NCBI RefSeq assembly: GCF_965363235.1
Contig: NC_134838.1
Span: forward strand, 14,974,441 to 15,038,440
DNA from: Mytilus galloprovincialis
Taxonomy: Eukaryota; Mollusca; Bivalvia; Mytilida; Mytilidae
Length of the DNA: 64,000 nt
Direction of reading: 5' to 3'
In this document: positions 1 to 64,000 of the stretch, in pieces
Layout: the number at the start of each line of letters is the position of its first letter
How positions within the stretch are numbered: the stretch's first letter is position 1
The notes under the pieces: model-generated
Seen by the model: only the letters and a program-made list of their open reading frames with translations
Database searches by the model: none
Told to the model about the DNA's origin: nothing
Program-made: the position numbers and the translations under genes

Positions 1-556
1 TGGTGTGTGCATGGCTTGTTTCTCGTCCGTGATAAGGATAATGACAGGCTATGTGCATGGTGTGTGCATGACTTGTTACTCGTCCGTGATGAGGATAATG
101 ACAGGCTATGTGCATGGTGTGTGCATGGCTTGTTACTCGTCCGTGATGAGGATAATGACAGGCTATGTGCATGGTGTGTGCATTGCTTGTTACTCGTCCG
201 TGATGAGGATAATGACAGGCTATGTGCATGGTGTGTGCATGGCTTGTTACTCGTCCGTGATGAGGATAATGACAGGCTATGTGCATGGTGTGTGCATGGC
301 TTGTTACTCGTCCGTGATGGTGCTTCATGACAGGCTATGTGCATGGTGTATGCATGGCTTGTTACTCGTCCGTGATGAGGATAATGACAGGCTATGTGCA
401 TGGTGTGTGCATGGCTTGTTACTCGTCCGTGATGGTGCTTTATGACAGGCTATGTGCATGGTGTGTGCATGGTTTGTTACTCGTCCGTGATGGTGCTTCA
501 TGACAGGCTATGTGCATGGTGTGTGCATGGCTTGTTACTCGTCCGTGATGGTGCTT
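1..556. repeat. 57-bp tandem minisatellite
   Basis: About ten head-to-tail copies of a unit built on GTGTGCATGGCTTGTTACTC and a GACAGGCTATGTGCATG segment. The period is 57 bp in the first units. Later units carry a GGTGCTTCATGACAGG variant and are 1 bp longer. Because 57 is a multiple of 3, two long open frames run through the array, but their translation is only the repeat and I do not regard it as a gene. The array runs off the left edge and ends near 556. It probably lies in an intron of the SOD-like gene. Confidence 0.95.
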
Positions 557-691
557 CTATAGTAGAAATCTTGTAGAATTCCACAGAATTCCAAATTTGT
601 GTTGATCGTATCATAGATGATGTATACAGTATTTGACTATTTGTGGTATAATGGTTCATCAGAGTCAAAATTAGTTATTATGTACTTTTAG

Positions 692-777
692 ATACTGATG
701 CCCATCGTGAAATTATTCCTCGTCTGAACTTACGTGCTGAACATGGTGTCAGAGGAAATATCCACTTTACGCAAAAG
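692..777 (+). CDS. SOD-like exon (upstream)
   Basis: The acceptor is TACTTTTAG and the donor is AAAAG|GTATGT. The frame needs two bases to complete the first codon and ends in phase 0. It encodes a segment ending HGVRGNIHFTQK, which matches the first beta-strands of Cu/Zn SOD (G-x-V-x-G-x-x-x-F-x-Q). It joins in phase to the exon at 1615. Confidence 0.6.
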
Positions 778-1223
778 GTATGTTTATTTGTATACCTCAA
801 TATCAATATGGATCTTTCTCCCATTATATGTGAACATATGGGGGACGACTAACTGTTTTATGATAATTTTTTCCTTAAATTGCACAAATTGTAAGCTTTG
901 GGTTGCTCTTACATAACCGATAACCAGATAACCTATTACTGAGTTGGCAAGTCGAATTAAAGAAATATCAATGAGCAAGCTCACATACCCACATTCCTAA
1001 CATAAAAGGCGAACGCTTATATTGACCTAATGCCATAGTTTTTCTTCAGTCTGTTTATTTTAAGATATTTTTTTTCTTCCTGACATTACATATATCCAAG
1101 TACGGTGTAACATTTCGTATTTTAGCATCTGGAAACTACTTTCGGCACAAATTTTCTGATTTGGTAATTAAGACCTTGACCTCAGAATCAATAGAGATCT
1201 TGCTATCATTATATGTATATACA

Positions 1224-1345
1224 TAAGGAGATGTGATCTAATTGCCAATGAGTCAACTATCCACCAATTTTCAAATGAAGTGGATATCAATAATTATAGG
1301 TAACTGTATGGCCTTCAACAAGTGACCATATAGCAATTAGTACTC
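1224..1345 (+). repeat. mussel-type interspersed repeat ('GATGTG..GCCAATGAGACAACT' family), fragment
   Basis: It contains AGATGTGATCTAATTGCCAA, TGAGTCAACTATCCACCA and CTGTATGGCCTTCAACAAG, the order shared by better copies at 23890 and 29738. It is diverged and truncated. Confidence 0.6.
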
Positions 1346-1614
1346 AGTTGCTGTCGCGTCTGAACATCTCTTTTCTTCATAAAATTTAGACTATTTTGGA
1401 AACTTTGACCTTGATCTTAGACGAGGTAACCTAAAATAATAATTGACCATATATACCAAGCATGGTTACAATCAATTACACATTAAGCAAAAATTAGATT
1501 AAAATCATTTACACAGTTTGGGGAGAAATTGATTTTAAAACGGTTCAGAATCTACAATGATACATACTCATATTCAAGTTTGATCTTTTATAAGTTACAT
1601 AAATGTCTATTCAG

Positions 1615-1796
1615 GGTAATAATCCAGTAGAACTTGAATTGAACATAGATGGTTTTAAGATGAATGCAGCTAGTGCTTCCTTAATTAATGGTTTTTACAC
1701 GCATACCTTTGGAGATCAGACTGATTTCTGTGATTCCTTGGGTTCTCACTACAATCATCATGGAAAATTACATGGATCTAAAGAATGTGGAATCAG
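1615..1796 (+). CDS. SOD-like exon (copper-site block)
   Basis: The acceptor is TCTATTCAG and the donor is ATCAG|GTAAAT. It enters in phase 0 and leaves in phase 2. The roughly 60 residues include GFYTHTFGDQTDFCDSLGSH followed by YNHHGKLHG, the Cu/Zn SOD signature region with its conserved Cys and metal-site histidines, and Tyr in place of the first His. The ATG at 1603 lies upstream of the acceptor and is probably not used. Confidence 0.65.
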
Positions 1797-2490
1797 GTAA
1801 ATAAATAGATTTCTACGAGACTACTTGAAATCTCGCGTGATGTTGTATACTTTTACATTTTGAGGATGTTTGTGTAACGGTTTATTTCTTCCCCTGTGAT
1901 ATATTATTCTAGGGATAATTTGTCACAGTTTTTTTTACCAGATATGGAATTTCACAGGTAATTTTTTCCAGAGGAGTGAAAATCTATCTGTCTTATACGG
2001 ATATTACGTACCAGTATATATTTTCCATTCAATATTTCACAAAACCTTGTGAAATAGAGTCACATTGACTACTATGGAAGTTACTCACAATCAATATATA
2101 TACCTGATAATAACTGTTTCAAAAAGGTAGAACAAATTTGCATAATTTATCAATCAAAGGGAGCAATTTATGTTTTAAAGATATCAATTCTCTATTCCTG
2201 AATCTATTTCATAGTAAAATTATTTCTTGAATATTCTTTTTTAAATTCATTTATCATCAACTACTACATCTCTGTCCCCAGACCCTTGCTTTTCATAATT
2301 TACGTAAATGATATTGCGGAAATACTTTTTTCTCAATGCAGACAATGTTTACAAAAAACTTAGTATTAATAGAGGTCGGTCATCTAAAAAGTATCAACCG
2401 TATCATATACGTTGACGTATACGCATCTGCAGATAGACCAAAAAATAGTATGTGATCCCGAGCTTAAGACTTACGTTGTGCTTCATTTTT

Positions 2491-3770
2491 AGCTCACCTG
2501 GCCCAAAGGGCCAAGTGAGCTTTTCCCATCACTTTGCGTCCGTCGTCTGTCGTCGTTAACTTTTACAAAAATCTTCTCCTCTGAAACTACAGGGCCAAAT
2601 TAAACCAAACTTGGCCACAATCATCATTGGGGTATCTAGTTTTAAAAATGTGTCCGGTGACCCTGCCAACCAACCAAGATGGCTGCCATGGTTAAAAATA
2701 GAACATAGGGGTTAAATGCAGTTTTTGGCTTATAACTCAAAAACCAAATCATTTAGAGTAAATCTGACGGGATAAAATTGTTTATCAGGTCAAGATCTAT
2801 CTGCCCTGAAATTTTCAGATGAATCGGACAACCCGTTGTTGGGTTGCTGCCCCTGAATTGGTAATTTTAAGGAAATTTTGCTGTTTTTGGTTATTATCTT
2901 GAATATTATTATAGATAGAGATAAACTGTCAACAGCAATAATGTTCAGCAAAGTAAGATTTACAAATAAGTCAACATGACCGAAATGGTCAGTTGACCCC
3001 ATTAGGAGTTATTGTCCTTTATAGTCAATGTTTAACCATTTTTCTTAAATCTTAGTTATCTTTTACAAAAATCTTCTCCTCTGAAACTACTGGGCCAAAT
3101 TAATCCAAAATTGGCCAAAATCATCACTGGGTATCTAGTTTTAAAAATGTGTCCGGTGACCTGGCCATCAAATCAAGATGGCTGCTACGGCTAAAAATAG
3201 AACATAGGGGTAAAATGCAGTTTTTGGCTAATAACTCAAAAACTAAAGCATTAAGAGCTAATCTGAATGAGGTAAAAAAATTTATCAGGTCAAGATCTAT
3301 CTGCCCTGAAATTTTCAGATGAATTGGACAACCCGTCGTTGGGTTGCTGCCCCTGAATCGGTAATTTTAAGGAAATTTTGCTGTTTTTGGTTATTATCTT
3401 GAATATTATTATAGATAGAGATAAACTGTAAACAGCAATAATGTTCAGTAAAGTAAGATTTACAAATAAGTCAACATGACCGAAATGGTCAATTGACCCC
3501 CCTAAGGAGTTATTGTCCTTTATAGTCAATTTTTAACAATTTTCATAAAATTTGTAAATTTTTATTAACATTTTCCACTGAAACTACTGGGCCAAGTTCA
3601 TTATAGATAGATATAATTGTAAGCAGCAAGACTGTTTAGTAAAGTAAGATGTACAAACACATCACCATCACCAAAAAACAATTGTGTTATGAATCCATCT
3701 GCTTCCTTTGTTTAATATTCACATAGACCAAGGTGAGCAACACAGGCTCTTTAGAGCCTCTAGTTTTTTT
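2491..3770 (+). repeat. AGCTCACCTGG interspersed element with internal tandem duplication
   Basis: It opens with the palindrome AGCTCACCTGGCCCAAAGGG / CCAAGTGAGCT and closes near 3727-3770 with AAGGTGAGCAACACAGGCTC and GAGCCTCTAGTTTTT. Inside, about 490 bp is present twice in tandem (about 2562-3050 and 3060-3545), sharing ATCTTCTCCTCTGAAACTAC, AAAATGTGTCCGGTGAC and GATAGAGATAAACTGT. No transposase is visible. I recall this end sequence as widespread in bivalve DNA; the family name is not certain. Confidence 0.7.
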
Positions 3771-4250
3771 TTTTTATCTAATTGGATCCTATTCAAAATA
3801 ATCAAACACAAACTTTCAATATTTGCAATGAAGGTGTTTTGCAAAAAAAGGGAGCCTATCAACGACTCTTGCGTGCTCTCGAATAGGAGCGAATGTGGGG
3901 CAGTAACACGAATTTCGAACAAAATGCTTTTTAAAACACGTTAAAATATTTCAAGATCTTACCTGAATAAACACAAAAAAAATCAAATGTATTATATGGT
4001 TCAATTTTGACAAAATATGCAAAAAAAAAAAACAACATTGATTATTAATTATTCACTGTGAATAATTCGACCTCATTGAATCCGTATTCATGTGAACTTC
4101 AATTTAACCCCTTAGCTTGAGAGGAATAATACGTGAATTGTATGTGTAAAATTATTTAAAGGAACAGAATGTCAACATCAAAAGTGAAACAAAGCTAAAT
4201 CATTTGATTGACTGATTCGATCTACAAAATATCATTCTTGGTCCAAGGAC
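3771..4250. other. no gene seen
   Basis: AT-rich sequence with homopolymer A runs. The short open frames on both strands lack splice context or recognisable motifs. Confidence 0.5.
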
Positions 4251-4251
4251 A

Positions 4252-4341
4252 CAGTTATCGTCCCTTGGTTTTCGTTGTCTACAGATATCGTCCCTTGGTT
4301 TTCGTTGTCTACAGTTATCGTCCCTTGGTTTTCGTTGTCTA
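4252..4341. repeat. 30-bp unit repeated three times
   Basis: Three near-identical copies of CAGTTATCGTCCCTTGGTTT plus TCGTTGTCTA stand head to tail. The middle copy has CAGATATCG. Confidence 0.95.
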
Positions 4342-5740
4342 TATAGTCCCTAGTGTAAACAGTATATAACTTGCATGTTTTATTTGATACACTTTTCCAA
4401 TTTATTTCTTGATATTAAATGCATGAAATATTAAGTAGGGGAATGTAATTACATGTCAAAAAAATTTGGGTGCTGAATCTTTATGTTAAGTAGTGAATTG
4501 GTCCAGTTCTAATAGGTAAATTTTTATCACGTCTGAAGCTGTCAAACTGAATTTTACACCCCCTTAACACAGAGTTGTTAATATTTTGAGTTAGAGCTGG
4601 TAGAAATTTCTATGATTTTGATACTATTTGTCTCACTGGTAGTTCACTACACTGGCAAAATCTTTTTGAGAAAGAGCAGGACACAGGTGTAATTTTTTTA
4701 ATTTGAATTTATTGTCTAAAAGAAATGCACTACGAAATAACTGTGTTCTCGGGCCTCTCATACAGGTAAAAACGATGATAAACATTTATTTTTCATCTAT
4801 GATATGAAATTAAATAGACCTAGAATAATCCATCATTATTTTTATGTTTATTTATGTTTACATCGCTTATATGGTCATCGGATGATTTTAGGGGTGAACT
4901 CGATAAATAATTTGATTGCCGTTTTCACAATATACACGAAACGAAGCTACGTCTTTTTATGCCCGTGCTCTGTTAATTGTTCATTTACGAATCTTAATAG
5001 TTTGGATACATGTTTAACATTGTTATAAACAAAATATATGAATTTGATTAAAATCGGTGAACATGAATTTGACAGCTAGTACCCCTTTAAAAGAATGATA
5101 TTTACTTGAATATTTCAAGATATTATTTTCAATTATAATCTTTGAAATTATTTCCTATTATAATATATTTTTTTTACCAATTAAATAGCTTAACTTCAAA
5201 TACACTATTATTATTTCATAGTATTTGTAAAGATTAAGTATTGTTTTCTATTCAATAGTTTACCTACCCAGATAGAATTTCACGGCAAATGAAAAAATAG
5301 CATAGCGAAATATTTTCCTCCGGATAAAAAAAAACAACAATTACTGTGACAATTTCTCCACCGGATAAAATTTCACCCGGATACAATTTTGCTTACGAGT
5401 TCGTGTGCTTGATTTTTAGATATAAGACATTGAACATTTGGCGGGAAATGATTCTCTCTAGATTTTTCTGAAAAAAAATATTTTAACAAGGATTTTATAA
5501 GTTCTCAAATATGACTTTTGAAACTATTTGTAATAGAATTACGAAAGAAAAGATAAAAGTCCTTAGTGGGCAAACTATTTAATTGCAATCAGACGGATGG
5601 AACCAGATTATTCTGACTACCTGACATAAATTCAAAAAGAAGAGGAGCAAACATCCTTAACTCTTTTTATAAGCACATGATTAAGTTTACAATAACGTAA
5701 TTGGAATTATCTAACAAAACGTTTACATAATTTGTAAAAT
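4342..5740. other. no gene seen
   Basis: AT-rich sequence. Around 5270-5400 there are several copies of short CCGGATAAAATTTCAC-like words, related to text at 1900-1990, which may be a degraded repeat. No exon-like block was found. Confidence 0.5.
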
Positions 5741-5744
5741 AGGA

Positions 5745-6480
5745 GTGGCAAAGTGCGTTGACGACGAATAAGGAAAAATTCAAATAGAGAAGGAAGATAC
5801 CAAAGGGATATTTAACTTATAATTCAGTAACAAACTGATAAAGGGATATTTAACTTATAATTCAGTAACAAACTGATATTTAACTTATAATTCAGTAACA
5901 AACTGATATTTAACTTATAATTCAGTAACAAGGGATATTTAACTTATAATTCAGTAACAAGGGATATTTAACTTATAATTCAGTAACACGGGATATTTAA
6001 CTTATAATTCAGTAATAAACTGATATTTAACTTATAATTCAGTAACAAACGGATAAAGCTATGAACAAAAACGACAAAAAAAACCATACAAAAGTATACA
6101 AAACACAACATTTAAAATTAAGGACTGAGCAACACGATCCCCACCGAACCGGGGTACAATGTATCACAGGTGCTCCGGAAGGTTAGCAGAACCGTCTCCA
6201 TACTAGACGACTGTTGCGTTTCTCAAAAAAAATACCGGGCTATTATGTAAAATATATTTCGAAATTCTGAATTTCACATTAAAAAAAAACTAATTTAAAA
6301 GACTGAGCGAAGCCGTCCCATCAAAACCTGAGAGTGGTCTTGGTGCTCCTGAAGAGTAAGCAGATGCTGCTCCACAGGTGGCTTCCGTCTTTAAGTTATG
6401 TTGTTCTAATGACATTCGTAAATTATGGAAGCATGTTGTAATACACCTTAAAATAACTGGGCTATTGAACATGAATTAAA
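5745..6480 (+). repeat. mussel-type interspersed repeat ('CAACACGA..CCCCACC..GGTGCTCCGGAAGG' family) with expanded inner satellite
   Basis: The left part has GAAGATACCAAAGGGATA. The right part has ACTGAGCAACACGATCCCCA, AGGTGCTCCGGAAGGTTAGC and a second, more diverged GCTCCTGAAGAGTAAGCAGA. A related fragment lies at 63595-63775. Between the two parts lies the tandem array annotated separately. Confidence 0.65.
5806..6057. repeat. tandem array of a 26-36-bp AT-rich unit
   Basis: Eight copies of ATATTTAACTTATAATTCAG followed by TAACAA, some with a CTGAT extension and some with GGG. The mixed unit length suggests stepwise slippage from the single copy normally present in the surrounding element. 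Confidence 0.9.
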
Positions 6481-7194
6481 TTGAGTTGTTTCCCTTATAC
6501 AAGATATATTATACACTTGAGAAAACTATTCTGAATTTGATATTTAAAGAAATGTATGCATTACATGTTAATTTACATGTTGCTCTTAGAAAGTCTTATA
6601 ACAATAACAGCAACAACAAAATCTGACTTACAAATGATGCATTGATTTGTAACAATACCAGTAATTCTCATAGCACTCAACCAAATGTTTTAAAAATAAT
6701 TTTAGACACATCGGCGACCCTGGTAACATTTCCTCTGACAAAAAGGGTGATATTACCTTTAAACCGACAGAAAGCAAAACCCACTGAATAAGAGACTCTT
6801 TAAAAGGAGTGTCGTGGTACGTTGAATAAGATTTCTTTTAATCGTAGCATAAAGACAAGTAATTAATAAATAAAAAAGTTTCAACAAAAATACCACACTC
6901 CAAGGTAAAGCCAAAAAGGGGAAGTAAAAAAAAACAAAAAAGAAACTCGTATATAAACCAACGGAACGAATGGAGTACAACTGTCACATTCCTGACTTAG
7001 TATATGAATTATTCCATGCAAATACCGTTCTTATTTTTCAAATGTTGTTAAAGACAAAGAGTGACGAAAGATAACAGAGGGACTTTTAAACTCATAAGGC
7101 GATAATAAACTGACAAAGTCATACCCAATACCCTTCCGGAGCACCTGAGATAAACCTCAGTTCTTGTAGGGGTTTGTGTTGTTTAGTCTTTAGT

Positions 7195-7835
7195 TTTCTA
7201 ATTTCCACATGATACCAATAACAGTGCAAGCCACTCTTTAAGGTCATGGGGTTGTCTGTCCTTTATCTTTGGTAATGGTGTTTTCAGTTCTCTCTTTATC
7301 GACGTGTTGCTGTCTGTCCTTTCTCTTTAGTTATGATGTTATCTGCCCTTTATCTTATATCATGGTGTTTTCTGTTCTTTCTCTTTCGTAATGTTGTATC
7401 TTTCATTTTCTTTTCTTTTTTTATTGAAATTATGTTTTTGTTCTCTTGTCTTTGATCATGCTGTTGTCTGTCCTTTCATCTAAGGTGTGATGTTGCCTAT
7501 CATTTCTCCTAAGTCGTAGTGTTGTCTGTTCTTTGTTTTTAGTTATGGTGTTGTCTTTTCTTTCTCTTTGGTCGTAGTGGTTCGTGTTGTGTCTCATTGA
7601 TCATCGTGCCGTCTGTCCTTTTTCTTTGTTCATGGTGCTGTCTATCTTTTCTCTTTAGTCCTGGCGTTGTATGTTCTATCTCTTTAGTTTTGTGTTGTCT
7701 GTTTTTTTTCTCTTTGGTCAAAGTGTTGTCTGTCTTTCTTTGTTCATAGTTTTACCAGTCCCTTCTGTTTTGTGACGGTGTTGTCTTTTTTTTTTTTTCG
7801 TTTTTGTCCTGGTGTTTTTGTTATTTCTATTTGGG
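7195..7835. repeat. degenerate pyrimidine-rich minisatellite
   Basis: Loose tandem copies of about 40-50 bp built on TGTTGTCTGTCCTTTCTCTT and GGTCATGG. The strand is strongly T/C-biased. The minus-strand open frame over 7539-7721 is the repeat read in reverse. Confidence 0.75.
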
Positions 7836-8400
7836 GAGTTTAAAACCACAAAAATCATTAGTATATCAGCCATAACTGTATAATGTCACAGTCACATGTA
7901 GTGGTTTACATGTTAGTATTTTTATCTCTAACGGTTAGTTTTCTTATTGGCAATAGTATCTTCATAAGGTTAACTTTGCCTGAGTGAATTGAAACAAAAA
8001 CCATAGCAAAATTCTCCAATTTAGAAGTTGGAATTACAGACAAAATGTACCATATGAATCATGGCAATACCGATGCATTGTCAATTGGGTATTGATAGTT
8101 ATCAGACAGTAGCATCAACACAGTGGTATCAATATCAGTTTTGTGTGAACATAATTATTGTATGATTACAGTTCGTGAAATTCATCAGTTATACAAAATA
8201 TCAAAATTATGAAGCCAAAAATATAAAATCACCATTGCTTGAAGCTGTTGCAACCTTAGCTTTAGAACAATACCATATTGTTTTCTTCTTTGCACAACTA
8301 TATTAGTTTTAGTACGTTAACACTTTATGTATGTATATTTACATGATTACATGTACTAGGTTCTATATTCATGTTTCAACATGGTACTTCTATATGTGTG
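7836..8400. other. no gene seen
   Basis: Non-repetitive AT-rich sequence upstream of the probable SOD-like last exon. It is probably intronic. Confidence 0.4.
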
Positions 8401-8418
8401 TGGTTTTTTTTTTTTTAG

Positions 8419-8532
8419 ATTTACCAGAGATCAGAAGATTTTGAAAAAAGCGGAGATGGCTGATGAGTATCTTGCAGTAAAGCCGGTCCTAAAAGTGCTT
8501 GCCGTGTAACTAGAAGAGCAGACTCATAACAA
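8419..8532 (+). pseudogene. probable SOD-like terminal exon with in-frame stops
   Basis: It follows a strong T-tract acceptor (TTTTTTTTTTTTAG). In the frame starting at 8419 the translation reads IYQRSEDFEKSGDG, two adjacent TGA codons, then VSCSKAGPKSACRVTRRADS and TAA. SKAGPKSACRV resembles the C-terminal TGNAGxRxACxVI of Cu/Zn SODs. In the phase left by the exon ending at 1796 a different, open, non-SOD frame ends at a TAA at 8507-8509. A missing middle exon or pseudogenisation would explain both. Confidence 0.35.
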
Positions 8533-8603
8533 CTTAAATATATATATTATTATACAAATGTACATAAAATATAAAAAAAAAATTAAGTATTGTGTTAGTT
8601 TTG

Positions 8604-8888
8604 ATGCCCCACCTACGATAGTAGAGGGGCATTGTGTTTTCTGGTCTGTGAGTCCGTTCGTTCGTACCTCCGTCTGTCCTTCCGTCCGTTCGTCCCGCTT
8701 CAGGTTAAAGTTTTTGGTCAAGGTAGTTTTTGATGAAGTTGAAGTCCGATCAACTTGAAACTTAGTATACATGTTCCCTGTGATATGATCTTTCTAATTA
8801 GAGTTTTTACCCCAATTTCACGGTCCACTAAACACAGAAAATGATAGTGTGAGTGGGGCATCCGTTTACTATGGACACATTCTTGTTT
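8604..8888 (+). repeat. ATGCCCCAC...GTGGGGCAT element, copy 1
   Basis: It starts ATGCCCCACCTACGATAGTA and ends with GAGTGGGGCATCCG...GGACACATTCTTGTTT. Shared inner words are CCGCTTCAGGTTAAAGTTTT, TTTTTGATGAAGTTGAAGTC and AACATAGAAAATGATAGTG. The outer words ATGCCCCAC and GTGGGGCAT are inverted to each other. Three further copies lie at 21056, 22282 (minus) and 35429. There is no coding capacity, so it is probably a small non-autonomous element; the class is unassigned. Confidence 0.85.
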
Positions 8889-9850
8889 AATTACTGTGTT
8901 TTCTTTTCCACATCACCAGTAAATCATGTACATGCATTGTAGGACATATACTATGCACATAAAAATGCACATTTTATGTTTAATTCAGTTTACTAATACT
9001 AACAATAATAATTGATTAATTGTGTACAAGGCAATCTGTACTAATGTCTTTTACAAACATTTAATATAAACATTAAAGTATGTCGCTGCGTTCGTTAAAG
9101 GTCATGATAACCTTGAGGAACGTATCATTTTCATATTCTTTGTGCGTAGCTCAATCAATCTGTTTTAAAATTTTGCCGTGTTGTTATTCACAAATACACT
9201 CTTTGCTATTGAATAAACACTGAGAACAGCAATGTAACCACTGTATTTTGGCTGGGACTTTGTCACGTGCGTGTGAAGATCTGGGTCACAAAATGATACA
9301 CCGTATCCCTTCTTTTTCTTTATCAAGGTTAATTCAAAATTTACAAAGTTTGTCTATTGAGAACTTCTGTTCTTTCAAGTAATTTGGAAATCATACATTT
9401 AAAGACAACTGTATGCCACCTTCGTAGTTGGTCTTGGCACGAACCTCAATACCGATATGGTTATGTGAAGGGGTATCAGTTGACGTTTAATCGTCTCATA
9501 ATTTGGGACATCTTCAAGTTTTAATTGAAATTTATTTGTTCTTGAATTAAATTACTCGATAGACTTGATTACTTAGGAATTTCCATCATAGCCTAATAAC
9601 CTAGTCTGCTAAACTATTAACTCTCATATTCGTATGGTACATGTATACTATACCTACATGCATAATTATGAATCTTTATATGAAGAAGAAAAATGTGTAT
9701 TAACCTAAATAAGGTAAGAATATAACACATAAACGGTATGATTATACACATCTGCATAACAGTTATATATTTAATCTAGACAAAAACATTGATATATAAT
9801 AACATTGTATTTGCAGAACAAAAGCCATTAACATGTAAGATCAAAAGTCA
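8889..9850. other. no gene seen
   Basis: AT-rich sequence without exon-like blocks or clear repeats. Confidence 0.5.
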
Positions 9851-9854
9851 CACA

Positions 9855-10190
9855 CCATGTTCAGGTTTTTATTGGTCCACATACCAGGTTCGGGTTTTGA
9901 TTGGTCCACTCACCAGTTTGGGTTTTTAATGTGTCCACACTCTTTGTCACTCCAGGTTTGGATTTTAATTGGTGCACACACCAGGTTCAGGTTTTATTGG
10001 TTCACGAACCCGGTTCAGGTTTTAAAAATTTACACACCAGGTTCAGGTTTCATTGGTTTACGCACCAGGTTCAGATTTTATTGGTTCACGCACCAGGTTC
10101 AAGATTTATTAGTTTACACAACGGGTTCAGTTTTTTGGTTCATACATCAGGTTCAGGTTTTATTGGTTCACACACCAGGTTCATGTCTTT
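9855..10190. repeat. about 29-bp minisatellite
   Basis: About a dozen imperfect copies of a unit built on CACCAGGTTCAGGTTTTATT and GGTTCACA. Two overlapping open frames (9857-10192 and 9901-10224) arise from the repeat and are not genes. Confidence 0.9.
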
Positions 10191-12040
10191 AAAACAGTGT
10201 TTGAACGATGACACACATATATAAGATCTCTAGAAATTGTGTAAAAGGATAACCTTCAAAATTGTGAAAATGCTGATGGTCCAAATTCAATGAAACAATT
10301 AAAGTTTCGTTTATTCTTTTGAAAACATCACTTCGTACTGTGTACTGTAAGTGTTGCATTGCTCGGCATACTTTACCTTGTTTTTATCGTCTTATGATAA
10401 AGGGAAATTTGTTTACTACTTCAAAGACATTTCTTTAAGATTCTTCTGCAAATAGTTATAGTTCAAAGGAAAAAAATGAAACAATTCTTAACGTAACCTT
10501 CTTATAATTGATATTTAGAACTTAATAAAATAACAAGATTACAAATGTGCACATTAATCCATACTAAGCCGGTTATTTTCCCTTTGTTGACCTTGTGTTT
10601 ACTTTTGCATTGATATATGATCATTTGTTAAGGCATTAACATTTTTTAATTGTTATTAACCTTTGTAGACAAATATATTGTTCATATGTTTTTCTTTGTG
10701 TCGTTGGAAGTCATGCGAATTAATTTCTTGTATCAACTGCACAATGCAAAACATATATATATGGCATTACATATGATCTAAATTTAGCTTTTAACTTACA
10801 CTGTTGAGATCTGTTTGATTTCTTGCTATAGTAACACAAAATCTGAGGCAACACATGTAACATACAATTTTTTTAAAAACGATATTGATTTAGGATATTA
10901 CGAGTTTCAACTATAATACTATTTGTACAGATGATAAATTCTTATTTTAATAATATTTGCAAGACAATTTTCTAGAATAGTATGTTTGAAAAAGCCTTAG
11001 CGAACTTAAAATTGAAAAGAAAATTGAATCAATGGGTCTGCTTTTCTGTTTTCAGCTCTTTAGTCGTGTAGTTGTCTCATTGACATATTCTCCATTTCCA
11101 TTCTCAATTTAGTACTTAATATTTTAATGATTTTTCTCAACACAGACGATCGACTCAAACTAGGATCTACTTGTATGACAAACGTAACGATTTCAGTTTC
11201 CTCATTATAAACTTCCCATTTCTCATTGGACTGGCCTAGTATACTGTATAGCCCCTTTTGGAATTCATGTGATTCCCTAATATTTTCACATGGTTTGTAT
11301 CTTCAAAATGAATTTACGAAATTTGCACACGGGGGTTTACATACAGACTTAACGCTTTTAAATATTTGAACTGTTACATGAAAGGAGTAACGATTTCAGA
11401 TCAAGTTGTTAAGTATCAAGTTTAAGAACAGAATACTAGTAATATATCTTGATGAAATTTATTGGTCTAACATATCTTTTTTTCAAAGACATACTATATA
11501 AATAACAAGTCACTGCACAATCCAGTGATTAAATTGTTAGTTTTTTTTAATATAAATACCAAAGGTTAGACAGCTTTTTACAACATGCGATTACGGTGGT
11601 AAAATGTTGCATTAATCTTCGAATTATGTTTATTTTGGGAGTATGTGTTCCAATTTGTTTATATTTATTTTTTATAAGATTAACGGTATCGTTATATAAA
11701 TTAAGCTTATGTAATTATCAATAAATAATTAATGTTTCATCGTAAATTTAGCAATAATTCTGAAATGTGATCCAAAATGGGTTTATAGAAATAAAAATAA
11801 AAAGATGAAGTAGGATTGTCATTCAGACAACTCTCATCAAAAGACCAAATTACACAGAAAAAATATGATGTAAAAGAAATAGAAAATTCATATAATGTAA
11901 TATATAGACAAGCAAAAAAACCCTAACTGTTAAATAAAAGGGCATACAACACAGACACATTTTATTTACTCACTGCATCCACACAGAACTGTATCAAACC
12001 CGGGTGTAAATATAAAAAAAAGAAGAGTCTTAAATGTTTG
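10191..12040. other. no gene; short repeat fragments
   Basis: AT-rich. Around 11025-11110 there is a fragment with TTTTCTGTTTTCAGCTCTTT, GTTGTCTCATTGACATATTC and TCCATTTCCATTCTCAATTT, a mussel-type repeat tail also seen near 25840 and 48500. A weak GATGAAGTAGGATTGTCATT..CAGACAACTCT fragment is at 11803-11860. Confidence 0.5.
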
Positions 12041-12044
12041 GCAA

Positions 12045-12575
12045 TTGGCAAGAGCATGCATTTGAAATACCGAACTCTGGGGAAAATTCATATTTCAAAT
12101 GGCAAAACCAAAAGCTCAAACACATAACACGAACGGATAACAACTATCATATTCCCGACCTGGAACACAGGCATTATTTTTTTCTTATGCAGAAAATGCT
12201 GAATTAAACCTGGGTTTGTAGCTAGTTAAACCTTTCACTTGTATGACAATCGCATAAAATTCCATTATATTGACAACGATGTGTAAAAAAAAACAACAGA
12301 CACAATAGGTAAAAGTAAATGTAAAAAAATAGGGGTACAACAGTCAACATTGTGTTATAATCTTAATCACTATGAAACAAAGAAATATGTAACAAAGAAA
12401 CACAAAAAGGCATATAGACAAAGCAAAACAGAAAGACAAGAACGCAAAAATCAACTATAGCACAACGACATAATGACGGGATGAACAAGAACCGAGCCAC
12501 GTCAAATGGATATCTCCAAAGACAGATCAAACGGTAAAAGTAATATTCGAAAAGACCAGAGAATATCATCAAGGA
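12045..12575 (-). repeat. long mussel-type interspersed repeat, minus-strand copy
   Basis: Its reverse complement matches the + strand copy at about 14905-15560 in order: TATATGTCTTTTTGTGTTTC, an AGGGGTACAACAG-type segment, GTTGTCAATATAATGGAATT, AGCTAGCTATAAACC-type, a CAAGTCAGGAATATGACAGTTGTTATCC-type segment (less well kept here), and CCATTTGA. The minus-strand frame 12363-12572 and the plus-strand frames 14835-15124 are translations of this repeat, not genes. Confidence 0.75.
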
Positions 12576-12599
12576 ATGGAAAGAACATTTTTAAAGCCT

Positions 12600-14440
12600 G
12601 GCAACTCCAGCTGACAGGGAAGCCGATAATTATACTGATACGGATTTGAACCTAAATGTAAGGTTCGATCTATACGAAAACGATTATCAAGAACTAGTTT
12701 TCAGTAAAGTAGAAGTTAAAGAGGCCATTGAATTGTTGAAAATAAACAAATCACCAGATGTATTCGTTCTTACAGCTGAACATCTTAAATTTGGTGTAAC
12801 AGCTTTGATGTATTGTATTACTGAAATAATAAACAGCTTCTGTGAGGTACAAAACATCCCAGATCTCATAAAGTTGGGCATACTCTCTCCAGTCTTCAAA
12901 AGAAAAGGTATGAAACACGAAGCAAAGAATCATAGAGGCATCACTGTTCTACCAGTAACAGGAAAGTGCCTGTAATTCCTACTCCAAAATAGACTGAGAG
13001 TACTGATTGACGTCTTACAAAACCCTTAATGAGTTAATTCTAGAAGATGTGGATAAGAAGGTCCCATTGCACGTTTCATTTTTTGGATGCAAAAGCCGCC
13101 TTTGATGCAGTAGGCCGCTCAAGCGTATATAAAAAGCTCTTTCTGGTAGGTTTCACCTGAAAGCTATGGATACATACATACCTACTGAGCCATTGAGCAA
13201 TGTCCTCGGTCAAAGGGATAATAAATTCACAGAACCTTTTTCAATCCTACAGGGAGTAAGACAATGTGATGTTCTCTGACCTACTAAAAGTGTATGTACT
13301 CCAGATTCTGTTACATGGATTAGAAATCCTTCTTTCTTTGAGAAACGAGTTGCACGCAAATAGAAATATTCTACAGAAAAAACCTTGAAACAAGTACTAT
13401 CAATAACAAGTACAACGCCAGATTCAGCAACATACATGTACATTCTAGCCGGAGCTGATCCTTTAGAAAGCAACATTCACAAGAAAGCCCTTAGAATGTA
13501 TGATGCAGATCAGAGAATTCAATAGAAAAAGAAATAGCAGAAAGGCAATAATGTTTCAAAGGAATAAACGACAGTATTTGGTTCTCCCAAAGAAGGCAAC
13601 TACTAGCAATCAATGAATATCTGGCACTGAGATATTTGACAATCCTCCAACAACAAATGTCTGGAAAAATCGTGTATAATGCAATATCTTGGATACGCTA
13701 TATAACAGACATTGTAACTCTGTATAATAAGATACATTATATTGGAATTGACCAATACGCCATTGGAGCTCTCCATCCGGCATTAGCTAGACGTGTTAAT
13801 ACAACAACGAATAGAGATGACGCAAGACTACCGGTAAAGCTAAAACTTATGACAATAACCTACTTACTACATAGTACGAGAGCAGCTTTCAACCAGAATC
13901 ATTAGGCAGCAACCATTTGATTTTCTGGGGGAGGGGGGGTGCTTTTTTTCTTTCAATTTTAGCATTACATATAGTGGCAGCTGAGGGTGAAACAAACAAT
14001 TTTTTTTTCTCAGAATCAAAAACTAATTATTTTTTTCTGCAAAAAATGGAAACAAACTTTTTTTTTCCAAAAAAAAACCATAGCCACCCCCCCCCCCCCC
14101 CCCCCCCAGAAAATCAAATGGTTGCTGCCTTAGACCCAACATGCCAGACTTTCTCACAAGATGCAATCTTTTTGTCATCTATAAAACGCATGTCTTTCTT
14201 GCTTTAATATTACAACCTTCTTAAAATTTCTGTGTGTACTAAGTGTTCCATCAAATGACATTAAAACAATAGATACATTATGTATATTGAACCCGAGTGC
14301 TGTATTCTGTGTACAATGTAACTGTACTCACAAGCTAAACCTACCGGACCACCTTAGACGTAGATTGTGTTTTTCTTTACACGTAGGCAGAAATACAATT
14401 CTCAACGCCTTGTCTAGTAGCAAGAGAAAGGTATTAAGGG
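12600..14440 (+). mobile_element. degraded LINE (non-LTR retrotransposon), reverse-transcriptase part
   Basis: The frame 12646-12975 encodes the fingers region of a LINE reverse transcriptase: EVKEAIELLKINKSPD...EHLKFG and LGILSPVFKRKG...NHRGITVLPVTGKCL, a classic block. Further on, in other frames, come FLDAKAAFDAV near 13080-13110 (motif A) and LQGVRQCDVLS near 13243-13270 (motif B'). The catalytic ADD motif is not found. A C-terminal stretch STRAAFNQNH (to 13904) resumes after a nested element with DPTCQTFSQDA near 14131, the start of the C-terminal Cys-rich region. There are multiple frame breaks and an inner deletion, so the copy is dead. The clade is not assigned; a CR1/jockey-like relative is possible. 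Confidence 0.8.
13905..14129. mobile_element. 225-bp inverted-repeat MITE inserted in the LINE
   Basis: The left end GGCAGCAACCATTTGATTTT (13905) and the right end AAAATCAAATGGTTGCTGCC (to 14129) are perfect inverted repeats, extending to about 27 bp with CTGGGGG/CCCCCAG. Both flanks carry TTA (ATTA|...|TTAG), consistent with a 3-bp target duplication of the TWA kind used by PIF/Harbinger elements. The inside is poly-T/poly-A rich and holds a run of 21 C (14087-14107). It is non-autonomous. Confidence 0.85.
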
Positions 14441-14904
14441 CAGCTACCTCTCTGTAAAGTATTGTGTTCTAAACGAAAAACATTGTAAATAGAATAATTG
14501 CGACTTATACTCTACTTCAATATTATTAGAGGTGGTCCTATAAAGTATGGATCTTCTAAAAGACAATACAATACTATAACACGTTATTAAGATGATAAAC
14601 AATATCAGTACCCAAAACCTATACTTCAAAACCATCGTGTATCATTTGTGAAGTTGATACGGAATATTTATCAACAAGACCTTGGTATCTTCTGATGAAC
14701 ATTTTTAGAAAAAGGACGTAAATATATTTTCGAAACAAATAAACCGCACAAACCAGGCCTATCTTTCTCTTATGTATACATATTAATACATTTCCAATTA
14801 TTCACTAATAAGTCTGGAGACTGTAATCCTCAATGTGAAAGTCATTGGTTCCTGTATGTCTTGGGTTTTTTTTAAGTATCATAGATCTAGCCTTTGGTTA
14901 TTTC
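14441..14904. other. no gene seen
   Basis: AT-rich sequence between the LINE and the following interspersed repeat. It may include a decayed LINE tail or the start of the repeat. Confidence 0.4.
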
Positions 14905-15560
14905 TTTTGAAGAATATTGCATTTTCGGCTTGTCTTGCACTTTTGCTAATTGTGTTTGTCTATATGTCTTTTTGTGTTTCTTTACATATGACGTGGCTCT
15001 GTACTTATACATCCCGTTATTGTGCTATTGTAAATTTTTGTATTCTTGTCTTTCATTTGTACTAATGTGCTTTGTCTATATGGATTTTTGTGCATCTTTG
15101 TTACATATTTGTTTGTTTTTGTAGTGATTAACATTATAACTTAATATTGAGTGCTGAACCCCTATTTTTGACATTTTTACCATTATATCTATTTGTTTTG
15201 TTCACAGATCGTTGTCAATATAATGGAATTTGAAGCGACTGCCATACAATAGGTTTAGCTAGCTATTAAACCAGGTTTAATCCCGCATTTTCTGCACAAG
15301 AAAAGCCTGTACCAAGTCAGGAATGTGACAGTTGTTATCCATTCGTTTGATGAGTTTGAGGTTTTGATTTTTCCATTTGATTAGTGAATTTCCGTTTTGA
15401 TTTTTTTATCGGAGTTCAGGTTTTTTTTTGTGATTTTACTTTTTGAAATTTTTAATCTTGTTTTCGTTTTGGGTTTGGTTCGTTGCTGTAGTTCGCACAG
15501 TTCTTCATAGCTGTTAACATTCTCGTCCTTTGGTCTCATTGCCAATTATATAACATCTCA
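14905..15560 (+). repeat. long mussel-type interspersed repeat, plus-strand copy
   Basis: Contains TGTTTGTCTATATGTCTTTT, GTTGTCAATATAATGGAATT, TAGCTAGCTATTAAACCAGG, CCTGTACCAAGTCAGGAATG, GACAGTTGTTATCCATTCGT, TTTCCGTTTTGATTTTTTTA and GGAGTTCAGG. This is the most complete copy in the window; shorter copies lie at 16735, 40306, 42925, 44764, 52940, 57565, 61510 and 62030. Confidence 0.8.
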
Positions 15561-16505
15561 TTATTTTCATATTTATGGATAAATATGATCAATATAGTCA
15601 ATTTATATAACTTGTAAGTAAGATGTTTATTCTTCCCTCAGCGGTATTCAAACCTGTGTGACTAACTCGAGCAGTAAAAGCGCCTGTGCCAGGCATGATT
15701 GTTGTCGGGATAACATACAATTTTCTAGATGGTTTTTTTAAAATGTCAATGCACTAATACATCGATCTTGATCAGACTTATGACCAATTTAAATCGGTAA
15801 TAGTCATGTTAAGGACGACAGCAAAATCCTGAATTTGTATCCCTATGCGATTTAGGATCGGGATGCCTGGTGTGTAATTTTAACTCGGGTATGCAAACCA
15901 TACCAACGCATTAGATATTACCATTTAAATAAATAAGCCAAAAACTAAGGTGTTTTTTTTTCTTCTTCAAAATGTGGCCTTGAATTTGAGCTTGATCATA
16001 AAAAAATCGAAAGGACAAAATTTGAATTTAAACCCTTAAATGATAATAGGTAAAACAAATCTTTAATTGATAAGAGTAAATTTAGTCACCAAAAGGCAGC
16101 ACAATTTGACGATTTTACATTTTTCGGATTGAGGTTGTGGCTAACAACCAGCGTTCTAAAAACGACTATAAATTATGTGGAAATCGGATCGAACTATCGT
16201 TAGAACACACATTATGTATGACGATTAAAGGTCCTGACTAAGAAGTTTATAATGTGCCAGAAAAAAAATATTTTGCATAAACGATAATATCATAAATGAC
16301 ATTGTGAAAATTGTAGTATTTTGAACTGATTGAAAAAAACCAGTGAAATTTTAGACCCAATTTTACCTCTTTGTCCACCTACCCTTTACAAATATATTAT
16401 ATATATGTCCGTGTCAATTTTCGCCATTTTACGGGACTTGGAGGGCTAAAGGAAGACACGAATAAAAACTTGCAAAAGGAAAAGATTTCTCATAAATGAT
16501 AAATA
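15561..16505. other. no gene seen
   Basis: AT-rich sequence with no exon-like block or clear repeat. Confidence 0.5.
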
Positions 16506-16514
16506 TAAAAAAAA

Positions 16515-16600
16515 AAATGGAGATGTGGTATGATTGGCAATGAGACAACCTGAAACGAGAGGTCAAATGATGTGAGTATATAGCCCGCATTTATTCACAG
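16515..16600 (+). repeat. interspersed repeat fragment ('GATGTG..GCCAATGAGACAAC' family)
   Basis: Starts GGAGATGTGGTATGATTGGC and continues AATGAGACAACCTGAAACGA and GAGGTCAAATGA. It is the 5' end of the family only. Confidence 0.75.
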
Positions 16601-16734
16601 CATTTAAAAGATCCCCTGTCTCAATGAAGCCATCCATCTTGTCAGTTTCTCATACTTCTGAGATACACCCAATTCTTTCTCTCCAGTATTTAAATTTCCC
16701 CTGCTGCTTAAAGCAAAATGTTTTATTGAATACT

Positions 16735-16975
16735 AAAAAGTAAAATTACAAGAATACCGAACTCCAAGTAAAATTCAAAGCTGAAAGTCCTTTATCAAAT
16801 GTCAAATTCAAAAGCCCAAACAAATCAAGCAATGGAAAACAACTGTCATATTCCTGACTTGAGAGAGATATTTCCTTATGTAGAAAATTGAAGATTAAGC
16901 CTGGTTTTATAGCTAGCTAAACATCTCACTTGGATGACAGTTGCATAGAATTCGAAACGCAGTTTAATGATAAAA
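16735..16975 (-). repeat. long mussel-type interspersed repeat, minus-strand fragment
   Basis: Contains AATACCGAACTCCAAGTAAA, TGTCATATTCCTGACTTGAG, AAGCCTGGTTTTATAGCTAG and ACAGTTGCATAGAATTC, in the order expected of the reverse complement of the copy at 14905. Confidence 0.75.
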
Positions 16976-19117
16976 TAATATTTTAACTCCAGTTACAAGA
17001 AGAAGAAAAATTATTCGTGTTCAGTATTATTTGAAAACCCCTTTAAACCAAAGATAATGTCATTTTCGTTACACGGGATTGTTTTATCGTTAATCTTTCT
17101 TAATCCTCGATCTATATAGTACATATATACGCTACATTTGTAACTAAGATAAAAACAATCGACCGCACTCCATGTCAAAATCATATGACTTCATTCCCAA
17201 TATCATTTGATTGATTTTAACAACTTGTAAACCATTTGAAAGACAGATCCTCGAATGATCATATTCAAAAAGACATTAATATTTTATCAGAAAGTATGAC
17301 TCTTTTAGAAAATGTGTATGGAAGGTATGAAATTCAGATAGTTATCTTTATCGATTGATATTGTATAATCAACTATGAATAATAGCAGATGAACATATGA
17401 TAACGTCTATAACATGTCATTGAAACAGGACAAAGAACAACAAGAACACAAACCCTCACTCTCCATGCAGGCACTGTTAACTAATGGTGCGTATTCTCAT
17501 AACAAAATTGACCATATATTATCCCAAATTGTTTGCAAACAAATTAAATAATGATAATAAAGAATTAAAACCAATCGAGAGTTAAAAAAAGAAACATATA
17601 CCTTCGTCGAACTCTCCTCTTCCAAGAGTTCATTTGAAATTTTGTAAACTTCTCCTCAATATAAAACAAAGTGACATTAAAATACCGAATGGGGGGTTGT
17701 GTTCTGATTTTCGTTGACATCTGTTATACTGAAAGTTGTATTGAGAGCCGAGAAGTATGTTTCAAACATACATGTACATGTATCTAGAACTGTTACTCTT
17801 AGGATCGGTCAAATTAAAATTTACCAAACTTTGCCTATACTTTTTTGTCTTTTTTTGTCTTTTTTTGTTTTTTTTTTGTTTTATAAGCTCCTTATATTTT
17901 AATAAACTTCTGCAAAAAAATGACACCGTTAATGATATTAATTATATGAACGCAAGTAGACGCCAGCGCTGGGAATACATATCATTTTTTATCTTGACAA
18001 AGGAGGAGACTGGTTGATGCCCTTCCTTTCAAGAAACACTGAATTATTCTTAACTTTCAGACTTGAACTCGTATAATTTTGACTATTTTTGTGCGCATCA
18101 TCAGTTCTCCAAACAACTGACTTTCAGTATGCGCGATGACAAAGAAAACCGGAACACAACCCCCATTAGGTACCGTGCATTATTACGAATTATCATAGAT
18201 GTCTGCTTTCTTGAAGATATTCATAAAATACTTCGTAATGTTACTCTTTTAATTAATATTAGATATTACGTTTAAAAATCTCTGATTTAAACAAATAAAT
18301 AAACCATAACTGACAAAGATCAAAATCTATTGACCGTAAATAAATCTAATTGAAATCATATACTTTAATTTATAATTCTTTACATAAAACTTACTACTCT
18401 AATAAACCGCCTGAAGTTTGAAAAGTTTGCGGATTTAAGTTTTGTTATGGAAATTCTTTTGTTTGAAAGCGATATTAATAAGGATTAGACTGATGTATCT
18501 AACACAAAATATAACCCTTAAAATCTACGTCTTAAGAATCTAAAATTTGAATTTCAACCGTTTAAAGCCCTGCTTTATATTTGAATCCCCATAAAAGATC
18601 AAGTCGCATTTGCAAATTTGTATCCTTTCCAGCCGAGCGATTTATATATAAACTGTATCAGATATTTAAATCATAATCTTACAAAAGACTCAATACACGG
18701 ACATACAAAGGCATGTCACAGTACAGAAAACCATTTACATCCGATAGTATATATTTTACATTTGGATCCAAGCCCTGTTGAGCTTGGTAACAAGACAATT
18801 CTTTATCAAGCGGGTCTTAATTTAAAAAATTGACAAAAATCTGTAGAGGACAAAAGGGTATCGTATTTGTTTGTGTGTAGAAAAATCAATGTGTTTTAAG
18901 TCAACTTTGTAAATTGATAACAGGAAAACTATACATAAATTAAAATGTAATATATGGATTTCTGCCAGTGTGGGTATGAAGTGAGGAACGAAGACCCAAC
19001 ACTCAACAATTTTGCCGGAGGGACATAATAATGAAACATCTTGATTGATATTTTTTGGATTTGAATAAAAAAGGAGATATACATAGTAATTAATAAATAT
19101 CTGTGTTTTCCGGAATA
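16976..19117. other. upstream region of gene A; no gene seen
   Basis: AT-rich sequence with poly-T runs near 17845. The open frames at 17714-18017, 18063-18275, 18618-18833 and, on the minus strand, 18822-19196 have no recognisable motif or splice context. The gene A promoter should lie here or in an unseen 5' exon; no TATA box or initiator can be assigned with confidence. Confidence 0.45.
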
Positions 19118-19271
19118 ATGAGTGGAGTAGTTTTACCACACATTCCTGGCGCTGCTCCGTCATACACCAGATCCCTACCCGCGGGATTTGACTCAAGATC
19201 TCGACCCTTGAGTTCGAGTAGTAATGCTAGTGGTTATACTGTAGTTCCTCACGTATATTATGGATCGCACG
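19118..19271 (+). CDS. Gene A exon 1 (start codon)
   Basis: ATG at 19118 with A at -3 and an in-frame TAA at 19094-19096, so the frame cannot extend upstream without splicing. Encodes MSGVVLPHIPGAAPSYTRSL, then a Ser/Arg-rich stretch ending HVYYGSH. The donor is CACG|GTAAGT, leaving phase 1. Confidence 0.7.
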
Positions 19272-22200
19272 GTAAGTCTATATAGATTGTTTTCTATTTT
19301 TTTTTTTTACATTGTTAATATTTAATGATTTGAAAGAATAATGTTTGAATTGTATCGATAAAATGTAACATTAAAATAAATTTGTAATTTTATGGTTTTA
19401 TGTTTCATGAAAATGTCTAATTGTTTTGATAAACATCTCTTGGCTTGAACTTGTATGTAATATAATGAAGGATAGCATTTTTAGGTCCACAAAAAAGAAT
19501 GATAAAAGAGACCATCGTACGCCCATTTAAGATCATAATTATTTGGGTTTGACTCATCCTCTTGCATGTTGTGATCTTTTAATTTGTAAATTTTAGGAAA
19601 CTTACAACTATTGACCTGAAGTAAATCCTATTGAAAATTGATCAAAGACAAGAATAATTCATCTTATATGCACGCATGTTGTATAAATAAATGAATTGCG
19701 AAGTTTACTATCGATAATATCCTCTCTTTCGGGTTGAAGCTTAGATAAACACATCTTTTCACAAAAAGTCCTTAGTATTTTGTTTAACCTCTAACTGGCA
19801 GCAGTATAGTGTACATATGATCAATGCACATAATAAAGCTATTTATTTATTCTTTTAAAATTACTTTTTTACTTGCTGAATGGAATATGCAAAAATCCTT
19901 TTTTATTTGCCATTAGATTTATGAGTTGACCATTTATATCTGGTCAGACAGACTTTGAAAATAGAATTATAAGGACCAAAATTGTGTATATTGTGTAAAC
20001 AATTTTCATTTTGGAGATCCGATCCTCGTGTTCTACCTCTGCACAAATTTATGCATGGTTATACCAAAAGACATTCTAGCGGTAGGGGGGGGGGGGGGGG
20101 GGGTAAACAATGGTGTTTATATCTTAACCCTCCCCTAATTACCTCCATAAGTGAATTAATAAATATGAAAAGAAAAATGTAAGGAAAATAAGGAAAATAT
20201 GTATGTCGAGGTCATTATCTAGTTTCAACACTGATCTATATGTTCGTTGGGTGACATGTTATTTCATTATACATACTCCAATTTCTTTATGTTCCTAGAT
20301 ACATGTACCTCCTGTGTTACTAATTTCTAACCTCCTTGGGTTTTTCAGTGGTAATCAATTTAGTTAGCCCTTAAATAGGTTCAGGGATCCTAGTTAACAC
20401 AGTAACTTCTAGATATATTTAAGATATTTGCTGCTGCACAAACCAACTGGATCTTTCTCGTGTTGAATGTTTGATTTGTAATTTTCCTAACTACTCCCAA
20501 TGTTTACCTATCTAAAATATTGTTTTGGTTTTAATAAGTTTCTCTCATACGTTACATGGTATTTATTGTATCTATTCATCGATTTCTATTGTTAGTTACT
20601 TTATTTGGAGTGTTGAGAGTCCATAAATCTACATTTATAACACGTACAACTACCTAGTTGCTGTTTTTAAGTCAAACTTCCAGCCGATAAATAAGTTAAA
20701 CTGACCTGTAAATCAATAGTTTTTCAAGAGGACTACTAGTTTTATCTATTTAACTACAGACGACATATTCACACGCTACCTTTGTTTTACTTTCTGATTG
20801 ATTGTTGCCGTACTATACCAGTCCTTAAGTGGAATGCAATCCTCCAGCCTTGGCTAAGGCCACGTAAAAATGTCACGAGGTCAATAAATTGTAATCCTTT
20901 CCCTAACTTCGAATAAAACAAGAAGTCAAAACAAGCTCTTATACATGCATATTGGTTTTAGATTCGATCTTGAAATACAGAAGCTTTCAAAGTTTATGGT
21001 TTACTTATAAGAGAGTGCTCTTAAAATTTATTCTCTAATGTCTGAGGATTTTTTTATGCCCCATTTATTGGCATTATGTTTTCTGATCTGTGCGTCCGTC
21101 TGTTCGTTCGTTCGTCCGTTCATCTGTCCATCTGTCCCGCTTCAGGTTAAAGTTGTTGGTCGAGGTAGTTTTTGATGAAGTTGTAGTCCAATCAACTTGA
21201 AACTTAGTACAAATGTTCCGTATGATATGATCTGTCTAATTTTAATGCCAAATTAGAAATTTTCCCTCATTTTCACGGTCCACTGAACATAGAAAATGAT
21301 AGTGCGGATGGGACATCCGTGTACTGGGGACTCATTCTTTTTATATATATATATATTAACATGAAAAATAAACAATATGGACTTATATAACCGATTTGGT
21401 ATATGTATTGTGATATACATTACAATCTAAGTAGACGGAAGGGAAGAGAAATTTTTGATACATCTTTTACTTAATGAGAAGGGCATCAGTATTATATAAA
21501 ATATCTGGCATACATAAAAGGCAATATTTATATGCACATTTTCTTTTGGAGGCATTTTCCCGTTTACTAAACAGGTGAACATTTGAGGGTTTTGTAATTC
21601 GGAAACTTAAATGCACATATTCGACAGAACTTTTGCTTTTAGATTTCTTCATATCCACACTCTTTGCTTAAATCTTATCTCAAATCGGTAATCCTTCATT
21701 TCAAATTATAGGGAACTGACGATATTAAGGTCATATTAATGTAGCCATAATATCGTAAATCTAATTGTATTTTATTTTTTAGCTTGACATAGAGACCCAG
21801 ATTTAAAAATTATGTAAAATTATTTTGGTTATCAACAGTAATAACAACTCCTTGAAACACTCCTGTTCAAGTATATGAAAATGTTATTATAACGAGGAGT
21901 AGCAGTTAATAATTACAAACCTGGTAATATATCCCCTTTAATAAACTGTTACTTTTACAAATAGAGAAAGCTGTTTCTGCTTCTCAATCAAAAAGGAAAG
22001 TCATACTCTTGTACAAATAAGTATTCACTTAAATAAATATGTAATTGTGTCTTGAAAGGTATATTTAAAATATTTATCCCTAAAATAGTATATTAAATAG
22101 GACACCTTTAAATTATCGGTATATAAAAGACAGTTAATTCTACAGTGTATAGGTAATGGGAATATCGTGTAGTCTTTTGTCAGAAAATTCACTTTTAATT

Positions 22201-25200
22201 TAGTCTACAACAAGAAAATAAATAAGAGGTGCGTTTCCATTTTCCAAAGGTTCAACTAGTTCTAAACCAGTGTGAAACATTAATGTGTCCCCAATACACT
22301 GATGCCCCACTCGCACTATCATTTTCTATGTTCAGTGGACCGTGAAATTGGGGTGAAAACTCTAATTTGGCAATAAAATTGAAAAGATCAGATTTGAGGG
22401 AACATGTGTACTAAGTTTCAAGTTGATTGGACTTCAACTTCATCAAAAACTACCTTGACCAAAAACATTAACCTGAAGCGGGACAGACGGACGAACGAAC
22501 GAACAGACCAGAAAATATGATGCCCCTCTACTATCGTAGGTGGGGTATAAAAAACATGTGTCCAAAGAGGACATTCAGATAGATTGAGTAAACTTACAAG
22601 TAGAATCTACACTCTGCCTAAGATGTGATCACCTCGTATACCTTCCAAAATGTGAAAACTTCAGTCATAAATAGAATTAATATGCGTCTCTTTTTATCGT
22701 GAGAATAAAGAAAAACCATACATTTGGTGTCTGTTGTATGTTTTGGAGAGTATTTCAGTCAATTTTTGCTACATTTTGAACTTCAAACATAACATTCAAT
22801 ACAAAATGTGAGAATGCGATACCCCGCCCTTATCCATGTTTTCAATGTTGAAAGTCTTTAACGTATGTCCTATTTGTTCCATGTTAGTCCAGAAAATTCT
22901 ATGCTACTTCAAACAAGATTAATTATCATTAATTGCCGATTTGCTTATTGAATTTTATAATAATATATTTTTCTGCGTAATTTTAAACATTACACGCATA
23001 CCTATATATCAAAGAGATAAAAGTACTTACAATGTACTTGATGGTTAAGGGTGATATTATGTGGAATCAAAACGAGGTACGCAGATTAAATTATCAACAT
23101 CTTTCATAAAAATACGATAATAGAACAACAAGATAAATCGGAATTTAATGCAAAATATTGTTTGGTTAACTTAAAGTTTATTAAAAGGTTTATAGATGGT
23201 GTTTATTTTACAACTTTGAGATCTTTATTAATTTGTTTGCAGAATTTGATTATTAAACCTAGTACATTAAAATTAAATACTGGCCGTCGTGTATTCTTAA
23301 AGGGGGTATTTAATGGTAATCATGCATATTTATGGTTATTCAATGGTGTTTCAATGCAATCAAGGATAAAATCGTAAACATGTTGACATCTATTGCCCTG
23401 AACGATATGACAAGAATATTGGAATAATGTCCTGATCAATGACGCTACAAAAAAATGAAAATATTTCAAATTAAATAATTATTCACTCGTTACTTCGAGT
23501 AATCTCTACGGGATGGATGATGGAATTTTATGTTTTAATGTATTTTATTCAACTATGATTGACTTACTATAATTAACTCTCTGTGTGAAATTTGGAAATA
23601 ATTCTGTAAGAAAATGAGTTCTACTGTTGGGTTATAAGTTTCAGAATTGTCTGTTTCACTTACATACTTCTTCAAACGTTCTATTATTACATTTTTCTGC
23701 AGTTTATTTTAATAAAAACATGCAGAACCTTTTATATATGAAGGGAAAATGTGAACTTATCAATATAATAAAACACATCGTAACTTCCAACATGCAAACA
23801 CCAAACTTTCATGAACAACGTTACATTAGTTTAGTGTACTAGTAACTCAAACTTCTGTTTTACTGAAAATACAGATACTTCTGTATAAAAAAGAAGATGT
23901 GGTTTATAAATTGCTAATGAGACAACTCTTCACACAAGAGACCAAATAACATAGAAGTTAAGAACGACGAGGTTACTGTACGGCCTTCAATAATGAGCAA
24001 ACCCCATACCGCATAGTCAACTAAAAAAGGCCCCTAAATGACAAATATAGAACAGTTCAAACGAGAAAAACCAACGGGCTGATTTGTGTTTTAAAAAAAA
24101 CAAACAATGAACGAAATACAAATATGATATTATTCAGCAATAAACGACAACCGCTGATTATTAGGCTCCTCCTGGCTTAGGGCAGATATACACAGAATGT
24201 GGACTGGTGGGGTTATAAATACCAATGTTAGCAGACTAAACCCTTATGCTTTTACTTTCAAAACCTACATGTATGCTCAATACACTACATGTATCAATTA
24301 CTGATTGTCCCGTACGCTTAATAGTAAGATCAATTATCGAGATAAAGCAGAAGGGTGGCATCATATATTCACAGTGTGTCGTGTGTGCATTTCTCAATGG
24401 ATGAAAGTCACTCTCTTTCGTTGTCATAGAACGAAACATTACGGTTAATGAACCTAAAAAACGGCTTAATTAATATTTGATTGTTATGTTTTGTCTGTTG
24501 CACAACAATATACCAATGTCAGTATTAAGAGAAGGGATGGATTCACCCAAATAGTCTAACTATATAAATCCTTGATTTGACCAAGTTTGTACCTATCGTA
24601 AATGAGTATATTCTAAAATGTGGATTAATCACTATTGTAAGAACACTACGTAATCTTTTTTTAGAGGACCTTGCTTGTGTTAATACAGTGATAATAAAAA
24701 TGCGTTCTTCTTTTTTTCAGATATATGCAGTTTCCGTGGACCCACACGATCTAGTGGACGTTCATACTCAAAATTACCCTCACTCAGACATAAGGTAAAG
24801 TTTCGAATACACAATCGCACAGTTTTTTTTTTTTTTGTTTTTTTTTTTTTTTTTTTCCTTTTTTTTCTTTTGTTGTACTCTTTTATGGAGAGCGCAGGGT
24901 TAAACTTGCAAGCATTTCGAATTTCGACATGATTAAGTTACAGTTCGATAAGGATGGGATGTCACAAGTTGAACAACTCCATTGAAATAGCAGCATCACA
25001 AAGAAAATAAAAAAAGCCGCCAGATGTTGACATACTGACTTCTGTTATACCATGCATACCTATTTTATTTACAAAATACTGCTTCAAACAATTCAAATAA
25101 TCGTGCCTTAAGAATTTTATTTTTAATATCGCATTCTCTTTAAGTTTTAAATCTGTTATTTTTTTTTTTAATAAATTGTTACACATAAATTGGAACGTAA

Positions 25201-28200
25201 AGTAAACAAGATATGTTTACCTTTGTGGATATCTTATCTTAATAAATCTTACAACGGTTTTGCAAGTTACAACAAACAGTAGCTTTCACATGGTTCCCGT
25301 AATAGATTGTCCTTTTTTGACGTGCATATGTTTATTTTGGAGGTCATTTGACGTGCATATGTTTATTTTGGAGGTCATTTGTGGTCTAATTCATAGCTAA
25401 TCAGTACAAATATAAACGTTCTTAAACACCTGTCAATTATTAAACAAATCAATATTCGTTTCGTGATCTGAACTTGGATAAAAGTCAAATCTGGAAAACT
25501 CCAATACTTTCTTTTTGATATCTTGTTCTTATATCAAAATGTGTCACTGTAGTATGCTTATGTCTGCACATTTGTTATCATACCGAGCATAGTGCATTAT
25601 TTCACGGTTTTCACGACCTGATCAGGATTGTACAGTAGTACAGGTATCAACAATCAAAACAAAAATACATCATAGTTGAATATAACCCATTCCGATACCA
25701 ATAGTTTAGTGTGACGTCCATTTTAGCTGACTTAGTATACATTAATGTTAAGGGGTCAGCTAAAACCAGCCTCCGTTTGCGGGACCTTCTCGCTGTTTTG
25801 AAGTCCCATTGGTTTGGGTTTTGGGCCCTTGGACAAATTTCCCGTTTCCATTCTCAATTGTGAAAATACAAATAAAAACCAGAAAGTGATGTATTTCACA
25901 GTCATCGGTACCTTATAATAATAAATAAAATGCAGTTCATATTTAAATTTGGACCCAACATGTCTTAAAACCACAAGATACACAATATAAAGACTACCTG
26001 AATTTTTCAATTTGAATCGGCCTCAATGTTTTTCTTGATAATATTAAAATCGAAATCTAATAAATAAAAAAACGACATATTTCGATAGACGAAAACATGT
26101 TTGTCCTGAGAATAAAGGTTTACTGGTTTCTCCCATATTTTTTAAAGCCTTGTTTTTATTCCTTTATATATATTTTCGTGACTATAAAAATGATTAATTG
26201 CACATTTAGAAAACGATCATCTTGATTAGTTTATATATTGCATAAAATTATTTTATTTATATTTTACATTATTTTGTTGGGCGTTATCAATTCATTATGT
26301 TCAGTTCATTGCTTCAGTTAAATACTTTACTTGACTTTTAAAGAAGAAATAAAAAACTTCAAATATCTTCTATACGTAGTTTAAATAAGAAAATATCAAA
26401 TTTCGTTTAATTAAACCATATCAAATGTACATGTTCATTATTCAATAATCGTGCTTATAAATGAGCAAACATGATAAACATCAGCCGTACTGACTCTATG
26501 AACCGAGCTTGAAACAAATCAATGTGTCTCTTCGATACAACCGGTCCAGATAAAGTTTCAATTTAAAAAGAGTTATTGACTCTTGAAAAATATATGAAAG
26601 ACAACAGTCGCTCAACGATGTTGAAATCTCTTAAATCTATTTTGTTTTAAATTTAGATACGATGAAAAATGAAACACAAGTGCATAATTTATTACCAACT
26701 ATAAGTTGCACCACAAGACCTCTTTCCAAACAACAAACATCAATTTAAAAAAAAATAATTAAAAAGCTAAATGCCAAATATAGAGCAGGATCTGATAACC
26801 TTTCGGTAGTACCAGAATATAGAATACAGAATATTTATTATTCCAATCAAACTTTTTGTTATTGCAACTGATCTTGTATATTTCAGACACCGAACAGTTT
26901 ATAGATATTTGAAGTTTCAAAATGCTCTGATATTAAATTTGTCTCAAGGCTAGAATTTAAAGGGTTTGTCATTGAATTTGACGTAAACTTTTCAATTAAA
27001 CATATTTTCTAAATCATATGTATTCATCCTAACACAAAACGACATGGACACACATTTGAAAATGTTGATATGAAGTGTCTGAAGTATTAGCCTTTGACTC
27101 TTTGACTTAGAATAAGTCTATTTAGAAATAAAAGATTACATCAATTCTATTAAATGCTTTAAAGAGACAGTTGTTGTTACCCTTCTATAATACATACATA
27201 ATGTATTTCATTGAAATTGAAATTGAGAAGTGGGTTGAGCAGACGATACATGATTTATTTCCCGTGTCAAAATTCTTAATTCAATTCAAAATATTGTAAA
27301 AGTCACTAACAAGGATGTGATATAGTGTTCTACATACTGTGTGATGCAAAATGTCTGCGTTTTCGTTTTCTGATTGCGAAAGATTAAGTAGAGGAAACAG
27401 TTTTTCGCTACCACCTCTGACACATGAAAAACACAAATTGGATATATTTCTATGTCCGTCATACCCGTCTGCAGTACATGTGTTTCCAAAGCTAAATGTA
27501 AGAATTGTTTTCCTTTCAATTTTATTTTTGTCATATTCAAGATACTAATTAAGATTATTTCAGCATTTGTGAAACCGTCAGTATGTCTTCAAGTTTTAAT
27601 CAATTCATTTGTTATGATTTAGGTCGAGATAATATTTATAGTTTTTTTTTTAGGGAGGTCCAAACAGTCTTAACTCGGAAATAAGTTCACAATATTCTGC
27701 CAAGTATAGAAGTTCATCAGATCTCAGCCAAACAAAAGTTGCCAGCTCGCCTTTCTTGCCCAAGGTAAGTGACACCGTTCTTATAAAATATTTATAAATA
27801 CTATAACAATTACTAGTAGTTAAAAACAAACATGGTTGCTTCCTTTTCCACACCAGTGGCTTATAAGTGTTTAAAAAATGTATCTTTTAAATTATGTTTA
27901 AAAGAACAACAACGTCTGAGTACGCAGATTTTCATCAGAAAACTTCCAACTTGATTCTTTAAACGGAAAATCTAAAAATCAACGGGCACATATTTAATTC
28001 AAAATAGCAAGCGTCACTGCAATGTAAGATAATAAATGCTGGTAGCTCCGGGAAGTACAAAAAAAAAACCAAAGAAATTTTTTTCAATGAAATGTAAAAT
28101 ACAAATCTCAATTAGCATAAATTGTGATGCTATAAATTAAAGTCACTTTAAGATTTTGGATCGGAACATTGCACTTTCTAACGTTTGGTAAAAGATAACA

Positions 28201-31200
28201 GATTTTAAGACGTCAAACCTACCACTTATACATGGATGGCAATTATTTTAAAGAAATGTTTGTTGAAATTTTGAGACAAAATAAAACGTAAAGAAAATAT
28301 ATTAAGAATCAAGTGAGCACGAAACAATGTGACCTTTTAAACTCAACTCAACACAACTAAAAAATCAATAGCTAAAATTGGGGCTAAGTTCACTATATAT
28401 ATATGGATCATCAAAAAAATGTTATGTAACTCTCATTTTGGCAAAAAATATTAATCATAACTAGAAATCAAGCAAAAGTTTACTAAATCTAAGTTAGGCT
28501 ACACCACCAATTCTTAAATTCAGGTCAAAGTTCACTGTAACGGAAAGTTGAATATAGTAGGTAAAACCATCCAGTTTATAAAAATTGGACAACAATCCCA
28601 GCCTTGCAATACAGAGCCTTTTTTCGTGATCTTATGAATCAGGTCAAAGCAAATATGCATTATACCTTATATAGGTATTCTGGATTTGTATTTGCACAAG
28701 ACTATCTCTTTTTTTTTTTATCTTTTATGTGTTGTATTAGCCATAACGGTTTAGAATTGTTAACAACTTCACGAAGACACTTGGTTACATATTTGCGCCT
28801 TTTGAGATATTGCTGTCTGTGCTAACGTCTTGCGGCACGTATTTCATAATTAAATGTCTATTTTATTTATATTAAACCATCTCTGTTGATATAGGGTGTA
28901 ATGAAGCAAATCATATATCATGTTTTGGAGGGGTGTTTGTGAAAACATACTTGGTTGAGGAGGGGTTGGATGGAATTGACAATCAATTGTCAGCCACTAT
29001 GTCGAGTGCATTTTAACTTACTATTCAAATGTTGTTTTAATGGTCGTAACATGAGAAATTAATTTAGAGTTAAGAGGTCATGGAGGCTAGAATTTTGTTT
29101 TTAATCACCCTTCAATGAAACAAGTGTGTTTTCCGTGACTAAGTAAGTGCTTTTTTGTTAATCTATAATTCCTCGAATAACCGATTATGATAATCTCTAT
29201 TCTTAATCCACCTTGAACTGCATATTTTTTTTCAATTTGGGTAATGAGGTCATTGACAACTGTTTTGTTTAAAAATAAACAGAAATTAATTCTAATGGAA
29301 TCAAGGAATCAAGGACCACTGTATTATACTAACTTTGTCATCATTGCAACCAACCAATCTGGCACTGTTGCAATTAGTCAACTGGCAAAGAACGAGTCAG
29401 CAATTAATTTATTTAAGAGCACTGTACCTTAGTTTCAAACTTTTATTACGCCTATCCTGAATACTATCCCCCCCCTTTTTTTTCACCAAACCACACAAAC
29501 CAAAATATCATTTTTTTTTCAAAAAGAAACTGTAAAAAAAGCCCACTTCAGTTAAAGAGAAACCATTATACATGAAAAGGTATTTTTTGTCAGGTTTGTT
29601 TAAAGCAAGAATCAACCAACTTACTTTTATCAACAATAAGTCCCAATTAAAGAATCTCAAGATATGTCGTCACGTGGTTTCAGCAACGACGCATAGCATT
29701 GTACTGTAGTGTAAAATAAATATTTCAAAGATATAGTAAGATGTGGTATGAGTGCCAATGAGACAACTCTCCATCCAAGTCACAATTTATAAAAGTAAAC
29801 CATTATAGGTCAAGGTACGGCCTTCAACAAGGAGCCTTCGCTCACACCGAATAGCAAGCTATAAAGGGCACCAAAAATTACTAGTGTAAAACAATTCAAA
29901 GGGGAAAACCAACGGTCTAATCTATATAAAAATGAGAAACGAGACACACGTATGAACTACATAAACAGACGACAAGTACTGTACATTAGATTCCTGACTT
30001 AGGACAGGTGCAAACATTTTCAACGGGATTAAACCGTTATAATGGTACCAAACTTTCTCTCTTTTCTGAAAGGACAAACAAAAATACAACATCAGAATAT
30101 AGAAAGACACACTATAAAATATCAATTGGAAGGCTTAACTATATAAAAAAACTCAAATTAACACACAATTCATGTTTATATTAAACCTGATTTTTTCGTG
30201 AAACATATGTATAAGAACAAATGGAACCCCTTTACTATTTAAAGTGATTTTTTTTTGTTGTAAAAACAGTATCCGTCATCATTCAATATGAATCCGTTAC
30301 CAATTATGTCTGCAAATTCCACGTAAGTCATCACCATGTTTGTTCGGCTTAATTATCAGACCAACATTTAAATAAATAATCAAAAATTCCATACGGATTA
30401 ATCTTGGTTGTATTAAACTTAATAAATGTATGTAATTTCATCGTAGCCCAGCTGAAAAGAGTCAAATTTATATACTAAACCTTATCCAACGTTTCACGAA
30501 CAAATGAATATGATTATTTGATGAGGCTAGTTTCAACGTGTTTAATTAAAATAAATTAAAGTTAAATTTTATGTCGCATGTAATTGCCAAATTTAAGTAT
30601 TTCAGTCGTTATGTAATTTGCATCCTCTTAACTGTAAAATCAATTTAATTTAATGTGTGATTCAAAATCATATGTACTGGCATGATTTGTTAAGTTCAGT
30701 AGAACGTTACAGTTATAATGCAGAAAATGTGCGTTTTGTGCTTTAAATTTTATATTTGCACTTTTAGTACTCTAAATTAAACGGATTTTAGCAATAAAAC
30801 CGTCCAAAAATGTCGTCAATGATACGATACCATTAACTCAGATGTTTTATTAAACATTTTGCATTTAATGGTAAAAAATTGAATAACTTATCCAGTATAA
30901 ATAGTCTCCTTCTGAACTTCAAAGCACAACATATATCAGTTTTTACATGCAACTCATTATCATTATTTGTTGTACTACCCCCCACGTAATTCATTTTTGG
31001 TGGCCCATGTGTAGATATATTTCATAGAACTCCTCTGAAAAATAATGTTATATGTGAAGAAACGATGCAGCCTTCCAATCTTAAAACTAATGTATAGAGT
31101 ACATTGTTTTGTCTGAATCATGATAACAATACATGTAACACACACACAAAACATGGCTTTCGTTGAATGTCTGTGGTTGCGAATGAAATAATAAATTTAA

Positions 31201-34200
31201 ACCAATATCATCTTTCAAGTGATCGAATATAGCATATTTCAATTTATAGATTAAGATATTTACAATCTATAATAACATGTTTATCTATAGCAACATGTTT
31301 TAATTCTGGATGTTTTTCATTTCAGTCTGAATCTGAGGAATGTCTCAAATGCTTATTAAAGGTTCCTCACAAGAGGTGTGAATCGGTAAGTTCAGAAAAA
31401 ATATTCAGAAAGACTTTTCGTAACACTAAATATTTTGTTATTGTGTATCGGAGAGACAGCAGGAGTTCATGTCACTTGTGGCCACAAATGTTCATAAGAA
31501 TACAAAGATTCATCTCAAAGATACAGAGATTAAATCTGCTGAAAGTTACCCGAGGAACAGCCCTTCTAGTAACATAGAACTTTTTTGATAAGCTTCGACT
31601 GTTTTCCATGTTATATTTATATGCAAAGTTTCTAGTCATGACTTTTATACACTCCACTCGATCGGAGAAGGCTTTTGAGGCTGTTGGTATAATTTTGAAT
31701 TCGACCCATATGTAAAATACAGGCCAGGTAGTCCTAAAAGTCATTTAGTCAGATTTTGAGAGTAGAAAGTAATTCGCGTCAAAAATGACCGAGTCAATGT
31801 AAAACTTACATTGGCCAGTTGCAATCACATTTCTTTAGAAAAAGACCTGTTATTTTATGGTATTATTGCATAGATAAATTGCTAGCCAAAGTAAAAATTT
31901 CAATGTTAAGTAGTCAAATTATTTTTTCAAATCAATATTGATATCACTTTGATATAGATTAAATAAATCATGCTCATTTCAAGGTTTTTAAAAACTTTTT
32001 GAAGTACACTAACATTAAAAAGAATTAAATGTAAATTACTTGCGTTGATAATGTGTTTTATATATTATACGTCTTTAACTTCTGTTAATCATTTGACCTT
32101 TTGAATGGCAGATATGCCTCCAAGAATATACGGATCTTTGGTGTATATTTGAATATGTATTTAAACTGAAACGTAGTTCGTCTTTCATATTTTTTATATC
32201 AAGGTTGTTTTGAAAGTTATAAGACATTTTATTGAACTCGAAATGGGGGTTATGCATCTCTAATTTCTGCACATGCATTACTGTAATTAAGGAAATTAAT
32301 GAGGTCTATGGAATATATTATACCTAGTTTCAACATATATAAATTGCTTTGTTTAGAAAATAATTATAATAATGACACTTGTCAAATCTATCTAAGTTTC
32401 TGTATATATCTTTCAAGAGGTATTAAGACAGGTCAAGTTTTGGTGAATAATGCTTATGCTCGTAAAGGAATCTGTAAGAAATCTATGATGATATTTCTCT
32501 TATTCGTTGCATTCTCATTGGTTACCAATGCCATGATAAACACATACAGTGATCTTAAATTTCTTACTTCGAACTTTAAGCAGAGAGTAATTTCTTGATA
32601 ATACATTTCAAGTATAATGCATGAATCTTCTGCTTCAAAGACATTTTCATGTTTTATTATTCGCTTATTTGAATGTTTGGGGGAAAATACAAACTTGTCC
32701 GATCACCTTTTTAAGTATAAAACCAATTTTTTGGAAAAGTTGGAAGAAAACTCGTGTAAAATATTTTGATGAATTGATTACTTGCTTGGTATATTGATTG
32801 ATTTTTTATATGTTTTTCCTTTGTATATTTTCATTTTGAGGTACATGTACCATCTGGTAAACAAATCATTGACTACAAATGTATATACATGGTTTATGAA
32901 TATGTTTCAGCACAAGTATATCAGAGTAGGAGGTGGTTATCGCCATGGTTACTGGTATGTTAAAACCCTGTTGGAGGAACTTGAACTTCAGGTATATAAT
33001 GGTTAAATGTACTCAGTTCTCAAGGACTTATGAGCAGAGTATTTGTAAAAGGATATGCAGAGGAATGTTAAAAAGCCTCTTCTAATTGTTAACCATTTTG
33101 ATATTTAATTGTGATACTTTTAATGGGAAAACCGCGGTCTTTCTTGGAAATAAAAATAAAAAAATCAGAAATATTATGTGAACGGAACAAAAATAATTAT
33201 CGAACCCAGGGTATAATAAGAAGAGTGATGTAAATCATATTATACTGTGACCCGTGTATAAACTACATTTTCAGTTGAATTGGGGCTCGGAATATTCAGA
33301 AATGTCTTTGTATAAACTTAAGGATAATATATATATTTTTTTATGTACAGAAAACTGCAAATAAAAAAAATTAGAAAATCCTTAACCAACAAATTGAAAC
33401 AGAATGCCATCATAAAGGTACAAATGTCATGTTCCCACTGGTAATGCAGGATAAATGTTTATTTTTTAATGATATGTCTTCAATCTAAAATAATTTTTGT
33501 AGTGAAATATCAAGATATAAAATATTTAGATTTGTCTTCATATTTACAGAGACAACGAGAATTGATTCGTCAACAGAGATTGCAAGCAATAACAGAAAAA
33601 GGTATGTAAGATATAAAAAAAAAACATGGAAAAACTTTCAAGAAAGTCAGTATCAAAGTAGTAAGACGTAAAGATACAAAAACGTTTTGAACCGAATAGT
33701 GATAGAGTTTACATGTTAAAGTTGACCTTAACTAAAAATTGTTTGCTTTTTTAACATTTATTTTTTGGTGTGTTTTTCAGAAGTGAAAGCTATAAAAACA
33801 TATATAAGAACTAAGAGTGGTCGTCTTATAGAAAAAATCATATTCTTATCAGAAGAGGACTATGCAGCTTTCAAAGCAGGCAAAAATGTCGCCGACATTT
33901 TATCAAAATATTTATCGAAAGACGAAGCCGCCGGTTTGGAATCATGGGACAAGGATGAAGTCAAAGCTATTAAAACATACGTCAGAACCAAGAGTGGCAG
34001 GCTGATCGAAAAAGTGGTATATGTTTCTAAATCTGACTATGACGCAATCACCAGCGGCGCAGCAGACGCCAAAGATCTATTGAAGAAATATGCTGGCGAA
34101 GGTGAAGTAATAGAAGGATGGGATGAAGCCAAGATGAAAACGATTAAAACATATGTCCGTACCAAAAGTGGACGTCTAATTGAGAAAACAATAATGATAT

Positions 34201-37200
34201 CACAGGAAGATTACGACGCAATGATTAGAGACGGAAAGAATCCGAACGACATTCTTAAAAAATACCTGTCACTTGATGATGGTGAACAATTTGAATCATG
34301 GACTAGTGCTGAACCAATGAAAGCCATCAAAACAATGGTTCGAACAAAAAGTGGGCGTTTAATTGAAAAGACAGTGTATGTCTCTGCAGAGGACTATGAT
34401 AAACTAATAGCAGGTGGCGGAGACATGAACGAAATTCTTGGGAAATATATGAACGATGACGATGGTAAGATTGAAGGATGGGAAAAGGCTCCATCTAATC
34501 CCATGAAAGTAGTTAAAACATTCATTAGAACCAAAAGTGGTAGACTAATTGAAAAACAAATTCTTTTAACTGAAGAGGAATATAGAAGATTTCAGGAATC
34601 TGGAGGTGATCCGGATTTCCTCAAACAATTTATAAAGTTAGAAGCGGGTGAAGTGATTGATAGCTGGGAGAAAGCTTCAACAGTCTACTCTGCCGGGTCA
34701 GATGTTAGAAATGGTAATTATTTGTCAATTATAATGTACCATATTTTTATAGCAGTCTATTAAGTGACGATTTTTGAACTAAACTATTGAACTATTTTAT
34801 ATATATTCAGACAATTTTTTTCTCTTACAATGTTTAGGTAGTATGAACGATAAAACAATAACAAATAAGTCAAAAATTATCGTAAAGTTATTTCTTTCAA
34901 GAATTTATCTTAAACACGTATCTTGAATTTTTTTCGTGCATTACACGAAAGAAGCAAAATATGTCACACAAGTAGCATATGTTTGGTGTACAGCCTATCC
35001 TACTACGCATATATCACCTATTTAAAAGCAGCCATTAGTTCATGTTCGTCAATTTAGTTAGAAAGTAAGAAGATGCGGTATGAATCCTAATGAGACGATT
35101 CTCCACCAGAACTTATTTGAACATCAAAATCTAAATGTAATAATGTTATAATTTAATCTTTAAAGCTAAGGAAGGACAACGCATTGTTGGAAAAGATGGT
35201 CAGATCTATGAGGTCGTGGTAGATCCAATTACGGGAAAGAAATACAAAAAGTAAGTAGAAAGTTTTTTCATTATCATTGATCTAGACGTATACACTTTTG
35301 TTTAAGGGACGGCTGAAGTACGTCTCCTGGTGCGGAATCTTTACGCTGTATTGAAGACTCATTGGTGACTTTGGCTGTTTTCTGCTCTTTATTCGGGTTG
35401 TTCTCTATTCGACACATTCCCAATTTTTATGCCCCACCTACGATAGTAGAGGGGCATTATGTTTTCTGGTATGTGCGTCCATTCGTTCGTCCGTCCGTCT
35501 GTTCGTTCGTCCGTTCGTTCGTCCGTCTGTCCCGCTTCAGGTTAAAGTTTTTGGTCAAGGTAGTTTTTGATGAAGTTGAAGTCCAATCAACTTGAAACTT
35601 AGTATACATGTGCCCTATAATATGATCTTTCTAATTTAAATGCCAAATTAGAGTTTTGACCCCAATTTTACGGTTCACTGAACATAGAAAATGATAGTGC
35701 AAACTTCAGGTTAAAGTTTTTGGTCAAGGTAGTTTTTGATAAAGTAGAAGTCAAATCAACTTGAAACTTAGTATACCTGTTCCCTTTGATAAGATCATTC
35801 TAATTTTAATGCCAAATTAGAGAATTTATTCCAATTTCACGGTCCACTAAACATAGAAAATGATAGTGCGAGTATTGTGGACACATTCTTGTTATTCTTA
35901 ATTTTATTCCGATTAAGATATGATTTGATCTGTGTCGCATGTGAAAGTTTCTTTCAAAACCCTGTGAAATACATACCATAAGATATAGCTATCATCTGAA
36001 CTGTATGGGTTCAATTGTTTTTCCCTAGCATCTGATGAATCTGGACGAGTCTCAATACATAAGACATATTATAAATTGACTTCATTTTTGTTGATTCTTG
36101 TCAAACAGTAAAAGAAGAAAAAATAATGGTTGACACAAAAAGGGTCAACTGTTTGTAGTTTTCACTGATATACAGGCAACGAAACAGAGTTTTTTTCGGG
36201 TATTGTCTCATTTCATAACTGCTTTCATTTAAGGAGAGTTGGAGGAAAAGAATCTGATATAGATAGTGGGTTTGCGTCGATGCAAAAAGGAAAGAAAGGA
36301 AAAGAGGAAACAGCAGAGGAAAGAAAGAAGCGAAAACAAGGTGGTCGAGATGCTGGAAGTGACAGTGACTACAGTTATAGAAGTGTTGTAAGTGCTGGGG
36401 GTACTCGACATGTCCGACGCCGACGTAAACATGCCGATGGCACGTACAGCGATAGCGAATCGTACCATAGTGACAAAGACCCAGAGGGAGCAGCCAGACG
36501 CAGGCGTAGAAGACGTGAAAGAGAACATCAAAACAGTGCCCATAGTTATTACAGTGTGACAAGTGAAGGTGGCACGAGAACTGTTCGAAGAAAGAAGAAA
36601 AATGCTGACGGAACATACGGGGACTCGGAATCTTACCACAGCGAGGACAGTCACAAAGAAGGAGGTGGTCTTGCAGAACGGAAAAAGAAACAAAAAGAAA
36701 AGACGGAGAGGGAAGAGGCGGAAAAACGAAGAAAAGCTAGAAAGGAGAGGCATGGTAGTGGAAGTGATCATAGTTATTTCAGTGAAACTAGCCAAGGTGG
36801 CACACGCACTGTGAAGAGAAAGAAGAAAATCAAAGACGAGCATGGCAATGTGATTGGTTATGGTGATGCTGAATCATATCATTCTGGTAAGGGAGAAACA
36901 AAAACAAACCTTTTTGAATACCGCGATATTTTGTGTTGCGTCATTATGATATCTTTATGCTGGTAAATAGTTAAATTATCAGTTAAATATAAATATGATG
37001 ATGATGATACATAAATTAATAAGCTTTAGTAAAATGGTTATTAACAAAAAAGGTATTTATAGATGTCAATTTAGTTCAATTTTGTTGTTGGTTTAATGTA
37101 GCATTGATATATGTTCAAAATCAAACCGATCATTTGAATAGTGTGGGGTACACATAAATTTAAGAAAGATCATTAGTGAAGTTATTTTGGATTTTATTAA

Positions 37201-40200
37201 CATACCATCAATTACCAGAAAAAAACATAATGACCTAGCCACTATTCATTACACGAGAAATTGGATTTTCGGAAAGAAATTACAATAAAGCATATTTACT
37301 ATACGATCATTTTGCCATATATTTGTGTGTCTAATTTTATTTGTAAATGTATAATGGTTTTCTCCTTCTTTTCTTTTCAGATAACGAAAGGTAAGAATTT
37401 AATTTATTCGGCAATTAATAATTTATGTATTTAGAAATTTCTATCGTTTACCAGGAAAACGTTGAAATCATCAAGAGAATAATAACCTGTAGATATTTAA
37501 TCAGTTTTAATATGTTTTAAAAACATATCAATTTTCATTTTTTTTTCTCAACATATTTACTGTCAATGTATGAAAGTATCTTACAGTATTTAAACAAAGC
37601 TTGTTTATACGTCAGACGAGGGGGTGTAGTTTTCTCAAGCTTTCTTAAGAGATACACAGTTCTTCAAATATTAAAGTACAATTTCTTAAGCTCTTTAATG
37701 CACAATTTGTTTGCAGTGAAAATTTGAAGTATATATTCCTTTTAATTATAATTCAAGAGTCAAACACTTCGTCACACTGTCAACCGTGTATCAATGGTTA
37801 AAACAAATACAGATTGTTACAAAAAGCTGTTCTTTTACAATTTATTATTTATCTAATCATTCTGTTATATAATACATCTCTGAAAGGTATACCAAAACAG
37901 GGATAGTCTTTACTTTTAACTTTTTAGTAAAGACTCTCCCGATCAAAAACAAGATAAATATGATATCCAAAATTTGAATTCGAACGGTACAAGATAGATA
38001 CTTAAAACTTAAAACATTTTTAACTAATGGAACGTAAATATAAGGATTAAAATCGGTGTCTTTTAAATACACTAATGACAAAAATTAAGGTCTTTTACAG
38101 TTCGGATTCCAAAAATATTTTAAATCAGCGATATAATACAAACATTGCATGTTAACATTATTAACAGATGTAAAACGACTTAATATTAAAATACTATAAA
38201 AAAAAAACTCAAAGAATAACAATTTCCAATATTCAAATTAAGTGTATACACGGAAGTATCGGATGGAAAAGGTGGAAAAATTAAAGTAAAGAAAGAAAAC
38301 CCAAAGAAGGCAGGTGCCAAAGGCGGCAAAGATATCCCTGGTCTAAAAAAGAAGAAACAAAAAGATCCCAATGCAGTGTTTAGTGATAGTGATTGTACAA
38401 CAGATTCTGATGATGTTGACCTTGAAAATATGACCGAGGAAGAAAAGAAAGCCTATTTTAAAGGCAAAGCAGAACGTGCAGCCGCACGTGAAGCACGCCG
38501 TCGTGAAAAATACGGGGATAAATACGATGAAATGATGTCAAAACATGCCGAGTATGAGTATATTTTGGGAATTGGATGTGTATTTTGTATCACTAACATT
38601 TTGAACTATACATTAGTGGCTTCGTATGCATTAACCACTCAAGCACAAATATAATGTATACCAAGGGAATTGGCAGCTTTTAATAATTGCTTTTATAACA
38701 TTCCCTCAAAATTCATATGTTCTCAGTATAAATAATACTATATTCAGCTTTATTGTTTTAAAGGTAGAATATACTTCAAATCATCTTGAAAATGACATTA
38801 AATAAGATATAGTTTGTTGTATAATGGATACTTGTTCATTATAATGGATCGCAATGATTAAAACCTTATTTAGGGGGTGTTATGTGCCTTGCATCCCCTT
38901 AAATTGGTCCCAAATATGAAAGTTGACAAATTTGCTTGAATTTCGAAGTGAAGTGTAGTACGGATATACACCTTATCGCAACTTTTGAAATACTAAAGAT
39001 TTTCTTATCCCAGGCATAGATTACCTTTGCCGTATTTGGCACAAATTTTTAGAATTTTGGGTCCTCAATGCTCTTCAATTTTGTACTTGTTTGGCTTTGA
39101 AATTGTTTTGATCTGAGCGTCATTGATGAGTCGAAACGCACTTCTGGCGTATCAAATTGTAAGCCTGGTCAATTTGATGACTATTGTCAGCAGTAAATGA
39201 CACCACAGACGTTTCTGTAAAACCTTTACACTCCAAGGGAAATGCTAGAGCGTAAAACAAGTTATTGATTGGAAGTTGTCAGTTGTGAAAGTGGGGCAAA
39301 TTTAACTGTTAATTGTTGCAGTAAGTCAAATATAGATATAGCCTATATTAAAATTTAGTTTGCAGACCTTGAACGCAAATTCTTAACTTTTCCTTGGATT
39401 TCAATGGTTGAGTTTGTAAAACTGTCATATATTAACTTGAAGCGGACTTTGCATGAACCACGGACTGAGCTTCTAATATAAAATGATGATGTATTGTATT
39501 TCTAATTAATATATTTTTTTCTATGTATATATATAACTAATCTCCCTTTTTTCAAGAATGTTTATTATGGGTCTTTTAAGTAATATGTAGTAAATAGTGA
39601 TGTCTTTTTTAACATAACCATTGCTTTTTGGTGTGTGTTACTTTGATTTTGATTCAGATTGTTAACATCTAATGATTTGAGATGGACATTTTGTCATCAT
39701 TGTTTAATGTTATTTTTCATAGTTTTCCATATAATTAAAACAATCACGTTAGTTGAATTAATCTTGAATTCAGATGTCTACAATGGTTTATATTAGAAAT
39801 GTACGCTTAAATTTTATTATGTTTTAAAACTTTACCAATTGGAACAATTTTATTTTAGAAACGTACGCTTATATTTTATTCTGCTTTAAAACTTTACCAA
39901 TTGGAACAATTTTTTTTTATGAAACCCTATTTAATTACACATTATTTTACTGATGAACTACTAACTAGTATTACATTTCATTACTCCAATAATATAGATG
40001 AGGGAGCTGCATATTTACAAATAGAAATCAAATTCGATGGATACTCTTTTTTAGATTTAAGGAACAAAAGGCCGAAGAAAAGAAAAAGGAACAGATAAAA
40101 AAAGAGAAAGAAGCCAAGAAGAAAGCTAAGGAAGAATTCAAAAAGAACAAATTACAAGAGCTTCGTGATAGAGGATTGATAAGTCCGTCATCTGATTGGA

Positions 40201-43200
40201 CCATCGATTCTGACACTGGAGAACCATTGAGGAAAGCTCAAAAGTATGAATTTATAGAACATGAACTTTTCTAAATACTAGTTGTAGAAAGTAAAATAAA
40301 AACAAACGAATGGACAACAACTGTCATATTCCTGACATGGTACTGGCATTTTCTTATGTAGCAAATGGTTGATTAAACCACCTGGTTAATCATTTGATAA
40401 TCACTTTACTAATTAATTTTTGTTTTGCTATCAAACATTATGACATCTTGTGTTATTTCATAAAATTGAGGATGAAAATTCGATTTTCATTGGGACGATA
40501 ATATGACGCAAATGTAGCAATTATTATTCATAAATAAATTTTGTATCGTATACGTATTTGCATTCTTTACACACATAGCTATTCAATATATATTTATATC
40601 GAGTTATACATTTTGGGATGCTGAAAGTGGTTTCAATGCATTCAATTTCACACATTTAAAACTACATTTAGTGATATATTAAACTTCGCCAGTTCTCCAT
40701 TCTGCTATGTATGTGTAGACATCTTGCATCGTGCTCATAAGTTGACGATATATCAATTATTTTCATTAGAGCTGAAGTAAAAGAGAAGAAAAAGCAAAAG
40801 AAATTACAAGAGCTTCGGGATCAGGGGTTGATTAGTCCTTCTTCAGACTGGACCCTGGATTCGGACGGAGAACCAGCCAGACGATCTGAGCTTGTAAAGT
40901 AAGTTGAATTGGGTTTTTTTTCCAACAGAACAGTGCGTTTTCTTTGCAATAATTTTATTAATGTATAATAATGTGACTTTTTTGTTTTGTGTTTGTTTTA
41001 CAAGGATAGTTATTATAATCATGAAATTCAAAATTATTGATTTTTGTTTAGTGTATTGCTTCCAACATAAACAAGCAACGAATTGCTAGCGTTAAAGCAC
41101 ATAGACTCTTCACAAAATGTGACTTAACTCAAATTAGAGTTATGCGACTTAATAAATGGCATCAATGTCTAAATCGTAACGTAATTCTTTATATCTCAAA
41201 ATTAAGGCAGAAGAAAGATAACTCTGATTCACTTTAAGATTAAATTCTATCCTAAAGAAACTTGGTTTGTATATTTTCTTGATTAATTTGATATTGTATA
41301 AGATGATAACAATGACAACACTATATAAATTCCTAGCTTGATAATAAGCATGTGAATACGTGGCATCATAAAATGGACATCAGTATTCAAGAATCAGTTA
41401 CAGAATAATTGTGTAACAACATATTTAGATTACATATTGTAAGAACTCAAAATTAGCCTAAAATTTCAATAGATAGAAGCAAATATTTGTGAAAATGAAA
41501 AAGAAATTTGTTGTGGTCATTGATAATAACATTATTAAAGATTATACTGCACTCTTTTTTTCTTCTTTTTTCTAATCTAGGCAAGGAAAACGACCACCAG
41601 GAGAAGATGGAAAAGGAGGAAAAGGCGGGAAAGGAAAGAAAAATAAAGATGGTAATGAAGCAGACGACGAAAGTGATGAAGGTCAGTTCAAGTTTTGTCT
41701 TCTGAACTTTTTTAAGAAGAAATAAGCTGTTTGCTGTAGCTGGCTTGAAAGCTTTCATAATATGGAGATCATTTTTGCATCTTCAATTAGCTTTATATTT
41801 GTGTGTTAGAGATTTTAATCTGGAGGGAACTACCAATGCATGATTTTTCCTTTCAGTCAAGTCACTAATTTCGAGTCCACAGATTTTCTATACTCTAGGG
41901 TATATTTTTAACATTATGTTTGCCTATTTGCACGACTCATATTTACAATTATTGAAATAAAATTAACTTTCATAGAAAACTCTGAAGTTCTCAGTTGCAA
42001 GTAGTGTAAACGTACATTAACTCAATCGATGCAATGCTGTGTATGCATTTACAAAGTTGATCTAACTTACTCATACGGAAATATTGAAATTTCTGTTATG
42101 CATACTCCCTTTTATTCTTGTTATACTTTGTACCCATGCTAGCAGATGTATTCTTATAATTATATAATATATAGACAGCCAGGTAATAGCATACTGCTTC
42201 GATATATTCCTTTCTAGTAAATTTAATTGAACAATTAAAAGATGTATATATTAATATTTATACAATTGAGTAGTAGAAAGCCTGCCAGTTGCAATTGTCT
42301 GGAGTCAATGGTTCAATAAATATGTATATGTTAATAATAATAATGCTAGAAACTTATTCGTCGACTCAATATACTCAAAACAAATATGTAATCTCTTTGA
42401 ATAGACTGACATGATATAATGTAAAGTATAACATAAGTGCGCTAAAATATTATATGCAAGTAGCTTTAAACCGGCGTATTCGTGGAATTGTTTAATCGCG
42501 TTTATACATTGCAAGATTGGTTTTGGGACCACATATATAAATGAGGTAAAGATTCCATCTTTCATCTTTTGATTTGCTACCTAACAAAACTTAACTTTCT
42601 GATATGCTTGAAAACTAATATTATAACTTGTTCCTGAATTAATACTTGTGTTTTGTCGAATAATATATTGTGTAATTTTAATTTTAAGCTGGTTAAAACA
42701 TGAAATACAGGTAATTTGCGATGCATGTTTCCCCTATTTATTGACCATTGGTGTAAAAAAAGACATCTATTCCTTGTTTGCTGACTTTTTTACAACTCAA
42801 TTTCCAATTATGTGATGCCAAACTTATGACATGATCGAAACTGGTAACTAACGACGTTTCATTGTAATAATGACAAAAACAGAATAGAAAAAAAAGACTA
42901 TCATACAAAGGAAAGTTTAGCTATATAACAAGGGTTAATTTGCCATTTTCTAAATGAGGCAGTGCCTGTACTAAGTCAGGGAAATGGCAGTAGTTTCCGT
43001 TTTGTTTGTTGTTTTTAAGCTTTTATCATTTGATAAATGACTTTACGTTCTGAATATTCATTGGAGTTCGATATTTTTGTTTTTCATTTTTCACAAGAGC
43101 ATGATCATAATCTTGAATGATTCAAGAAGGCTAAAAGTTAGATACAAAACACAAAATAGTACCTTACACTAACTGACTGAAAAGACGAAAAAGAGATAAT

Positions 43201-46200
43201 ATTACCTCTCAAAACTGTGTTTTTTTTTTCAATTTAATCTAGCATGCTTTATCCTCCCGAAGTTAAGGTTTTGTTCACATTGCTGTGGATTTTACGCACT
43301 GTTGAAACATCAACCTGATTGTGTATTTGCTAAAATAAATAGTATAGAAATAAATAGTGTTTATCTCCTGGATAAGCAATTTATAACATTTTTGTTTTAT
43401 TAATTTCCCCAGTTAATAATGTTCAAGTAAAGGAATAATTGTAAAAGGATCATTTGAAAATGATAATGTTTGTATTTATTCCAAATAATTTAAGAGATTT
43501 GAACATGCATAAACTATTCGTTCCGTGTATTTAATGTAATAGAAATATTTTACCTTCTTTCAACATATCATATGTAGTAAACTTATGAATCTGATTCAAT
43601 ATCATTGTTATTTTTACAGAATATATTGATCCTGTAACGGGTGAAGTCAAAAGGAGACCTAAACAAAAAGATGGCAAAGAAGAACCAAAATACAAATATG
43701 TAAGTTGTTTAATTAGGCAAGAAAACACGATTTCAATACAGCAATATGTTGCGAGGGTTAACGACCCTCGCTACACACGAAGGTCTTGCACGCTCGGCAA
43801 ACATATATGTAATAATATTGCATGGTTTTATTGATTATTGAATAGTTATTAAACAACATAAATAAATAATTGATATGCGTATTTTATCAAAATAAGCACA
43901 CGATTGCTAGAATACAATCTACTCATACCACAAATACTATAAACATCTGTGCTCTTTAAATTTTAGACACATATAGCAATAAAGTTCAAGACAATATTGG
44001 TAATACATATAAATGTTACTTCGCTTTCTTTTAGGAATATGATGACCAAGGGAGAGTTATACGAAAAACAAGGATAAATGCTAAGGTATGCCAGATTGCA
44101 AAAACATAAATTATATGATGGACTGTAAGATTTAATGGATATTAATTTCCAAAAATGAATGGTTTGTTGTATATGGTTAATTAGTGTTACCATAAACTCA
44201 TCATAGATATCAGGATGAAAATGTGACGCGGAACATGCGATTGGTCTACAAAAGACTAATCAGTGATGCTTAAATACAAAATGTTAAAAAAGGGCAGAAT
44301 TAAGTACGAAGCTGGATATCATAGAGGAGACAAAATTCAGAAAGGTTTTTTCAAATACAGGTGAAGTAATCATTTTTTGTGGTTAAATTTTTTTATTGTT
44401 GTGAAAAATTACGGTTTAGCTAATTATTCTAATTCTAAAGATATTTGATTCATTTGTAACGTTTGATATAATTAATATGTCAGTAATTACATTTAATGAA
44501 TGCTTGATTTCTCTTTTTCAGCCTGGTGATGAAGGATCTGAGTACGAATATGATTATGGTAGGCATAAGTAGATGTTTAATTGTAAGAATGCAAAGACTA
44601 ATTTTGTAATCAATGGATAAAGAAATTCTTATTTGCAGATACACTTTTCCAGTACATTTTTTGTACTTGGTTTTATGTATAAAAGCTCATCCAAATATAC
44701 AAAACTCCAATGACATTTGAAAAAGGAAACATTTGAATATGACAAAATCAAGTACTGGACTACATGTATAACGACTAACGGAACGAATGCAAAACAACTG
44801 TCGTATTCCTGACTTAGTACAGACATTTTCCAAAATTGTTAAGCAAACCAAACAGACACAATTATCTAACATGACAATAATTTGGATCAAAGAGCCAAAC
44901 TTGTGTTTACATACATCACAAGAATACAAAAGAACATTATTAAAAATCAAACAAATTCCTTAACAATTGAAACATCACTACACATATATCTGACAAAGAC
45001 GCCATTATTTTTTTTCTCACAGATGAAGACGGTAATGTCAAAGTTAAGAAAACAAAGGGGAAGAAAGGGGGTGCAGGTATGTATTACTCCATTATTTTTA
45101 TTTCAACAGGTATTATTGCGTTTCTTACTAGTTTATTTGATGACGCCCTTTTTACGAAATGACAAAACAGTATTGAACACTCTCTTAGAAAATCACTTTT
45201 TTCAATTAAAACGTTTCATTTAAACCATCCCATCAAATGCAAATTTTTTAAATATCGTGTAATCATATTGAAATACGTTTAGCATATTTAATATTGTCTC
45301 ACAAATAACTGAATCTTTATTTTGGTGCATTTTTTATCTGTCTTGTGGTGTATTAGTAATAAACAAAACAGCTGTAGATAATTATTTTTTCAAATGGAAT
45401 TTACAAACTTTTGTTTCGTACCGGGTTATGTTTTTTTTTTTTGTTCATTTACAATAACTGGTACACACGTTATAATGTTTGATAAGCAGACATCGCGTAT
45501 AGTTCAAAAAAGAGAAAGAAAAAAAACATGATCCGAGTGCCTTTTCTAAAACGTAGACTTTTGTCCTTACAATTATTTTGCATAGTTCACGTTTCCTTAT
45601 GAATAACACTTCCATATATCTGTTTCGTCTAAAAGAAAATAATGACATTCCTATGAAACACTTAAAAAATGTAAATTGGTTTGAGCATTATATATACCGT
45701 AAAATTAGAGATCAATATTTTAAATCTGTGAACTATAATTATTCAAATGTCAAGATAGAGCATATTAACTTCACCAATTAAAATGTATTAGAAGGATATT
45801 CAGTTTCTTGTTAATTTTTTCTACTAGCCCAAATACCCAAGGTTACCTCATAAAAATATAGTGAAGGAATAAATTGTATCATTACCTATGATATATGGAA
45901 CAAGAATTAATTTTCTAAATTTGAAGTACAAATTGCTACAAAAGTATGTAAAGTAAGGCAACGACATATTTATTTAATAGGCGATGATTCCGATGACGAA
46001 CAGTTTGAAGTAGGAGCTGATGGTAAAATAAGATTAAAACCAGGCAAAAAGAAAATTGATCTAGATAAGCTTACCGATGATGATCTGCGGAGATTGGGAA
46101 TTGATCCAACGTTATCAAAGGCAGAAATTGCAAGAAGATTAAAGGTAACATATTACGTAAATTTATACCTTAATTTCAGTTGTGAGTAAATAATTGCAAA

Positions 46201-49200
46201 TTTCAATTTCAAAAACAAGTTCTTGAAATTCAGAAATTATTTCGAGGTTTTTATTTATGCGAATAATGCGGCTAAATTTATAATTGTAATGATAAGAACT
46301 CGCATTCTAACATATTATACATATATCTGTATGCAGAGTATGCAAAAATTAGTATGATCCGAATAATTAATGAATTTGCAGTATACTATAAGTATAAAAT
46401 AGAAATTATTAAAGCCAGTATAAGTTTACTATTAAAGCACTTGAATAAGCTTCAGAACACTGTCAAACATAGCTTAATTAGTGATATAGCTTTAGTATAT
46501 AAGACTTTTTTTCATAGGAAAAATTCGGTGATGATATCGATATTACTGAAGGAAAGAAGAAGATAGGAACAAAAAATATGGATGATTATGGTAGTGATGC
46601 TAATACTGATGACATGGCAAATGACAGTGACCTAGATGTTTCCACATGTAGGTTATTACTAATGAAGTTTGTTATCAAAATACAGTAAACATTATCTACA
46701 GATGTGTCTTTTGGAAAAGGATAGATAGCGACAAATTACAGACATACATGTAGCTAAGTTCGAATAATTGTAATCTGTTTGTTAAGATAAAGTTTGTTGT
46801 TTTTACTTAATAACACATACATATTTGTTAATATTGAAGTTGATGCTGATGATTCACATATTTTAATTTTGAATACAATATTTTCTATTTAAGTAATCGG
46901 AAACAAGAGAGTAAATGTGAAACTGAAGAGAGGTGGACAAGCCATTATAGATCACATGAAAAAGATTATAACACAGTCAAGCCTAAGAGAAGAAATAGCC
47001 AAAAATTTAGATGAAAGAGGTAAGCAAAATTATATTTTTTCTTCCCAAACATTAAATTCCTTAAGTCGTCTGTTTCCCTGTTCAAACAGATTGATGGTTG
47101 AAAACTTCATATAATAAATTCAAATGCAGAAACTATATACTGAACATAATCAACATTTCATATCTTAATAAAATTGCAAAATTCAGAATTGTCTAATCAG
47201 GTACCATAAGCAAAGACTTTTGCAGGAATCATACAAAATATGACCCAAAAAAAAATACTGTATTTTTCAGCACTAGCATTCATAATGACAGTTTTGCTTT
47301 TCTTATTATAGGTGACATTGACTTTGTAACACATTATCGTCTAGTTGACCCCAATAAAGTGGAATCTTATGCAAAAGCATTTGTTGTAGAAGATGATGAC
47401 ATGGATACGGTTTTATCGTTTAAGGTACATAATAATTCACATCTACTTATGTCATAATTAAGAGCTTCTTATATTATGATTTAGAGCTCCTTATATCATT
47501 AGATGGTATAACTTTTTAATTGATTAACAATAATTTATAGTATGATAGAAAATTACTTGAGATTAAGAGCTACTTACATTAATCAAAGAGTTGCTTATAA
47601 CGAGATTCAAGGATTCAGAGCTACTTATTATATAAGTCATAGCTTCTTCCATTATAATTTAGAATTAATTGTACCGTGATAGAGAGCAACTTTCATTATG
47701 ATTATGGACCCTTGAAAAAAAGGATATAGACATTTTAAAGCGATACATATGAGTGATATTTGATTTTGTAAATTTTCTGGTCTTAAGGAAACAAACGTAG
47801 CATTGGATGGAGTACCTAGTGTGCAACAAATGACAAATAAACAGCTGGATTATGTGCTGAGTGTGAGTATTAGTTTAAAGATGTTCAATTATATTTGGGA
47901 TAACACATACAGTTCAGGGTCTACTTTTCGATAGACATGAATAATTCATTTCATTTATTGACAAATTACGAATTACTTATCTGCCTACCATCTGCTACCA
48001 TTCCGGATCAGCTGAGTTCTCTCCTATGTTTTTGGTGGAGATCTGGAGATCATTTTGCTCAGTCTGTAGTTTTCCATGTAGTTTTCTGCGGATTTTTCCT
48101 TCTTTTTTTTTTTATCTAAATGACAGTCAATCAATAATTGTTCTAAACAATACAAAATTGATATTTGATATTAAATTCACTTCTAACACATTCCACGAAT
48201 AACAATTACAAATCATGACTACTTTGCAAATATATTTATGCTTAATTTACTAATTTTAACACAATATAAAAAGGATAAACCTGAATATAGATTCACTTGA
48301 TAATTTTGTATTTAATTGACTTATTTTTTCATCAAATAAGAACTAATTTAATGTATATTTCATTCTCTCTGGCAGGTTTTGAATCTAAATGATGCATCAA
48401 GGGTAACATTCCGAATGTTTGCTGTGATATCAGCACTTTGTGACAGAGTAACAATGATGGAGTAAGTTTTTTTATAACTTCAACATAAATTTTGTCTCAC
48501 TATAGATAAGGCGTTTTTTCTGGTTTCTGCCCTTTGATCGTGGATTGTTGACACATTTCCCATTGCCATTTCACTTTGAATATTATAAGATTCAGCGATG
48601 TTCAATTGTTTTGCTATGATATTTGTTTGAAGTTAAAGATGGAATTTATCAAAATGCATACTTTTTATTTCCAAATATTTTATTTGTTATATTTTAAAAC
48701 TTGTAGGAATTTTTGGTCCTCAATGCTCTTCAATTTCGTACTTTATTTTGCCTTTTTAACTTTTTTTTTATTCGAGCATCACAAATAAGTCTTTTGTAGA
48801 CGAAACGCTTGTCTGGCACAAATACATATTTTCTATCCTGGTATCTATGACGAGTTTATTTACAGTGAAACAAGACGTAAATATGTTTTTTTCCTAAAAT
48901 ATATCAAAAAAATCCTTATGAAATAATATGGCGTAAAGTAGGATTTCCTAATTAACAAAAAATAAAATTTCTATTTTTAGTCCACTCAGCAAACATTTAT
49001 TGGAAATATGTAATTTACTCGATATAGAAAGGAAAATGGATTTATACAAAGCTATGTTTTACTGTAATGTGGAATCGGAAAGAGATAACAATTTTATAAA
49101 AGCGGAATCCTTAAGGATAGAACTGATTGCTGGTGGACTGAACTGGAAGCAACAAGAATTCATCATGGAAAGATTGCAGCCAAACAGCTTTTTCGAGGTA

Positions 49201-50481
49201 AACCTTTACAGCGTAAAATCTTCAGACCTTTGGCAAGCATTTAGTACATTCTACATCATGTTTAATTTGCAGTATTTTTTGTTGATGCTGGGCATATATA
49301 TTAAAACAACCGTAACGATCATACATGTACCCTAATGAAAACATACAGAATGTAAAAGATAAGGTCAGGAAATAAAAGTTAAAACGCCTTCCAAAGTTTT
49401 TAATATGTTTAAAACTTTTTCATAGTCACTGTTGATTTTTTTCTCTAGAAATTGAAAATAAAGAAATGCTATGATTTGATGTAATCAAATTGTTACTGGA
49501 ATTACTATCAGAAAGCTCGCGAATCAAAAACCAAATATTAGAATGCAAAAAAGTTAAACATTTGCGAGCAATGTATGCTAGATGTATCAAAATGAATTAA
49601 TAATGCCAAATAGATATAAAGATTTGCTGAACACTGATTTTTATCATATTCATTGGACCTGCCATTTTTTTTAATGTACTTCGATTAAATGAAGAATTTG
49701 CCAATTTTACTAAATTTTGCATTTAACATATTTACTTTAATTTCTATTCATATATTACGTTTTTTGTATGTTTTAGGTTTCTTTCTTGGATTATTTGGTA
49801 TATGTTCCGTTGTTTCTGTCCATGCATGACAATATATGTGATAATCCGTTAGACATGTCTGATAACAAGTATGATTCATCGCTTCGAAAACCTTCTGGTG
49901 CACTCAGACAACGAGATATTAATCCACTTGGTCAGCCATTAAAGAAGACGTCAACATATATGTTAAAACAAAGGGCCAAAGACCTTGCAGAGGGTAGAAT
50001 AAGCAAGGATGACCTCAGGAAAGAACAAATAGAACTACTGAACAAATACAATAAGTATGTCTGATACCTTTTAATTTATTTTTCTTTTATGAGTGAATAT
50101 GTTGTCTATCCACGTTTAATCAACAACATGTTTAGTTTTCTGTTCAGTCCAGTATTCTTGTACTTTGAATTGCTTATTAATTGTTCATAAAGATATAGAT
50201 TGGGGGTATATAATATGTTTGGGAATTTTTATAAACCACATAACATCAGATAAAATTATTTTTCTGCTCATGATATCTTTAGACAATGTTTTGACCGTTA
50301 ACCATGCATTTCTCTGAATTGTGTACTTTATATTTGATTCATTTGTGAATAGTTCATGCAATTATTGTTTTTGAATTTTTATTAATGTACTAACGTTTAT
50401 TATTTATATATTTTAAGATTGCCTGACCTTTTAGCAGATACGCCTCTTCCAAGAACTGGATCACCTCCTGGACTCAAATAG
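19118..50481 (+). CDS. Gene A: multi-module repeat protein of unknown function (27 coding exons, 1,471 aa)
   Basis: Coding exons: 19118-19271, 24721-24794, 27654-27764, 31326-31385, 32911-32991, 33550-33601, 33781-34713, 35166-35250, 36234-36886, 37381-37390, 38243-38551, 40055-40243, 40770-40898, 41581-41681, 43620-43699, 44035-44085, 44522-44558, 45023-45076, 45981-46144, 46518-46647, 46894-47019, 47312-47424, 47788-47862, 48376-48461, 48981-49197, 49777-50054 and 50418-50481. They total 4,416 nt in one open frame with GT..AG at every junction. Residues 1-177 are low-complexity and Ser/Pro-rich. Residues 178-488 hold five repeats of about 60 aa with RTKSGRLIEK. Residues 517-734 are Arg/Lys/Ser-rich with three GGTR repeats. 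Residues 738-1054 are charged linkers. Residues 1055-1450 appear globular and helical. There is no signal peptide or membrane segment, so a cytoplasmic, nuclear or cytoskeletal product is likely. A tandem paralogue follows. I do not recognise the family; function is unknown. Confidence 0.85.
21056..21340 (+). repeat. ATGCCCCAC...GGGGCAT element, copy 2
   Basis: Starts ATGCCCCATTTATTGGCATT, contains CCGCTTCAGGTTAAAGTTGT and ATAGAAAATGATAGTGCG, and ends GATGGGACATCCGTGTACTG. It is diverged at both ends compared with copy 1 and is followed by a TA run. Confidence 0.85.
22282..22552 (-). repeat. ATGCCCCAC...GTGGGGCAT element, copy 3 (minus)
   Basis: Reverse orientation. It begins AATGTGTCCCCAATACACTG and ATGCCCCACTCGCACTATC, and ends CTCTACTATCGTAGGTGGGG. 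With copy 2 it forms an inverted pair about 0.9 kb apart. Confidence 0.85.
23888..24245 (+). repeat. mussel-type interspersed repeat ('GATGTGG..GAGACAACTCT' family)
   Basis: In order: AAGATGTGGTTTATAAATTG, CTAATGAGACAACTCTTCAC, AAGAGACCAAATAACATAGA, TACGGCCTTCAATAATGAGC, CCCATACCGCATAGTCAACT, AAAAACCAACGGGCTGAT and GCTCCTCCTGGCTTAGGGCA. No ORF. It is the longest copy here. Confidence 0.85.
24721..24794 (+). CDS. Gene A exon 2
   Basis: The acceptor is TTCTTTTTTTCAG and the donor is AAG|GTAAAG. Only the frame that exon 1 supplies (phase 1 in) is free of a suitable stop and joins on; it reads DICSFRGPTRSSGRSYSKLP then SLRHK and leaves in phase 0. The Arg/Ser content fits the N-terminal region. 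Confidence 0.65.
25319..25380. repeat. perfect 31-bp direct duplication
   Basis: Two adjacent identical copies of GACGTGCATATGTTTATTTT plus GGAGGTCATTT, in a gene A intron. Confidence 0.95.
25745..25870 (+). repeat. interspersed repeat fragment
   Basis: Contains GCGGGACCTTCTCGCTGTTT, GAAGTCCCATTGGTTTGGGT and GACAAATTTCCCGTTTCCAT plus TCTCAAT. Related to 35290-35428 and 48495-48585. Confidence 0.6.
27351..27497 (+). CDS. Gene A possible alternative first exon
   Basis: A 49-codon frame starts at an ATG (AAAATGT) and ends in phase 0 at a good donor (CTAAAT|GTAAGA), only 156 bp upstream of the phase-0 exon at 27654. It encodes MSAFSFSDCERLSRGNSFSL followed by PPLTHEKHKLDIF. No acceptor upstream gives a phase that exon 2 could feed, so it is better explained as an alternative start than as an internal exon. 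Its Ser/Pro/Arg character resembles exons 1-3. Confidence 0.5.
27654..27764 (+). CDS. Gene A exon 3
   Basis: The acceptor is TTTTTTTTTTAG and the donor is CCCAAG|GTAAGT. It is a phase 0-0 exon of 37 codons reading GGPNSLNSEISSQYSAKYRS then SSDLSQTKVASSPFLPK. The other two frames have stops. It is Ser-rich and has no known domain. Confidence 0.8.
29738..30030 (+). repeat. mussel-type interspersed repeat ('GATGTGG..GAGACAACTCT' family)
   Basis: In order: AAGATGTGGTATGAGTGCCA, ATGAGACAACTCTCCATCCA, GGTACGGCCTTCAACAAGGA, GCTATAAAGGGCACC and CAATTCAAAGGGGAAAACCA, then ACGGTCTAATCTAT and CTGACTTAGGACAGGTGC. Same order as at 23888. Confidence 0.85.
30270..30322 (+). CDS. Gene A optional or poison exon candidate (53 nt)
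   Basis: It is bounded by TTGTAAAAACAG and a perfect GTAAGT donor. Read in the phase supplied by exon 3 it gives YPSSFNMNPLPIMSANS, but its 53-nt length then forces the next exon (31326) into a frame that ends at TAA. Skipping it keeps the frame open. It is either a regulated frame-breaking exon, part of a pair with an exon I did not find, or a chance match. Confidence 0.4.
31326..31385 (+). CDS. Gene A exon 4
   Basis: The acceptor is TTTTTCATTTCAG and the donor is GAATCG|GTAAGT. Only the phase-0 frame is open: SESEECLKCLLKVPHKRCES. Three Cys residues with CxxC spacing stand in a short acidic/basic segment, but there is no recognisable zinc finger. Confidence 0.7.
32911..32991 (+). CDS. Gene A exon 5
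   Basis: Phase 0-0 exon, acceptor ATGTTTCAG, donor TTCAG|GTATAT. Encodes HKYIRVGGGYRHGYWYVKTL then LEELELQ: a Gly/Tyr/His-rich start followed by the beginning of a charged helix. Confidence 0.75.
33550..33601 (+). CDS. Gene A exon 6
   Basis: Acceptor ATATTTACAG, donor AAAAAG|GTATGT, phase 0 in and 1 out. Encodes RQRELIRQQRLQAITEK, which continues the helix from exon 5 as a possible short coiled coil. Confidence 0.75.
33781..34713 (+). CDS. Gene A exon 7: five tandem RTKSGRLIEK repeats
   Basis: The acceptor is GTGTTTTTCAG and the donor is AATG|GTAATT (phase 1-1). The 311 residues form five repeats of about 58-62 aa. The consensus is (V/M)KxxKT(Y/F/M)(V/I)RTKSGRLIEK, then a hydrophobic strand, (S/T)xxxYxx, a helix with ILxKY or similar, an acidic linker, and a terminal SW or GW before the next unit. 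The ten residues RTKSGRLIEK are invariant in all five, while the second half of each unit varies. That implies strong constraint on this core, for example binding or self-assembly. It stands alone in one large exon, so it could have arisen by internal tandem duplication. No equivalent exists in gene B. The family is not recognised. Confidence 0.92.
35069..35110 (+). repeat. short interspersed repeat fragment
   Basis: AAGAAGATGCGGTATGAATC, then CTAATGAGACGATTCTCCAC: the 5' end of the GATGTGG family. Confidence 0.6.
35166..35250 (+). CDS. Gene A exon 8
   Basis: Acceptor ATCTTTAAAG, donor AAAAA|GTAAGT, phase 1 in and 2 out. Encodes AKEGQRIVGKDGQIYEVVVD then PITGKKYKK, a beta-hairpin-like segment. 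Exon 15 has the related IDPVTGEVKRR. Confidence 0.8.
35290..35428 (+). repeat. interspersed repeat fragment
   Basis: Contains GGCTGAAGTACGTCTCCTGG, TTTACGCTGTATTGAAGACT and TTCTGCTCTTTATTCGGGTT plus GACACATTCCCAATTTT. Related to 25745 and 48495. Confidence 0.6.
35429..35893 (+). repeat. ATGCCCCAC element, copy 4, with internal duplication
   Basis: It begins ATGCCCCACCTACGATAGTA. The segment from CTTCAGGTTAAAGTTTTTGG to ATAGAAAATGATAGTGC occurs twice (about 35535-35700 and 35702-35870), so this copy is about 180 bp longer than the others. Intronic in gene A. Confidence 0.85.
36234..36886 (+). CDS. Gene A exon 9: basic Ser/Arg region with three GGTR repeats
   Basis: Acceptor CATTTAAG, donor TCTG|GTAAGG, phase 2 in and 1 out. 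After a K/E-rich helix it has three repeats of about 50-60 aa: SDYSYRSVVSAGGTRHVRRR, SYYSVTSEGGTRTVRRKKK and SYFSETSQGGTRTVKRKKK. The first two continue with NADGTY/HADGTY and end DSESYHS; the third continues DEHGNVIGYGDAESYHS. Clusters of Ser and Tyr next to runs of Arg/Lys suggest phosphorylation and nucleic-acid or acidic-filament binding; this is inference. A minus-strand frame of 204 codons across it is a shadow. Gene B has two of these repeats. Confidence 0.9.
37381..37390 (+). CDS. Gene A exon 10: 10-nt microexon
   Basis: ATAACGAAAG lies between a strong acceptor (CTTCTTTTCTTTTCAG) and GTAAGA. Phase 1 in and 2 out, adding D-N-E and two bases. Gene B has a 16-nt microexon in the same place with the same phases (56162), which supports it. 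Confidence 0.75.
37391..38242 (+). other. Gene A intron 10
   Basis: AT-rich; the minus-strand frames inside have no motif. Confidence 0.5.
38243..38551 (+). CDS. Gene A exon 11
   Basis: Acceptor CAAATTAAG (weak pyrimidine tract; chosen because it alone keeps the frame), donor CCGA|GTATGA, phase 2-2. Encodes a Lys/Gly-rich start, then FSDSDCTTDSDDVDLENMTE, EEKKAYF and REARRREKYGDKYDEMM. Gene B exon 5 matches closely (DDVDLSKMTEEEKEEYF...KYGDKYDEIM) and ends in the same phase. Likely a charged alpha-helix. Confidence 0.85.
38990..39195 (+). repeat. mussel-type interspersed repeat ('TCCTCAATGCTCTTCAA' family), copy 1
   Basis: Contains GCATAGATTACCTTTGCCGT, ATTTGGCACAAATTTTTAGA, GGTCCTCAATGCTCTTCAAT, GATGAGTCGAAACGCACTTC and TGGCGTATC. 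Copies also at 48695 and 59370. Intronic. Confidence 0.8.
39785..39915. repeat. about 66-bp tandem duplication
   Basis: TTAGAAATGTACGCTTAAAT...TTTACCAATTGGAACAATTT is followed at once by a second copy with a few changes. Intronic. Confidence 0.85.
40055..40243 (+). CDS. Gene A exon 12 (duplicated exon, first copy)
   Basis: Acceptor CTCTTTTTTAG, donor CAAAA|GTATGA, phase 2-2. A K/E-rich helix is followed by LQELRDRGLISPSSDW, TIDSDTGEP. The end of this exon is repeated in exon 13. Confidence 0.85.
40306..40400 (-). repeat. long mussel-type repeat, minus-strand fragment
   Basis: Contains ACGAATGGACAACAACTGTC, ATATTCCTGACATGGTACTG and TGGTTGATTAAACCACCTGG. Intronic. Confidence 0.7.
40770..40898 (+). 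CDS. Gene A exon 13 (duplicated exon, second copy)
   Basis: Acceptor TTTTCATTAG, donor GTAAA|GTAAGT, phase 2-2. Encodes AEVKEKKKQKKLQELRDQGL, then ISPSSDWTLDSDGEPARR. About 30 residues are nearly identical to exon 12, with the same splice phases, which indicates exon duplication. Confidence 0.88.
41581..41681 (+). CDS. Gene A exon 14
   Basis: Acceptor TTTTTCTAATCTAG, donor GAAG|GTCAGT, phase 2 in and 1 out. Encodes QGKRPPGEDGKGGKGGKGKK and an acidic end NEADDESDE. The Lys/Gly-rich stretch recalls the GGGGK stretch of gene B. Confidence 0.75.
41682..43619 (+). other. Gene A intron 14
   Basis: AT-rich; includes a plus-strand fragment of the long mussel-type repeat at 42925-43095. No exon-like block seen. 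Confidence 0.5.
42925..43095 (+). repeat. long mussel-type repeat, fragment
   Basis: Contains CCTGTACTAAGTCAGGGAAA, TGGCAGTAGTTTCCGTTTTG and ATTGGAGTTCGATATTTTTG. Intronic. Confidence 0.65.
43620..43699 (+). CDS. Gene A exon 15
   Basis: Acceptor TTATTTTTACAG, donor AATAT|GTAAGT, phase 1 in and 0 out. Encodes EYIDPVTGEVKRRPKQKDGK then EEPKYKY, resembling exon 8 (VDPITGKKYKK). Confidence 0.8.
44035..44085 (+). CDS. Gene A exon 16
   Basis: Acceptor CTTTCTTTTAG, donor GCTAAG|GTATGC, phase 0-0. Encodes EYDDQGRVIRKTRINAK. It corresponds in place to gene B exon 9. Confidence 0.75.
44522..44558 (+). CDS. Gene A exon 17
   Basis: Acceptor TCTCTTTTTCAG, donor TATG|GTAGGC, phase 0 in and 1 out. Encodes PGDEGSEYEYDY. 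Gene B exon 10 (PGMDERDSSQ) begins with the same PG and has the same phases. Confidence 0.75.
44764..44845 (-). repeat. long mussel-type repeat, minus-strand fragment
   Basis: Contains ACGACTAACGGAACGAATGC and GTCGTATTCCTGACTTAGTA. Intronic. Confidence 0.65.
45023..45076 (+). CDS. Gene A exon 18 (54 nt)
   Basis: Acceptor TTTTTTTCTCACAG, donor GCAG|GTATGT, phase 1-1. Encodes DEDGNVKVKKTKGKKGGA. The matching gene B exon (61811) has exactly the same length and phases. Confidence 0.8.
45077..45980 (+). other. Gene A intron 18
   Basis: AT-rich; the open frames on either strand have no motif or paralogue in gene B. Confidence 0.5.
45981..46144 (+). CDS. Gene A exon 19 (RRLGIDPTL exon)
   Basis: Acceptor TATTTAATAG, donor TTAAAG|GTAACA, phase 1 in and 0 out. 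Encodes GDDSDDEQFEVGADGKIRLK, then DLDKLTDDDLRRLGIDPTLS and KAEIARRLK. It is the best-conserved exon against gene B (GADGKLRLK...LRRLGIDPTLTAKEIARKLK). Two predicted short helices around LGIDP look like the start of a folded domain. Confidence 0.92.
46518..46647 (+). CDS. Gene A exon 20
   Basis: Acceptor TTTTTTTCATAG, donor CACAT|GTAGGT, phase 0 in and 1 out. Encodes EKFGDDIDITEGKKKIGTKN and an acidic end finishing DLDVST. Gene B exon 13 matches (LFGNDIRIKEGSFFIGTKHA...DLDVST). Confidence 0.88.
46894..47019 (+). CDS. Gene A exon 21
   Basis: Acceptor TTTTCTATTTAAG, donor AAGAG|GTAAGC, phase 1-1. Encodes LIGNKRVNVKLKRGGQAIID, then HMKKIITQSSLREEI. Gene B exon 14 has LNGQRRINILMKRGGSALRR then HMLRII. 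Confidence 0.88.
47312..47424 (+). CDS. Gene A exon 22
   Basis: Acceptor TTTCTTATTATAG, donor TTTAAG|GTACAT, phase 1 in and 0 out. Encodes GDIDFVTHYRLVDPNKVESY, then AKAFVVEDDDMDTVLSFK. It looks globular, with mixed strand and helix. Confidence 0.85.
47455..47705. repeat. degenerate tandem repeat of about 30-50 bp
   Basis: Repeated words AGAGCTTCTTATATTATGAT, AGAGCTACTTACATTA, AGAGCTACTTATTATATAAG and AGAGCAACTTTCATTATGAT. Lies in intron 22 of gene A. Confidence 0.65.
47788..47862 (+). CDS. Gene A exon 23
   Basis: Acceptor TTTTCTGGTCTTAAG, donor CTGAGT|GTGAGT, phase 0-0. Encodes ETNVALDGVPSVQQMTNKQL then DYVLS. The ALDGVPSVQQMTNKQL stretch has the look of an EF-hand-like linker and helix, but no calcium loop is seen. 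Confidence 0.82.
48376..48461 (+). CDS. Gene A exon 24
   Basis: Acceptor TCTCTCTGGCAG, donor ATGGA|GTAAGT, phase 0 in and 2 out. Encodes VLNLNDASRVTFRMFAVISA then LCDRVTMM. The pattern LxxNDxSRVTFRMFxxIxxL resembles an EF-hand half with beta-strand V-T-F, without a full set of acidic ligands. Confidence 0.85.
48495..48585 (+). repeat. interspersed repeat fragment
   Basis: Contains TTTTTTCTGGTTTCTGCCCT, TTGATCGTGGATTGTTGACA and CATTTCCCATTGCCATTTCA. Related to 25745 and 35290. Intronic. Confidence 0.6.
48695..48860 (+). repeat. 'TCCTCAATGCTCTTCAA' interspersed repeat, copy 2
   Basis: Contains TTTTGGTCCTCAATGCTCTT, AGTCTTTTGTAGACGAAACG and CTTGTCTGGCACAAATACAT, then ATCCTGGTATCTATGACGAG. Intronic. 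Confidence 0.85.
48981..49197 (+). CDS. Gene A exon 25
   Basis: Acceptor TTTCTATTTTTAG, donor TCGAG|GTAAAC, phase 2 in and 0 out. The 73 residues are strongly helical: DPLSKHLLEICNLLDIERKM, FYCNVESERDNNFIKAESLR and GGLNWKQQEFIMERLQPN. The spacing suggests paired helices as in EF-hand-like folds (loop ... helix ... G-G-L-N...). No canonical DxDxDG loop is present. Confidence 0.88.
49198..49776 (+). other. Gene A intron 25
   Basis: AT-rich with no exon-like block. A longer frame that reads from exon 25 into the intron (to 49335) is intron read-through. Confidence 0.6.
49777..50054 (+). CDS. Gene A exon 26
   Basis: Acceptor TTTTTTGTATGTTTTAG, donor AATAA|GTATGT, phase 0 in and 2 out. Encodes VSFLDYLVYVPLFLSMHDNI, then CDNPLD, a basic linker GALRQRDINPLGQPLKK and a helix LKQRAKDLAEGRISKDDLRK. 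The first 20 residues are hydrophobic but interrupted, so an amphipathic helix is more likely than a membrane span. Confidence 0.88.
50418..50481 (+). CDS. Gene A exon 27 (stop codon)
   Basis: Acceptor ATATATTTTAAG, phase 2 in. Encodes KLPDLLADTPLPRTGSPPGL then K and TAG at 50479-50481. A Pro-rich tail closes the frame of all preceding exons. Confidence 0.85.
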
Positions 50482-52495
50482 ATTGGACGTCTTCACGAAT
50501 CATTAGAACTGATGATGCTGGAATAAATAACGAAAGAAAACAAATTAAATTATAAAATCCGAAATCATATGCTTGTGAAATAATTTTTGCTACCGCTGTC
50601 GGAATTGATTTACAGTATGTTTCAAAACCTAAATCCTATCTTTGCCTGTTTTTTTTTTTAGCAAAATGTAAATCATTATAAATTGATGTTTTTATTCTTA
50701 TAAAATGTGCCAAAGTAGTCGTTAGCCGTTTAGATGTTTCTTTGTCCTCTGTTTGTTATTTTTATTGCCATTAAAACTAGTTAACTTTACTGTATGTATA
50801 TAACAAGATTAAAATCTTTAAGATTATAAGGTTAGTGCTATCGACAAAATGCTATGTGTTGAATAAATGATACCCTGTAACGTTGTAGCAACTGGTCTTA
50901 TTTACAAATATGTAACCTGTTAAGTAATTTAACTCCCTTTTTAGCAATTCAAAAATACATTTCACACTTATAACAATGCACGATAAAACAATAGATTTTT
51001 TAAATGAAATACTAATCAATAGTTATAAAAAATATTCTTGACACATTTTCTATTCTATTTAATCTTACTTCTATTTCATTCCAAAATCTAGTGGAGTTGC
51101 ACCTCACTAACAATAAGTCAAGAACGCAAATTCAGTTAATGTTATTTCATTTGTTTTGATCAATTTACACGTGTCAATGGGTCTAACACGCTAAACACCT
51201 CTTTAGATAAGCTGCTGAGGCTTTCAGATATCTAGTGTTTTTACTATATATGAAATACAAATTTATAAATCAATTCATTTTTTATTGAATTACTTAAATT
51301 GTGTTTCAGATTTTGCTAATCCATAATATTCGAAATGGGTATAAAAATTACCTTTTGTTATATTTAAAATTTAGGTAGGAATTCTCTTAAAGGTTAAGGT
51401 AAAACCCGGGAATGCCACCTCATAAAAATCTAAAGTGTCCAGATGTTCGTAAATATATATTGACTGCTGCATGTAATGTTACCAAAAGAGATACTTGTTG
51501 TGTGTATATTTGCTTTCTGTTGTGCCATATTTTATTTGTAGCTATACGTTTTGTTTTTAGAGAGAACTTTACATACCAAAGTGCATTTTAATGTATATAT
51601 AACTAATAAGATTATGTGAGTTTTAATATATATTTTTTCAAATGAAACGAAGTAGAACAGTATAAAATTATCTTCTGCAGATTTTAAATGTCTCTCAATC
51701 CTATTCAATTTAATAATACATCCTGATAGAAACCGGTAACATGATTGATAGTTTAATTATATAAAAACAGTTTGTTATTTGTTTGTATGTCAAAACAGGT
51801 ATAGTACATTTCAATGTATGATCAAATCAGATATTTTAATAAAACTTAAATTTACAGTACATACACTTCACATGCGTGTTTTTTTTTTCGGTGAATACAT
51901 AATGGCTAGTCTACGTCTTTAACGTCAGATGTGAATCAAGTTGAAAACATTAATAATGAAATAAACAAAGAAAAAACGGGAATGTAAACACATCAACACA
52001 AACGTTTGGTGATTTGGCATATAATATATTGATGAACATGATGAACGCCTTTACATATTTATATTATCAATGATTATTCAGAAAACTATCAGATATTTCG
52101 ATATGTGTTTTGATCACCGTGTATTAAGAGAATACGAACAATGATGAAAAATTGTATCAGCAATTATACCAAATTTACGCAAGAGCAAAACAATATATTA
52201 TATGCATAATTAGGATTTGATGTGCACATCTTTACGTGTTATATTGAGTTGGTATATGTCTCTTTTGAACATGTGTAGCTATCAAAATATATTATTGTGT
52301 ACTATTTGACATGGATATTAATGACAAAAGCACTTGTTTTTCCTGCACTTAATTATATATTTATAGTTTTTGAAAATCTGTGAGATGATTTTGTAAAGAA
52401 AGACATAGATTTTGCTGCTGCATAGCAATTTCTATATTTTTCAGTTTGATAAGAGATATGGTTACTTTTATGAATAAAACTCTTTACTGTTGTCA
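50482..52495 (+). other. Gene A 3' untranslated region (probable)
   Basis: AT-rich with no coding blocks. AATAAA at 50862-50867 could end a short form. AATAAA at 52473-52478, followed by TGTTGTCAAAGTGTTTGTTT (a GT-rich downstream element), is the better distal poly(A) signal. The true end must lie before gene B's first exon. Confidence 0.5.
52473..52478 (+). terminator. candidate distal poly(A) signal of gene A
   Basis: AATAAA followed within 10-30 bp by a T/GT-rich stretch, the usual animal cleavage context. Confidence 0.45.
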
Positions 52496-52677
52496 AAGTG
52501 TTTGTTTTCGTCTTTTATCGTGAATTGTGTTGTTCTTAACCACGATTGACGGGCCGACTATTCTAGGAAGTTTTAGATCGATGAAACTATTTAAATGTTG
52601 CTTCATAAAATCGCCTTTATTGCTGGTACTGATACGTTACATTATTGAAATATCAATGACATTAAAATCACATTGAA

Positions 52678-52763
52678 ATGACGTGCATTTCAAACTATAA
52701 AGTGTACATGATAAATAATCATTCTCAAAATACATTGACAGAAGCGAAAAAGAAGAAAGCTAA
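52678..52763 (+). CDS. Gene B exon 1 (probable start)
   Basis: The frame opens at 52666 and holds ATGs at 52678 and 52708. It encodes ...MINNHSQNTLTEAKKKKA and ends at GCTAA|GTGAGT in phase 2, the phase that the 55042 exon needs. An acceptor-like TTGACAG inside (to 52740) leaves open that only the last 23 nt are an internal exon. Confidence 0.5.
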
Positions 52764-55700
52764 GTGAGTACAAATTAGATGCCTAACAATTGCACTATTT
52801 GTAATTTTCCTGAATTCACATCTTCCAACCTTCATTTAACAAACTATAATTCAGTTCTCTTTGCCTTATTTTAAGACACAATTTAAAACCTTCACTCACT
52901 TAATTTTTACCTATTATGTCTGTTTGTTTTTTTTTCACACTTTGTTGTCAATATAATGGAATTGTATGTGACTGTCATACAAAAAAGAGGTTTCGCTAGC
53001 TATAAAACCAGGTTCAATCCATCATTTTCTACTTAACTTAGAAAATGCGTGTATTAAGTCAGGAGTATGACAGTTGTTATCTATTCATTTGATGTGTATG
53101 AGCTTTTAATTTTGCCATTTGATATATTTCAGGAAGAAATTCAATTGTTTCGTATATCATTAATGAAACCTACAATTTGACACTCTGATCGTTGAAACGT
53201 CATAGAAAAATTCACATACTGAAAAGTAGTAAATTCACGAAAATACTGAACTCCGAGAAAATTCAAAAAAGAAAGTCTATAAACAAATGGCAAAATCAGA
53301 AACCCAAACACCAAACGAACGGATAACAACTGAAAGTATACACCAGTTATTCTGGATTGTCACTTCCTTCATTTTACAAGACACTTCTAACCTATTTTTT
53401 TCAGCAACATTTCCAGATGAAGATACCAATTTTGTGTAATTTTGGAGTTAAATATGCACCTGTTATTTAAAAATAAATTCAAGAATTGTTTCCATCTTTT
53501 ATTTTCAAATGTTAAAATGTTTGTGAAATGTTGTTCTTCATAGTTTATTTAAAATATCAAAATGTTCTCTGTGGTTGATACGTGTATATACCATTACAAA
53601 ATATTAATTAAAGATATTACTCGTTTTTACTCAATAAAAGTGCAATTTCACTTCAAGAATTCGATTTGTATGTCCTGTATACAGAATATAACGTCCGCCA
53701 TATTGTTTTCAACAAGGAGTTTGCATACAAGATATATAAATCGATTTTCTGAAGATTGTGTGTACTTTTATTAATTATGAACGCATTAAACATTATAGTT
53801 GTATGCTGTTACACTAATTTTACACAGTATAACACCATTCAAAATTTTGTTATCAGAATATATCAGTTTGTTTTGGGGAAATTTCGTTGTTCTTGTATTT
53901 CTCGGGAAATCGTGGTACCCTATCTCTTGTTGAATAAGAATTGTGTGCAACCCCAAAATTGAAACATTTTTCATTTCCTTTTACATTACATTTTTACTAG
54001 AATGCTTTTGAAAGAACATTTAATGAATATGTCAACGTTTATATTGGAGATAATTTGTTCTAGGGTTCGATATGTTAGGAGATACATTTCCGTCGCCAAG
54101 ATTCCAAAGTTCAGTAATATTGTTATTTTACTTTTTCCTTTGTAAAAAGCTTGGGTTTTTTTTGTGTTTGAATAGAGAAACATTGTTATAAAATAAGGTT
54201 GAACAATTCCTGAGTTAGATGCGTCATCGAGTATCCAGGATAATTGTGATTTTTTTAAATCATGATTTATAATTGAATTATCAGGTTATAACTAACGTGA
54301 CGGTACCCAGATTGCACCTATTTTGACAATTTTTTCATCTACGTTTTTTTATGATAAAGACAAACATGTCCATTCTGTGTTTATTTTGTAGCCGTATCCT
54401 TCTTTATTATAAAGGTACACCAATTTGATTTTTATTCCATATGGAATCATAGAAAAATTGGTCTAAACTGACCTCCAAACCATCAATGATTCTGAAATGA
54501 GGAGTACCCAAATTGCATCCATGCTTAAATTCACATCGTCAAAAGTCTAATAACAGAGCTTTTGTTAAATTTCTTCAAATATTTTGAACAATTGGATATT
54601 AGTCCATGCTTACTCTTCATTATTTTTTAAGTGGATACTTGTAACATATTGTATTTGCTCATTTTAAAAAGATGACGTTTTGATGACGTCGCATGGCGAC
54701 GTTTCAGTACATTTTGTTGTTTCAGTAAATACTTCTTCTGTTGATAAATACTGTGAACGTTTTGTGCATATCTAAATAGTTTTACCTATGTTGAAAGATG
54801 TGCTTAGTATCAAATCATAAAAATACCAATTATTTAGTCTCTAGGAAATCTTGTAAGATTTTCGCTGCTAGTTTTGCTAAATAGGTGCAATTTGGGTACT
54901 CGGTGCAATTTGGGTACCGTTACGTTATATACAATTAAAATGTACTGTTTACTTTATCAATTATTCTAAATTCACCATATCAGATACATATCATACATGT
55001 ATAATTTGTCTCTGACCATATTTTTGCTATTTTTCTAAAAGAATAAACAAGAAAGGTAAAAATGATGGAGGAGGAAAAGGTCAAAATGGCGGCGGTGGAA
55101 AGGACAAAAATGGTGGAGGTGGAAAGGGCAAAAATGGTGGAGGCGGAAAGGGTAAAAAGGGTTCAAAAGGAGGGAAGGGGAAATTAACGAAGGAAGAAAA
55201 ACAAAGACTGAAGGCAGGAAAGAGAAATGCTGACAGTGACAGTGATTTTAGCTATCGAAGTGTTGTCAGTGCTGGCGGCACACGTCACGTGAGACGTCGA
55301 CGTAAAAGAGCAGACGGCACATACAGTGACAGTGATTCATACCATAGCAGTCAGGACGAAGATGGCGCAGAACGACGACGCCAACGTCGTAAAGAAAGAG
55401 GAGATCTCGATACAGAAACAGGAGATAGTTCTAACCCTAATACCAGCAATGGAAGTCGAGATCATCACCATGATGGAGACAGTGATTATAGTTACGCAAG
55501 TGAAGTTAGCGAAGGTGGTACGAGATACGAAGTCAAACGCAAACGACTTCGAGATGAAGATGGAAATATTATTGGATATGGTGAAAAAGAAGCAGCTGGT
55601 GATAATCTCAGTGATACAGAATCTGTAAAAACAAGACGAGGTGTACTATTTTTAATATATAAGATTTTATTATTATTAAATAATTATTCTCCTTTATAAA

Positions 55701-58700
55701 AAGAATATGTAGCTTTTATGGTTGATAGATAACTGGTGGCATATGGTCGTGTTAATTAAATTTTTTCAAGATGGAAAACATTCAAAAGCATTTTTTTTTT
55801 AGTTCAATTTTGAACCATCGACCTTAATGTATTGGTTTTATTGTATTATTTACCAATATTGGCCTATTTTGTCCGGATAGACAGTGATGTTGAGATCAGT
55901 AAACATTGGGGCCTTTACAATTTGTAATTTAAAAAAAAACAATAAAGGAGAGGTGTAAGGTTTTATCAGTTGCATCGATAAATTAACTAATTACATGAGA
56001 TATAAATGTTGTAATATTGAGAATACATCAAATATTGACCGATTCGACAATTCCCGGCAATACGAACCGATATTTTGTCTATATATGTATTTTGTCGATG
56101 ACTTTTGTATTTTTTCTCTACCAAGCTGATTTTTAATATATGATGCTTTTTTTTATTTCAGGATCAATGGATGGAAGGTGAGTCAATTAATAATTACGTT
56201 AATCAGGCCACTTGTGCCGACGGGTCTTGTTATATTTTTTAAATATTTTTCTAAATTTAATCTTGAAATTTATGTATTTTTTTCATTTTTACTTTACAAA
56301 AATGGTGCAAAATTCGGTTTCAAGCCTTCCAAGAATTACTTGTTTTTTAAAACACGCCCATCTTTCTTTCCCACCTTCATCTTTATGTAGGGCAAAACAC
56401 AATGAATGATGTACAATCTATGATAAATTGGGGAAACACCACTCAGTTCAAAAACACAGTATATAGAATTCAGTTTTACTTTTTCATTCCTATAAGTATT
56501 ATTCGGTAATTTGATAATTGACGGGGTATTATTCAATCAGTTGCGTTATTTAAATGAAACATTTTAAGGCTCATGAAAATTCAATATACAATGTTACATG
56601 TTTAAGAAGACTTCGCATGTTACTCTGATTATTTGAACTATAAAATGATAAAGTAAGTGCATTGCATTTCTCTAAATAATAAAATAAAAACATTAATTTA
56701 AGATGCACATTTATAGATAATAAACTTATCTTAATTGTCTATTATGGCATTCAATTATGTGGCAGGTTTAATGAGTACTATATGAGAAAATCCTAAAATG
56801 GTTAATTTTTATTTCTTTAAGTTTTGTGAAAGATCGGATCAATGTTGAAGATGTGCTTGGTCCACAAGTGATTGAACACAACGAAAATAATGGAATGAAA
56901 GACAGTTTAGACTGGCCAGGTATAGTTGATAAATTGTTTGAATAAAAAATCCTAGTTTAGTAAATAATCAACTTGAGGTCGTTATCTAGCGTTGGCATTG
57001 CTAGGGAAGAGTAGGCGTGATACGTTATAATTTGTGCTGTTAATGACGACATTGCTAATTTGTATGCCATTTTGTTAATGTTAAAAAATTACATGTAAAG
57101 TAAAGGGTAGGGATTGTAAGTGCATCAAAAACGTACTTGGCTGTCTGAATCATTGTGTAAATACTCAATGTACATTATATTGTATATATTTAGCACTGAG
57201 GTTGCATTCTAATAAACTATTTATGTATTTATTCATTTTTGTAAGTATTTACTGAAATGTCCTAAGTTTTTCTTCTTTAGAAAATTATCTTGAACGTATT
57301 CCTTCTGGGTTTAGTGATGCAACAACCGATGACGATGATGTTGATTTATCTAAGATGACAGAAGAAGAAAAGGAAGAGTATTTTAAGAATAAAGAGGAGC
57401 GTAGGAAGCAACGAGAAGCCAGGAGAAGGGCTAAATACGGAGATAAATATGATGAAATAATGAAGAAAAAGCAGGAGTAAGTAATTTTAATTATGAACGA
57501 TGTCTTACTTTTATATCCTGGTCATCGTTTGTTTTAGCAATATTTTGTATCATTGTTATATAAGCGGGAAGTCTGGCTAACCATAAAACCAGGTTCATCA
57601 CACATTCTTTTATTAAAATTGCCTGTAACAAGTCAGGTATATGGCAGTTGTTATTAAATAGTTCGCTTCTATGTATGTTGGCGTTTGTTTTTGTTGCACT
57701 TAAATATTTCTGATGTTCCTCTGATAGTTGATGTGTTTGCCTTGGTTTTAGTTTGTAACCCAGATTTGTTTTCTTTCTAATTATTTATTACTTTTGAATA
57801 GCAGTATACTACTGTTTCCTTTATGTGCCACCTATTTAATGAAAGTGTAAAAAAAAGGATATGCTGTGATTCCTTCTGTTTTTATTATGCTTGATTTGTG
57901 TATTCATATGGTTTTGCGGTATTTGACCATCGTTAACTACTATTGCCTCTTTTTTTATTCTAGAAATTTTAAAACTATTATATAAGAATATAAAAAATAT
58001 GATGGGTTATCAATTTCAGAAAAAAAGAAAAACAAGAACAAGAACAGTCAAATGAAGATAAAGAAAAAAGAGACCAAAAAGAAAAGGATGACAAAACAAG
58101 TGGAAGGAAATCATCACTCAGAAAGTTTTCTGATTCTCTTGGTAAAGGAAAGGAACCAGCTAAAAGTATGGTTACATATGAAAAAGGACCACCCAGAGAA
58201 ACAGGCGGGAAGGAAACATTTGATAGCAGAGAACACGGTCTTGCACACGACTCGTAAGTCTTTTACAAAACACAGGCATATTCCTATTTTACATTAAACA
58301 ATGTATGAATTTCTTATCAGTGAACATGAAATTTAAAAACTGACGACACAGTGAAAATATCTGAGATTTTGAAGTAATATATAATAAAGAAGATGGTGCC
58401 AAATATCGGTTATTCTACTGTTATCAATTTAATGGCCCTTCTCGATTTTGTCCTTTCTATTTGTTGGAATGCACCTTATTTCATACGCAAAGTATTATTT
58501 TTAGCAGCTCATCTTTACCATATGAACCATACTCCTTGCTTTCGTCTGATCAATGAATTTGTCAGAAGTTATCTTTCTTTGAGCAACTTCAACATTTGGC
58601 ATATGAGCAGATAAGGCAACTAGTAGCTTCTTGTTATAATTCATTCATATGTGTGTTTAGTTCATGAAGAGAATATGCAGTGAATTCGACCTTTCAATTT

Positions 58701-61700
58701 GAAAATGATCAAGGCGATCAGTGAAGTTTTTGCTTTTCTTGTTGTTGGACCACATTGTAGACATTGTAACATTTTATGGATGTGAGAGAAAAAGAGATGT
58801 AAGATGTGTTGCAACGTTTTAAATTCTATCTTCTTTTGATTTGATTTTGTAATAAACTGTTCGTTGTATTTTGCCTTGCAGATGGGGTAAAAAGGATAAG
58901 ACAGATATGAGCCTTCGAAGAGGTAAGAAATTCAAAAAATATTCCCAGTAGTAATTTAAATCCTAGGAATTATCCGACGAATAATCCGTAGAACTATTTT
59001 TTCAATAGAAAAAAATACATTAATAAAAAAAATGTTTTTTTCTATATTTCCAAAACTAATGCTTATTTTCCAGGATTCATTTCCAGATCAAATGGAATAT
59101 ATTCTGGAAATACCTTTATGCAATATCGAAGGAAATTAAATAGAAGCCGTATAAGTTAAGTTTGTCCGTAGCTCTTTTGTAGAACTTTACAAGAAACATG
59201 CAATCAAATAATTTAAATGCCAAAGCTGTATGAATATTTCAAAACTTGCAGAGTAATATGATTGAAAGGGGTCTGAGAAATATCCAAATCCACTTTTAAA
59301 TTAGGTAATTATTACTGGAGGGAGTTGAAACCTCATAGAATGATGTGTTTCGTCGTTGTTTTGCTCTTAGGAATAGGTTACCTTAGCTGTATTTGGCAAA
59401 ACCTTTTTGGTACATTAGGTCCTTAATGCTCTCATAGTTTAAACTTTTTTATCATTTTTTATTATTATTTGAACGTCACTTATTAGTCTTTTGTAGACAG
59501 AACGCGTGCCTGGCTTACAAAATTTAAGTCTGGTAGCTATAATGATTGTATTTGTACAGACTTAGAAGTATATTCTAAATTAAATGTAACTGTTAATATA
59601 TGTCTGTCGTTTTTTTTCGTAAATAGGTAGCAGTGATGCAGATTTTGTTCCCAATAAACTAAGAAGGGAAACTACAATGTTGAAGAAGCTGCCAACTATT
59701 CCCCAAGGAAAGATAGCTGAAGGTAGATATATTAATAAACTTATGTTTCAAGTCAGGTCCTTTTTAAAGCCGACGACTATACTTTATGTTGTTTTATTTT
59801 CCCTTTTTGAAGGCTTCAATTCACTTGTTCTGTCTCAACAACGAGCTTGTTTAGACACTTGGTCTATTGTTGAACACCCTATGACGATGTTTTTATGTCT
59901 TTTGTTTTTTAGGTCGCTTGGTTGATATCTCATACACGAACACATCTATTCTTTTAAACATTTCTTAATAAAACGTATATATCTAGTGATGAATGCTGCC
60001 GTTAATATATCTGTACTTTTATAAATGGGAAGTGTTTAAAATTAGTGAAATTTCAAATGATTTTGATCGTTGGAAACATGTTGTACATACCAAGTTTGGA
60101 AACAACCATGCGTTTGTTGCCTTTTTATTTATTTTGTTGCATATCATGAACTGAAGCAAAACTCCCATCTAAATAAGATTATCCTAGCTATAGAGACGTC
60201 TTAATAATCAAACCAGAATATGTTATGAGCATTGTCATTGGCATTTCTTTTTTGTGTATTTTCAGCTACAAAGAAGAAGAGGGTAACTATTATCATTATT
60301 CATCATCTAGTATTCGATAAAGTAACCTATTTATTTAAAGAAACATTTTATATTCCTTGTTCTGTTTTTCAATAGTGCATAATAATCAATCTAATATTTA
60401 TGGTCAGAGAAGGAAATATGGCAAAGAGGTAACTAGTTGTTTAAAGATATAAAACTCATTTGTTTGAAAATATTGTGAATATTGAATTCTGAAATTAGCG
60501 ACTAGAAGTCTACCCACGGTTTAGATTAACATAGCTGTAATTAACAAAACCTTTCACAATTTTAGTTTGAAACTTTTTTTTTATTTCAAGCATGTAATAT
60601 CGATGCGCAGACTTTTTTCACATTGTCAAGAATAACTCAAAATAAACTTTACATTAGATGTATGTTTCATTATAATACGTTATTCTGATTGGCTAACTAG
60701 CAATCTCGTGATATTCCTTAATCAATTGCATTACACAATGCAACTTTTCATTCATGATGACACGAGGTCCCACAATAAAGTGCACAGGTAAATGAAATAA
60801 AAGGCGTATTTTCATGATCCTATAGGTAAAAATGTTATAATAAGTATTGAATGCTTTTTTTTGTAACTTTATAGGGTTGTAAAAGCGTTGACCGTGCGCA
60901 CATTTTAAGTATGAAGCGCTTCCGCGCTTCATACAAAATGTACTTCGGTCAACGCTTTTACACCCCAATAAATTTACAAAAAAGAGCATTCAATTCTTAA
61001 ATAAACTTTATATTTTAATGATAAGTCATTTATCGTTGTAGCCTGGCATGGACGAAAGAGATTCATCCCAATGTAAGCATTAATTATGATAACAATATTA
61101 GTCAAATAACAACAATTAAGTTAAAACTATAATATATTAAACGCCTTTTAGTATGTCTCCTCCATGAAAAGAACCCATCACTGCAGTATTCTAAGTCGCC
61201 TCTCAAATGAAATTATGGATAATCTACTAATTATAGAGAAGTTACTTAATGTGTAAATGACAAGTAGCAGGAATTTGTGATTATGGGTTCTGATTTCAGT
61301 ACATATTATGTTATATTGCTGTGTTTTTTGTACACTTTTTTTAACGTATAATTAAAAAACAAACAAACAAAAAATAAAATAGAGTACAGATATGTAGAAG
61401 TTAAAGTTAATTTTTGTACAGTTGTCTATGAATTTAACATTTCTATAAATAACTATACAGTTTACAAACTAAGTTTGTCAATTTAGTGTTATACTTAACA
61501 TTGCCATAAAAACGGGCGGTTTGGCTAGCCACAAAACCATGTTCAACCCAATTTATTTTTTTAAAATGTCCTGTAACAACTCAGGAAAATTGCAATTGTT
61601 ATCGTATAGTTCGTTTCTGTGTGTGTTGCATTGTCGTTTGATTTTTTGTTGCACTTTAGTGTTTCTGTTGTTTCGTTGTTTTCCTCTTATCTTCGATATG

Positions 61701-64000
61701 TTTCCCTCAGTTTTAGATTGTAACCCGGATTTCTTTTCTCTCAATCGATTGATTAATTTCGAACAGCGGTATACTACTGTTGCCAATATAAAACATCTTG
61801 TTTACTTCAGATGAGGGTGATGACGACGATGACAGTTTGAAAAGAAGAAATAAAGGCGATGAAGGTATATATATATATATATATACAACTCGTCTAAACA
61901 TCAACCCAACAATGTTAGATCTGTAACTTTGCTTTCGCAAATTTTTGGTTCTTCCCTCGCCGGGATTCGAACCCATGCTCATTACTTATATATATATATA
62001 TATACTAACAAATATTTAAAACTACTGTCATACAAGTGGGTGCTTTAGTTAGCTATAAAACCAGATTTTACTCACCATTTTTTTTCTGAAATGCCTGTTC
62101 AAGTAAAAAACATGACAGTTGTTTTCCTTTTGTTACGTTAGTTGATTGCAAGTCCAAGGCTCGATTTTGTCAGCTTTATTGGTCTTTTTTTGCGCTTTTT
62201 GTATATTCAGAAGCACAAAATATTTCTATATAAATAATTTTATTTGTGTTGTTGAGATTATTTGTTACCACTTTTTAAAAAAAATTTAAAATGTTTAAGG
62301 TGGTATGGGAGTCTAAAATAAAAATGATAGAATTTGTTCATACTTTGCCAAAACGTTGTATCTATTGCTACATATTGAAAAATATAATAAAAATGATAGG
62401 TCACCGCGCATTTTCTCAAGCTACAGGACGGGACAAAATGACACATTTTGTATGGATTATACAGGAAAAAACACCATTTTGTAATTAGAAACTAAACAAA
62501 ATGATAGAATTGTTAAATACTTCAGGAAAAGATAGCTTTCAGACACTGCTTTGAGAATATCAAAAGAAAAGATAGGGTCACCGTACGTTTTTTCCGGCTA
62601 AAATACGAAAAAAGAAAATTCCATACAGAATCCTTCAGAAAATGCACTTTTTTAGAGTTACCTCCCCTTAAAATGCCAATTTAAAAAAAAAAAAAAAAAC
62701 AACCAAAAATAATTAACATTTGCAAAAATATCAATGTTTAGAAGTTATATTCGTATAAATTGGTACTTTTAAATGAAAATGTACATTAAACATCTGCATT
62801 CCTGCATCAAATTTTGCTAACTTGATGGAAAATCTGGACCTTTGATTCTCTGTTTTTTACAATCCAAGATGGAGGAAGACACCCATACCACCTTAATTTT
62901 TTAAATTGTAGAAAAATCAAAGTGGGAGTCGGTATTAGAGATGGGAGCGGACGGAAAACTGCGACTAAAGAAACAAATGATAGACTTAAAGGACTTTGAT
63001 GATGAAACATTGCGAAGACTTGGAATTGACCCTACACTTACTGCTAAAGAAATTGCAAGGAAATTAAAAGTAAGCTTACTAGAAGACTACTTATGAACTT
63101 GTTTGTTAGCTATCCTTAAAAAAGTTATTAGAAGACTAAAGTCTGCTATAGTCATTTCGGAGCCTTTTATAACTGACTATGCGGTATGGGCTTTGCTCAT
63201 TGTTGAAGGTCATGCGGTGACCTATAGTTGTTAATTTCTGTGTCGTTTGGTCTCTTGTGCATAGTTTTCTCATTGGCAATCATACTACATCTTCTTTTTT
63301 TTTATATTAAATGCAAACAAATTTTTACAGGCTCTTTTTGGCAATGATATAAGAATCAAAGAGGGGAGCTTTTTTATTGGAACAAAACATGCTGATGACT
63401 TTGGAGATATGGATGATGACGAACTAGCTAAGCAAGAGGATTTAGATGTATCTACATGTAAGATTACTTTATCATACACATTTCTTTTCGAATCCCTTTT
63501 TTATTAACATAAATTTGTATTTCAGACGTCAAAATGATTTCAAATGAATTACAATTTCGAGATTTATCCTTAAGTTATTTGGTCAAAATGCAAATCAAGA
63601 AGAGCCAGAAAACACCAAAAAGAGAGGTCATAGATACCAAAGATAAATTCAAACTCAGCATGGCAAAACAAATGCAAACCTTCTAAAAACAAAAGTAAAC
63701 AACATTCAGCATAGAAAACTAAAGATTGAGAAACACGAACCCTTCCAAAAACCGGAGCTGATTCGGTTACCATGGGGTAATTCATTAGACAAATATGGTT
63801 AGCTGTATTGCATTATGTGAATTTATTTTAACCTGACTAGTTTGGAATCATATTTCCTTTGTGTTGCAGTAAATGGTCAAAGAAGAATAAATATACTGAT
63901 GAAGCGAGGAGGCTCTGCATTACGACGCCATATGCTGAGAATAATAGCCGAATGTCGACTTCATGAAAGTGCATATAAATCTGCAAGTATTGATGAGCAA
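52678..64000 (+). CDS. Gene B: tandem paralogue of gene A, 3' end outside the window
   Basis: Coding exons: 52678-52763, 55042-55640, 56162-56177, 56822-56919, 57281-57476, 58020-58253, 58882-58922, 59627-59722, 60376-60428, 61042-61072, 61811-61864, 62912-63069, 63331-63457 and 63870 to beyond 64000. All join in phase to give about 640 open codons. From its second exon on, it follows gene A: GGTR repeats, a microexon, the TEEEK/KYGDKYDE exon, charged linkers, the 54-nt exon, RRLGIDPTL, IGTK..DLDVST and MKRGG exons. It has no RTKSGRLIEK module and no counterpart of gene A exons 1-8. The start is uncertain: ATG 52678 (G at -3) is the first in frame after a TAA at 52663, and ATG 52708 is an alternative. 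The same orientation and order show a head-to-tail duplication, with later loss or gain of the N-terminal module. Function unknown. Confidence 0.8.
52940..53335. repeat. two opposed copies of the long mussel-type repeat (fold-back)
   Basis: The plus copy at 52940-53135 has GTTGTCAATATAATGGAATT, CTAGCTATAAAACCAGGTTC and AAGTCAGGAGTATGACAGTT. The minus copy at 53231-53335 has AAATACTGAACTCCGAGAAA, AATGGCAAAATCAGAAACCC and ACGAACGGATAACAACTG. They lie in gene B intron 1. Confidence 0.75.
53336..54285 (+). other. Gene B intron 1, unique part
   Basis: AT-rich; the open frames at 53562-53962 and the minus-strand frames at 53786-54183 have no motif. Nothing supportable. Confidence 0.5.
54286..54930. 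mobile_element. terminal-inverted-repeat DNA element (non-autonomous)
   Basis: The left end AACGTGACGGTACCCAGATT plus GCACC (from about 54293) and the right end GGTGCAATTTGGGTACCGTT plus ACGTT (to about 54926) are inverted repeats with two differences. A second GGTGCAATTTGGGTAC stands just inside the right end, and a GAGTACCCAAATTGCATCC word lies in the middle (54500-54518). No ORF longer than a few dozen codons. Superfamily not assigned. Confidence 0.75.
55042..55640 (+). CDS. Gene B exon 2: Gly/Lys stretch and two GGTR repeats
   Basis: Acceptor TTTTTCTAAAAG, donor CGAG|GTGTAC (weak donor), phase 2 in and 1 out. It starts with a tandem Gly/Lys/Asn stretch (GGGGKDKN, GGGGKGKN, GGGGKGKK), then a K/E helix, then DFSYRSVVSAGGTRHVRRRR and ADGTYSDSDSYHS, then SDYSYASEVSEGGTRYEVKR and DEDGNIIGYGEKE. 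SYRSVVSAGGTRHVRRRRK is identical to gene A exon 9. It has two repeats where gene A has three. Confidence 0.88.
56162..56177 (+). CDS. Gene B exon 3: 16-nt microexon
   Basis: GATCAATGGATGGAAG lies between TTTTTTTATTTCAG and GTGAGT. Phase 1 in and 2 out, as in gene A's 10-nt microexon at the same place; adds G-S-M-D-G. Confidence 0.75.
56822..56919 (+). CDS. Gene B exon 4 (no gene A counterpart seen)
   Basis: Acceptor TATTTCTTTAAG, donor GCCAG|GTATAG, phase 2 in and 1 out. Encodes SFVKDRINVEDVLGPQVIEH, then NENNGMKDSLDWP. I see no matching exon in gene A. Confidence 0.75.
57281..57476 (+). CDS. Gene B exon 5
   Basis: Acceptor TTTTTCTTCTTTAG, donor CAGGA|GTAAGT, phase 1 in and 2 out. Encodes FSDATTDDDDVDLSKMTEEE, KEEYF and REARRRAKYGDKYDEIM, paralogous to gene A exon 11 and with the same 3' splice phase. 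Confidence 0.9.
57565..57820 (+). repeat. long mussel-type repeat, 3' subfamily copy
   Basis: Contains GGCTAACCATAAAACCAGGT, CCTGTAACAAGTCAGGTATA, TGGCAGTTGTTATTAAATAG, TTTTAGTTTGTAACCCAGAT and AGCAGTATACTACTGTTTCC. A sister copy at 61510 shares the whole order. Intronic. Confidence 0.8.
58020..58253 (+). CDS. Gene B exon 6
   Basis: Acceptor ATCAATTTCAG, donor GACTC|GTAAGT, phase 2-2. A charged helix (EKKEKQEQEQSNEDKEKRDQ) is followed by SSLRKFSDSLGKGKEPAKSM and an acidic/basic end REHGLAHDS. It stands where gene A has exons 12-13 but lacks the LQELRD..SPSSDW motif. Confidence 0.8.
58254..58881 (+). other. Gene B intron 6
   Basis: AT-rich. The 73-codon frame at 58393-58614 shows no motif and no paralogue; not called. 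Confidence 0.5.
58882..58922 (+). CDS. Gene B exon 7
   Basis: Acceptor TTTTGCCTTGCAG, donor AAGAG|GTAAGA, phase 2 in and 1 out. Encodes SWGKKDKTDMSLRR. Confidence 0.75.
59370..59560 (+). repeat. 'TCCTCAATGCTCTTCAA' interspersed repeat, copy 3
   Basis: Contains GGTTACCTTAGCTGTATTTG, TTAGGTCCTTAATGCTCTCA, AGTCTTTTGTAGACAGAACG and CGTGCCTGGCTTACAAAATT. Intronic. Confidence 0.8.
59627..59722 (+). CDS. Gene B exon 8
   Basis: Acceptor TTTTTTTCGTAAATAG, donor TGAAG|GTAGAT, phase 1-1. Encodes GSSDADFVPNKLRRETTMLK, then KLPTIPQGKIAE. Confidence 0.75.
59723..60375 (+). other. Gene B intron 8, with a doubtful 17-nt exon
   Basis: CTACAAAGAAGAAGAGG at 60266-60282 lies between TTGTGTATTTTCAG and GTAACT and would add ATKKKR, but its length breaks the frame of exon 9, whereas skipping it keeps the frame. 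It may be optional or false. The 59757-59925 open frame looks like intron read-through. Confidence 0.4.
60376..60428 (+). CDS. Gene B exon 9
   Basis: Acceptor TGTTTTTCAATAG, donor AAGAG|GTAACT. In the phase from exon 8 it reads VHNNQSNIYGQRRKYGKE and leaves in phase 0, as gene A exon 16 does. Confidence 0.6.
60690..60840. repeat. interspersed repeat next to the palindrome
   Basis: Contains TGATTGGCTAACTAGCAATC, TCGTGATATTCCTTAATCAA and GACACGAGGTCCCACAATAA. I recall this text as recurrent in mussel DNA; it probably belongs to one element with the palindrome that follows. Confidence 0.5.
60841..60999. repeat. about 159-bp near-perfect palindrome
   Basis: The arms begin TAAGTATTGAATGC and end GCATTCAATTCTTA. 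Inside they pair GTAAAAGCGTTGACCG with CGGTCAACGCTTTTAC, and at the centre GTATGAAGCG with CGCTTCATAC. The transcript would fold into a long hairpin inside a gene B intron. Confidence 0.9.
61042..61072 (+). CDS. Gene B exon 10
   Basis: Acceptor TTATCGTTGTAG, donor CCAAT|GTAAGC, phase 0 in and 1 out. Encodes PGMDERDSSQ; corresponds to gene A exon 17. Confidence 0.7.
61073..61509 (+). other. Gene B intron 10, unique part
   Basis: AT-rich, no exon-like block. Confidence 0.5.
61510..61785 (+). repeat. long mussel-type repeat, 3' subfamily copy
   Basis: Contains GGCTAGCCACAAAACCATGT, CCTGTAACAACTCAGGAAAA, TTTTAGATTGTAACCCGGAT and AGCGGTATACTACTGTTGCC; sister of the copy at 57565. The open frames on both strands here belong to the repeat. 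Confidence 0.8.
61811..61864 (+). CDS. Gene B exon 11 (54 nt)
   Basis: Acceptor TGTTTACTTCAG, donor GAAG|GTATAT, phase 1-1. Encodes YEGDDDDDSLKRRNKGDE. Same length and phases as gene A exon 18. Confidence 0.75.
61865..62911 (+). other. Gene B intron 11
   Basis: Starts with a TA run (61866-61883) and has another at 61986-62005. A fragment of the long mussel-type repeat lies at 62030-62150 (CATACAAGTGGGTGCTTTAG, TTAGCTATAAAACCAGATTT). The 62291-62488 and minus-strand 62258-62446 frames have no motif. Confidence 0.55.
62912..63069 (+). CDS. Gene B exon 12 (RRLGIDPTL exon)
   Basis: Acceptor TTTTTTAAATTGTAG, donor TTAAAA|GTAAGC, phase 1 in and 0 out. Encodes EKSKWESVLEMGADGKLRLK, then LRRLGIDPTLTAKEIARKLK. 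Clear paralogue of gene A exon 19. Confidence 0.92.
63172..63296 (-). repeat. interspersed repeat ('GATGTGG..GAGACAACT' family), minus-strand copy
   Basis: Reverse complement of the family: ATGCGGTATGGGCTTTGCTC, GTTGAAGGTCATGCGGTGAC, GTCGTTTGGTCTCTTGTGCA and CTCATTGGCAATCATACTAC then ATCTTC. It sits in a gene B intron. Confidence 0.85.
63331..63457 (+). CDS. Gene B exon 13
   Basis: Acceptor ATTTTTACAG, donor TACAT|GTAAGA, phase 0 in and 1 out. Encodes ALFGNDIRIKEGSFFIGTKH and an acidic end finishing EDLDVST. Paralogue of gene A exon 20. Confidence 0.9.
63595..63775 (+). repeat. interspersed repeat ('CAACACGAACCCC..CCGGGG' family) fragment
   Basis: Contains AGAGGTCATAGATACCAAAG, AACATTCAGCATAGAAAACT and TTGAGAAACACGAACCCTTC, then AAACCGGAGCTGATTCGG. 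Related to 5745-6480. Intronic. Confidence 0.65.
63870..64000 (+). CDS. Gene B exon 14, cut by the window edge
   Basis: Acceptor CCTTTGTGTTGCAG, phase 1 in. Encodes LNGQRRINILMKRGGSALRR then HMLRIIAECRLHESAY, paralogous to gene A exon 21. The rest of gene B should hold counterparts of gene A exons 22-27. Confidence 0.88.

Follow-up and report, generated by a model that had tools for sequence, protein, structure and literature searches.

Spectrin, filamin and similar cytoskeletal proteins carry small globular domains in tandem, strung like beads and presenting one repeated surface. The array described here resembles such proteins in this respect; the exon encoding the array has no Pfam match to them. 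By fold, the single repeat unit was compared with YkzG (PDB 4njc), an RNA polymerase interacting protein which we take to be the epsilon subunit of that enzyme. It was also compared with the ribosomal LX/eL20 domain (2jxt; 9e6q chain AR, presumably the same protein), for which the result was non-significant and no PDB sequence match to the unit was obtained. The locus lies within a stretch of 64,000 nucleotides of the mussel Mytilus galloprovincialis, referred to below as the window.

Repeat array and its invariant core

The exon of interest (33781-34713, + strand, 933 nt) is open throughout in the frame from 33783, as judged by its translation and by the phases of a 22-exon chain, and its product comprises 310 residues. 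The sequence-only reading of this DNA had described five tandem units of about 60 residues within it, and the five unit starts and a protein alignment bear this out. On the + strand, these are unit 1 (33783-33959, 59 aa, core 33807-33836), unit 2 (33960-34133, 58 aa, core 33984-34013), unit 3 (34134-34316, 61 aa, core 34158-34187), unit 4 (34317-34502, 62 aa, core 34341-34370) and unit 5 (34503-34685, 61 aa as aligned, core 34527-34556). Successive starts are 177, 174, 183 and 186 nt apart, corresponding to 58-62 residues, and unit 5, at 47%, has the lowest identity to unit 3 among the other four. Also as described there, RTKSGRLIEK is identical in 5/5 units and every unit closes with SW or GW (ESW, EGW, ESW, EGW and DSW in units 1-5). 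Invariant columns make up 16/63 of the alignment; ten of them form the contiguous core, and the others are K2, K5, T6, Y27, L41 and W56. An invariant run of ten would arise by chance with a probability of about 5e-6 if 16 such columns were scattered at random among 61.

The contrast between a fixed core and diverging surroundings, likewise part of that reading, is also apparent at the codon level. The ten core codons give five identical translations at a mean pS of 0.89 (a counted pN of 0.04 is an artefact of paths between synonymous codons, the translations all being identical), whereas codons 19-31 have drifted, with pN 0.43 and pS 0.78. These values indicate that the unit copies are old and point to strong purifying selection on the core.

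Gene context and genomic distribution

Using a splice-site and coding-score script followed by joining of exons by hand, we modelled the surrounding gene (gene A) from sequence as 22 consecutive + strand exons, from 32911 to a stop codon at 50481. The phases agree and a stop codon occurs only at the end; the AG/GT ends were picked and hence constitute no test, which instead lies in the open, in-phase joining. The resulting chain has 1330 residues and an incomplete N-terminus, and candidate further exons with whole-codon ends are located at 27654-27764 and 31326-31385. The five-unit exon, flanked by TTTCAG and GTAATT, matches exons 33550-33601 and 35166-35250 in phase. Upstream, the phase-compatible chain comprises 32911-32991, which holds YIRVGGGYRHGYW, and 33550-33601; downstream it continues with 35166-35250 and 36234-36886, the latter encoding SDSDYSY...GGTRxVRRKKK...DSESYHS repeats. 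The last 17 exons (38257 to 50481) run to the stop codon and encode a C-terminus of about 417 aa common to a tandem paralogue. The intron 3' of exon 35166-35250 harbours two 166-nt direct repeats (35535-35869, 89% identical) adjoining a CGTC/CGTT-rich stretch.

By eye, exon 32911-32991 (HKYIRVGGGYRHGYWYVKTLLEELELQ) looks like the final part of a GAS2 domain (RVGGGY). GAS2 (PF02187) was rejected, with no Pfam family found for this exon at E up to 10, and the exon was absent from the 19 genome places listed. The 417-aa C-terminus has the look of a degenerate EF-hand, an assignment that was also rejected, as no Pfam EF-hand was recovered at E up to 1. For this region Pfam listed 117-like_vir (0.027) and SAM_1 (0.029), neither of which reached its cut-off, and the matches among PDB sequences were all non-significant (NADAR 0.2, RIB22 0.24, Xcc 0.9). 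Together with the long charged chain, these likenesses suggest, by eye only, a cytoskeletal setting.

Part of the paralogue, gene B, lies on the + strand between 55042 and the window's end at 64000, and the gene continues to about 70 kb. It shares with gene A the GGTR/DSESYHS exon, an SDD...TEEEK exon and the C-terminal region, and the divergence of one C-terminal exon between them (pS 0.94, pN 0.19) argues for two old copies under constraint. The C-terminus has a further, more distant relative (37% over 82 aa) on contig C10 at 26109341-26109574. The low-complexity repeats SDSDYSYRSVVSAGGTRHVRRRRK.ADGTYSDSESYHS, three in gene A (36234-36886) and two in gene B (55042-55640), have genome matches at E up to 0.001 only at this locus.

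The unit itself is confined to the one exon in all our searches. An unfiltered unit profile run against six-frame open reading frames of 104 kb around the window recovered only the five units, and the same profile detected none in gene B or in 30 kb around the C10 copy (next best E 3.1). Since the paralogues keep the C-terminal region without a detectable unit, the array appears to be dispensable for whatever the family shares. Against the whole genome (1,384,861,812 bases, 331 contigs), the only match to the exon protein at E up to 0.001 is the exon itself, and a single unit searched at E up to 10 recovers the five units alone, in a protein search that scores best candidates only and may miss a much diverged copy. 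Written as a degenerate DNA pattern, KSGRLIEK has five matches genome-wide, all in the exon, against two for a backward control pattern.

Elsewhere in the window, overlapping open frames at 9839-10224 contain recurring HTPGS- and VQVLLVH-like stretches and are probably a minisatellite, and an open frame at 12595-12975 has, by eye, the appearance of a LINE-type reverse transcriptase fragment.

Search for a known family

The view that no named domain has this core was upheld by Pfam-A, NCBIfam and PDB sequences, which gave nothing above threshold. DUF2024 (PF09630) was followed up as the top sub-threshold Pfam row and because its solved example, 2hfq, also appears in the fold comparison with the unit. 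The 310-aa exon product scored 24.1 bits (E 3.5e-5) against a gathering score of 27 bits, and a 913-aa chain containing the exon scored 12.1 bits (E 0.19). Units 2, 3 and 4, three of the five, searched singly against Pfam, matched none of its families at E up to 1. The C-x-x-C-H motif of DUF2024 (C55, C58, H59) is invariant in the 13 sequences aligned from 35 loci, whereas the exon product lacks any cysteine and thus the motif. An hhalign comparison of unit and family over 29 columns, itself picked as the top of 24,736 families, gave a probability of 19% (P 0.0012), well short of indicating homology, with control pairs at 0.1% and 0.2%. Score, motif and the profile comparison all speak against membership of DUF2024, which was rejected.

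Ten other Pfam rows for the exon also fell below their cut-offs (Astro_VPg, 3.4e-4; Tom37, 0.0013; DUF4172, 0.0017; Elong_Iki1, 0.0017; six weaker). NCBIfam returned three rows, the best at E 0.0041 and 17.4 bits (cut-off 123). Among PDB sequences, the exon query reached a best E of 1.5, and the unit profile a best of 0.018 for RSC8, composed of two stretches with an i-Evalue of 55 each. Two scans for prokaryote and viral relatives, seeded by short core-region peptides so that relatives lacking these would escape, confirmed 0 of 75 and 0 of 73 pattern stretches. RTKSGRLIEK and shorter or variant core strings were not found in the open-licence papers searched, and among the listed titles of the topical literature nothing was evidently about the module. 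We therefore use the term undescribed for this putative module in a defined sense, namely absence from Pfam-A, NCBIfam, PDB sequences and the open-licence papers searched.

Predicted fold and proposed role of the array

Given unit 3 and an alignment made of the remaining four units, AlphaFold2 predicts strands at 2-9, 15-22 and 52-58 and helices at 24-32 and 37-44 (mean pLDDT 85.4, pTM 0.62). When the 310-aa exon is modelled as a single sequence, the same order of elements recurs five times (pLDDT 77.9, pTM 0.46); unit 1 gains a short extra helix, and confidence is low over residues 235-239 and 299-310. The unit is predicted to be a folded bead, a compact strand-strand-helix-helix-strand domain of about 60 residues. 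The pTM of 0.46 means that the prediction fixes neither the relative placement of the beads nor a rigid ruler. Mapped onto this model, RTKSGRLIEK would form the first hairpin, running from the end of strand 1 through a TKSGR turn into the beginning of strand 2, with a tip that the secondary structure suggests is surface-exposed. In 5/5 units, residues 1-22 hold six K/R versus one D/E, and the remainder four to five K/R versus nine to ten D/E. The whole unit is near neutral (10-11 K/R, 10-11 D/E), which weakens a simple polyanion-binding idea.

We tentatively propose, with somewhat less than even confidence, that the exon encodes a five-bead array whose identical basic hairpins dock multivalently on a spaced acidic partner, the nature of which is a guess. 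Each bead would carry one identical basic tip on an otherwise net acidic unit, and the five hairpins would act together by multivalency on regularly spaced acidic sites, most likely, we guess, those of a polymer of the cytoskeleton or of an acidic coiled coil. The remaining long, highly charged protein would tether or regulate the array. A wider version, in which the units represent an undescribed domain family, perhaps of a single animal lineage, with basic tips that gauge how an acidic polymer is spaced and a tip serine acting as a possible phospho-switch, seems to us rather unlikely.

The sequence-only reading had suggested a repeated binding or assembly surface, and a constrained core beside drifting codons 19-31 fits a surface of repeated function. 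The core falls on the predicted hairpin with its S-G turn, so part of its invariance may be structural, and some of it may be conserved for folding alone. Taken to its extreme, this would make the core invariant solely through fold nucleation or stability and the array a spacer or an elastic linker lacking any specific partner, as the paralogues with no detected unit would allow. Charged residues are usually exposed, however, and folding alone seldom fixes them, yet R9, K11, R14, E17 and K18, whose exposure we infer, are also invariant despite near-saturated synonymous divergence, and we regard this explanation as doubtful.

The hairpin might instead be a repeated phospho-switch, the five turn serines being phosphorylated to change the charge of the array. 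R-T-K-S fits the basophilic kinase consensus R-x-x-S, R9, K11 and S12 are invariant in 5/5 units and S12 falls within the predicted turn; a kinase site alone, however, needs no ten fixed residues, including the L, I, E and K past the turn, and we consider this reading unlikely. Poorer still are the prospects of head-to-tail stacking, in which each basic hairpin would pack against the acidic portion of the following unit, within or between chains, to form an assembly: a charge division that recurs in identical order in every unit would suit it, but the single-sequence model offers no confident inter-unit packing at its pTM of 0.46. Homogenisation is common among tandem copies, but recent duplication or gene conversion, rather than function, as the source of core identity is exceedingly improbable, because most synonymous positions of the core DNA have diverged (61.0 differences at 68.7 synonymous sites in total for the ten pairs).

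The array beside known domains

If the module is truly undescribed, it is a small natural domain under strong constraint, employed in tandem and so far seen in a single gene of a large animal genome. The vocabulary of charged scaffold proteins would gain a domain, and five sequence-identical tips on diverged scaffolds would offer a clean setting in which to test multivalent binding. The best Foldseek rows for the unit are two small, uncharacterised viral proteins in BFVD, M4Q4Y6 and A0A8S5P0X7, the latter from a siphovirus (E 0.024 and 0.049, both above 0.001; probability 1.00; query TM 0.64 and 0.57), with 10-15% identity (46-52 aa). DUF2024 is a single domain, present in bacteria and archaea in the loci found, whereas the mussel module is deployed as a tandem array.
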